Shown piece by piece: positions 1 to 40,772 of a stretch of 40,772 nucleotides of DNA. Source of the stretch: Sporolactobacillus vineae DSM 21990 = SL153 (GTDB lineage: Bacteria > Bacillota > Bacilli > Bacillales > Sporolactobacillaceae). A model generated the notes under the pieces. The model saw only the letters and a list, made by a program, of their open reading frames with translations. It had not been told where the DNA came from and ran no database searches. The stretch spans positions 1 through 40,772 of the forward strand of contig NZ_KB899059.1 in assembly GCF_000377985.1 (NCBI RefSeq), written 5' to 3'. How positions within the stretch are numbered: position 1 is the first letter of the stretch; each line of letters starts with the position of its first letter. Position numbers and translations under genes: made by a program.

Positions 1-150
1 TATCAGGCTTTTTACCAGAAGAAGTACAGAGAAGTGACTCGGCATCAACATAAACGCGCACTCGTCTTAACCGCAAGAAAACTGGTACGGTTGGTGTATT
101 CGCTACTAAGCACCAACCAATTGTACACACCCCCTGAAGGGAGGACGTGA
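1..150 (+). CDS. IS110-family transposase, C-terminal end only (gene enters from left edge)
   Basis: Frame 1 is open from the first base to a TGA at 148-150 and encodes 49 residues. The segment HKRALVLTARKLVRLVYSLL followed by a short tail ending YTPPEGRT is typical of the extreme C-terminus of IS110/IS116/IS902-type transposases, where a basic helix with RALVLTARKLVRLV precedes the stop. IS110 enzymes use a RuvC-like DEDD catalytic domain together with a C-terminal serine-containing domain; none of the catalytic residues lie within the window, so activity cannot be judged. The insertion sequence would end shortly after the stop, somewhere in 150-327, downstream of the kinase operon that converges on it. 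Family assignment rests on this motif alone. Confidence 0.7.
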   Translation, partial: YQAFYQKKYREVTRHQHKRALVLTARKLVRLVYSLLSTNQLYTPPEGRT

Positions 151-184
151 GTCCCACGGTTTTTATCACATCCCTTCGATGACG

Positions 185-256
185 GCTCTACACCATATGG
201 TAATTTTTGTTAATCATTGTAGAGCTTGATTTGTGTACGCTTTTTTAAGCGTTTTT
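185..256 (+). terminator. Two hairpins between the IS110 end and the kinase gene
   Basis: GCTCTACA at 185-192 is complementary to TGTAGAGC at 218-225, an 8-bp stem with a 25-nt loop. Then ACGCTT (237-242) and AAGCGT (247-252) form a 6-bp stem followed by a run of T, which could terminate the transposase transcript. A third short inverted repeat, TAGGCTT/AAGCCTA near 317-331, lies at the stop of the convergent kinase gene. The stems are short, so terminator function is tentative; they could also be structure at the end of the insertion sequence. Confidence 0.35.
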
Positions 257-327
257 GGATAAAGGCTTTGAAAAATTTCCAATTCCCTATTTTTAGGGTC
301 TTGACATATTACCACTAGGCTTTAAGC

Positions 328-2322
328 CTATTTTATCCAGTGATTAGCTTTCAACTCGTCGATCAGATGACTCAGCGGTGCAAGCTCCGGATCATTGGCG
401 CCGTCCGGACTGTACTTTAATGCAAGCTGGTAATTCTTCACGACTCTACTGTAATTCCTTTTGGCTGCAGGCTTGCTGTTTTCCATATCGGCGTAGAGCA
501 GAGCAAGCTGAATGTAGCACGTGTACTCCGTCGGATATTTCTTCTTCATCGCAAGCAGCACTTTTTCACTGCCTTTATAATCGTTCATTTCCTGATAGAT
601 AATCGCGATGTTGCGGTAGAGATAGGGCCGCTCGTACCCATTGGCAATTAACTGTTTGAACAGATTGACCGATAATTTGTTGAACCCGTTACGGTTTTGG
701 CCGGCTGAGCCTTTTTCATGATAGGCTTCGGCAAGCATCTCCGTAAGCTGCATCGCATCCTGACCCTTAATTTCCTGCAATCCCTGTTTCAAGATGGCAA
801 TCCGCTGATCAAGATGCTGGTCATGCAGTGCTGATGCATGTATTTTATATAAATCAGCCAATGCCAGAACGCTTCTCAGTTTCAGAGACGGATCATTTCC
901 TCTGGTTAATACTTTTTTATACTGAGCCGCTGCCTGAGTATCGTTTCCACTGGCGCTGGCTATTTCCGCCTGCACATACCAGGTCACTTCATCAGCAATG
1001 TGTTCCTTATTCATCTTCTGCAGCACTAAATTCGCAGCGCTGAGCTGTTTAGCCCTGGCCAATGCCACCGCAAGATCCCGCTGATAGACCGTCGTTTTGG
1101 GAGACGCAGCGGAGACTTTACGAAGCAGCGTAATCGCATTCTCGTAGTCTTTCTTTTCGAGACAGGCTGCTCCCAGTTCATAGATCAGCCGGGGATCCTT
1201 GGCGCTCCCAGGAATATTTTTAGTCACTGTCTGAATGTACTTGATTTCCTCATCATATTTCTTCTGAAGATAGAGGCTTCCCGCCGTCCCCTCATAAGCA
1301 CCCAGTTCATGCGGCTCGCGGTGGATGGCTTCATCAAACAGACGTTGCGCTTTCCCGTACTGATAAGCAGCCGCAAGTGCGGTCCCCTGCTTGACCAGTG
1401 TCTGATAGTTTTTCAGATTTTCCGCTTTGACCTGCGAGAATCCGGACAGGGTGAGGGCAAAAAAGACGAGAACGCTGACAATTAGAGCGCCGACTTTCTC
1501 GGACTTTTTCCTACGTGCCTTTTTGTATCGCGACGACATTTTCTCGATGTTACTGAAGTCGTCCAGCAGCTCACGCGCCGTCTGATAGCGTTCGGCCGGA
1601 TCCGGCTTCAGCATCTTTCCGAGTATTTCCTCAAGGCCTTCCGAACTTTCCGGAAGCACTTTGCGAATCGGTTTGCTGAGAATCGCTGCATTAGGTGACT
1701 CGCCTGTCGCCAGCTGATAAAGAGTAACACCCAGACTGTAAATGTCCGAGCGTTCATCCGTCTGCGCACTGCCGTATTGTTCCGGAGCCGCATAAATTTT
1801 GGTGCCGAGTACCTGGGTGTCTGTTTTCGATTCTTTCTTATATTCACGGGCAATACCGAAGTCGATGACACGGACTTCGCCATCCGGCGTCTCCATCAAG
1901 TTTGAAGGTTTCATATCCCGGTAGATAATCGGGTGCGGTTGATGCTCATGCAGATAGATGTATACGTCACAGATCTGTTTCGCCCACGCCACCAGAACCG
2001 GTTCGGGAATTTTCCCGGCTCGCTTCAGCACCTTATCCAGTGACTCACCCTGGACATAGTCAACAACGATGAATATAGCTTCTGAAGTATCGACAATATC
2101 AAAGATTCTTGGCAGTCTGGGATGATTCAATTGTTTCATGATATTGGGCTCGGCAAGCAAATCAACGGAGACATCCGACTCTTTGTTTACCTGCTTAATC
2201 GCCCAGAGCGTTCCTAATTTGACATGGCGTGCCAGATAGACTTTGCCCATCCCGCCCTGTCCAAGTACTTTTAAAATTTCATATTTATCTTCAAATATCT
2301 GACCGATCTTCAAATCCAACAT
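328..2322 (-). CDS. Transmembrane serine/threonine protein kinase with C-terminal TPR domain
   Basis: A 664-residue Hanks-type kinase that would phosphorylate Ser/Thr on partner proteins from the inner face of the membrane. The kinase domain spans about residues 12-260: Gly-rich loop GQGGMGKVYLARH (21-33), catalytic Lys43 in WAIKQV, Glu58 in the C helix, catalytic loop YRDMKPSN (134-141, Asp136), DFG 154-156, activation-loop Thr167/169/174, and APE 179-181. A basic stretch precedes one membrane segment (about 278-296), and the remaining 360 residues are TPR-like repeats (for example AYQYGKAQRLFDEAIHREP). These should lie outside the cell, where PrkC-type kinases carry PASTA domains. A GGAGGTGAACC site precedes the ATG and overlaps the stop of the phosphatase gene 14 bp upstream, so the two are probably translationally coupled. 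Last gene of a six-gene unit. Confidence 0.92.
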   Translation of the reverse strand: MLDLKIGQIFEDKYEILKVLGQGGMGKVYLARHVKLGTLWAIKQVNKESDVSVDLLAEPNIMKQLNHPRLPRIFDIVDTSEAIFIVVDYVQGESLDKVLKRAGKIPEPVLVAWAKQICDVYIYLHEHQPHPIIYRDMKPSNLMETPDGEVRVIDFGIAREYKKESKTDTQVLGTKIYAAPEQYGSAQTDERSDIYSLGVTLYQLATGESPNAAILSKPIRKVLPESSEGLEEILGKMLKPDPAERYQTARELLDDFSNIEKMSSRYKKARRKKSEKVGALIVSVLVFFALTLSGFSQVKAENLKNYQTLVKQGTALAAAYQYGKAQRLFDEAIHREPHELGAYEGTAGSLYLQKKYDEEIKYIQTVTKNIPGSAKDPRLIYELGAACLEKKDYENAITLLRKVSAASPKTTVYQRDLAVALARAKQLSAANLVLQKMNKEHIADEVTWYVQAEIASASGNDTQAAAQYKKVLTRGNDPSLKLRSVLALADLYKIHASALHDQHLDQRIAILKQGLQEIKGQDAMQLTEMLAEAYHEKGSAGQNRNGFNKLSVNLFKQLIANGYERPYLYRNIAIIYQEMNDYKGSEKVLLAMKKKYPTEYTCYIQLALLYADMENSKPAAKRNYSRVVKNYQLALKYSPDGANDPELAPLSHLIDELKANHWIK

Positions 2323-2336
2323 GGTTCACCTCCGAA

Positions 2337-3122
2337 TCAGACGATCTGCACTGCCAGAAGCGTTACATTATCATCGCTCTGATTAACCAGTGCTTCATGA
2401 ACACACTGGATGCACAATGCTTCCAATTGTTTATTACTCAGCAAAACTGAGTGATCAAATATTTGCAGAAGCCGTGAAGACGCCATGAAGTTGTATAAAC
2501 CGTCCGAGCAAATCAGATAGATATCCAGAGATCGGGTCGCTTCTGTTTTCATATAGGGCTGAATCGTCTTATCGGCCCCAAGCGCCTGAGTCAGCACATG
2601 ACGGTACGGGTTAGACTCAATTTCTTCGCGCCTGATTTTTCCATCCTTAAATTCTTCCCATGCGGCTGTCTGAATGTCTGAAATGCAGTGAATTTCACCA
2701 TCACGGATTCTGAATACTTTGGTATCGCCGACATTGCTCAGGATCATGCTGTCTTTAAAAATATTCAGCATCGACAGTGTTGTCGCTGTCACAACATTTC
2801 GCTTCCAGGCATCTTCAAAAATATATGTATTGATTTGTTCATACTTCTTTTTCATTAACAACGTGACATAATCCGGAGAATAATCCCGGTTCGAATCCAG
2901 CTCGCTGTTCAGCGCATCAATGGTCAGCCGGCTTGCCTGTCCGCCGAACTGATGCCCGCCGACACCGTCGGCAACCGCAAAGGTCGCCATGACGAGTTCC
3001 GGTCTCGCAAGATAGCTGTCCTGATTTTCCGACCGAATGCCCCTCTCAGTCGCCGCCCCATATCGGACAAAGGGCTTCATACGCAGCGTCTCATCTACCT
3101 GTTCCTCACTCAATGTTTCCAT
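2337..3122 (-). CDS. PP2C-type serine/threonine protein phosphatase
   Basis: A 261-residue cytoplasmic PPM/PP2C phosphatase, expected to reverse phosphorylation by the adjacent kinase in a Mn/Mg-dependent reaction. Metal-binding motifs are present in order: SENQDSYLA (Asp35), ADGVGGH (51-57, Asp52), LSNVGDTKVFR (128-138), CSDGLYNFM (205-213, Asp207) and SDDNVTLLAVQI (249-260, Asp251/Asn252). The length is that of a single-domain bacterial enzyme of the PrpC/Stp type, with about 20 extra N-terminal residues. The start is less certain than the family: the only Shine-Dalgarno-like bases are a GGGGG run directly against the ATG, overlapping the stop region of the FHA gene 6 bp upstream, so translation may depend on coupling. 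It sits between the FHA protein and the kinase, the usual writer/eraser arrangement. Confidence 0.93.
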   Translation of the reverse strand: METLSEEQVDETLRMKPFVRYGAATERGIRSENQDSYLARPELVMATFAVADGVGGHQFGGQASRLTIDALNSELDSNRDYSPDYVTLLMKKKYEQINTYIFEDAWKRNVVTATTLSMLNIFKDSMILSNVGDTKVFRIRDGEIHCISDIQTAAWEEFKDGKIRREEIESNPYRHVLTQALGADKTIQPYMKTEATRSLDIYLICSDGLYNFMASSRLLQIFDHSVLLSNKQLEALCIQCVHEALVNQSDDNVTLLAVQIV

Positions 3123-3128
3123 CCCCCG

Positions 3129-3809
3129 TCAGTTCACGACTAATTCTGTCTTGCCGATTTTAAAGTACTGACCAGCAGCAAGTTCCTCCTGACCTTTCAC
3201 CTGACGGGATTCGATGTATGTCCCGTTTTTACTGTCCAGGTCAACGAGATAGTATTTCCCTGATTTGGTATATATCAACGCATGAACACGCCCAACATAC
3301 CCGTCATTGGCAATGACCAGATCACATTGATCCGGATCTCTTCCGATCCGGACCGGCTCACTGCCTGTCCAGGAGTATTGTTCTTTTTCACTGCCGATCT
3401 GATAGTCGATGGTCCTCTTCGCCTGCTTCTGAAGCGGCGGAATACTTTCATCCTTGCTGAGCAGCATCGTGGCATCTTCCGGGCCCGCATTTTTGATGTC
3501 CCCCTTGATTTTTGGGGACAGGTTGCTGATCGGATGCAGCATTTCCGTTTTTTCTTCTTCACGATTTTCCGGAATCGGCATGGACTTCCGGGCTTTCTCA
3601 ACCTGCTGTGCTTGTACGTCTGATAGTGCCGTTGTTTTTGAGCGGTCTTCGTCCTGACCGGTTTCAGAATCCTGCAGCTTCTGATACAGGGACACCGCTG
3701 TTTCCGGTCTTTCGGTATTCTTCCTTCTCATGATGGCAATAATCAGTATCACATTCGCCACAAGAGCAACCCCGATAATGAGATAGATCAGTGTTAAATT
3801 ATTTGACAT
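3129..3809 (-). CDS. Single-pass membrane protein with C-terminal FHA domain
   Basis: A 226-residue protein: an N-terminal membrane segment (LTLIYLIIGVALVANVILII, about residues 5-24), a charged low-complexity linker, and a C-terminal FHA domain in the last 85 residues, which normally reads phosphothreonine. Seen are VRIGRDPDQCDLVI, the DLDSKNGTYI loop and the terminal KIGKTELVV strand. The usual V-S-R-x-H-A loop reads V-G-R-V-H-A, so the Ser that normally contacts phosphothreonine is Gly. The start was set at the ATG at 3807-3809 because GGGGGGAG lies 5 nt upstream; the frame is open further, to 3860 inside the ABC gene, but no better site exists. The gene lies between the FHA-ABC exporter and the phosphatase. 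It may be a kinase substrate or scaffold. Confidence 0.85.
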   Translation of the reverse strand: MSNNLTLIYLIIGVALVANVILIIAIMRRKNTERPETAVSLYQKLQDSETGQDEDRSKTTALSDVQAQQVEKARKSMPIPENREEEKTEMLHPISNLSPKIKGDIKNAGPEDATMLLSKDESIPPLQKQAKRTIDYQIGSEKEQYSWTGSEPVRIGRDPDQCDLVIANDGYVGRVHALIYTKSGKYYLVDLDSKNGTYIESRQVKGQEELAAGQYFKIGKTELVVN

Positions 3810-3828
3810 ATTGCTCCCCCCCTGCATT

Positions 3829-6156
3829 TTACTGGCTGTCTTTTCTTTTGAGCAGCACATTGCTGAGAATCAGGCAGACCACAGCAAATCCGATCAGGAT
3901 CAGCCAGTTCTGCCACAGCAGATTCATTCGATGATCAAAATAGACGGGAAGATCCCTGGGCGGAACCGCCGCCTTGGTTTCAATCTTCATCGGCACATTG
4001 TTCAAATTAAAGGATATCGCCATCGCACGCGAAGCCCATTTGCTGATCGCCAGATTTGAAATCAGATCGCTCCATTTCTTCAGATCGAAGACCAGTCCGT
4101 TGAACATCAGCTGGGGAATCAGCAGCAGCGGAGCCAGACTCATCGCCCGGTCTGAATTGGAAACAAGGCAGGAGACAACTAATCCCATCGCCGTTGCAGC
4201 CAAGACCGTAAGAAAGAAGGTGATCATGACTTCAAGCGAAACACTGCCGATCAGACTCTGCTTTGGAAACGGAATGACGTAATTCAGAATCCAGACAAAC
4301 AGCACCGACTGCACCGCCGCCAGTACACCGAGAATGCCCATCTTCGACATGAGATAGGGCCAGATCTTCAGATTGACCATCCGTTCCCGCTTATAGATCA
4401 CCTGTTCCTTAGTGATCTCTTGAATAGAATTTAGCAAACCAATCCAGACAGCTGAAGATGCTGCCGTAAAGATGACTTCCTTACTGGTCTCATAATAATC
4501 AAATGAATGATGATTTCCAACAAATCCAAGCAGCCAGGCAATCGCCGGTACCTGAAGTATGAGCAGGAAAAAGCGTGCATGATCTACCCATGTCAGTTTC
4601 AAATACCGTTCGAGAAGGATTCTGAACTGACGCAGTGCGCTCCGTCGGATGGTGATCAACTTCTGTCTGGCACTTTCACCGGATGGTGCCATGTGATGCA
4701 CATAGGAGTAGTACTGCGATTTGAGAAACCTTTTCTGCCAGTAAGCGGCACGTTCGCCTGTCTGATCATATACATCGGTGTATCCATCCACATTGAAAAA
4801 TTCCAGTGCGCCTTTCGGTGGTCCGAAATAACAGAGCTTTCCGCCGGTGCCGAGAAAAACCACTTTATCACAGAGATAGAGATTTGCCGTCGCATGGGTG
4901 ATCAAAATGATTGTCTTTCCGGTATTTGAGAGTTTCCGAAGCAGACGCATCATGTTTCGCTCCATACCGGGATCCAGCCCCGACGTCGGCTCATCCAGAA
5001 AGAACAGTTTCGGATCGGCAATTAGTTCCACCGCAATACTGACACGTTTGCGCTGCCCGCCGCTCAGATTTCGAATGACCAGATTCTCTTTGCCATCGAG
5101 CTCGACATCGATTACAACACGGCGAACCCGTGCTGTGATTTCTTCCTTGCTGGAATCTTCAGGCATTCTCAGTCGTGCAGCATAAGTCAGCATCTCGCTG
5201 ACGGTCAGTTCTTCATAGACAATGTCCTGCTGCGGCACATAGCCCATAATATTTTTATAGGCATTGAAGTTCGCATAGAAATCATCACCATTCACCAGCA
5301 CGCCGCCTTCTGTTGCCGGACGGAACCCATTCAGCGTATCCATGAATGTTGACTTTCCCGCACCGCTGCCGCCGACAAGTGCTACCAGTTCACCTGGTTT
5401 GATGCTGATTGTGATGTTGTCGAGGATTTTCTTACGGACTTTTTTCTTAAACAGGCCGTGGGATTCCTCCACGGTTTTTGAGATGGCAATCGCATCCAGC
5501 TGCAGGCCGTGAATATTCGTGTTGTAGATCAGCTTATTTTCTTGAACGATAAATTTTGTCCGGCCGATCATGATCACATCATGCGGTTTCAATTGAACGC
5601 TTGACCGGATCTGTTTTCCATTCACGAAGGTGCCGTTCGTACTGTTGCAGTCGCGGATACTGAATCCTCCACTGCCCAAATGAATCTCAGCATGTTTCCT
5701 CGATACCGGTCCCTCGGCGATGACCAGTGCATTTGAATGATCCCGGCCGATCATTACGGTCTGATCCGGTTTTAAATAAAGCTCATTCCATTTCTCGCCG
5801 ACCCCTTCATCGAGCAATGAAAAAAGAATAAAAACACCTTTATCATGATGATGTTCCGGATCATCGATCAAAATCTGTGTACCATTCTTTAATTCTTGAT
5901 TCTTGATCCGCTTGCCATTGATCACCAACCCGTTTGTGCTGTCCAGATCAACAATCGAACAGTGTCCATCGTGAACTTCAACCTTTGCATGGTGCAAAGA
6001 AACAATCGGGGAGTGAATTTCAATGGTGTTCTCCGTGCCTCGGCCCAGTGTCAGCACTTTATCTGAGGCCAAACCGAACTCATATGAATTGACCAATGCG
6101 TTATCGATATAAATATTCAGCACGCCTTTACGTGCATTGGCTGCTTGATCTAACAT
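3829..6156 (-). CDS. ABCG-type ABC transporter with two N-terminal FHA domains
   Basis: A 775-residue fused exporter half-molecule. FHA1 lies at about 34-104 (LGRGTENTIEI, VSLHHAKVEV, STNGLVINGK), FHA2 at about 133-205 (IGRDHSNALVI, VSRKHAEIH, STNGTFVNGK) with all canonical residues. The nucleotide-binding domain has Walker A GGSGAGKST (262-270), Q-loop region YVPQQDIV, signature LSGGQRKRVS (364-373) and Walker B LFFLDEPTSGLD (384-395); EPTSGLD is typical of the ABCG/White group. An ABC2-type membrane domain with about six segments fills 525-770. The order FHA-FHA-ATPase-membrane domain resembles Mycobacterium tuberculosis Rv1747, whose FHA domains bind the neighbouring kinase PknF (established for that pair). 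Here a kinase, phosphatase and FHA protein are in the same operon, so phospho-dependent gating is a strong inference. Substrate unknown. Confidence 0.93.
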   Translation of the reverse strand: MLDQAANARKGVLNIYIDNALVNSYEFGLASDKVLTLGRGTENTIEIHSPIVSLHHAKVEVHDGHCSIVDLDSTNGLVINGKRIKNQELKNGTQILIDDPEHHHDKGVFILFSLLDEGVGEKWNELYLKPDQTVMIGRDHSNALVIAEGPVSRKHAEIHLGSGGFSIRDCNSTNGTFVNGKQIRSSVQLKPHDVIMIGRTKFIVQENKLIYNTNIHGLQLDAIAISKTVEESHGLFKKKVRKKILDNITISIKPGELVALVGGSGAGKSTFMDTLNGFRPATEGGVLVNGDDFYANFNAYKNIMGYVPQQDIVYEELTVSEMLTYAARLRMPEDSSKEEITARVRRVVIDVELDGKENLVIRNLSGGQRKRVSIAVELIADPKLFFLDEPTSGLDPGMERNMMRLLRKLSNTGKTIILITHATANLYLCDKVVFLGTGGKLCYFGPPKGALEFFNVDGYTDVYDQTGERAAYWQKRFLKSQYYSYVHHMAPSGESARQKLITIRRSALRQFRILLERYLKLTWVDHARFFLLILQVPAIAWLLGFVGNHHSFDYYETSKEVIFTAASSAVWIGLLNSIQEITKEQVIYKRERMVNLKIWPYLMSKMGILGVLAAVQSVLFVWILNYVIPFPKQSLIGSVSLEVMITFFLTVLAATAMGLVVSCLVSNSDRAMSLAPLLLIPQLMFNGLVFDLKKWSDLISNLAISKWASRAMAISFNLNNVPMKIETKAAVPPRDLPVYFDHRMNLLWQNWLILIGFAVVCLILSNVLLKRKDSQ

Positions 6157-6198
6157 TGCTCTCTCCCCTATATCCGCTCTATTTCAAACTGAGGTACT

Positions 6199-7278
6199 TT
6201 AACCCTGATATTTCTTCTTCGTATTAAAGAAGACGAGAAATAATCCTGCAAACTGAACCAGAATGATGGCCAGCAGCGCATAAAGGATGAAATTATTTGA
6301 ACTCTGGGCCGGCTTTGTACCAGATTTCTCCGTACCCATTGAAAAATCTTTATGATCCAGTGTCTGATAGACACTTTCAACTGGAGAAAAGTCATTGATC
6401 TGATTGCCAGTCAATTTTAATTCTTTTAAACTTGTCAGATTTTCCAGCGGACCGATATTTTGAATCTTATCGTCGTTCAGATCGAGCACCTGAATTCTGG
6501 TCAGTCCGCGCAATGGATCAAGTTCTTTAACCCGGGAATGGGAAAGATCAAGCACACGCAGCTCTGTAAGATTACTTAGCGGTTTCAGCAAGACGACCGG
6601 GTTATTGGAAAGATCGAGCACTCTCAAATCAGAAAGTTTGGTCAAAGCATAAGCATCGGAAATGTTGTTATCTGCTGCACGCAGTACCTTCAAATTTAGC
6701 AGCTGCTGTACTGCGGACAAATCCTCGATCTTGTTGCTGTCGAGATGCAGATTGACGAGCTTATTTAATTTATTGATCCCATTGATCGACTTAATCTGGT
6801 TATTCTCCAGCATCAGGGTATTCAGCCGTGATAAATTGTTCAGATCATCGATGTCCTGAATCTGGTTGTCACTCAGGAAGAGCCGTTCCATCTTGTCCAG
6901 GTTTTGCAACGGTGTGATTGATTGAATCTGGTTATTCGTTAAATCCAGAGATTGAAGGTCCTTAAGCTTCTGGAGTGGCGTAATATCGGAAATCAAGTTG
7001 TTCTCCAGTCGCAAATCGGTGAGACTGGACAGATTCTCAATACCATTCAGATCCTTGATGTGATTGTCACTGGCATCCAGTGTCTTCAAATTATTTACGT
7101 CACTTTGATAAATCGTACCAACCGGTTTGTCGATTGCTTTACGAACGGATTGTTCCAGATTTTTATCTTTGAATGTTACTGCTTTTTCTGCTGCCTGAGC
7201 TGTTCCGGAAAACTGCACGGTAAATGCTGCAAGTGGTATTATCAGAAGTACTGCAATGATTTTTCTGAAACGTGTCAT
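6199..7278 (-). CDS. Internalin-like leucine-rich-repeat protein, membrane-anchored
   Basis: A 359-residue surface protein with a signal peptide (residues 1-29, AQA-A junction), a short cap region, then eleven consecutive 22-residue leucine-rich repeats from about 64 to 305 with the internalin-type pattern L..L.L..N.I.DI.PL. A short linker leads to a C-terminal membrane segment (about 329-351) and a basic tail FNTKKKYQG. The anchor is therefore a transmembrane helix, not an LPXTG sortase signal. LRRs of this kind bind proteins or glycans, so an adhesive or ligand-sensing role is inferred. It sits 42 bp upstream of the FHA-ABC gene and 82 bp downstream of the TPR surface-protein gene, in the same orientation, which links it to the kinase system. 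Confidence 0.9.
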   Translation of the reverse strand: MTRFRKIIAVLLIIPLAAFTVQFSGTAQAAEKAVTFKDKNLEQSVRKAIDKPVGTIYQSDVNNLKTLDASDNHIKDLNGIENLSSLTDLRLENNLISDITPLQKLKDLQSLDLTNNQIQSITPLQNLDKMERLFLSDNQIQDIDDLNNLSRLNTLMLENNQIKSINGINKLNKLVNLHLDSNKIEDLSAVQQLLNLKVLRAADNNISDAYALTKLSDLRVLDLSNNPVVLLKPLSNLTELRVLDLSHSRVKELDPLRGLTRIQVLDLNDDKIQNIGPLENLTSLKELKLTGNQINDFSPVESVYQTLDHKDFSMGTEKSGTKPAQSSNNFILYALLAIILVQFAGLFLVFFNTKKKYQG

Positions 7279-7360
7279 GGTCTCTTCCCTCTCTGATTTT
7301 TAAGTAGATATAGAAATTCTCTGGAAAGCTGGTCCCAGAGAATTCTTTAATACGTTTAAG

Positions 7361-9709
7361 TTATGGAGCAACAGGAGCCGAAGAAGATGCAGCAGTTGAG
7401 CTGCTGTCACTTGGCTGCTGCGAAGCCGCTGCAGTTGATGAACTATTCCCATCATCAGAAGGCTGACTCGATGTCGCTGCTGCCGGTGACGAGCTGTCTG
7501 ACTCCAACTGTGACGGATCAGAACTGTCTGCAGATGCTGATGGTGCTGTTGATGAACTTGAATCCGTGGTCGCACTATTTGTTGAGTCCGCGGCTGCCGG
7601 TGCTGAACTGCCTGTGTCGCCTGAATCTGCCGTTGTCTCCGGATCACTTAAGCTTTCACTATAATCCGGATCTGAAGCATCGATCGTATTGATGATTCTT
7701 ATGGTGCCGTCCGTTATCTCAAACACGTGCCATACATAGCCATTACCTGTTGTCGGGACGTTCAGCGTCTTCACAAGATGGCCGTCACGGTACAATTCTA
7801 CTTCCGCCTGACTCTGGCTTAACTCTGTATCATTACCATGTGAAAAATTATAAACGAAATATCTGTAAGTGGTACCGGGCGTTTCCTGGAAACTTGTTAT
7901 TGTCTCAGGTCCGTAGGCATCCGTATCATCATGGTCCAGTTCTGCCAATGTTGTGCCATTGCTGTCCTGTACCGCCGTATTGCCATAATAAACTTGATTT
8001 GTAGTCGAAGGATCGCTTGCGTCGACCCATGCAAGATGGGAATCCAGATCATCCGGCTCGGCATCCCAGGTCAAAACAACCTGGAAAGCTGCCTGTCCCT
8101 GTTTGATGATCGTTTCATTTTGCGACGTCGTCGCTCCGGACATCACTGTTATCTGTTCACTCTTCGTGACATAATCTGTTCCTGAATAGTTAACCGTATA
8201 GGTTCCCGGTTTCAAAGCTGCGATTGTGTAATTCCCGTTCTGATCGGTGGTCCCAGATGCTGCTTCTGAACCATCAGCATTTAACACATGCACTGTGGCA
8301 CCAGAGACAGGCGCTCCACTCTGTGCATCCGTAATTGTTCCTGAAATGCCGCCGGTTGGCTGCGGTGTCGGCGCCGGCTGCTCCGGATTTGAAGGAACAG
8401 GCTGCGGCGTTGCTGCAACTGGTGATGATGCCGGCGCAGATGGACCAACCGGGGAAGCAGCTGTCGGCTGCGATCCCGTCAAAGAATGAGTGGTTGTTCC
8501 TCCTGAAGCGATCGGCTGTGTCGCAACGGGTTGCGGTGTTGCTGTGACGGGCCGTGTAGCCGAACCGGATTGCGGATGAAGCACATCCGTACCAGTTGTT
8601 GCCGCCGCGGTTTGGGAGAGCTGTGTTGTTTGTGTCGCAGCAACAGGTTGAGAAGACTGTGCCGGCTGTTCCAATTGAGTCGACCCGGTGGCTGCCGCAG
8701 CGTCAGATGCATTTTCTGTCGACGGTGTCGGTGCCTTATTTACATCGAGGGTTACAGTATCCCGTTTGCCATTCGCTTCAGCTGTGACCTTTGCTGTTCC
8801 TGTCTGTTCCGATGAGAAATATACGGTCTCTCCTTCCTGAGCAGAGAGATCACCCGCACCGCTGGTAACAGACCAAAGCGGATTAACGCTGAATGTTTTC
8901 CCATCTGCATCTTTCCCGACTGCTTTCAGCTGGATTCGCTGACCCGGCGTCGCCTGTGTCGTGGATGTCTGAATCTGAAGTGATGTGAGAACATGCTTGC
9001 TGACCTTTATATTCTTCTGTTCCGAAATCGAGCCCATTTTTGCCATTACGGACTCATCACCATTTTTATTGCCCGTAAATGTATTCTGTTTCCCCGTCTT
9101 CGAAGACAGGTTCCCCAGATCACCGGGGATCAGCGACCAGCTGGCCTCAACAAGTTCTCCCTTGGCATCAGGCGATTTTTTATAAATTGTCTTGAGATGA
9201 GCCGACGTGCCGATCTGAACATTATTTTTGTCCGACTCAATGGAAATGCTCTGGCTCATTTGCCCTAATTTATCTGCGAACTGGCCATCTTTCGTTTTCG
9301 AATACCCATTGTCAAGATCACGGATCGCTGCCAGCACATCACCGCGTGCCAGATCGGTATCACTTAACCCGAGATAGAGCCTGGGCTCATCGGGCAACAA
9401 CTTTATCCCTGCTTTCAGCACCTGAACTGCAGGTTTGTACATCTTCAGCGCCAGGTAAGACTTTGCCAAACCAATACGTGCTTCCACATTGTTCGGATCA
9501 ATGCTCAAAACCTTCTTATAAGCAATGATCGCTTCTTTGTACTTATGTTCCTTGTAGTAATGATTACCTAATGACAGCTCCTGCTGAATCGTATGCTGTT
9601 TCACAATCTGAATGGTGAAATATGTACCAAAACCGCCCAATAGCAAAAGAAGTACAAGAATAATGAGAATGGATCGCTTTCTTCCAGGCTTTTCTTCCGT
9701 CTCTTCCAT
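7361..9709 (-). CDS. Membrane-anchored TPR / Ig-like / CarboxypepD_reg / YfaP-like surface protein
   Basis: A 782-residue type II membrane protein and first gene of the unit. Order: short charged N-terminus, membrane segment (13-37), TPR repeats (about 42-145, e.g. YKEAIIAYKKVLSIDPNN), two beta-rich segments of which 240-323 resembles a bacterial Ig-like (Big) domain, and a Thr/Gln/Pro-rich linker (325-452). A carboxypeptidase-regulatory-like domain follows (453-525, GTITDAQSGAPVSGATVHV), then a beta domain beginning VVLTWDAEPDDLDSHLAWV (545-672) that resembles the YfaP/DUF2135 type. The end is a 100-residue Ser/Ala/Thr tail with no LPXTG motif. Nearly everything should lie outside the cell. 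Start: ATG preceded by AGGAGGAAAATTTTAT. Function unknown; it may be the cargo, the sensor or a structural part of the exporter-kinase system. Confidence 0.85.
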   Translation of the reverse strand: MEETEEKPGRKRSILIILVLLLLLGGFGTYFTIQIVKQHTIQQELSLGNHYYKEHKYKEAIIAYKKVLSIDPNNVEARIGLAKSYLALKMYKPAVQVLKAGIKLLPDEPRLYLGLSDTDLARGDVLAAIRDLDNGYSKTKDGQFADKLGQMSQSISIESDKNNVQIGTSAHLKTIYKKSPDAKGELVEASWSLIPGDLGNLSSKTGKQNTFTGNKNGDESVMAKMGSISEQKNIKVSKHVLTSLQIQTSTTQATPGQRIQLKAVGKDADGKTFSVNPLWSVTSGAGDLSAQEGETVYFSSEQTGTAKVTAEANGKRDTVTLDVNKAPTPSTENASDAAAATGSTQLEQPAQSSQPVAATQTTQLSQTAAATTGTDVLHPQSGSATRPVTATPQPVATQPIASGGTTTHSLTGSQPTAASPVGPSAPASSPVAATPQPVPSNPEQPAPTPQPTGGISGTITDAQSGAPVSGATVHVLNADGSEAASGTTDQNGNYTIAALKPGTYTVNYSGTDYVTKSEQITVMSGATTSQNETIIKQGQAAFQVVLTWDAEPDDLDSHLAWVDASDPSTTNQVYYGNTAVQDSNGTTLAELDHDDTDAYGPETITSFQETPGTTYRYFVYNFSHGNDTELSQSQAEVELYRDGHLVKTLNVPTTGNGYVWHVFEITDGTIRIINTIDASDPDYSESLSDPETTADSGDTGSSAPAAADSTNSATTDSSSSTAPSASADSSDPSQLESDSSSPAAATSSQPSDDGNSSSTAAASQQPSDSSSTAASSSAPVAP

Positions 9710-9742
9710 ATAAAATTTTCCTCCTATTCCTCATAATCTCAT

Positions 9743-9771
9743 ATTATAGGTATAAAGAACCTGGTACTAAT
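9743..9771 (-). promoter_or_regulatory. Possible promoter of the kinase/FHA-ABC unit
   Basis: Reading the minus strand, a perfect TATAAT (9743-9748) lies about 33 bp upstream of the ATG of the first gene, ahead of its AGGAGG site. The hexamer 17 bp further upstream (ATTAGT) is a poor -35 match, so this is a candidate only. The surrounding 150 bp are very AT-rich. Confidence 0.25.
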
Positions 9772-9932
9772 GAATTAAATATAGCATAAATTATCCAGTT
9801 AATGATTCCTAATTGTTAAAATATATTGAACAGCATTACTTAAGGGCCATTAATATATCCCATTTTATTTTAAAAGATTATTTTTGACATAATAAAATAA
9901 ACCACGAAAATAAATTATATGGCTCCCTGATT

Positions 9933-9982
9933 GATTACGGCCAACGGAATGTACCACCTGGCACAGTTCGTTGGCCGTAATC
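9933..9982. repeat. Perfect 14-bp inverted repeat
   Basis: GATTACGGCCAACG (9933-9946) is matched exactly by its reverse complement CGTTGGCCGTAATC (9969-9982) around a 22-nt spacer. No T-tract follows on either strand, so it does not look like an intrinsic terminator. It could be an operator, a cruciform, or the end of a mobile element. Confidence 0.6.
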
Positions 9983-10133
9983 ACCCTAATCCGAATCCGA
10001 ACAATCATTCGATTACGTCAAAATTCAATCGACTTCTAATGAGGAATGAAGTGAACATCCAGAAGAAAGTCGGCATTAAAGCAACAGTAAAAAAGCCTGA
10101 ATACCTTGATTTAAAAGGAATCAGACTCGATTA

Positions 10134-10159
10134 TTGGTATAAATACACGGGAATGCAGG
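10134..10159 (+). repeat. Solo transposon terminal inverted repeat
   Basis: TTGGTATAA, five bases ATACA, then CGGGAATGCAGG matches the TIR of the four-gene transposon found at 14131-18528 and of the MITE-like element at 19102-19271. The interior-side bases GATTA and the outer flank TTGAAAGA are also shared with the left end at 14131. No partner end was found in this gap, so it is probably a relic of an excised or deleted copy. Confidence 0.6.
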
Positions 10160-10285
10160 TTGAAAGATCATTGATCAAGGATCTTAATCATGTCAACAGA
10201 TTACGTGGAGGGGCTGTTACCCTATATAATGTTTCTGATAATCATCTGATACACGGCGGATTTGATCCCCAATCTGCTTTAGGCA

Positions 10286-11389
10286 TCATCCTCCGATTGC
10301 CCTGTTATAAGTCAGGTCGAAATCAAATTTGCCCTTGACGCCTTTTATCGTGCAGTTAGTATCCCGATGCTGCCAGACATCGGCTTTCATCCCGAGTGTT
10401 GCATTGTAGCGCGCGATCCAGAGTAGATTGCCTTTGAGCAGCAGCTTGGAAGGAATCAGTCTTTCCTGATAATAATAATAGTTTGAGTAGATGCCCACAT
10501 GTGTATATCCCTTTTTCTTGAGTTCGTTAATAAAGGCATTAACTTCATTTGTAAGATCTGTTTGATTGTGTGTCAAATTCTTATATTCAACATCGACAAA
10601 AGCATACCCAAGCAGTTTCTTTACAGGATTCATCTGTCTCGCAAACTGATCGGCTTCAAGTTGTGCGTCACTAATTTTTGTCGCATCAAACATATGGTAC
10701 GCGTGCGCCTTAAGACCGGCTTTGCTGGCATTTTGAACATCTTGAACAAAATAAGATTTTGTTCCTGCAACCGGATAATCTTTTCCCTCGCTTGCTTTAA
10801 TGATTGCAAAATGGAAGCCCGCCTGTTTCACTTTTTTAAAGTCCAGTCCACCGGAAGCCGATGACTGATCATAAAATAAATCGATTCCCCTTTTTGCATA
10901 GCGGACCACATGGCTGTCATAGGTCACGGCATAGCCGTGATAGCCACCTGAATAACCAATGGTCAGCCAATGCCCCTGTTTGGCATATACCTTGATCGGC
11001 GTCGCAAGGTAGAGTGTGGTTTTCATCGTCTTTCCGGTGAGTATCGAGTGCAGATACACCGTATCCGCCGCATAACCTGTGTAACGCACTTTCGGACTCC
11101 CGCCGGCAACATACTTTTTGTATGTATAAGCAATTTTATTTTTATAATTGATCCGGTAGTAGCTTCCGATTGAACGATAAACAAAGACAGGTGCGTTCGC
11201 CGGCAGTTTCCCGACGACTTTGCTGGAACTGCTCGCTTTTGAATGAATGGTGATCGTCCTGGAAGCGTGTTTGACTAAAGCTCCTGAGGCATGAGCTACT
11301 AATGGTTCTCCTGTTATGATTATTGATGAAATCAGGAAAGCAGCAATCAGCATCGGAAATAACAATAGTCTTGCATATTTTTTCCTCAT
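10286..11389 (-). CDS. Secreted GH25 muramidase (lysozyme) with N-terminal SH3-like modules
   Basis: A 367-residue exported protein predicted to hydrolyse the beta-1,4 MurNAc-GlcNAc bond of peptidoglycan. A signal peptide covers about residues 1-34 (ends AHA). Residues 40-165 hold two SH3-like wall-binding segments rich in Tyr and Lys. The GH25 domain occupies about 166-367: RGIDLFYDQS (Asp170), GFHFAIIKASEG, GLKAHAYHMFDA, FVDVEY (264-269, the D-x-E pair Asp266/Glu268 expected at the active site), LLWIARYN, ADVWQH and the C-terminal FDFDLTYN. All key residues are present, so it should be active. RBS GGAGGAACTGT precedes the ATG. Transcribed divergently from the nuclease gene and independent of the kinase unit. 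Confidence 0.92.
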   Translation of the reverse strand: MRKKYARLLLFPMLIAAFLISSIIITGEPLVAHASGALVKHASRTITIHSKASSSSKVVGKLPANAPVFVYRSIGSYYRINYKNKIAYTYKKYVAGGSPKVRYTGYAADTVYLHSILTGKTMKTTLYLATPIKVYAKQGHWLTIGYSGGYHGYAVTYDSHVVRYAKRGIDLFYDQSSASGGLDFKKVKQAGFHFAIIKASEGKDYPVAGTKSYFVQDVQNASKAGLKAHAYHMFDATKISDAQLEADQFARQMNPVKKLLGYAFVDVEYKNLTHNQTDLTNEVNAFINELKKKGYTHVGIYSNYYYYQERLIPSKLLLKGNLLWIARYNATLGMKADVWQHRDTNCTIKGVKGKFDFDLTYNRAIGG

Positions 11390-11488
11390 ACAGTTCCTCC
11401 ACGGAAATATCTATCCCTTAATCTACCAGAATTTCGAATTAAGAACTACCATGAAATTCTTATTTTTATGGCAAACATCAAATTTTTC

Positions 11489-11517
11489 TTGACATTATGA
11501 TGGATAAAATATACTTT
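11489..11517 (+). promoter_or_regulatory. Promoter of the nuclease gene with a long leader
   Basis: TTGACA (11489-11494) is followed by TATACT (11510-11515, 15-bp spacing) or the weaker TACTTT (11512-11517, 17-bp spacing). Transcription would start near 11523, giving a leader of about 130 nt before the TTG start at 11652. The leader contains short inverted repeats, including ACCC...GGGT near 11574-11591 and a TGTGTACTCT/AGAGTTACA hairpin near 11598-11622, so it may fold; no known riboswitch class was recognised. Confidence 0.45.
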
Positions 11518-11651
11518 CAAAGCATAAATACACACTTTTGTCTCTTAATTAAAGACTAAGCTACCGTTTTCAAACCCGATAGCTGGGTGCGCCTGCTGTG
11601 TACTCTTGATGAGAGTTACATGGAAAAGTATCTATTGGGGGGAATTACATC

Positions 11652-12503
11652 TTGCATTCTCTTAGGAAAGTATTGCTTACAGTAACACTGGCGTTCAGTC
11701 TGATCCTGTCTTCTTCACTGGTTGCAGCTCCCGCCGTCACACAGGCGGCATCCTACCCAAAAGGGGCGGTAGCTGCAACTATAGCCAAAGAGGTTGACGG
11801 CGACTCGATTTACGTCCGGCTTCATGGTAAAAAAGTGGAGATACGTATGCTGCTGATTGACACACCGGAGACACATGATCCGCGATATGGTGTTGAACCA
11901 TATGGGCCGACCGCCTCAGCCTTTGCAAAGAAAGAGCTTCCTGTCGGCAGTCATATCCGCCTTCAGGAAGGGGTGAAAGGGCATCGGTACGACAAGTATC
12001 ATCGCTTACTGGCCTTCATCTATACAGCCAGAGGGCACCTCTATAACTATGACGTTATCCGTGCCGGCTATGCCCGGGTCGCTTACGTTTACAAGCCGAA
12101 CACTCAGCATTTGAGCTCCCTTCGTGCAGCCCAAAACGCAGCAAAGAAAAAGAAACTCGGGATCTGGAAAATCAAAGGATATGTGACAACCGGCGGCTAT
12201 CGATATCAGGTTCATACGTTAAAGAAACCAACGACAGCCTATCGAATATCAGGAGGACTGACCGTGTCACGCGGCCAGTATGCATCGGTCACAGTTGCGG
12301 CTAAAAAAGGAACAAAAGCCACGATTAAAGTCTACTACAGCTCAGGTGCCAGCAAAGCCAAGGGTCTCGGGACAAAGTATGCCGGCAGCAACGGGAAAAT
12401 TACATGGAAATGGCGTGTGGGCACGAACACAAAAAAAGGAAAATATCGCGTAGTCATTAAAATTGGCGGAAAGTCTATCACCAAATATCTCTATGTAAAA
12501 TGA
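11652..12503 (+). CDS. Secreted thermonuclease (SNase-like) with C-terminal beta domain
   Basis: A 283-residue exported nuclease of the staphylococcal nuclease family, which cleaves DNA and RNA with Ca2+. The signal peptide covers about 1-33 (TQAA). The SNase domain runs about 40-175: VDGDSIYV (Asp51), EIRMLLIDTPE (Arg65, Asp70, Glu73), EPYGPTASAF, YDKYHRLLAFIY (Arg118). These correspond to Asp21, Arg35, Asp40, Glu43 and Arg87 of the classical enzyme, with the same spacing, so the active site is complete. Residues 195-283 form an extra beta-rich domain (TWKWRVGTNTKKGKYRVVIKIGGK) resembling an Ig-like module. Start: TTG at 11652, the only start in frame before the signal peptide, with GGGGGGA 9-10 nt upstream. 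Likely role: degrading external DNA or biofilm DNA. Confidence 0.92.
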   Translation: MHSLRKVLLTVTLAFSLILSSSLVAAPAVTQAASYPKGAVAATIAKEVDGDSIYVRLHGKKVEIRMLLIDTPETHDPRYGVEPYGPTASAFAKKELPVGSHIRLQEGVKGHRYDKYHRLLAFIYTARGHLYNYDVIRAGYARVAYVYKPNTQHLSSLRAAQNAAKKKKLGIWKIKGYVTTGGYRYQVHTLKKPTTAYRISGGLTVSRGQYASVTVAAKKGTKATIKVYYSSGASKAKGLGTKYAGSNGKITWKWRVGTNTKKGKYRVVIKIGGKSITKYLYVK

Positions 12504-12548
12504 AAAATCCCAACAGAACATAAAACTGGTCATTTCACATTAAAAATT

Positions 12549-12597
12549 AAAGTACGGAAGCAGCAAGGAATGAATCGAGCTGTTTTCGTACTTTTTT
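12549..12597 (+). terminator. Intrinsic terminator after the nuclease gene
   Basis: AAAGTACGGAAGCAGC (12549-12564) pairs imperfectly with GCTGTTTTCGTACTTT (12579-12594), and the second arm runs into TTTTTT. The A-rich first arm means it could also act on the convergent gene ending at 12690. Confidence 0.8.
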
Positions 12598-12689
12598 GTT
12601 AACTGCAGATTAACTTTGTTTCATCAAATGTCCTAAGGATCTACTTGATCTAGTACGGTAGGGTATTTGATATTATCATAATGAAATCC

Positions 12690-14117
12690 TTAAAATTTCG
12701 TTCTGATCAATTCCGGATAGGAGTTAAACAACATGTAACCGTAGCTTCCGTCGAAAGCCATTCCTTCTGTTTCGCGGGTATTCATGCTGACCGGTATTTT
12801 CGAACTGTATGACTTATAGTTACGAACATCGATGCCAACAAAAGTATTGTCACTGCTGATGTAGAGACGATGATTCTTCTTATTGTACGTCAGCCCCTGA
12901 AAATACTTGCCGATCGGATACTTCACTCTGAATGCCGGTTTCACGGAGACTTTGCTGCCTGAAATGGTACCTTTGAGAATAACATAGCTTGCTTTGTAGC
13001 CTCCCGACAGCGAACCGGGCAGTCCAAGATAGAAATGGCTGCCATCGATCATCGCCAGCGTATGCGGATTGTATTCATTTTTGGTTGCGCTGTTTCTCAG
13101 TCTGAACTTCCATTGTTTGTTCATATTCATGTTCTTGTCGTAGCGAACCAAAGTGATGTATTTTCCGGTTCCCTTTAAGTTTGAATGTGCAAAATCCGTA
13201 TCCTGAAGCATGTAGAGCGACTGACCATCCGTCGACAGTGTCTGCCCATGTCCAATAGTTTTCGGACCGCTGATACGCATCGTATTGAAGAAACTGTCGG
13301 CACCGGCCGCCCTGTAGCCGTTTCTCACGTACCCGGCGTATTTTTTTGACTTATTCGGATCCACATATTTATACCAATAGGCAGACCGGAAATCTTCATT
13401 TTTCCTTGCCATACCGGACGGCAGCTTCATTGGAAACTTTGTAATATATCCTTGATTGGTGAAAGTCGACCAGGTCGTATACAGATTACCACCAAGGACA
13501 ACAAAACTTTGTGGATTAGTCAGCTGCCCGTCTTTTATAGGAGAAGAAATGCTGCTCTTATAATGTTTATCAAGAAAAGGAAGCCAGGCATAAGTTCTGA
13601 ATGTGTACCTCGCACCACTTGTCTTGTACGTTTTAATCTTTACCTTATTTAGTGCTACGTTCATTCTTCCGTAAATTTTACGACCGGAATCTCCTTTTTT
13701 TCCAAGTTTTACATCATAATACCTGGAATTGTTCACAATTCTTAACTTCGACCAGTTCTGACTAACACTGATTGTCTGAACGGACAAGGTTTGCGCTGAA
13801 CTTCTTGGCGCAACGTATTTGCCCTTTTTTAAATACTTTTTATAAATGTACACATAGTGATTTGCGTATTTGACCGTATACCAGCTCTTCGAGTATTTAT
13901 AGACGCTAACATTCTTGTGTTTTGAAATATGACCGAGTATTCTGCTCTTTCCGCTGGCACTTCTGTGATAAGGCGCCGTACTTAACGTATACGCAGTATA
14001 CTGATATTTCAGTGATGCGGCATCCGTTAAAGCTGGTGTAAGAAGTGCAAAGAAAAGTACCAGGGCAGCCGTAATAATCATGATTTGCCCGGAAATTTTT
14101 TTCAACATGCTTTTCAT
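12690..14117 (-). CDS. Secreted protein with SH3-like module and beta-propeller-like repeats
   Basis: A 475-residue exported protein of unknown function. A signal peptide covers about 1-34 (ending TDAA). Residues 38-100 form an SH3-like segment whose end, YIYKKYLKKGKYVAP, resembles the module of the neighbouring muramidase. Residues 115-475 contain repeated beta-strand blocks (SFVVLGGNLYTTW, HGQTLSTDGQSLYMLQD, HTLAMIDGSHFYLGLPG, QGLTYNKKNHRLYISSD, EGMAFDGSYGYMLFN) reminiscent of a beta-propeller; no enzyme motif is evident. The start may be ATG 14117 or the codon for Met4. The left end of a transposon begins at 14131, only 13 bp upstream, so the native promoter and probably part of the ribosome binding site have been displaced. 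Expression may be altered or lost. Confidence 0.75.
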   Translation of the reverse strand: MKSMLKKISGQIMIITAALVLFFALLTPALTDAASLKYQYTAYTLSTAPYHRSASGKSRILGHISKHKNVSVYKYSKSWYTVKYANHYVYIYKKYLKKGKYVAPRSSAQTLSVQTISVSQNWSKLRIVNNSRYYDVKLGKKGDSGRKIYGRMNVALNKVKIKTYKTSGARYTFRTYAWLPFLDKHYKSSISSPIKDGQLTNPQSFVVLGGNLYTTWSTFTNQGYITKFPMKLPSGMARKNEDFRSAYWYKYVDPNKSKKYAGYVRNGYRAAGADSFFNTMRISGPKTIGHGQTLSTDGQSLYMLQDTDFAHSNLKGTGKYITLVRYDKNMNMNKQWKFRLRNSATKNEYNPHTLAMIDGSHFYLGLPGSLSGGYKASYVILKGTISGSKVSVKPAFRVKYPIGKYFQGLTYNKKNHRLYISSDNTFVGIDVRNYKSYSSKIPVSMNTRETEGMAFDGSYGYMLFNSYPELIRTKF

Positions 14118-14156
14118 CTTTTTCTTTCAACCTGCATTTCAGGTGATTTATACCAA

Positions 14157-14346
14157 TAATCAGGCTTACTATAGCCTTGTTGATAACCAATCAACGGGTG
14201 TTTTCCGTTAAGAGTGCGGGAAAGTGTGCGTCGCTACGGATTCGTCGTTTGTGCAGTGTCACTTGTTTCAAAATTTCATCATGAACTTCCTGATCTGCTT
14301 ATTACTTATAAACGTTATGAGTCCCGTTGCTTTGAAAAAGCCATTT
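14157..14346 (+). pseudogene. Left-end fragment of the transposon with truncated DUF6431-type gene
   Basis: From 14168 the sequence repeats the start of the zinc-ribbon gene at 14532 onward, but 78 bp are missing where the full copy has CGGGAAAG twice (14581-14588 and 14659-14666); the fragment carries CGGGAAAG once (14217-14224). This is the signature of a deletion between 8-bp direct repeats. It removes both Cys residues of the first CPCC motif. Homology stops at GCCATTT (14346), so only about 60 codons remain. Confidence 0.7.
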
Positions 14347-14505
14347 TGTTATTGATGCCTGATTTTGGCCGAAAGTTGACGGGATTGCCTGTCCAATAAG
14401 TGCCAGCTATAATGTCCGTAGGACTTTATAGCTGGCACTTATTTTGCGAAAGGAAAAGGGTATCCCTTTTATCGTGTAATGCGACCTACACGAGGGATAC
14501 CCCTA
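14347..14505. other. Foreign spacer with two strong hairpins
   Basis: This stretch interrupts two transposon copies. AATAAGTGCCAGCTATAA (14395-14412) pairs perfectly over 18 bp with 14426-14443, and the loop contains a further GTCC/GGAC stem. A second structure has GGGTATCCC (14458-14466) pairing with GGGATACCC (14494-14502) and an inner TCGTGTA/TACACGA stem. Just before the first hairpin an open frame ends MPDFGRKLTGLPVQ then TAA (14397-14399). It may be the tail of another insertion sequence with its terminator and end; I do not recognise the family. Confidence 0.5.
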
Positions 14506-14540
14506 AACCAATAATATGATTATTATATCAGACTATAGCC

Positions 14541-15077
14541 TTGTTGATAACCAATCAACGGGTGTTTTCTGTTAAGGGTGCGGGAAAGGTGCCTTGTCCT
14601 TGTTGCGGAGGAAAACTTAAAGTTATTGGAAGCCGGTTGAGAAAATACATAGAAGACTCGGGAAAGTGTGTTTCGTTGCGGATTCGTCGTTTGTGCTGTG
14701 TCACTTGTTCCAAGATTCATCATGAACTTCCTGATCTGCTTATTCCTTATAAACGTTATGAGTCTCGTTGTTTTGAAAAAGCCATTTCCCAGCCTCACAA
14801 AAATGATGTCGCTGCAGACAATTCAACGCTATATCGGTGGAACCGCTGGTTCCTTGAGTTCATCGATTACTGGTTGGCCTGCCTTCATTCGATCCTTCTC
14901 CGCTTTCAACAAATGGATTCTGCCCCGGTGGCTCCTTCGTCCATGGAGTCACTGACCGCACTCGAAAGAATTGGACGGTTATTCGGCAATGCGCCGGGCT
15001 GGCTGGCTAGAATGGCCAGACCGATCGTTAATGTTCATCTTTGGGTACAGACCCGTTCTGCATTCTTGTCCGGCTGA
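14541..15077 (+). CDS. Transposon-borne zinc-ribbon protein (DUF6431-type)
   Basis: A 178-residue protein and first gene of the transposon. The N-terminus has paired cysteines CPCCGG (about 19-24) and CCVTC (about 52-56), which should form a zinc ribbon, followed by HHELPDLLIPYKRYE. This layout is what I know as DUF6431, a short family commonly encoded directly before DDE transposase/ExeA-type ATPase pairs. The C-terminal half is rich in Trp and aromatic residues with no recognised motif. It may bind transposon ends or regulate the transposase; function unproven. The frame opens with TTG at 14541 without a good ribosome binding site; GTG at 14562 is an alternative start. 45 bp separate it from the transposase gene. 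Confidence 0.7.
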   Translation: MLITNQRVFSVKGAGKVPCPCCGGKLKVIGSRLRKYIEDSGKCVSLRIRRLCCVTCSKIHHELPDLLIPYKRYESRCFEKAISQPHKNDVAADNSTLYRWNRWFLEFIDYWLACLHSILLRFQQMDSAPVAPSSMESLTALERIGRLFGNAPGWLARMARPIVNVHLWVQTRSAFLSG

Positions 15078-15122
15078 CTCCTGTTTAAACTTCATAATGA
15101 AGGTTAAAACGAGGAGAGATGT

Positions 15123-16481
15123 ATGATGAGAGATTCTAGAAAGCTGGACGAGATGGCCTCTCAACGTTTCCAGCTGATCGCCCCACTGTTATCCGGTGAT
15201 CTGGATGCCGCCAGAGCGACTGAAGTGAAAAAACAGATCTGTAAGCAAAGTGGACTCTCAGAAAGAACGATCCGTCGCTATCTAGGTAGCTATCGAGAGC
15301 GCGGAATCGAGGGGCTTAAGCCCAGTCGTAAGCAGGCCAGCTCGATGGAGCGCACATTGAGACATGAATTAGTGGAGGAAGCCATCCTGCTCAGGAGAGA
15401 AGCACCTCAACGAAGTGTCCGGCAGATTATCCAAATTCTGGAGTGGGAGGGACGAGCCAAACCCGGCGAAATCAAGCGGTCAACACTGCAGGAAAGATTG
15501 ACGGAACGCGGCTATAGTTCTCGGCAAATGCGGCTCTACCAATCAACAGCGGGGGCCGCTCGACGGTTCCAACAATCTCATCGAAATAAGCTTTGGCAGT
15601 CGGATATTAAATTTGGACCTACCCTTCCCATCGGTCAAGGTGGCAGCAACAAACAAGTCTATCTTGTTTTATTTATTGATGACGCCACCCGCTTTGTCCT
15701 TCATGGTGCTTTTTATCCCACTCTGGATCAGCGAATCGTTGAGGACGCTTTCCGCCAATCCGTCCAGAAATACGGGCGACCGGAAGCTGTATTTTTTGAT
15801 AACGGGAAGCAGTATCGAACCAAGTGGATGGCTCGAACGTGTTCCAAGCTGGGGACCAAACTTCTCTATGCCCGCCCGTACTCGCCTAGCTCAAAAGGCA
15901 AGGTGGAACGTCTGAACCGTGTTGTCGATGCCTTTTTGGGAGAGGTCGCCTTAGAGAAACCCAAATCACTTGATCAACTGAATGATCTCTTCCAAGTCTG
16001 GCTCAGTGAATGTTATCTGAACAAGCCTCACTCGGCTCTGGGCGAGCATGTCACACCGGAGATGGCTTATCGCAGCGATAAAAAGATTTTACATTTTTTA
16101 GATGCGGAAACCATCCGCTTGGCTTTTCTTCATGCGGAAAAAAGAAAAGTGGATAAATCCGGATGTATCAGTTTTCAGAGCCAGCTGTATGAAGTGGGCA
16201 CTCAATTTGTCGGCACCAGTGTCGATGTCGTCTATGATCCCTCGGATCTTTCACAAATCACCATTGAAAAAGAAGGTTACACGCCCTGGCAGGCTAAGAG
16301 ACTTGAAATTGGCACGCATGTAGGAAAACGGCCGGAATTACCCGAAAACCTTCAGCCCAAACAAACGGATGCCTCTCGACTCTTGCGTGCAGCAACGCAA
16401 AAGCACGAGGAACGACAAGACGTGCAGAAACCGGCGGTTTCTTACAGAAAGGTAATGAGAGAGGGTGAGCACCTTGTTTGA
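15123..16481 (+). CDS. D,D,E transposase / integrase (Mu/Tn552-type)
   Basis: A 452-residue transposase that would cut and join transposon ends. Residues 15-140 form helix-turn-helix DNA-binding domains (LSERTIRRYLGSYRERGIEGLKP, then a second winged region). The RNase H-fold core (about 155-280) has all three catalytic acids: Asp161 in WQSDIKFG, Asp226 in VFFDNGKQY and Glu262 in SKGKVERLNR, a D-D-35-E spacing. The C-terminal Mu-type beta-barrel-like region includes RKVDKSGCISFQSQLYEVG. Length is as expected for an IS481/Tn552-like enzyme. RBS GAGGAGA lies about 8 nt upstream of ATGATG; either ATG may start it. Its stop overlaps the start of the ATPase gene. No frameshift or stop is seen, so it looks functional. 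Confidence 0.88.
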   Translation: MMRDSRKLDEMASQRFQLIAPLLSGDLDAARATEVKKQICKQSGLSERTIRRYLGSYRERGIEGLKPSRKQASSMERTLRHELVEEAILLRREAPQRSVRQIIQILEWEGRAKPGEIKRSTLQERLTERGYSSRQMRLYQSTAGAARRFQQSHRNKLWQSDIKFGPTLPIGQGGSNKQVYLVLFIDDATRFVLHGAFYPTLDQRIVEDAFRQSVQKYGRPEAVFFDNGKQYRTKWMARTCSKLGTKLLYARPYSPSSKGKVERLNRVVDAFLGEVALEKPKSLDQLNDLFQVWLSECYLNKPHSALGEHVTPEMAYRSDKKILHFLDAETIRLAFLHAEKRKVDKSGCISFQSQLYEVGTQFVGTSVDVVYDPSDLSQITIEKEGYTPWQAKRLEIGTHVGKRPELPENLQPKQTDASRLLRAATQKHEERQDVQKPAVSYRKVMREGEHLV

Positions 16482-17274
16482 ACCCTTTTATCAGATGAAG
16501 CAGACCCCTTTCTCCCGGTCCGTTCCTTCAAGTCATCTCTATAACTCCCAATCTGGGGATGAGATTCTGGGGCGCCTGATGCACGCAGCGGAACGACAGC
16601 TCTTCGCTGTCTTAACCGGTGACTGTGGCACAGGTAAAACGACAATGGTCCGACGCTTTACGCAAGAATTGGATCCAGGACATTATAGCGTTCTCTACTT
16701 GTCCGATTCAAAGTTAACGCCGCGTCATTTCTACAAAGGTCTCCTGGAGCAGCTGGGTTGTGAAGCTAAATTTTATCGGGGGGATGCGAAAAGACAGCTG
16801 CATCATGAGATCGAACTCATGCGTGGGATTCATGGCCTCCAGCCTGTCTGTGTGGTCGATGAAGCTCATCTGCTCAGCCGTGAAATGTTGGAGGAAGTTC
16901 GGTTGCTTTTAAACTTTAAAATGGATTCACAAAGTCCAATGGCCCTCATCATGGTCGGTCAAAGCGAGCTCTGGGACCGTCTGAAACTTCAAAGCTTCGC
17001 CGCGATCCGGCAGCGTATCGATCTTCAGTGCAAGATCGGCCATTACGACCGATCAGAAACCAATGCCTATATTGAGTGCCAGCTCAAGTTTGCCGGCTGC
17101 GACCGCCCCTTATTTACAGAGGACGCCATTGAAGAAATTTACCGATTTTCCGGGGGTACGGCCCGGTTGATCAATAAGGTATGCACGCATTGTCTCATAT
17201 ACGGTGCTCAAAATGGTCATCCGATCATTGACGATCGGATGGTCAAGCGAGTAATCGAGGGAGAACTCTCATGA
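16474..17274 (+). CDS. AAA ATPase, ExeA/TnsC-like transposition partner
   Basis: A 266-residue AAA+ ATPase. Starting at the TTG at 16474 gives MFEPFYQMKQTPFSR, the typical N-terminus of ExeA-like proteins, with GAGGGTG 6-7 nt upstream; an upstream GTG at 16465 would add three residues. Walker A TGDCGTGKTT (about 48-57), Walker B VCVVDEAHLL (about 127-136), and arginine-finger region FAAIRQRIDLQC are present, followed by a helical lid ending TARLINKVCTHCLIYG. In transposons of this layout the ATPase selects target DNA and activates the transposase, as TnsC, TniB and MuB do. It overlaps the transposase gene by 8 bp and the next gene by 4 bp, consistent with a tight operon. Confidence 0.85.
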   Translation: MFEPFYQMKQTPFSRSVPSSHLYNSQSGDEILGRLMHAAERQLFAVLTGDCGTGKTTMVRRFTQELDPGHYSVLYLSDSKLTPRHFYKGLLEQLGCEAKFYRGDAKRQLHHEIELMRGIHGLQPVCVVDEAHLLSREMLEEVRLLLNFKMDSQSPMALIMVGQSELWDRLKLQSFAAIRQRIDLQCKIGHYDRSETNAYIECQLKFAGCDRPLFTEDAIEEIYRFSGGTARLINKVCTHCLIYGAQNGHPIIDDRMVKRVIEGELS

Positions 17275-17492
17275 ACTCACCCCATGAAATGTTTTATGAT
17301 CGTGAGCTGGATCGTTGGGTTGTACTATTTGAAGATCAGTCCCGCGAGCTAGACTGTGGGGAAATATTTGACTTGATTCTGGGTTACTACTACCTAAACT
17401 GCACTCTGGAATTCGGCAATTGTTGGTATATCATCACCGAAGGTGTTCGCTTTAACCTCAATGATAAACAAAGATATCAGATTATTCTATAA
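17271..17492 (+). CDS. Small DUF5348-type protein of the transposon
   Basis: A 73-residue protein whose ATG overlaps the ATPase stop (ATGA). The pattern of an N-terminal FYDRELDRWVV strand, an ELDCGEIFDL block, a NCWYIITEG strand and a final VRFNLNDKQRYQIIL matches what I know as DUF5348, a small beta protein often found in mobile elements of Firmicutes. No catalytic residues are apparent. A second, diverged but still open copy is at 18155-18376. Possible roles are regulation of the transposase or a host-directed function. Confidence 0.65.
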   Translation: MNSPHEMFYDRELDRWVVLFEDQSRELDCGEIFDLILGYYYLNCTLEFGNCWYIITEGVRFNLNDKQRYQIIL

Positions 17493-17619
17493 CATCTGGT
17501 TAATTGGCTGTCTTATTTAAGATAGCCTTGTTTTTTTATAATCATTGGACAACATCGCCGGCAATCTGCGGTCAATTGCCCCCGTCATTTTCTGGACATT
17601 AATGAATAGCAGTAACACC

Positions 17620-18154
17620 ATTTCCAAGCCCCACAAAAATGATGTCGCTGCAGACAATTCAACGCTATATCGGTGGAACCGTTGGTTCCTTGAATTTATC
17701 AATTACTGGTGGGCCTGCCTTCATTCGATCATCCACCGCTTTCAACTATTGGATTCGCCCCGGCGACTCCTTCGTCCACGGAGTCACTGACCGCACTCGA
17801 AAAAATTGGACGACTATTCGGTGATGCGCCGGGCTGGTTGGTTAGAATGGCCAGACCGATCTTTAACGTTCATCTTTGGGTACAGACCCGTTCTGCATTC
17901 TTGTCCGGCTGACTCCTGTTGAAACTTCATGATTGTAAGGCCAGCTCGATGGAGAGCCCATCGAGACATGAATTAGTGGAGGAGGCCATCCTGCTCAGGA
18001 GAGAAGCGTCATTGAGGAAATCTATCGATTTTCTTGGGGTACGGACCGGTTGATCAATAAGTTATGCACGCATTACCTCATATACGGTGCTCAAAATGGT
18101 CATCCGATCATTGACGATCGAATGATCAAGCGAGTGATCGAGGGAGGAACTCTC
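17620..18154 (+). pseudogene. Right-hand decayed transposon copy (DUF6431, transposase and ATPase pieces)
   Basis: From ATTTCCAAGCC at 17620 this repeats the zinc-ribbon gene from about 14788 to its end (17911). It then jumps into a 60-bp piece of the transposase gene (GCCAGCTCGATGGAG at 17940 matches 15336), then at GAGAGAAGC (about 18006) jumps to the 3' end of the ATPase gene. Two internal deletions have removed most of the transposase and ATPase. The left junction (AACACC then ATTTCC) shows recombination with the right end of the preceding copy. Confidence 0.7.
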
Positions 18155-18376
18155 ATGAACACTCTTGATAAAATGTTTTACAATCCGGAACGGAATCGGT
18201 GGAGTGTAGACTATCAAGGGCATCCCTGTGAGCTGCACTGTGGGATAGGATTTGAGCTGATCGTGGGTTACTACTGCCTAAAATGCACTCTGGAGTTCGG
18301 CAATTGTTGGTATGTTATCACCGAAGGTGTTCGTTTTAACCTCAATGAAAAACAAGGATATCAGGTTATTCTATAA
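18155..18376 (+). CDS. Second DUF5348-type protein, retained in the decayed copy
   Basis: A 73-residue frame of the same length as the copy at 17271, with the same landmarks (FYNPERNRWSVDYQG, ELHCGIGFEL, KCTLEFGNCWYVITEGVRFNLN). It differs at roughly a fifth of positions yet has no stop or frameshift, and keeps an upstream GGGAGGAAC site. Neighbouring genes in this copy are wrecked, so its survival may mean selection, or simply recent decay. Expression would have to come from an outside promoter. Confidence 0.5.
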   Translation: MNTLDKMFYNPERNRWSVDYQGHPCELHCGIGFELIVGYYCLKCTLEFGNCWYVITEGVRFNLNEKQGYQVIL

Positions 18377-18571
18377 TACCTTGTTGATTGACTGTCTTTT
18401 TTAAGACGGTCTTATTTTTTATGATCATTGGACAGCATCCTCGTCAAGCTGTAGACAATAGTCGCCGTCATTTTCTGGAGATTAATGAATAGCAGTAACA
18501 CCTTGGTATAAGGGTGCGGGAATTTAGGTTAAAGCGCAGACAGGGAGCGCACTTTCTATTATAATGAAAGA

Positions 18572-19101
18572 ATGAAAAACGGAGCGGAAGCGCCCTTATC
18601 CACAATTGAAGCCCTTCAAAAAGAACGCGATGCGTTGAAAAAACAAAACGCCGAACTGACACTGAGGCTGAAATGGTTCGAAGAACAACTCCGTCTCAGC
18701 CAAAAACGCCAGTTTGGCGCTTTAAGTGAAAAGATACATCAGGATCCGGAGCAGCTCATCACCCTGCAACTGTTCAACGAGGCAGAGAGTGAATCGAATC
18801 CACAAGCACCCGAGTCTACGGTTGAAACCATCACCTATAAGCGAGAGAAGACCGCGGGGCAACGCAAGAAAAAATGGGACAACCTTCCGGTTGAGGTGAT
18901 CAATTATCGTCTGCCCGAAGAAGAACAGGTTTGCGCCTGCTGGCACTGCGAAAATAAGGGAACGAAAACACTGATTGTGGCGGCACCAGCTCCGAAGCCG
19001 GTTTTTCCAAAAAGTTTGGCATCCCCTTGGATGATGGCACAGACGATGTGCCAAAAGTATCTGGATGCTCAGCCACTTTACCGTCAAGAGCAACAGTTTA
19101 A
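18572..19101 (+). pseudogene. tnpC: IS66 transposase TnpC, N-terminal fragment with internal deletion
   Basis: The frame encodes the N-terminal coiled-coil (EALQKERDALKKQNAELTLRL), the FNEAE region and VINYRLPEEEQVC of IS66 TnpC. It then joins directly to ACWHCENKG, where the family normally has about 35 residues between the two Cys motifs of the zinc finger, so part of the finger is lost. After PLYRQEQQF the homology stops at 19101, exactly where the MITE-like element begins; the catalytic DDE domain is absent. It cannot be an active transposase. Confidence 0.8.
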
Positions 19102-19271
19102 CCTGAATTCCCGTGCTTTTATACCAATGTCATGAAAATCCTTTACGTTAAGGCATTTTTGACAAATAGTAATCCTGCATAATTATACCAACGGAAAAGG
19201 GGCATCATGTTAGAAATCCTTTACTAATGCGGGTTTTTAGACGCCTTGGTATAACTTTCCGGGAATCCAGG
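19102..19271. mobile_element. 170-bp MITE-like element with the transposon's TIRs
   Basis: Left end CCTGAATTCCCG, five bases, TTATACCAA (19102-19127) and right end, inverted, TTGGTATAA, five bases, CGGGAATCCAGG (19246-19271) match each other at 20 of 26 positions. They also match the ends of the four-gene transposon. Inside is a third, shortened end (CCTGCATAATTATACCAA, 19174-19191) and two similar direct segments (AATCCTTTAC followed by a T-rich run ending GAC), so it looks like one and a half tandem copies of a smaller element. It encodes nothing and would depend on the transposase encoded at 15123. Confidence 0.65.
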
Positions 19272-19284
19272 CTTTAACCAAAAA

Positions 19285-19644
19285 TCAGATCAGCATGCGT
19301 GCCTTCACGGCCCAGTGGGTCTCGCGTTGTTCGAGAGACAGCCCGTCCAGCAGCCAATTCAATTGGCGCCGGCTAATTTTTAAAGACGGGGCATCGTTAT
19401 TGGACTTCGGCCACTGAAAAGTTCCCTTTTCCAGACGTTTATAGTAAAGCCGGAATCCATTGTATTCCTAGTGAAGGATTTTCAGCTTGTCCCGCTTGCG
19501 ATTACAGAAAACGAACAGGCAGGGTAAAAAAGGATCAAGGTGAAAGCTTTCCTGAACCAAGACGGATAACCCATCAATCGATTTGCGCAGATCAGTGTAC
19601 CCCTTGGCCAGGTAGACATTTTCGATCGTTGATTCCCGAATCAT
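19285..19644 (-). pseudogene. tnpB: IS66 accessory protein TnpB with premature amber stop
   Basis: Minus-strand translation gives MIRESTIENVYLAKGYTDLR, then KSIDGLSVLVQESFHLDPFL, then CLFVFCNRKRDKLKILH, a TAG, and EYNGFRLYYKRLEKGTFQW through LNWLLDGLSLEQRETHW. This is the whole IS66 TnpB (Orf2) protein, 119 codons. The stop sits where the family has Trp in LHWEYNGFWLYY, a TGG to TAG change (about 19468). Its ATG overlaps the tnpA stop (ATGA). Except for this single nonsense mutation the gene is intact. Confidence 0.85.
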
Positions 19645-19953
19645 AAGCTCCGAAGCACACGGACCACGTCGGCAAACAGGTCCGAATCGAATCCAGCATG
19701 AAGTTCGATTTTCGCCGGGCCCAGGTAGATGAAAAGCATATCTGCTTTCTCCTGTACGGCTAGATCAACGGCCATCCAAGATGGCCTGCTTGAGGATGCG
19801 GTATCTCTTGTCGAACGTAACTTACGCCGCCAATATTGGAATTGAACTTAATGGGATTTCCTGATCGGTGCACCATTGACTCCCTGATAATCCGCTCGCC
19901 TCAAAATCGCTCATTCTCTTTTTCCAGGATGTATGTAGCTCCGCTCGTGTCAT
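19641..19953 (-). pseudogene. tnpA: IS66 TnpA with a frameshift
   Basis: The minus strand begins MTRAELHTSWKKRMSDFEAS and continues GLSGSQWCTDQEIP, the standard N-terminus of IS66 TnpA. It then shifts frame near 19858; the continuation QYWRRKLRSTRDTASSSRPS ... FIYLGPAKIELHAGFDSDLF ... VVRVLRSL ends at the TGA overlapping tnpB. The length of 313 nt is not a multiple of three, consistent with a single indel. TnpA is needed for IS66 transposition, so the element is dead. Confidence 0.8.
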
Positions 19954-20035
19954 GGATCATCCTCCTGATCAATTCATAGAGGCACTATCGCATGTCGCTA
20001 GGAGTATGAGAAAGTGTCCATTATTTGACGCTTAC

Positions 20036-20236
20036 AGTTTCAGAATATATTTCCGTGCTTTATAGCATCATTAAATTGAATATTAAAGGGGATCTGCTGC
20101 GAAATAAAGTCATCAATTAGATAGAGTAAGCCATGGTCTTGAATGCTAAATATCCCATCATACATCTTTCCATTGATAACTTGATAAGAAGCTCAAATGT
20201 AATGTGATCATTCAAGCTCATCTTCTTCATTAGATC
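20036..20236 (-). other. Gap with a possible C-terminal gene fragment
   Basis: Between the IS66 end and the flippase gene the minus strand holds a frame reading ASYQVINGKMYDGIFSIQD, then HGLLYLIDDFISQQIPFNIQ, then FNDAIKHGNIF and a stop (about 20044-20193), preceded immediately by an in-frame stop. It reads like real protein but matches nothing I know and has no start. It may be the tail of a gene cut off by the IS66 insertion. Confidence 0.3.
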
Positions 20237-21649
20237 TCATTTTCTAGATATTTTATTAATAAATATGCCATATCCACTCTGGTAGAGTAATCGAATTTCT
20301 TTCCAGTTTATTGGTATCATTATTAGAAATAATATTGATTGCCATAATATTTGTATTGATAGATCCGAATAAATTATTATTATCTGAAAAAAAATAATCG
20401 ATAAATTCCCAATGATGCTTTTTATATTATAATTTATTTTCACAAATGACTTAGTATCTGCAATACGGAATAGCCAGATTACAAGAAAGCTCAACATTGT
20501 TGAAATTGAAGCACCATTTGTACCGATGAACGGTATAAGTAGAAAATTAGCACCCACATTGACAATTGCTCCATAAATTGATGTCCTAAATACTCCAACT
20601 GTATTTTTGGCTGCAATATAATTTGTACCTAAGAAACCAGAAAAGCTTGAAAAAACGACCCCAAGTAATAAAAAGGGCACAAATTCCCATGAGCTAAAAA
20701 AAGATGGAGATATAACATAATGCAAGATTGTTTTCAAAGATAACAGTAATAATGATGTTCCAAGAAACATCACAGTAGCAAAAGCATTAAATATGTTCGT
20801 ATAAAATTGCGACTTGCTTTTTGAATTTGCTTCTTCAATAGCAGACATTTGCCATGCTTGAAAAAAAATTGAATTTATCATACTTAAAATACTTGGAATT
20901 TTATTAGCTACCGCATATAGCCCGTTTGCTCCCACTCCTAAAAAAAAGGTGATAATGTAGCGATCGGACACCCCCATAATCCACCACATTAGAGCATTAG
21001 GTATAAGAGGTATTGAATAGACAATCATTTCTTTGAGTAATGCTAAATTCGTAAGAGAAATTGAAATAAATCGGTAAACACCGCCAATACTGAATAAGAT
21101 TAATAAACTAACTATATCTGCAGCAATTAGTGAAATTAAATAACCAGCAACACCTAAATGGAATTGTACTAAAAGTATTATGTTAGAAGTTAATACAACA
21201 AATGAACTTATGATCCCAATAGATGCAAAAGTTTTTACCTGACCATTAGCCCGAACAAATTGCATCAATGAACCATTTACTGAAGAAGTCAGTAACATAA
21301 TATAAAAGTAAAAAAGATAATTATTAAAAGGTAATATCGTTTTAAATAAAGGATACAAAAGCCAAGCAACAGCATAACCACAAATTGTTAATACAAGCGC
21401 ATTATTTAAAACGATTGTTTTATTGCTATTTTTATCCATGACAAATCTTAACACCGCATCACCAATGCTAAGCGTAAAAACCGGCAGAATTAGACTTAAT
21501 GTGGTTGTCACTAGATCTACTGTTCCATATTGTCCCGTGGATAGAAAATATGTATATAAGGGAAGTAGTAGAAGCGAAATAAGCTTGCTCCCTAGATTGC
21601 CCACAGCAAAAATGACCGAGTTAAACGCCAGCTTTTTATAACGATTCAT
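20237..21649 (-). CDS. Polysaccharide flippase, Wzx-like (MATE/MVF superfamily)
   Basis: A 470-residue integral membrane protein with about 12-14 hydrophobic helices. The N-terminus RYKKLAFNSVIFAVGNLGSK followed by LISLLLLPLYTYFLS is typical of PST-type polysaccharide exporters, and GDAVLRFVMDKNSNK is another family landmark. It should flip undecaprenyl-diphosphate-linked repeat units across the membrane for polymerisation outside. The ATG at 21649 has GGGCGG about 8 nt upstream. It is the last gene of the exopolysaccharide operon. Base composition is strongly AT-rich, unlike the genes on either side of the cluster. Confidence 0.88.
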   Translation of the reverse strand: MNRYKKLAFNSVIFAVGNLGSKLISLLLLPLYTYFLSTGQYGTVDLVTTTLSLILPVFTLSIGDAVLRFVMDKNSNKTIVLNNALVLTICGYAVAWLLYPLFKTILPFNNYLFYFYIMLLTSSVNGSLMQFVRANGQVKTFASIGIISSFVVLTSNIILLVQFHLGVAGYLISLIAADIVSLLILFSIGGVYRFISISLTNLALLKEMIVYSIPLIPNALMWWIMGVSDRYIITFFLGVGANGLYAVANKIPSILSMINSIFFQAWQMSAIEEANSKSKSQFYTNIFNAFATVMFLGTSLLLLSLKTILHYVISPSFFSSWEFVPFLLLGVVFSSFSGFLGTNYIAAKNTVGVFRTSIYGAIVNVGANFLLIPFIGTNGASISTMLSFLVIWLFRIADTKSFVKINYNIKSIIGNLSIIFFQIIIIYSDLSIQILWQSILFLIMIPINWKEIRLLYQSGYGIFINKISRK

Positions 21650-21794
21650 ATTTTACCGCCCTGTTGTTTACTATAATTAAGACCTCTTTTTGAGAAATTG
21701 GATTTTTCCAAGTATTACTCGACAGGGATCAAAACTATACTTAAATAGTTATCAGAATTAATTAATACTAGGCTCACTAGTTTAAACAGATTCT

Positions 21795-23033
21795 TTATTT
21801 CTTACCTTTTTCTCTTAAATACTCAAAAAGTAATCGATTATTTTCAGCGGATCGGTCGAGCATTTTTGGTATGTTTATAGCTAAGTGGTGCTTTATGTTT
21901 GCATGGTCAGCCAATGCCAGATTAACTTTCTCTATAAGTTCAGTGGAATTGATCTTATCAATTTTTATCACATAATTACTCAAGTTAAGATCTGACATTA
22001 TCCCATCAGTTTTTTGTTCATAAGATATTGCAACACATGGTGTTCCGGATGATAGAGCAAAAATATTAGAATGCATTCGTGTTCCGATTAACAGATCAAG
22101 CTTTGAATACAAATCTTTTAATTCTTGAGGAGAAATATCTATATCGATTAGATTAACATGATCAATATTCTTTAGCTTAGAATAAACCTCTTTATTGATG
22201 ATACGATCATTGTCTTGACCCGGACCAATAACTTGGGGAAGAAGATACACAGAAATATTTCTCTGGCTTGTTAAATACTCGATTAGATCTATTATGGATT
22301 TTTTATATTTGGATTTTAGTAATTCCACATTCGATTTATTTGGAAAGTTCCAATTTCTTATCGTTATTCCTATATGATATCTATTTTTATCTAAAATATG
22401 ATACTTTTCAGATTTTGACTTTTCCAATAAGAAAGCTATATCACCAGTGATATGAAGCTTTTCAGTATCGTCTAATAATTCTTCCACATTCTTATAAGAT
22501 AATCCTTCCCTTACAAGAATAAGCTTTGCAGCATTTAATACTTCTTTAACATGAAATAAAATAAATTTGCTTTTTGAAAACGCACCTATAGATTGTGCAT
22601 ATAATACAAGGTCTTTATTGAATTGGATAGCAGTCTTCATCTGAATCAGATGGTAAATGAAATTTGACAAAAAATATTTAATATTTATTGACTGGAAGAA
22701 TCCACCACCGCAACTTACTACTATGTCTGCTTCTTTTATTGCCTGTACTGATTTATTATGATTAATATTCATTTTATTTAAAAATATTGTATACAAGTAA
22801 AGAATAATATTCCTTAATACTCTTATATACTTATTTTTACCCTCGTATGGAGTGATTATAGGCGGTAATATGCGGCAATCCCTATATTTTCCCTTATCAA
22901 TCTCAGGGTACAAACTTACAACTGAGATTGAAGAATCTGGATATTTTTCTTTAAAGGATTTCACCATAGTAATAATAATTCCGGCATCTCCTTTATTAAG
23001 ATAACAATATCCGTTAATAATAGTAATCTTCAT
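21795..23033 (-). CDS. Polysaccharide pyruvyl transferase family protein
   Basis: A 412-residue protein of the CsaB/WcaK/PssM-like family, which transfers pyruvate from phosphoenolpyruvate to sugar residues to form ketals. Landmarks are the N-terminal NKGDAGIIITMVKSF, a glycine-rich VVSCGGGFFQS (about 109-119), and the C-terminal GTRMHSNIFALSSGTPCVAISYEQK with the conserved Arg-Met-His. All core blocks are present. In the operon it lies between the polymerase and the flippase, so it probably decorates the repeat unit with acidic pyruvate groups. Its ribosome binding site is weak (GGA). AT-rich like its neighbours. Confidence 0.85.
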   Translation of the reverse strand: MKITIINGYCYLNKGDAGIIITMVKSFKEKYPDSSISVVSLYPEIDKGKYRDCRILPPIITPYEGKNKYIRVLRNIILYLYTIFLNKMNINHNKSVQAIKEADIVVSCGGGFFQSINIKYFLSNFIYHLIQMKTAIQFNKDLVLYAQSIGAFSKSKFILFHVKEVLNAAKLILVREGLSYKNVEELLDDTEKLHITGDIAFLLEKSKSEKYHILDKNRYHIGITIRNWNFPNKSNVELLKSKYKKSIIDLIEYLTSQRNISVYLLPQVIGPGQDNDRIINKEVYSKLKNIDHVNLIDIDISPQELKDLYSKLDLLIGTRMHSNIFALSSGTPCVAISYEQKTDGIMSDLNLSNYVIKIDKINSTELIEKVNLALADHANIKHHLAINIPKMLDRSAENNRLLFEYLREKGKK

Positions 23034-23143
23034 AACGTTCCAACTTTCTAATGTAAGTTTTTTTAAGCACTAAAAATTAGTATAAAAATTTTTTTAAAAG
23101 CATTTTATGCATTAATCCTGTCAGGTCAAAAAAACATTCAGTT

Positions 23144-24448
23144 TTATTTCAGTGAGTCTGTTCTCTTGTATATAAAAAATGAAAGTATGCAAAGTAGAAT
23201 AAGGAACATGTTGGTAGGAAAGTCTGAGAAGAAATTGTTATAGAAAAATTCAAGACATACTGTATATAGTAATAGAAATCTTGCCCCCAGGACATCCTTC
23301 TCACTGTTTAAAAAGAAGAGCCTTATTATCCATACTCCAAATAAAAGAAATAAAAGAACAGCCAAATAGCCATAGTTACTAACTAAATAAATATATGTGC
23401 TATCCGTTGCAATGGGATTAATTCCATATCCCATTTTATTAATACCATATATACCATTTCTGCCCATTCCCAAACCGAATAAAACTTTTGGAATTGTATT
23501 TAACTGAGATATTATTGAGATATGTTGAACTACGCGCAGATAAATCGAGTTATATGCCATAGTTCTGTTAAACATACTAGCAAAATAATAGATGCTATAA
23601 AAATGAGTTGATATAAAGAATAAAAAAAATACGAAAAGTGAAAACGCATGAATGATATACTTCTTTTTAAACTTTTCAATAATTTTTAAAGTACAATAGA
23701 AGATTAGTCCCATTACAGCAGTCTTATAGGTAGTTAGGAAAAGTGATACCGCAAATAAAATTATTAGTGTGTAAAGAACAAGTTTATTTTTTAAATCTAA
23801 AAAGGTTTGTGTTTCAATGAGAATAATTATGCACATTAACATTAGAGTTCCAGATGCCACAAAATTAGAAAGCAGACCTATTGCCCTAATTTGTGAACCC
23901 ATTGTAATAACTTTCACTCCACTTGTAGTACCCCAATTACCTCCTTGAATGCCCAATAGTCTTAAGAAAGGCGCTGAGAATACCCTCTCTAATATTATTG
24001 CAAGCGCGTTTAAGATCCCAACTGATAAAAGTATTCTTATATATAACTTTGATATCTTCTTGAGATTATACTCTGAGATTTCTGCTAAAATAATCCAGCA
24101 AATCATAAAGAAAATGAGCAGGGGTACATCCATTTTGTATTGATAGAGGATTAATTTTATTGGCAACGAGATACTATAAAATCCCTCTAGGATAAAATAT
24201 ATGAATGCGATTAACAAAAACCTTGTAACGGATTTATTAGTAGGATTATTCAAACCTGATTTAATTAATCTGTTTGAAAAAACAAGAAAAAAGAATAATG
24301 TTATATAAATTTCCTTCCACAATTTAATTACTGGGAAATCCCATAATTGAGAAACAAAGCCAAACACTCCTGAAATTCCTGCCAATAGAACAAAGAGATA
24401 TAAGAAATAGAAACGTAATTTGTGCTCCAGCTGAATTCCTGAACCCAT
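23144..24448 (-). CDS. O-antigen/EPS polymerase, Wzy-like membrane protein
   Basis: A 434-residue protein with about 10-12 predicted transmembrane helices and a large hydrophilic loop in the second half (about 285-335: FNRTMAYNSIYLRVVQHISI, FGLGMGRNGIYGINKMG), the usual topology of Wzy polymerases and O-antigen ligases. It would join lipid-linked repeat units on the outer face of the membrane. Sequence conservation in this family is low, so the assignment rests on topology and on its place between glycosyltransferases and the flippase. The start at 24448 has AGGTGATG about 10 nt upstream. Strongly AT-rich. Confidence 0.75.
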   Translation of the reverse strand: MGSGIQLEHKLRFYFLYLFVLLAGISGVFGFVSQLWDFPVIKLWKEIYITLFFFLVFSNRLIKSGLNNPTNKSVTRFLLIAFIYFILEGFYSISLPIKLILYQYKMDVPLLIFFMICWIILAEISEYNLKKISKLYIRILLSVGILNALAIILERVFSAPFLRLLGIQGGNWGTTSGVKVITMGSQIRAIGLLSNFVASGTLMLMCIIILIETQTFLDLKNKLVLYTLIILFAVSLFLTTYKTAVMGLIFYCTLKIIEKFKKKYIIHAFSLFVFFLFFISTHFYSIYYFASMFNRTMAYNSIYLRVVQHISIISQLNTIPKVLFGLGMGRNGIYGINKMGYGINPIATDSTYIYLVSNYGYLAVLLFLLFGVWIIRLFFLNSEKDVLGARFLLLYTVCLEFFYNNFFSDFPTNMFLILLCILSFFIYKRTDSLK

Positions 24449-24497
24449 GATGGTTCATCACCTGCCCAATAATGATATTTCAATTATGGTCATTACC

Positions 24498-25595
24498 CTA
24501 CTTAAGTAACCCGACGTAATTGAAGAAATCCCTTCGGAATCGTGACAAACTATATTCATTTTTTGCCTTTTTCAGTGCCTTGACAGCCATTTTTATCCGT
24601 AAATCACGATTATAATAAATTTTCTCAATTGTCTGGGCCAGAGATTTTGGTGAATTTTTATGAAAAAGCAACCCAGTACTATCATCGTCAATTATTTCTA
24701 ATACTCCTCCGCAATCGGATCCAATCACCGGACAGCCTAAATGCATTCCTTCTAGCAGCACTGTTGGGAAGGGATCAGCTTCTATTGAGCAATGCACTAA
24801 CACATCAAATTTTCTTATCAAATTTCGGGCATCATTTCTCTTCCCTAAAAAAATTATCTTGCTTTTATTAACTGAATGACACAGATTTCGTATTTCTCTC
24901 TCATATGTCTTATCAGCAAAGGCACCGACAATGACAAATTTAAATACTAATCCCTGTTCTTCTAGTATCCTGGCAGCTTTAAGTAATATATGTAGCCCCT
25001 TCCATCTAGATAAGGATCCTACGAATCCAATTGTGAAACTTGTATTTTGTTCTAAAGTGTTCCGGGGAGGTAACCCAGTGTCAATACCATTGTGGATACA
25101 TCGAATTCGGGTTGCCGAAAATCCAACTTTGATGAGATCCTGTTTAACACTTTCAGAAACTGCAACTATGTAATTGGGCTTGTTCCTCAATAATTTTGAG
25201 ATAAAAGCCAAAAGATGTGATTTAGAATAATAGTCATGAACATGCAAGATGACATGATATTGATTAAGCCTCCCAATCATAGCAATTGCTGTATAAAGTA
25301 GTGAAGCTAAATTGTAAACATGAATATATTCTGGCTTTAACTCAGCAATTTGCTTTCTCAATCTTCCCCAGGAGTGTATTATCTGAAACAATGTTCCGAA
25401 CCTCAGAGATGATCGATTCATCGGCATAAGTCCATGTACCTCAACAGTCGGGAAACCTCTATCTTTAAAAAAAGAAAGGATCGGCTTACTACCACTAAGT
25501 AATGTGATATCTGATTTGATTTTATCATAAAGCTCTGCCGTGACCACTTCTGCCCCGGATGCTTTGTCACCCTGTGAAACGATTGCAATTTTCAT
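24498..25595 (-). CDS. GT4-family glycosyltransferase
   Basis: A 365-residue GT-B fold enzyme that adds a sugar from a nucleotide donor to the growing lipid-linked repeat unit at the inner membrane face. The N-terminal domain opens MKIAIVSQGDKASGAEVVTA. The C-terminal domain has FTIGFVGSLSRWKGLHILLK, then FVIVGAF, and the E-x7-E-type motif around EADPFPTVLLEGMHLGCPVI followed by GGVLEIIDDDSTGLLF. All expected for GT4 (Glycos_transf_1). Donor and acceptor cannot be told from sequence. Located 49 bp upstream of the polymerase gene. Confidence 0.88.
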   Translation of the reverse strand: MKIAIVSQGDKASGAEVVTAELYDKIKSDITLLSGSKPILSFFKDRGFPTVEVHGLMPMNRSSLRFGTLFQIIHSWGRLRKQIAELKPEYIHVYNLASLLYTAIAMIGRLNQYHVILHVHDYYSKSHLLAFISKLLRNKPNYIVAVSESVKQDLIKVGFSATRIRCIHNGIDTGLPPRNTLEQNTSFTIGFVGSLSRWKGLHILLKAARILEEQGLVFKFVIVGAFADKTYEREIRNLCHSVNKSKIIFLGKRNDARNLIRKFDVLVHCSIEADPFPTVLLEGMHLGCPVIGSDCGGVLEIIDDDSTGLLFHKNSPKSLAQTIEKIYYNRDLRIKMAVKALKKAKNEYSLSRFRRDFFNYVGLLK

Positions 25596-25721
25596 GATTT
25601 TTTACCTCAACTTATTCTTAAGAAAAATCAAATAGATTTTTATATGATGAAGATAGAACAAATGATTACCAAAAAATGAAGTTTATTAATACTCAAACTT
25701 CTTAACCCAATTTGTAGAGAA

Positions 25722-26864
25722 TTAACGACCCCATTTTCTCTGTGTTTGAACCTCTACAAATTTTTTGAACTTCTCTCTAAATTTCTCCTCAGAGAAATTT
25801 AGAGCGTTTTCTCTACAATTTATTGCTTGAAATTTAGAATAGTTATTTTCAAATTCTTTTACAGCATTTATCAAAGATTCTGTAGTCTGATGATAAAAGA
25901 AAAGGCCAGTTGTTTTTTCTTCATCAATTCCTCTAATAGTTTCCAAGGAACCGCCCTTGCCATAAGCAATCACTGGTGTCCCACATGACTGGGCCTCCAC
26001 AGGAGTAATGCCAAAATCCTCCTCAGAAGCAAACACGAAAGCTCTTGCATTCTTCATATATCTATGCATTGAATCAAAGTTCTGATAGCCTAATAAAACA
26101 ATATTATCTGTTGCTTTTTCCTTGATATTTTTATATTCTGGTCCATCACCAATAACATATAATTTCTTATCAGGCATTTTTGAGAATGCTTCAACAATGA
26201 GTCCCATTTTTTTATAGGGGACCATTCTAGATGCGGTAACATAATATTCTTTCTTCTCTTTTTGAAAAGTAAAATCATCCACATCTACCGGGGGATAAAT
26301 GACCGTTGCATCGCGTCTATAAACTTTCCAAATTCGTCGTTTTATAAAATTCGAATTAGAAATAAAAAAATCGACACCATTTGCTGTCCGATAATCCCAG
26401 ATTCTAATTTTGTGTAATATATATCGAGCAATCAGTCCCTTTAACCCTTTATCTAGCCCAGACTCTCTTAAATATTCATGTTGGAAATCCCACGCATATC
26501 TAATGGGCGAATGGCAATAACATATATGTAGCTGATCCGGGCCGGTTATAACTCCTTTAGCAACTGCATGAGAACTAGAAATGATCAGATCATAATCTGA
26601 TAGATCCAGCTGCTCGATAGCAAATGGCATGAGTGGTAAATACGCTCTGAATTTTCTTTTCGAAAAGGGCAAATGTTGTATAAATGTTGTTGTGATTTTT
26701 TTACCATTAATAAATTTTCTTTGATCCTCCGGTAAAAAGTCAACCACGCTAAAGAGATCAGCATGAGGATATACTTTTAAAATTTGTTCAACCACTTTTT
26801 CAGAACCTGCATATGTTTCAAGCCATTCAGTAACAACAGCAACTTTAATATTATTTTTCACCAT
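25722..26864 (-). CDS. GT4-family glycosyltransferase (WLETYAGSE type)
   Basis: A 380-residue GT-B glycosyltransferase. The N-terminus VAVVTEWLETYAGSEKVVEQ and the block ICYCHSPIRYAWDFQHEYL are typical of a GT4 subgroup seen in many exopolysaccharide clusters, often annotated as mannosyltransferases. The C-terminal domain has YYVTASRMVPYKKMGLIVEA, LYVIGDGPEYKNIK and the acidic motif ASEEDFGITPVEAQSCGTPV. The frame opens at 26879, but the ATG at 26862-26864 was preferred because GGGGATC lies 7 nt before it. AT-rich. The specific sugar is unknown. Confidence 0.87.
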   Translation of the reverse strand: MVKNNIKVAVVTEWLETYAGSEKVVEQILKVYPHADLFSVVDFLPEDQRKFINGKKITTTFIQHLPFSKRKFRAYLPLMPFAIEQLDLSDYDLIISSSHAVAKGVITGPDQLHICYCHSPIRYAWDFQHEYLRESGLDKGLKGLIARYILHKIRIWDYRTANGVDFFISNSNFIKRRIWKVYRRDATVIYPPVDVDDFTFQKEKKEYYVTASRMVPYKKMGLIVEAFSKMPDKKLYVIGDGPEYKNIKEKATDNIVLLGYQNFDSMHRYMKNARAFVFASEEDFGITPVEAQSCGTPVIAYGKGGSLETIRGIDEEKTTGLFFYHQTTESLINAVKEFENNYSKFQAINCRENALNFSEEKFREKFKKFVEVQTQRKWGR

Positions 26865-26891
26865 AAGAGTGATCCCCATTTGATTTAATGA

Positions 26892-27965
26892 TTAGTCATC
26901 AATAATAGAATCCAATATCCCCGCCGCGCTGTCCGACCATGAAAAGTTCTTAGAATGTGCTATAGCCTTTGTTACATAGTCTTCTCTAACTTTTTGGTTT
27001 TGAATCAAATAATTTATTTTTTCTGCAATGTCCTTCTCATCAAATGGATCGCAATATATCGCAGCTGATCCACATACCTCGGGCAGTGAAGAGACATTTG
27101 AAACAATTACTGGACATCCCACTGTCATTGCCTCAATAGGAGGAAGCCCGAATCCCTCATAAATTGATGGATATACAAAACAATATGCATTTTTATACAG
27201 TGCTTTTAATTCATTATCCGTCACATATCCTAAGTATTTAACATTCTCTGAAAAATCAATTTTCTCATCTTTGAAAATCCTAGGATTAGTTCCACCAGCA
27301 ATTACAATATTAACATCTATATTATTTAATCTAAGAAAGGCTTTAACTAGTGTTTTGAAATTTTTGCGAGGATCCAAACTTCCAACCGCCAAGATATATG
27401 GCTTTTCATTCAAATTATTTCTTCCTAGTATTGAATCATCCTCTTGCCTTTCTTCTATATGCTCAATTCCCTCAGAAAAAACAGAAATTTTACCACTTTT
27501 TATTGAAGTATGTTTCATGATCTCATTCTTCGAAAATTGTGATACTGTAACAATTTTTTTTGAAAACCTACATTCTAATTTCAATAATAGTTGATACCAT
27601 AATCTAAAAATAATGGAAAATGTGTGATAATTTTTAAAAGCGGCAGCATCGTGAATTGTCACTATCTGATTTTTTTTAAAAATAGGTGCAGCATTGCATA
27701 AATTTACTAATTTCTCTGATTTAACAAAATAGGGAAGCTCCAACTGTTCCCAAAAATGCCCAGTCAGCTTCCCTGCTGTTAAAAACTGTATATTTTTAAA
27801 ACAAACCTTTTGCTTAACATTTTCAGGAACAATAAGAAATGCCTGAATGCTTTTGTATTTATTTAAATCAAGCAAATCATCCATAGATTTGACCACTTCG
27901 TGCGCATATCGTTGAACACCTGTTACTGACTGAGTAAGAAATCTACCATTAATATAAATTTTCAT
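26892..27965 (-). CDS. GT4-family glycosyltransferase
   Basis: A 357-residue GT-B enzyme: N-terminal [20 protein letters not shown], mid-region TIHDAAAF and VSQFSKNEI, and a C-terminal domain with [27 protein letters not shown] and the motif [20 protein letters not shown] (Glu-x7-Glu). The start [15 protein letters not shown] is shared with many capsule glycosyltransferases. It follows the priming transferase by about 60 bp and is expected to add an early sugar of the repeat unit. RBS AGGG lies about 13 nt upstream of the ATG. Strongly AT-rich, marking the start of the presumably acquired block. Confidence 0.88.
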
Positions 27966-28025
27966 AATAATTTTTCCCTATGCTTTTTTAGAAATCTGTA
28001 TTTATCTTATTTTTTAAACATGAAA

Positions 28026-28724
28026 TTAGTAGGCACCTTTTTTACTTAATACAGAATATATTGTTTTTAATATAATCTTCAGATCGAACTTCATCGATTT
28101 GTGTCTTACATAGTACAGTTCTACATTGCAACGTTCAGGATATTCAATTTCACTACGGCCGCAGGCCTGCCAGTAACCCGTCAGACCTGGTTTAGCAGAA
28201 AGAAACTCATCTTTCCTGTTCCCGTATTCTTTGAGTTCCTCAGCAACAACGGGGCGAGGTCCGACCAGACTCATTTCGCCCTTCAATACATTGAGTAACT
28301 GAGGCAATTCATCAAGACTGGTTCTGCGCAGAAAACAGCCCAGTTTTGTAATACGGGGATCCTCATGAGGTTCCAACTTATAATTGTTATCCAGATATTT
28401 TTTATATAGATTTCTATTTGACTTCAAAACGCCCTCTGCATTTACGATCATCGAACGGAATTTATATATATAGAAGGTATTTCCAAATTGACCGATGCGT
28501 TTTTGCTTAAAAAACACAGGACCTTTATTATCTCCAAAAAGATAAAGCAATGAGATGATCACGAATACCGGCGAACTAAACACTAATCCAACAACTGCGC
28601 CAACCAGATCAAGTGCTCTTTTTAACACCAGATATGAAGTTTTTGTATTAGTGAGGCGTTTCGTCGCAACACGTTCAGCCTGTTCTATAAAACGTGCGTC
28701 AAGCTCTGATTTTGGTATCGCCAT
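28026..28724 (-). CDS. Undecaprenyl-phosphate sugar phosphotransferase (priming transferase)
   Basis: A 232-residue bacterial sugar transferase (WcaJ/CpsE C-terminal type) that starts repeat-unit synthesis by moving a sugar-1-phosphate from UDP-sugar to undecaprenyl phosphate. One membrane segment (about 40-63) is followed by FFKQKRIGQFGNTFYIYKFR, then DPRITKLGCFLRRTSLDELP, then LLNVLKGEMSLVGPRPV and PGLTGYWQACGRSE, all family hallmarks. It lacks the large multi-helix N-terminal half of WcaJ. The frame opens at 28742, overlapping the galU stop, but the ATG at 28722-28724 has GGAGGAG 6 nt upstream and is the better start. Its direct link to galU suggests UDP-glucose or a derivative as donor. 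Confidence 0.92.
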   Translation of the reverse strand: MAIPKSELDARFIEQAERVATKRLTNTKTSYLVLKRALDLVGAVVGLVFSSPVFVIISLLYLFGDNKGPVFFKQKRIGQFGNTFYIYKFRSMIVNAEGVLKSNRNLYKKYLDNNYKLEPHEDPRITKLGCFLRRTSLDELPQLLNVLKGEMSLVGPRPVVAEELKEYGNRKDEFLSAKPGLTGYWQACGRSEIEYPERCNVELYYVRHKSMKFDLKIILKTIYSVLSKKGAY

Positions 28725-28738
28725 CGTATGCTCCTCCA

Positions 28739-29620
28739 TCATTTCAACGATAACTTATTCTCATGCAGAATTTTCTCGATTCCTTCCAGTACATCATCAC
28801 GAAGGTCTTCGTTCTGCAGCGCCATCTCAATGTTTGTCAGCACGAATCCGAGAACCTGGCCTACGTCAAAACGTTTGCCTTCAAACTGATAGGCATCGAC
28901 GCCTTGAAGCTCGTTGAGTTTTTGAATGGCATCCGTCAGCTGAATTTCGCCGCCGGCGCCGATTTCTTTCTTTTCCAGAAAGTCAAAGATCTCCGGCGTC
29001 AGGATATAACGGCCGATGATCGCCATATTGGACGGTGGATTGGACTCCGGCTTCTCGACAAACTTTTTAACATGAAACAGGCGTCCTTCCTGAGACTCCG
29101 GATCAATAATCCCGTAACGGTACGTTTCACTGTATGGAACTTCTTTGATGCCAATTACAGAATGGCCGGTTTTCTCATATTGTTCTGCCATCTGCTGGAT
29201 GCATGGCTTCTCAGCCTGAACAATGTCATCACCCAAAAGGACAGCAAAAGGCTCATCACCAATGAATTTGCGGGCACACCAAACGGCATGGCCCAAACCC
29301 TTCGGAGATTTTTGCCTGATGTAGTGAATATCGATTTTGGACGGCTCTCTGACTTTCTCAAGCAAGTCAAATTTTTTCTTCTGAATTAAATTCTGTTCCA
29401 GTTCATAAGCAATATCGAAGTGGTCTTCGATTGCCCGTTTGCCTTTTCCGGTTACAATGATAATGTCTTCGATTCCGGCCTTGACCGCTTCTTCGACAAT
29501 ATATTGGATCGTCGGTTTGTTGACAATCGGCAACATTTCCTTCGGCAGTGCTTTCGTCGCAGGCAGGAACCGTGTCCCCAGGCCCGCAGCCGGAATAACT
29601 GCTTTTCTGACTTTCTTCAT
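28739..29620 (-). CDS. galU: UTP-glucose-1-phosphate uridylyltransferase
   Basis: A 293-residue nucleotidyltransferase making UDP-glucose from UTP and glucose-1-phosphate. The N-terminal nucleotide loop [20 protein letters not shown] (11-30), the [10 protein letters not shown] metal site, VEKP and the [16 protein letters not shown] region are all typical of bacterial GalU/GtaB, and the length is standard. It heads the exopolysaccharide operon and should supply donor sugar for the glycosyltransferases. RBS AGGGGGTC lies upstream of ATG 29620. Base composition is like the chromosome rather than the AT-rich genes downstream, so galU and the priming gene may belong to the older part of the locus. 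Confidence 0.95.
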
Positions 29621-29635
29621 CGAATGACCCCCTGA

Positions 29636-30154
29636 AAGCGTCTTATGTTCTCTTTGTTATGAATCTCACAAAATATGTGCGACATAATCTCTTAAAAACC
29701 TGCAACCGGATTTTACTATTATACATCATTTCCCGTTGCCGTAGTGCGATAAAATGCGACAAATTATGTCCGTCAAACTATAAGCATTATAGCATAGAAT
29801 TTACCGTTTAGAAGAGGCAGTTCTAGGAAGAAAGTAACAGGAAGGTATAGTGAAAAAATAGATCTTATTATCAATTCGACAAATTAAGTTTCCATTACTT
29901 TTCTATTTCATCTGTCTTACAGATGATGCGATGTCTCTTTTGGCTGTGATGTCGATGTTCAAAATGGAGCGGCATGAAAAGTTATTCATATGAGCGCTAT
30001 TATAATAGGAAATATTTATTTGGAACGGCGATGCTTATGGCCAAATAAAGCACCGCAAGTCATTGACTGCGGCGCCCGCCACTATCTGACAATCCGGTTG
30101 CCTGCCCTTGCATTAAAATCAACGAGCGTATGAACGGAGCAAGAGGGATAGCTG
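29636..30154. other. Intergenic region between galU and the ktr-like fragment
   Basis: About 520 bp without a credible gene. On the minus strand it holds a candidate promoter for galU (listed separately). On the plus strand a TATAAT at 30001-30006 with only a poor -35 could drive the ktr-like fragment. The middle section is AT-rich with no strong hairpin. Confidence 0.5.
29748..29776 (-). promoter_or_regulatory. Candidate promoter of galU and the exopolysaccharide operon
   Basis: Minus strand: TTGACG (29771-29776), 17 bp, TTTATC (29748-29753). Transcription would start near 29740, leaving a leader of about 120 nt before galU. A second TATAAT on the same strand near 29790 lacks a matching -35. 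Confidence 0.35.
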
Positions 30155-30515
30155 ATGAACAAACAATATGCAGTGATCGGGCTCGGTCAGCTTGGTGCCA
30201 GCATCTGTACGGAACTGAGCAATATGGGCTGCGAAGTGCTGGCGATCGATACGGACCGTGATAAGGTGAATGATTTCTCCGGGATTGTTACCCAGGCGGT
30301 GGAGACAGATTCTACGGATGAGAAGGTGCTGCAGACGCTGGGCATCCGCAACTTCGACCATGTGATTGTGGCAATCAGCCGTAATATTCAGGCGAGTATC
30401 CTGACCACATTGCTGCTGAAGGAAGCCGGGGTCAAGGAAATCTGGGCGAAGGCGCAAAACGATTATCATAACGGATTCTGCGCAAACTGGGAGCAGACAA
30501 GATTATCCGTCCGGA
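30155..30515 (+). pseudogene. Truncated KtrA/TrkA-N potassium-channel regulator fragment
   Basis: The frame begins MNKQYAVIGLGQLGASICTE, with the GxGxxG nucleotide-binding loop (Gly9, 11, 14) and AIDTDRDKV, the RCK N-domain of KtrA/KtrC proteins that gate K+ uptake with NAD/ATP. After WAKAQNDYHN the frame shifts (near 30475); the other frame restores LRKLGADKIIRPE, ending at about 30515. There the homology stops and antisense of the C39-like gene begins. A complete protein is about 220 residues, so half the RCK core and the whole C-domain are lost. RBS AGAGGG is still present, but the product should be non-functional. Confidence 0.8.
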
Positions 30516-31717
30516 GGAACATCTCCTCGTTCAGTTTCAACTGCGCCATATATGTTCTGTTCTCAGTGCTCATCACATAAAGCGTTAGCGTCGCTGTTCT
30601 GCCGTTCAGTCCGGAAGCGATTTGCTTCATATCCAGATAGATATTGCCGCCAGAGGTTTCATGTGTGTAGTAAAATTTCCGTGCTGCAGTAGTCGGGGAT
30701 TTCTTGCCGTCAGAAATGGTATAGGCAATCGTACCTGACTGCGTGGTCAGCGGATCAACATTCGCCGTAAAGTCTTTAGGTATCACAATCTTGTCTTCCC
30801 CGGCAAAAAGGGTATATTCATTAGTCTGAGTGGCCGGTTTCAGTGTTGCCATGATTCGTTTTGCGGCACCGGCAGCCGCGCCGGGCTCTTTATCATGGAC
30901 AATATAAGCAATACTGGTCACCCAGGCCTTCTCAAATTGATCCAGTTTATAGCGGCGCGTGGCGGTAGCATCAGAGGGTGCAAAAGAATCGTTGACGACG
31001 ACGTAATTCTGACCATTAATGGTTTCAAAGCCCCGCACGAGAATCAGGCGGCCGTATGTCGTCCCAGGCGCATTCTCTACTTATGGAAGCGATTTATTAT
31101 TCGGATTGTTTGTGTACTTGACGCTGACGCCGACCGGATAGCCGACCGCAATCTGCTGCTTTAGTCCGTCAATATCTGTAAACTCGGTGTAGGCTTTATA
31201 ACCGCGGCTCCCAGCCAGTGCCGTACTGAACGCCCAGTTGCCGAAACCATCATACGTATAGTCGTAATCTTTGTACGCCGCCTCTTCCAGAAGCAGATTC
31301 TCGCCCATCCGGTTCATTGCCATGGTGATGGTTGTCGGACTGCAAATATTCGGCGCCAGTTTCGGATCACGGATCATCTGTGAATAAGCGGGTGTCGGAA
31401 TATCTTTATTGAGACTGATTTTACTCGGATTCTTGATGTAGGTGTTCCAGTCATGTTCCGTCGATGCGCCGAGCAGCCGTAAATCCGGTGTTACTTTGGG
31501 ATTGTCTGTATGAAGGGTTGCCTTGAGCTTAATCTTGTCTGCTTTTTCGCCGGCGTTTCCCTTGACTGTGAACGTATCCGTGTCGATAAACGCCAGCGGA
31601 TCTGAGGTTTCGGAAACACTGGCACGGGCTATATAGGTCCCCCATTTCCCCCATGAATGCCCGGCCGACCAGTCCTGAACAAGCTGATGGGCCGCATTAT
31701 AGTGACTGACCAGCGCC
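30516..31717 (-). pseudogene. Decayed C39-like (Peptidase_C39_2) secreted peptidase gene
   Basis: The minus strand encodes a beta-rich N-terminal part (HSWGKWGTYIARASVSETSD), then a C39_2-type domain. That domain includes the catalytic Cys block APNICSPTTITMAMNRMG and the end block TYGRLILVRGFETINGQNYVVVNDSFAP. One in-frame TAA (31081-31083) separates VKYTNNPNNKSLP from VENAPGTTYG; both sides are in the same frame. In addition the His expected in G-H-L-I-V-x-G is Arg (CGC). The 5' end has no signal peptide and runs into a terminator hairpin, so it is truncated; the 3' end is fused to the ktr fragment. A dead gene on four counts. Confidence 0.75.
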
Positions 31718-31719
31718 AT

Positions 31720-31767
31720 AAAGAGCCCCCGATGCCGGACGGGATAATCCGGCACCGGGGGCTCTTT
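31720..31767 (-). terminator. Strong hairpin, terminator of the ssu operon
   Basis: AAAGAGCCCCCG (31720-31731) pairs with CGGGGGCTCTTT (31756-31767), and the inner GCCGGA/TCCGGC arms add six pairs around an 8-nt loop. Being symmetric with A/T flanks, it can act in both directions. It lies 116 bp past the ssuC stop and marks where the truncated peptidase gene begins. Confidence 0.8.
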
Positions 31768-31882
31768 AGCAGTTCCAGTACATGCCGCAGAGAGTGCCAT
31801 ACTGATGCGAATAAAATTGCCCCTCGAATGAATAATCGGAGACAGTTTATGCCCGATTTAAAATAGCGCCAGCGCTCCCCTA

Positions 31883-32638
31883 TTACGGACGATCCCATTT
31901 AAGGAAAAGGTGTTCAAAGAATTTGGCGATCATGTCCGAAATTTTTCCAAGCAGTGCATAGATAATGATGCTCAAAACGATAATGTTCATTTGCATAAAG
32001 TCACGGGCATTCATCGCCATATAGCCGATGCCTGAGTTAGCTGCAACGGTTTCAGCAACGATCAGCGTCAGCCACATGACACCCAGTGCGTAGCGGATAC
32101 CGATAAGGATTGACGACAGCGCACCAGGAAGAATAATCGATGTAAAAAGAGAGAAGCCCTTAAGTCCGTAGACACGCCCCATTTCAATCAATCGCTTATC
32201 GACCGAGCGAATGCCGTGGAGCGTATTGATATAAACCGGAAAAAGGACGCCCAGGGCCACGAGAAATACTTTTCCACTCTCGCCGACACCGAACCAGACG
32301 ATGACCAGCGGCAGCAGCGCCAGGTGCGGAATATTGCGGATCATCTGGATTGATGTGTCAGTAAAGCGATAGAACAGCGTAAATAAGCCGTTCAACAGAC
32401 CGAGAATGAAGCCAAGTCCACCGCCGATCAGGAAGCCGGCGAGTGCCCGTTCCGCGCTGATAGCGATGTTGCTGCCAAGCTGGCCGTTACGGGTTAAGTC
32501 GACACATGCCTGAATCACATCGATCGGACGGGGAAACACATTGGCAGGAATGATCCCCCCCGTGGTCAGTATCTGCCACAGAATCATCAGAATCACCGGG
32601 ATGATCCATGGAATGATTGTTCGTAAGGTTTTCGCCAT
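31883..32638 (-). CDS. ssuC: ABC importer permease, aliphatic sulfonate/taurine/nitrate type
   Basis: A roughly 251-residue inner-membrane permease with about six helices (BPD_transp_1 fold). The coupling-helix region is EMGRVYGLKGFSLFTSIILP, matching the EAA-type loop E-x-A-x-x-x-G of binding-protein-dependent permeases. NIPHLALLPLVIVWFGVGE and AETVAANSGIGYMAM are typical of SsuC/TauC/NrtB proteins. The frame is open to 32686 (adding MILYCMGKNLKSVVNE), but that longer start lies in an inverted repeat and lacks a ribosome binding site; ATG 32638 has a modest GTGGTG site. With ssuA and ssuB it forms a complete importer. Substrate class is from family resemblance only. Confidence 0.88.
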   Translation of the reverse strand: MAKTLRTIIPWIIPVILMILWQILTTGGIIPANVFPRPIDVIQACVDLTRNGQLGSNIAISAERALAGFLIGGGLGFILGLLNGLFTLFYRFTDTSIQMIRNIPHLALLPLVIVWFGVGESGKVFLVALGVLFPVYINTLHGIRSVDKRLIEMGRVYGLKGFSLFTSIILPGALSSILIGIRYALGVMWLTLIVAETVAANSGIGYMAMNARDFMQMNIIVLSIIIYALLGKISDMIAKFFEHLFLKWDRP

Positions 32639-32680
32639 CTCGTTCACCACACTTTTTAAATTTTTACCCATACAATAAAG

Positions 32681-32741
32681 GATCACTCATCGCTGCTTTA
32701 CCGGAAGCATAGCATCCGGAGAGACACATTGGTGAGTGATC
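32681..32741 (-). promoter_or_regulatory. Inverted repeat between ssuA and ssuC
   Basis: GATCACTCA (32681-32689) is the exact reverse complement of TGAGTGATC (32733-32741), and CCGGA (32701-32705) pairs with TCCGG (32715-32719) inside. In the operon transcript this nested stem would sit right after the binding-protein gene. Such structures commonly protect upstream mRNA or attenuate downstream expression, giving more binding protein than permease. Confidence 0.5.
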
Positions 32742-32758
32742 AAATATGAAACTTTTAC

Positions 32759-33769
32759 TTATTTTTGAAAATTCCAGTTGTAATTCTTGTCATAGGCATT
32801 GATCTTATTCGGAACGACCTTCAGATTGTAGAAGGTGTTGGCCTGGTTCTGGAACAGCGACAGCAGATGGTTGGTGATCGGCACGATCTTTCTGCTGCCG
32901 GCGCGTTTTTCTTCCGTCAGCATAATTTTATAATCACTGTTATAGGCGTTGGCAAGCAATTTTGCCGATGCTTCAGGGTTATTCTTCGCCCAAGCGCCCG
33001 CCCTGGACAGCTCGTCCAGAATCACTTTGACGACTTCCGGATGCTGTTTCACGAGCGAAGTGGTGGCAAAGTAGTAAGGTGCCGTCTGCAGACCGGCTTC
33101 TTTGCCGAATACCGACGCGTTATCTGCCAGTGTCCGTGTCTTCACACTGGCCTGTGCTTCTGCAGTGATCGGATCCCAAATTGCCCAGGCGTCGAACTGT
33201 CCGCCTTTTTTGAACGCTGCCAAAGCTTCCGACGGATCAATATAAAGCGGTTTGATATCGCTGTACTTCATCCCGGCCTGCTTCAGTGCGCTGACGAGAA
33301 GATACTGCTGCGCGGAGCCTTTTGTTACTGCAACCGTCTTCCCTTTCAAATCTTTGATGCGCTTAATCGGCGAATCCGCGCGGACGAGTATGGCCGAACC
33401 ATGGCTGATCCAGTCCTGTGCCGCGACCTTCACAAACTTTTTGCCGGAAGCCTGGGCAAAGATGCTCGCCGTGGCGCCACCGCCGCCGAAGTCAATCCCG
33501 TTCGACACGCCGACTGCATTCATCATGTCCGTGGTTGAGCTGAACTGATGCCAGGAAACGGTAATCCCCATCTTCTTAAGCCGTTTGGCTAATTTACCCT
33601 GCTGCTTAACCGTCGTCAGCAACGGAATCCCCTGCTGATAGCCAAGCGACAGATGCGTCAGTTTGCCTTTTGAACTGCCGCTCTGACTCTGCGATGAACT
33701 GCAGCCGGCCAAGGCAAAAATCAAAATAGCAGCAATCGAAATCATGGTGATCCATCTAAACTTCTTCAC
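32759..33769 (-). CDS. ssuA: Substrate-binding lipoprotein of a sulfonate/taurine-type ABC importer
   Basis: A 336-residue extracellular lipoprotein. The signal has a lipobox with Cys23 (FALAGC). The mature part is a NMT1/SsuA-like periplasmic-binding fold: LSLGYQQGIPLLTTVKQQGK, GVSNGIDFGGGGATASIFAQ, LKGKTVAVTKGSAQQYLLVS, GGQFDAWAIWDPITAEAQAS and a C-terminal helix-rich end. The GIDFGGGG and VAVTKGSA blocks are typical of aliphatic-sulfonate and taurine binders. It captures substrate outside the membrane and delivers it to the permease. Located 27 bp after the M24 peptidase gene in the same operon. Confidence 0.9.
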   Translation of the reverse strand: MKKFRWITMISIAAILIFALAGCSSSQSQSGSSKGKLTHLSLGYQQGIPLLTTVKQQGKLAKRLKKMGITVSWHQFSSTTDMMNAVGVSNGIDFGGGGATASIFAQASGKKFVKVAAQDWISHGSAILVRADSPIKRIKDLKGKTVAVTKGSAQQYLLVSALKQAGMKYSDIKPLYIDPSEALAAFKKGGQFDAWAIWDPITAEAQASVKTRTLADNASVFGKEAGLQTAPYYFATTSLVKQHPEVVKVILDELSRAGAWAKNNPEASAKLLANAYNSDYKIMLTEEKRAGSRKIVPITNHLLSLFQNQANTFYNLKVVPNKINAYDKNYNWNFQK

Positions 33770-33796
33770 TGTTGTTATCCCCCTGTTGCGTTCGCG

Positions 33797-34990
33797 TTAA
33801 TCCGGCCAGTTTAATGATGTGTTGGCCGTGGTAAAACGTTCGATGCCAGTCTTTGTGATCAGGAATTCATCTTCAATATTGTACCCGCCCTTGGTACTGT
33901 AATAAGGTACCTCAAGACAGAAAACCATATTCTCCTGAAAAACGAGATCCTCTTTCGGTGCAATGAATGGTGCTTCTTCACTGAACGCGCTCACACCGAT
34001 TGAATGGCCCTGATGTCCGCGGAAATAGTTTGGAATGCCGGCTTTGCGGATCGTTCCGTTGACGGTGCGGAAAACGTCCGACAGGCGGACGCCCGGCTTG
34101 ATCATCGCCAGGCCCTTGCTAAACCCTTCATATAAGTAATCAAATTTTTCCTGCTGTTCCGCCGTCGCCTGTCCGCCAAGCACGAATGTGCGGGCGATAT
34201 CGGACTGATAGCCGTAATAGTTGATCCCGCCATCGAGTCGGACAATATCCCCCGTCTTAAGCTGATAGTCGCGCGGAATGAACGGCGCGGAATAATTCGG
34301 TCCGATCGAGGTGACCAGATTCGTGTTGATCGCGTGATCGTCAAGCTGATCCGTGTGCTTCCGGTACACGGCATTGAGATCAAACTCGTTCATCCCAGGC
34401 TCCAGATCACGCGCCGTCCGGAGCGTCGCCTTCTCGGCAAGTTTCGCCGCGTCGCGCAGCACCCGGATCTCCCAGTTGGTCTTAAAGAGACGAACCTTAT
34501 GTAATTCATCTGTGACGTCAACCACATTTTCCCTACCGTAATCATTGTACAGCTGCTCCGTAGACGCCCACGTGAGCGATACCGGTTCGATGCCGATTCT
34601 CGGCGCCGGGCTGACCTCGCGAATCAGATCCTTCACAATCTCATAGGACTGATTCAGATTCATCTGCGTCGTTTTGTTGTCTGTCTTCGGTTCGCCGTCA
34701 TCGATGAAGATCCACGAGTCGTACTGAATGACATCAATGTCCTTGCACTGCAAATCAGCTGTCTGTTTCTCAAAATTATTGACGATCAGTTTGCATTTTC
34801 CCTCAGCCGGAACAACGGCATAGGCCACACCCGGCTGTTTCATCATCGACAGAAACTTACTCGAGTAGCCGGTGGCGTAGAAAATACTTTCCTGACCAGT
34901 CAACAGCAGCACGTCAATATTGTTCTGTTTCATGTTTGCCTGAAGCTTGTGCTGAAACTCCCGTTGATTGCGATCCGCTAATGAAACCAT
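33797..34990 (-). CDS. M24-family metallopeptidase (Xaa-Pro aminopeptidase / creatinase-like)
   Basis: A 397-residue cytoplasmic pita-bread-fold enzyme. The N-terminal creatinase domain (about 10-165) is followed by the M24 domain with five expected metal ligands: Asp253 (RLDGGINYYG), Asp264 (YQSDIARTF), His329 (RGHQGHSIGV), Glu360 (CLEVPYY) and Glu373 (NIEDEFLIT). All present, so it should be active with two divalent metals. The family splits Xaa-Pro bonds or, in creatinase, C-N bonds; specificity cannot be read here. It lies between ssuB and ssuA, 23 and 27 bp away, so it is co-transcribed with the importer and probably acts on the imported compound. No signal peptide. Confidence 0.9.
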   Translation of the reverse strand: MVSLADRNQREFQHKLQANMKQNNIDVLLLTGQESIFYATGYSSKFLSMMKQPGVAYAVVPAEGKCKLIVNNFEKQTADLQCKDIDVIQYDSWIFIDDGEPKTDNKTTQMNLNQSYEIVKDLIREVSPAPRIGIEPVSLTWASTEQLYNDYGRENVVDVTDELHKVRLFKTNWEIRVLRDAAKLAEKATLRTARDLEPGMNEFDLNAVYRKHTDQLDDHAINTNLVTSIGPNYSAPFIPRDYQLKTGDIVRLDGGINYYGYQSDIARTFVLGGQATAEQQEKFDYLYEGFSKGLAMIKPGVRLSDVFRTVNGTIRKAGIPNYFRGHQGHSIGVSAFSEEAPFIAPKEDLVFQENMVFCLEVPYYSTKGGYNIEDEFLITKTGIERFTTANTSLNWPD

Positions 34991-35013
34991 CTCAACATCT
35001 CCCGTATTGCTTG

Positions 35014-35748
35014 TTATTCTCTGTGTAGAATTTGGTCAAGCACATCGCCGGCGATTCCGGCAAAAGCGGCACTGCCTCGCTCGCGAGGCCGCGGCAGATC
35101 TACTTTTTTATCCAGTTTCACAGCGCCGTCCTCAATCAGAATGATCCGATCTGCCAGGTAAACTGCTTCGGTGACATCGTGCGTGACCAAAATCGCCGTG
35201 AACTTGTCCTTTTCCCAGATCGACTCAATCAAGGTCTGCATGTCGATCCGTGTCAGCGCATCGAGTGCACCGAGCGGTTCATCAAGAAGCAGAAGTCGCG
35301 GACTTCTGACCAGAGCGCGCGCCAGCGCAACCCGCTGCTGCTGCCCGCCGGAAAGCGAATTCGGCCATTCCCGTTCTTTGCCTGAAAGGCCGACACTTTG
35401 CAGTGCCGCCCGGGCTTTATCGATGTCGCCCTTTTTAAGGCCGAGTCCGACATTTTTCAGCACCCTTTTCCATGGCAGAAGCCGTGAGTCCTGAAACATG
35501 ATCCGGACATCGGGATTCAGCCCTTTCTGCGAGCGACCGTCATAGTCGACCGAGCCGGATGTCGGCGCGTCCAGGCCGGCAATTTGCCGCAGTAACGTAC
35601 TCTTGCCGCAGCCACTTTTGCCGACAATAGCAATAAACTCGCCAGCATGAATGTCGAAATTCACATCTTTTAATATGTGTGCTTGTCCGAAACTTTTTTG
35701 AATGTGATTGATTTTAATGCTCACACCGTGCTGTTCCGTTGCTTCCAT
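35014..35748 (-). CDS. ssuB: ABC importer ATPase, aliphatic sulfonate/taurine type
   Basis: A 244-residue ATP-binding subunit: Walker A GKSGCGKST (about 43-51), Q-loop VRIMFQDSRLLPWKRVLKNV, signature LSGGQQQRVALARAL, Walker B LLLLDEPLGALD, and H-loop VTHDV. The DSRLLPWK stretch after the Q-loop and the terminal block LPRPRERGSAAF are hallmarks of SsuB/TauB proteins. It powers import by the ssuC permease. First gene of the operon, with a promoter about 130 bp upstream. Confidence 0.93.
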   Translation of the reverse strand: MEATEQHGVSIKINHIQKSFGQAHILKDVNFDIHAGEFIAIVGKSGCGKSTLLRQIAGLDAPTSGSVDYDGRSQKGLNPDVRIMFQDSRLLPWKRVLKNVGLGLKKGDIDKARAALQSVGLSGKEREWPNSLSGGQQQRVALARALVRSPRLLLLDEPLGALDALTRIDMQTLIESIWEKDKFTAILVTHDVTEAVYLADRIILIEDGAVKLDKKVDLPRPRERGSAAFAGIAGDVLDQILHRE

Positions 35749-35879
35749 AGTAACCTCTCATCGAAACGAAGTAGATTGTACATTTTCCTGATCTTTTTAG
35801 TGCGTTTTTAGTCAACTCATCTTTTCCATGCTTTAATTGTTCCGGCACAGACAGACGAATTGTCAAAAATGTTTTATGA

Positions 35880-35909
35880 ATCATAGCAAGATATGAAAGA
35901 TATTGTCAA
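35880..35909 (-). promoter_or_regulatory. ssuB: Sigma-A promoter of the ssu operon
   Basis: Minus strand: consensus TTGACA (35904-35909), 18 bp, TATGAT (35880-35885). The transcript would begin near 35873, giving a leader of about 125 nt. Sulfonate operons in Bacilli are often repressed when cysteine is plentiful; no operator was recognised here. The promoter lies about 40 bp downstream of the broken phosphodiesterase gene. Confidence 0.6.
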
Positions 35910-35946
35910 TGTATTTTAGTCTATAGCCACAAAATCACCGTGTCAA

Positions 35947-36801
35947 TTAATAGGTATTCAGCTTAAAAATCTTTTCAGTATATCTAATATTGTTTGTAAA
36001 CAATCCATCTGCATGATCGTAAACCATTCTTTTCTGTTCTCTTTTTTCAATCTTAGGTGTAAAGAAAAATATATGTAATTTCAATCCATAATCATAAATC
36101 TTATTCACCATTGCCCTATTAGCCTGTTTTGAGTCTAATCCAATCCCATAAACAAACGTTTTCCAATAACGGAAATGTTGATCTGTAAAATAACTGTCTG
36201 GTTATGCTTAATAAGCAAAACAAGAGGAATATTCTTATTCATTTTATGGATTTTTTTAAGACTCGTCGGATAGAATGACTCGATTATCACCTTACGTTTT
36301 GAAATTAAATGATATTTATTTAGAATTTTTAACAATAGAGATTCCATCGTCAATTTCCCTTTGACTCTGCGCGTTTCAATATAATACTTCGTCTTTGTCC
36401 CAAAATGCCTAATTAAATTCTCTAAATTTAATACCCTAGTGCCCCTATATTTCTTACTGAATTTAACTCCCGCGTCTAATTTCTCGACCTGATGATATGT
36501 CTTATTGCTCACATATCCCTTTCCATTTGTTGTTCGATTAACCGTAGAGTCATGCATCAAAACTAATACACCATCTTTTGTCTGTCTCAAATCACCTTCA
36601 ATAAAATCAGCATGATTTTTAACCGCGTCTATATAAGCTGGCAGCGTTTCTTCAGGTGCAATATTATTCGCCCCACGATGGGCAATGATTAAAGGATCAC
36701 TGTACGATTTTGCATTCACATGTTCGCTTGAAGAACAAAACACCAGTGAAAGGCTAAAAAAAAGCAGTCGTTGCGATTATAATCATTTTATTTATCTTCA
36801 T
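35947..36801 (-). pseudogene. Glycerophosphodiester phosphodiesterase with two frameshifts
   Basis: The minus strand starts at ATG 36801 (GGGGTGAG upstream) with MKINKMIIIATTAFF, then hits TAG. Dropping one T from the run of eight (about 36755-36762) restores a signal peptide SLSLVFCSSSEHVNA. The central frame 36135-36743 has GDPD hallmarks IIAHRGANNIAPEETLPAYI, FIEGDLRQTKDGVLVLMHDS and VNRTTNGKG. A second shift near 36200 leads to YGIGLDSKQANRAMVNKIYD and DHADGLFTNNIRY, ending TAA at 35947-35949. Catalytic His/Glu residues are intact; only the frames are broken. Such enzymes release glycerol-3-phosphate from phosphodiesters or teichoic acid. The T8 run could be slippage-prone or a sequencing error. 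Confidence 0.8.
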
Positions 36802-36999
36802 GTCGCTCACCCCAATATATATAAATTTTAGATTGTTTTCTTATAACCCTAAGAAAGGAGTGTGATATTGTTTAGTGCGGGCTTCTTTGGCAAGGTTTAA
36901 GGTCGGCCCGGCCTTCTTCATAACAAAACGGATGCAGGTCGATATCTGCTAGCCGGACGGGGAGATTTGTACGGGGTGAAGTTCTATGGTGGTCTGCGT

Positions 37000-37389
37000 T
37001 CACCTGGAGAGGAGCAGCATCCATAGAATGAAGATCAGGCAGAAGACGGTGAACAGACTCACCGCGATGATCGTGATGATGCCGATGAAGATCAGACAGA
37101 TTCTGAGCTTCGAGAGGAGATCCGCGTGACTTCCTTTCTCTTCCTTTAACTTTTTGGCGGCCCAGCTCGCCTGAATCAGGCAGACGCCGATCCCGGCCTG
37201 GACGGCAGGCATGATCAGTCCGGTGATGCCGCCTTTGATCGCGACGGTCACTTGAAGCGCCGCAAAGATGATCAGTGTCCAGCCGAGAAAGTTGCTCCAG
37301 CGGGCCAGTGCGGCAAGCGTTTGATCGCTGATTGGCTGAGCGGTTTGCAGTGTATCGGTCGTGTGCTCTTTTCCGGTATGTTCGTCCAT
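37000..37389 (-). CDS. Small four-helix membrane protein (DUF5362-type)
   Basis: A 129-residue protein with a hydrophilic N-terminus (MDEHTGKEHTTDTLQTAQPI), and hydrophobic helices at about 28-45, 48-68 and 85-125 separated by a charged LKEEKGSHADLLSKLR loop. The pattern W-x-x-F-x-G near the first helix, then a Gly-rich second helix and AAKKL, matches a family of small membrane proteins I know as DUF5362; function unknown. The frame opens at 37434, but ATG 37389 has GAGAGGAGAGAG upstream and is the likely start. It follows a related gene by 16 bp, forming a two-gene unit. Confidence 0.65.
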   Translation of the reverse strand: MDEHTGKEHTTDTLQTAQPISDQTLAALARWSNFLGWTLIIFAALQVTVAIKGGITGLIMPAVQAGIGVCLIQASWAAKKLKEEKGSHADLLSKLRICLIFIGIITIIAVSLFTVFCLIFILWMLLLSR

Positions 37390-37405
37390 CGTTGTCTCTC
37401 TCCTC

Positions 37406-37831
37406 TCAGAATGGCTTGACGGTAAACTGGACAATCGTGATCAGGAACAGCCCGATCAGCACCATCGCCCCGACATAAGTGACGATCAGGATGATGCTCT
37501 GCGTCCTCGTATAACGGGCGAAACTGCCGATCGCCGGATCCAGTGCGGACGGCGTGCGACCGGATCGTGCGGAGCGGGCGAACCGGCCGGATTTCAGTAA
37601 GTCGTAAAAAGGGATTAGCTGCAGCAGGACAAGCAGCAGCGTCCCGATATCGAGGACGACCACCTGGGCCGTATAACGGCCATGAGCGATGACCGACGCG
37701 ACAGGAACCACCCGGATGAGAAAGATGATGGCTGTTATCAGGGCGACGGCCGCCATGACGCCCATCAGCCAGCCGATCAGTCTGCTCCAGAAGTGCAGCG
37801 ACTTCAGAAATTTTTCTTCCTCTGTTTTCAT
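37406..37831 (-). CDS. Small membrane protein related to its downstream neighbour
   Basis: A 141-residue protein: cytoplasmic MKTEEEKFLKSLHFWSRLIG, then hydrophobic segments at about 19-42, 54-73 and 108-135, with an Arg-rich loop (KSGRFARSARSGRTPSALD) between. W-S-R-L-I-G-W at the first helix parallels W-S-N-F-L-G-W in the next gene, suggesting tandem duplication. No catalytic motif. RBS GGAAAGGAG lies 9 nt upstream of the ATG. Function unknown; the pair may form a complex in the membrane. Confidence 0.65.
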   Translation of the reverse strand: MKTEEEKFLKSLHFWSRLIGWLMGVMAAVALITAIIFLIRVVPVASVIAHGRYTAQVVVLDIGTLLLVLLQLIPFYDLLKSGRFARSARSGRTPSALDPAIGSFARYTRTQSIILIVTYVGAMVLIGLFLITIVQFTVKPF

Positions 37832-37894
37832 GTTGGGATTCTCCTTTCCTCTGCTGATCTCATTCCAGATCCGCTGACATATCCTGAATTTGGG

Positions 37895-37911
37895 TGAATA
37901 ATGATTATTCA
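37895..37911. promoter_or_regulatory. Perfect 8-1-8 palindrome, Fur/PerR-box-like
   Basis: TGAATAATGATTATTCA is a perfect inverted repeat around one G. The central 7-1-7 part (GAATAAT-G-ATTATTC) matches the Bacillus Fur box TGATAATnATTATCA at 10 of 14 arm positions and the PerR box equally well. It lies 64 bp upstream of the small membrane-protein pair, in a plausible operator position. The regulator is inferred only from the pattern. Confidence 0.4.
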
Positions 37912-38098
37912 GCAGGCTGTTATCTCCGAATATGCGGTAAACTTTGCCCTGAGCCCCTTTATTTCCGAAGATTTTTTTACATTTCCTATCGATTGTGCCC
38001 TCGTCTTCTTCTTAAAGTTAATTATAGGGCAGGCGGCGCAATTTTTTCCATATTATTTAAGATTGGTTCAGGTGAGTGGAAAAGTGCGGGCCGTCAAT

Positions 38099-38127
38099 TT
38101 GACTTTTATGTCCGGCAACTTTAGATT
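38099..38127 (+). promoter_or_regulatory. Candidate promoter of the permease gene
   Basis: TTGACT (38099-38104), 17 bp, TAGATT (38122-38127) gives five and four matches to the sigma-A hexamers with ideal spacing. The start would fall near 38134, leaving a leader of about 65 nt. Confidence 0.45.
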
Positions 38128-38199
38128 ATGAGAGTGGTGCCACGACGGGCGACAAAACATTATTTTCCATATGTGATGAGAAAGTGAAAGGTGAATTTT

Positions 38200-39567
38200 T
38201 TGAAGAAGAAAGAGCATTTGCAACGGGGTTTGAGCAACAGACAGATTCAGCTGATGGCGATTGGCGGGGCGATCGGTACCGGGCTGTTTCTTGGTTCGGG
38301 GAAATCGATTCATCTTGCCGGGCCGTCGATTCTGCTCGTCTATCTGATTATCGGTGCCGCTTTGTTTTTTGTGATGCGGGCGCTCGGGGAATTATTGATG
38401 TACCGTCCGACGACCGGCTCCTTCGCGGCGTTTGCCGAGGAATTTATCGGTCCGTGGGCCGGGTTTATTACGGGCTGGACGTACTGGTTCTGCTGGATTG
38501 CCACGGCAATTGCGGAGATCACGGCTGTCGGGATTTATCTGCAGTTCTGGTTCCCGCATCTGCCGCAGTGGATTCCGGCGCTGATTTGCGTGGTTGTCCT
38601 GCTGCTGATCAATCTGGCGACGGTCAAGGCGTTCGGGGAAATTGAGTTCTGGTTCGCGCTGATCAAAGTGATTGCGATCCTCGCTCTGATCGTGGTCGGA
38701 CTGGTATTGATTTTCACTGGATTTACCAATGCGGAGACGCACGCGACGTTTGCCAACCTGTGGCAGCACGGCGGCGTGTTCCCGAACGGGTTTCACGGGT
38801 TCATTCTATCGTTTCAGATGGCGGTGTTCGCCTTCGTCGGTATTGAACTGGTCGGGATCACGGCCGGTGAAGCGGAAGATCCGGAAAAGACCTTGCCGAA
38901 AGCAATTAATACGATTCCGCTGCGCATTTTGTTCTTTTATGTCGGGGCGCTGCTGATCATTATGTCGATTTATCCGTGGGACAACGTCAGCGCTGCGAGC
39001 AGCCCGTTCGTCCGCGTGTTTGCGATGATCGGTATTCCGGAGGCTGCCGGTGTGGTTAACTTTGTTGTGCTGACGTCGGCCGCCTCATCGTGCAACAGCG
39101 GTATCTTCAGCACAAGCCGCATGGTTTATGCGCTCAGCGTGCGAAAGGCGGCGCCTGCCAGACTGCGGCGGGTTAATGCGCGCAATGTTCCGGCGCCGGC
39201 GCTGCTGGCTTCGGCGGTTATGCTGCTGATCGGCGTCCTGCTGAACTATCTGATTCCTGATGCCGCGCAGGTGTTCACGCTGGTCACGAGTATTGCCACG
39301 ATCTGTTTTATCTGGGTCTGGAGCATGATCGTAATCGCTCATCTGCGCTATCGCCGGTTGAAGCCGGAGAGCGCTGCGGCGAACCGGTTCCGCATGCCTG
39401 GTGCACCGGTTGTGAACTGGCTTCTGCTCGCGTTCTTCGTGTTTGTCCTTGTTCTGCTCGGCTTTGCCGCTGATACCCGGACGGCGCTGCTGGTCACGCC
39501 GGTCTGGTTTCTGCTGCTTGTCGTTGCCTATGGCCTGGTCAGGCGGCACAGAATGAGGAAAGACTGA
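38200..39567 (+). CDS. Amino-acid permease of the APC family, CycA-like
   Basis: A 455-residue cytoplasmic-membrane transporter with about 12 helices. The N-terminus LQRGLSNRQIQLMAIGGAIG then TGLFLGSGKSI is the signature of the amino-acid transporter (AAT) branch. FAFVGIELVGITAGEAEDPE and LTSAASSCNSGIFSTSRMVY strongly resemble the D-serine/D-alanine/glycine transporter CycA. It should import small neutral amino acids by proton symport. The frame is open from GTG 38191, but TTG 38200 is preferred: AAAGGTG lies 6 nt before it and the resulting MKKKEHLQRGLS matches family N-termini. Single-gene unit with its own promoter and terminator. GC-rich compared with the exopolysaccharide block. Confidence 0.9.
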   Translation: MKKKEHLQRGLSNRQIQLMAIGGAIGTGLFLGSGKSIHLAGPSILLVYLIIGAALFFVMRALGELLMYRPTTGSFAAFAEEFIGPWAGFITGWTYWFCWIATAIAEITAVGIYLQFWFPHLPQWIPALICVVVLLLINLATVKAFGEIEFWFALIKVIAILALIVVGLVLIFTGFTNAETHATFANLWQHGGVFPNGFHGFILSFQMAVFAFVGIELVGITAGEAEDPEKTLPKAINTIPLRILFFYVGALLIIMSIYPWDNVSAASSPFVRVFAMIGIPEAAGVVNFVVLTSAASSCNSGIFSTSRMVYALSVRKAAPARLRRVNARNVPAPALLASAVMLLIGVLLNYLIPDAAQVFTLVTSIATICFIWVWSMIVIAHLRYRRLKPESAAANRFRMPGAPVVNWLLLAFFVFVLVLLGFAADTRTALLVTPVWFLLLVVAYGLVRRHRMRKD

Positions 39568-39595
39568 GTGAGTGAAAATAAGTTTGTGACTGAGC

Positions 39596-39635
39596 GGCCC
39601 CCTGGATCGGATGGATTGTCCGATGACAGGGGGCC
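39596..39635 (+). terminator. Intrinsic terminator after the permease gene
   Basis: GGCCCCCTG (39596-39604) pairs perfectly with CAGGGGGCC (39627-39635), with an inner TCGG/CCGA stem, followed by TGTTATCTTACTTT. It may also serve the convergent lipoprotein gene. Confidence 0.8.
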
Positions 39636-39687
39636 TGTTATCTTACTTTGAATTTTTTCAAGGCTCATCTCTGGTCATTCCTTGATG

Positions 39688-40275
39688 TTATTTACTGGAT
39701 TGCGTCAGTAGCTTGGTCTCGATCACCTGGGCTTTGCGGTTTGCTGTATTTAGCTGAGCGGCTGCCTGGTTAAGATACACTTCTACTTTTTGAATGTCGG
39801 CAATTTTTTCCGTTTTAAGTGCCAGTTCTGTTTGTTTCATGGCTTTCTGAGCGGTGGCCAGTGCCGGGCTCATGTAGCCATAAATTTTAGCGGTAAGGTT
39901 TCCGATCGGTCGATGCTGCTGCAGCGATGTGATATCTGCCTCTAATTGACGTGTCGCCTGCTGCGTGTCTGTGACCCATTTTGCTGTGTTCTCCGGATTG
40001 TTCAGCTGATGATTGTACGTATTGAAGTCGTTATACAGAGTCTGGAACATCTGGATTTCAATGGACGCCCAGTGACTCTCGGTGTCGGCGTTCAGCACGG
40101 CAGACGGTTTGCCGGTCACGGGTTTTGTGCTCTCTGGTTTGGTGCTTACCGTTTTCGTGCTGCCTGAAGAGCTCGCCGGATTGGCGGTGCCTGAATCAGT
40201 CGCCGAGCAGCCGGTGAGCAGAACCATTGTGGCAGCCAGTACCAAGAATAGTTTTAATAGGGTTTGTTCTCTCAT
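39688..40275 (-). CDS. Predicted lipoprotein of unknown function
   Basis: A 195-residue exported protein. Residues 1-23 form a lipoprotein signal with lipobox LLTGC (Cys23), followed by a Ser/Thr/Lys/Pro-rich spacer with repeated TKPES/TKPVT motifs (about 41-57). The rest is a mainly helical domain (65-195: ESHWASIEIQMFQTLYNDFN, QQATRQLEADITSLQQH, LATAQKAMKQTELALKTEK) with coiled-coil character. No enzymatic motif is recognised. RBS GGAGGAAGAA lies directly before ATG 40275. It stands alone between two terminators, so it is probably monocistronic. Confidence 0.8.
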   Translation of the reverse strand: MREQTLLKLFLVLAATMVLLTGCSATDSGTANPASSSGSTKTVSTKPESTKPVTGKPSAVLNADTESHWASIEIQMFQTLYNDFNTYNHQLNNPENTAKWVTDTQQATRQLEADITSLQQHRPIGNLTAKIYGYMSPALATAQKAMKQTELALKTEKIADIQKVEVYLNQAAAQLNTANRKAQVIETKLLTQSSK

Positions 40276-40485
40276 TTCTTCCTCCGCTTTTATGAGTTCT
40301 TGTTCATAGATATATTATTTAAGAGGGAGAAAAATGATCAGATTGTCAGATTTGATGGAGGGCGCAGAGTTTGGAGGGATTCCGCCTCGAGCTCGTTTCG
40401 GGGCGCGACTCCGTGATTTCGGAGCGACTGTGATTGTCTCGGTATAGGTCTATTTTGGAGATTACTGGCCAGGCCCAAAATAAAA

Positions 40486-40530
40486 CGCTCACCCACCAGA
40501 ATCTGAGGGCTGACTCTGGCAGTATGAGCG
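40486..40530 (-). terminator. Intrinsic terminator after the Rpn-family gene
   Basis: On the minus strand CGCTCA...TGAGCG forms an outer stem (40486-40491 with 40525-40530) and CCAGA/TCTGG an inner stem (40496-40500 with 40515-40519). The minus-strand second arm is followed by TTTTATTTT. It lies 12 bp past the stop of the gene at 40543. The remaining stretch 40276-40485 shows no gene. Confidence 0.7.
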
Positions 40531-40542
40531 ATGGTAGGTTAA

Positions 40543-40772
40543 TTACTCTTCCTCATTATTCAGCTTTTCAATTTCTTTTTTCGACAGGTCGGTCAGATCA
40601 CTGATTTCGGCGTAGCTCATGCCCTTTCGCAGCAACTTGCGGACAAATTCCTGTGTTGCAGTGCTCTTGCCCCGTTCGATACCTTGCTCGATACCTTGCT
40701 CGATACCCTTTTTTACACCGCGGTCGTAGTACGAATTCGGCCATTTGATGATGGCGTCGCGTTCTTTTGGCG
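40543..40772 (-). CDS. Rpn-family recombination-promoting nuclease / putative transposase, C-terminal part
   Basis: The gene enters from the right edge; 75 codons and the stop are visible. The sequence runs DAIIKWPNSYYDRGVKKGIE, then QGIEQGIERGKSTATQEFVR and KLLRKGMSYAEISDLTDLSK up to EKLNNEEE. The repeated GIEQGIEQGIERG followed by a helical segment with KGMSYAEISDLTDLS is characteristic of the C-terminal tail of PD-(D/E)XK Rpn proteins (often annotated as transposases). These are DNA endonucleases linked to RecA-independent transfer. The catalytic domain lies outside the window. The 12-bp unit coding GIEQ is tandemly repeated (about 40677-40712). Confidence 0.75.
   Translation of the reverse strand, partial: PKERDAIIKWPNSYYDRGVKKGIEQGIEQGIERGKSTATQEFVRKLLRKGMSYAEISDLTDLSKKEIEKLNNEEE

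Follow-up and report, generated by a model that had tools for sequence, protein, structure and literature searches.

A six-gene island in Sporolactobacillus vineae that may join an FHA-FHA-ABC exporter to a phosphothreonine control cassette like those of type VII secretion and Tad-like loci

The window analysed here is the whole of contig NZ_KB899059.1 (contig C18, 40,772 nucleotides) of Sporolactobacillus vineae DSM 21990 = SL153, whose genome of 2.86 Mb lies on 45 contigs and is 99.77% complete. Six co-oriented open reading frames on the minus strand fill positions 328-9709 (Table 1). They are transcribed in the order TPR/CarboxypepD_reg protein, LRR protein, FHA-FHA-ABC exporter, FHA adaptor, PP2C phosphatase and kinase, with intergenic gaps of 82, 42, 19, 6 and 14 nt; here the adaptor gene is counted from its second ATG at 3809, which has a ribosome-binding site upstream, instead of from 3860. 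G-rich stretches, which are candidate ribosome sites, precede the gene starts, and all six frames and the catalytic motifs checked are intact. Because the genes are tightly spaced and co-oriented, they very probably form a single operon, as far as spacing can tell. The original prediction had described one operon of six co-oriented genes for a kinase, a PP2C, an FHA protein, a two-FHA exporter, an LRR protein and a TPR protein; gaps of 6-82 nt make the single operon probable, and both the frames and their Pfam content (Pkinase+TPR; PP2C; FHA; FHA+FHA+ABC_tran+ABC2_membrane; LRR; TPR+CarboxypepD_reg) agree with the gene list, with the correction that the TPR gene is transcribed first and the kinase gene last. 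A promoter-like site lies upstream of the first gene, in a region (1-10400) that holds 28 sites of this kind vs 14.5 in shuffled sequence. Immediately upstream of the operon is a GH25 lysozyme gene, and the rest of the contig carries a transposon-like unit and, farther along, a low-GC polysaccharide cluster.

Table 1 Features of the island, with positions in the window and the basis of each assignment.
Feature	Position	Strand	Basis
End of repeated element at contig edge, probably IS110-like	1..320	+	Copies on other contigs
Ser/Thr kinase, 664 aa	328..2322	-	PF00069 5.8e-51, TPR_16, motifs, hydropathy, kinase tree
Kinase ectodomain, TPR, predicted extracytoplasmic	331-1437	-	TPR_16; orientation inferred
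Kinase predicted TM helix, residues 277-295	1438-1494	-	Hydropathy
PP2C-type phosphatase, 261 aa	2337..3122	-	PF13672 4.3e-8; metal-site motifs intact
Membrane FHA adaptor, 226 aa: N-terminal TM, cytoplasmic linker, C-terminal FHA	3129..3809	-	PF00498 2.5e-15; hydropathy
Adaptor FHA: GRVHA replaces SRxHA	3279-3293	-	FHA motif comparison
Candidate phospho-acceptor motif 2, DATMLL, adaptor residues 112-117	3459..3476	-	Pattern match
Candidate phospho-acceptor motif 1, EKTEML, adaptor residues 86-91	3537..3554	-	Pattern match
FHA-FHA-ABC half-transporter, 775 aa, ABCG-like order FHA1, FHA2, ATPase, ABC2 membrane	3829..6156	-	PF00498 x2, PF00005, PF01061
Internalin-type LRR protein, 359 aa: hydrophobic N-terminus, six LRR_4 stretches, C-terminal TM	6199..7278	-	LRR_4 3.2e-43; hydropathy
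Surface protein, 782 aa: N-terminal TM, TPR, CarboxypepD_reg	7361..9709	-	Pfam, hydropathy, tblastn
Promoter-like site TTAACA-18-GATAAT, upstream of first operon gene	9790..9819	-	Consensus match only

The contig starts 327 bases past the kinase stop, and the visible sequence ends there inside a repeated element. Contigs C35 and C4 each have a terminal, nearly identical copy of bases 1-320, and contigs C7 and C3 hold 73% copies over about 100 bases, the C7 copy sitting inside an IS110-family transposase gene (PF02371 Transposase_20, 6.4e-22). The two-FHA ABC gene was found in none of 25 further family genomes, of which 14 are from the same genus; 18 of the 25 match the exporter through the ATPase part alone (32-36% identity), and 7 gave no match at E<=1e-30. 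Wider searches with the exporter at E<=1e-60, which scored the best 2-10 candidates per genome and yield lower bounds, matched at least 1 of 199 genomes in the order (its own), at least 5 of 398 in the class (its own and four with shorter proteins lacking an FHA match) and at least 2 of 398 in the phylum (its own and G876, from another class); within G876's own class, at least 4 of 97 genomes gave a match to a profile. Family f58, a set of ABC relatives from Bacilli (L027-L030) with 621-644 aa and no FHA match, was ruled out as the same system. The island looks acquired. A plasmid origin was set aside, as positions 1-20000 have no near DNA match in PLSDB, as was a phage origin, the PHROG matches being to kinase, PP2C-like, ABC, LRR and TPR families. 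The same holds for a defence system, for which the PADLOC matches are kinase domains (mad6, PD-T4-6 and others), ATPase domains and one weak PP2C match.

The kinase retains its G-loop, AIK, YRDMKPSN (a YRD catalytic loop), DFG and APE motifs. It is not the housekeeping kinase of this genome, presumably PrkC, with Stp as the phosphatase: a separate 663-aa kinase adjoins a 251-aa PP2C on contig C1, and the best matches to the operon kinase, at only 30-35% in 24 of the 25 family genomes and none in the other, also disfavour that identity. In a tree of 81 kinase domains, built by a quick search with SH-aLRT support and no bootstrap, the operon kinase falls within a Bacillota clade of 19 rows (SH-aLRT 99), from which this genome's own second long kinase is excluded. 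The clade holds kinases of T7SS-like loci (an Agathobacter plasmid, G846 and G876), the kinase of G108, a locus T7SS-like by a WXG100 match only, and the kinase of L165, where T2SSE and T2SSF genes look Tad-like. A clade one step wider (29 rows, 97) adds the kinase of G982 and Chloroflexota kinases adjoining FHA-ABC genes (L043, L048, L070, L071), so descent from T7SS loci and shared use are both compatible with this tree. The closest kinase, that of G722 (43% over residues 8-663), belongs to a co-oriented run with a PP2C, four TPR proteins (one of them TPR-LRR), an RCC1 protein and an M23 peptidase, and the 38 kb of that locus gave neither an EssC nor an FHA-ABC match.

We compared 20 loci with related kinases (19 genomes and the Agathobacter plasmid) within 15 kb, several of them cut by contig ends. 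PP2C genes occur in 10, FHA genes in 11 (one of which, in G722, has no recognisable FHA motif), WXG100-type matches in 4 and EssC in 1. Extracytoplasmic TPR proteins recur in 5 of the 20, which bears out the TPR surface protein as a companion of the kinase, and the first TPR protein of G722 aligns with that of the operon over 154 residues (32%). LRR genes were found in 1 of the 20 related-kinase loci and in none of 33 loci with FHA-ABC genes among the matches listed, as scored with a model from two sequences that weak LRRs may escape. The operon's own LRR protein matches internalin A structures (7.6e-55). Its 782-aa companion contains TPR at about 46-130, a weak Ig-like part, a Thr/Ser/Pro-rich linker and CarboxypepD_reg at 455-531, followed by an unnamed domain at about 540-675 and a Ser/Thr-rich C-terminus. 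It had been labelled a TPR/Ig/YfaP-like protein: the TPR part stands, the Ig-like matches (PKD 2e-4, Big_1 2e-3) are below Pfam cut-offs, and neither Pfam nor NCBIfam supports the YfaP-like label. By tblastn, the region so labelled has relatives on plasmids from other phyla. Of the three surface proteins first counted, two are the predicted LRR and TPR proteins, and the third can only be the TPR ectodomain of the kinase.

The same six genes were found together at no locus examined. A co-occurrence check thus gave no conserved six-gene set of the kind first proposed, and the surface genes are not fixed companions of the kinase-ABC set. Since these genes vary between loci, the LRR and TPR surface proteins look, from sequence comparison, like exchangeable inputs and not fixed parts.

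The setting of the related kinases points to type VII secretion (T7SS) and Tad-like machines. The Agathobacter plasmid locus carries WXG100, EsxB and DUF5081 annotations, the G846 locus combines EssC with a WXG100-type match and a YukD-FHA protein, and L165 (G674) has T2SSE, T2SSF and a DUF6382-FHA protein. In G876 an FHA-FHA-ABC gene lies 0.7 kb from essC (TIGR03928, 1160 bits), and the kinase lies about 32 kb from this region together with membrane FHA, PP2C and TPR proteins. Garrett, Higginson and Palmer (2024; PMC11217815) describe recurrent kinases, PPM phosphatases and FHA proteins at T7SSc-j loci, for which a role is so far a suggestion, and TsjD as a kinase with a TPR C-terminal domain. 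The operon kinase belongs to the T7SS-linked clade and has such a domain too, a likeness to TsjD that is one of description. Like the T7SSe and T7SSj loci in that account, the operon unites a membrane kinase, a PPM phosphatase, an FHA protein and a large envelope protein, and phosphothreonine sites are conserved in some of the FHA domains there. Unlike them, it stands in a genome where neither an EssC/EccC-type FtsK ATPase (two FtsK_SpoIIIE frames have 801 and 802 aa) nor WXG100 was found (0 matches, with Bacillus subtilis matched as positive control), and it has an FHA-ABC exporter instead. The adaptor, with FHA and an N-terminal TM only, gave no DUF6382 match and so differs from TsxJ (DUF6382-FHA); the TM-FHA proteins of G846 and G876 likewise have none. 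A counterpart of TsxI would be a large Ig-like envelope-spanning protein; the first operon gene encodes TPR and Ig-like matches below cut-offs. Our best reading of these comparisons is that kinase, PP2C and membrane FHA protein represent a type of control cassette found with T7SS and Tad-like machines in Bacillota. The original prediction missed this link, and it also missed the paired threonine motifs on the adaptor.

The PP2C keeps its RxxNQD, DGxGG, SDGL and DN motifs, matches NF033484 at 1.9e-43, below that model's cut-off, and forms a very long branch in the PP2C tree. In the adaptor FHA the usual Ser is replaced by Gly, as in one FHA protein each of G846, G747, G108 and G736; the second FHA proteins of G846 and of G747 keep the Ser. 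Ahead of its FHA domain, the adaptor has two motifs of the form acidic-x-Thr-x-hydrophobic-hydrophobic, vs 0.13 in shuffles. We looked for the same pattern in a set of 14 FHA proteins hand-chosen beside related kinases, leaving out the FHA-matching ORFs G722 19946, G846 7294, G794 37179 and G876k 735. Of 13 FHA proteins encoded near related kinases, 11 show it N-terminal to their FHA domain (13 motifs vs 1.3 in shuffles; both misses are G794 proteins) and 2 show it at least twice. These figures and p-values are descriptive, the pattern having been written after some proteins were viewed and three of the 13 being close relatives. A slightly wider pattern applied to all FHA linkers in the fetched loci gave 65 matches vs a mean of 47.7 and a maximum of 64 in 200 shuffles, a mild enrichment. 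The exporter has one match, DQTVMI, where its FHA2 begins. According to PMC6733907, the tails of FHA proteins bound by their own FHA domain follow a +3 hydrophobic rule (Bdellovibrio DgcB, compared with GarA and OdhI). The operon resembles these proteins in having such motifs N-terminal to an FHA domain, but it has two motifs, on a membrane-anchored protein, and a neighbour protein with two FHA domains. This suggests that the two threonine motifs could dock on the two canonical FHA domains of the exporter in a bidentate manner.

In the exporter, Walker A, LSGGQ, Walker B and the H-loop are intact, and both FHA domains have GR, S, H and N. Among the matches listed, its long relatives come from Chloroflexota, Cyanobacteriota, Bacillota, Bacteroidota, Ignavibacteriota, Campylobacterota and others. 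In the exporter tree it groups with two Clostridia MAGs, L045 and L046 (98), whose kinases belong to a clade distant from the operon kinase, outside its 19 rows; at L045, copper-amine-oxidase-N proteins take the place of the surface genes. We collected 33 FHA-ABC loci (29 among the matches listed in a named-genome scan and four others) with neighbours within 10 kb; L064 and G982 are cut by contig ends, the FHA part of G982 being outside view, and five are shorter than 6 kb. Among these matches listed, a kinase occurs in 17, a PP2C in 15, both in 10 and either in 22 of the 33 loci, a separate FHA-bearing gene in 13 (EssC in G876; some are kinases), TPR in 3 (one inside a kinase) and EssC in 1, that of G876. 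Kinases also stand beside FHA-ABC genes on Rhodococcus, Brasilonema and Mycolicibacterium plasmids. In a hand-picked ATPase-only control, a kinase or PP2C was present in 4/19 loci vs 22/33 (Fisher p 0.003). As this control omitted the ATPase-matching loci L072, L077, L078, L080, L081, L088 and L121, a rule-based split restores them: the 80 loci among the matches listed comprise 29 with FHA and ABC in one ORF, 26 with ABC without FHA and 25 with FHA without ABC. Again among the matches listed, a kinase or PP2C accompanies 19/29 of the first group vs 7/26 of the second (p 0.007) and 15/25 of the third (p 0.78 vs 19/29). Since the third group is as frequently accompanied as the first, kinase/PP2C company tracks FHA genes generally and not the ABC fusion.

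The exporter-kinase core is of an already known kind, that of PknF-Rv1747 of Mycobacterium tuberculosis, because a kinase or PP2C stands near a two-FHA ABC gene in those 22 loci. The kinase-FHA-ABC logic first proposed on this likeness is thereby upheld, with both genes in a probable operon. The phosphatase and second FHA protein, first taken as extras, are present, but their frequencies at FHA-ABC loci show that they are not oddities. As in the mycobacterial pair, a kinase gene accompanies an exporter with two FHA domains, an ATPase and a membrane domain; unlike it, the operon adds a PP2C, a membrane FHA adaptor and two surface proteins. The operon exporter also lies outside the actinobacterial clade, whose four rows (support 100) stand in for Rv1747, itself absent from the tree.

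We tentatively prefer a self-contained phosphothreonine relay across the membrane, in which a T7SS/Tad-type cassette serves an ABC exporter. Its extracytoplasmic TPR domain would let the kinase sense the envelope, probably in concert with the TPR/CarboxypepD_reg and LRR surface proteins, and surface ligands may in this way gate kinase and export. With the topology predicted by hydropathy, the phosphorylation, docking and direction of control that we infer would run as follows. The active kinase would phosphorylate threonines of the adaptor linker, with EKTEML and DATMLL as candidates; the two canonical FHA domains of the exporter would bind the phosphorylated linker, and this docking would recruit or open the exporter, while the PP2C would reverse the mark. 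The control cassette would here drive an ABC exporter in a genome without a detected T7SS. Phosphothreonine control of this general form is known from type VI secretion, where the PpkA-PppA-Fha pathway of kinase, phosphatase and FHA reader switches an envelope machine. The operon has the same three kinds of component, but its output is an ABC exporter. The T6SS threonine phosphorylation pathway is also mentioned in PMC11217815. For Rv1747, PMC3908365 gives the substrate as not known as of 2013, and PMC5549992 (2017) proposes PIM export; by analogy, our guess is that an envelope glycolipid or polysaccharide precursor is the most likely substrate here.

Several results weaken the relay reading. 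The six genes recur together nowhere among the loci examined, kinase/PP2C company is not particular to the ABC gene, the adaptor FHA is without the usual Ser, and FHA-ABC and EssC are paired in only 1 of the 33 loci (among the matches listed), that of G876, whose exporter is in a different clade from that of the operon. One alternative is an ordinary PknF-Rv1747-type pair: the kinase would phosphorylate the exporter directly, the exporter FHA domains would bind phosphothreonines of the exporter itself or of the kinase, and the remaining genes would be neighbours without a shared role. The frequency of kinases near FHA-ABC genes across phyla (17/33 among the matches listed), their presence beside such genes on plasmids, the Chloroflexota kinases of the wider clade and the positive modulation of Rv1747 by PknF given in PMC3908365 fit this account. 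We nevertheless regard it as rather unlikely, since the gaps suggest co-transcription of all six genes, the paired threonine motifs sit on the adaptor, with one match in the exporter, and the 19-row clade of the kinase is one of T7SS- and Tad-like loci.

The cassette may instead control how the LRR and TPR proteins are assembled or displayed, for adhesion or for contact between cells, and the ABC protein would then act in remodelling the envelope. Two of the six genes encode large predicted extracytoplasmic proteins, and the GH25 lysozyme gene directly upstream and the polysaccharide cluster farther along would suit such a role; we consider it improbable, as the surface genes vary among loci, as expected of inputs, and their products have only short cytoplasmic tails by hydropathy. 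Most improbable is a remnant of a lost T7SS, whose secretion ATPase and substrates are gone and whose leftover genes have no coherent function: the kinase clade, the FHA type, the missing EssC-sized FtsK and WXG100 matches and the IS-like element at the contig edge would fit, but the six frames and checked motifs are intact, and FHA-ABC proteins are not among the components named in the main text of PMC11217815, from which the word 'ABC' is absent.

The relay reading, our best reading of the sequence comparisons, makes the island new in joining an Rv1747-type exporter to a T7SS/Tad-type phosphothreonine cassette with its own surface inputs where no T7SS was detected, a combination for which we found no description in the open-licence literature searched. 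The operon thereby ties FHA-ABC exporters of the Rv1747 kind to the kinases, phosphatases and FHA proteins of the new T7SS subtypes. A broader proposal, which we hold to be doubtful, is that kinase, PP2C and FHA protein form a portable cartridge for T7SS, Tad pili and ABC exporters, a T7SS-type cartridge having been re-wired here into a bidentate gate; if true, the operon would be a surface-sensed, tunable export gate with exchangeable LRR, TPR and Ig inputs. As a compact operon with predicted docking sites, it would allow a direct test of how threonine phosphorylation gates an envelope machine.

Short threonine-containing motifs were found on relatives of the window exporter, the FHA-FHA-ABC half-transporter of the operon. 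In the exporters of two Clostridia MAG loci (L045 9836 and L046 5739), the two that cluster with the window exporter, EQTQF/ERTQF and DRTQYF motifs lie in the N-terminus, preceding FHA1, and are possible phospho-acceptors on the exporter itself; motifs of these types before FHA1 are absent from the window exporter. A further short motif, EETVLL, lies N-terminal to the FHA domain in the FHA proteins of L165, L169 and L171. L165 (8044-19222) carries T2SSE and T2SSF genes, which we take to be Tad-like, and its DUF6382-FHA protein adjoins a kinase of the window's clade. At L154 (15653-16402), a YukD-FHA domain fusion adjoins a T7SS-locus kinase.

Other gene arrangements were also observed. In L062 (7972-16211), from a Campylobacteraceae MAG, a caspase-like (Peptidase_C14) protein is encoded immediately 5' of FHA and FHA-ABC genes, which are followed by two small genes and then by PP2C and kinase. 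A PP2C with two kinases, one of 1267-1307 aa, forms a repeated set in L082, L083, L089, L095 and L119. The MAGs bearing it are Bacteroidales-type; L119, which carries a Clostridia label, clusters with the other four and may be misbinned or transferred.

Neighbours of the operon in the window
Feature	Position	Strand
GH25 lysozyme with SH3 domain	within 10286-12503, directly upstream of operon	-
SNase-type nuclease	within 10286-12503, directly upstream of operon	+
Transposon-like unit, three genes	14541-17274	+
Polysaccharide cluster, low GC (mostly 0.29-0.36)	20237-29620	

Within the window, the transposon-like unit consists of DUF6431, an rve/Mu-transpos_C transposase and an AAA_22/TniB-like ATPase. 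The polysaccharide cluster contains flippase-like, pyruvyl transferase, glycosyltransferase, sugar transferase and nucleotidyl transferase genes, and is a possible candidate for the source of an exported glycan.
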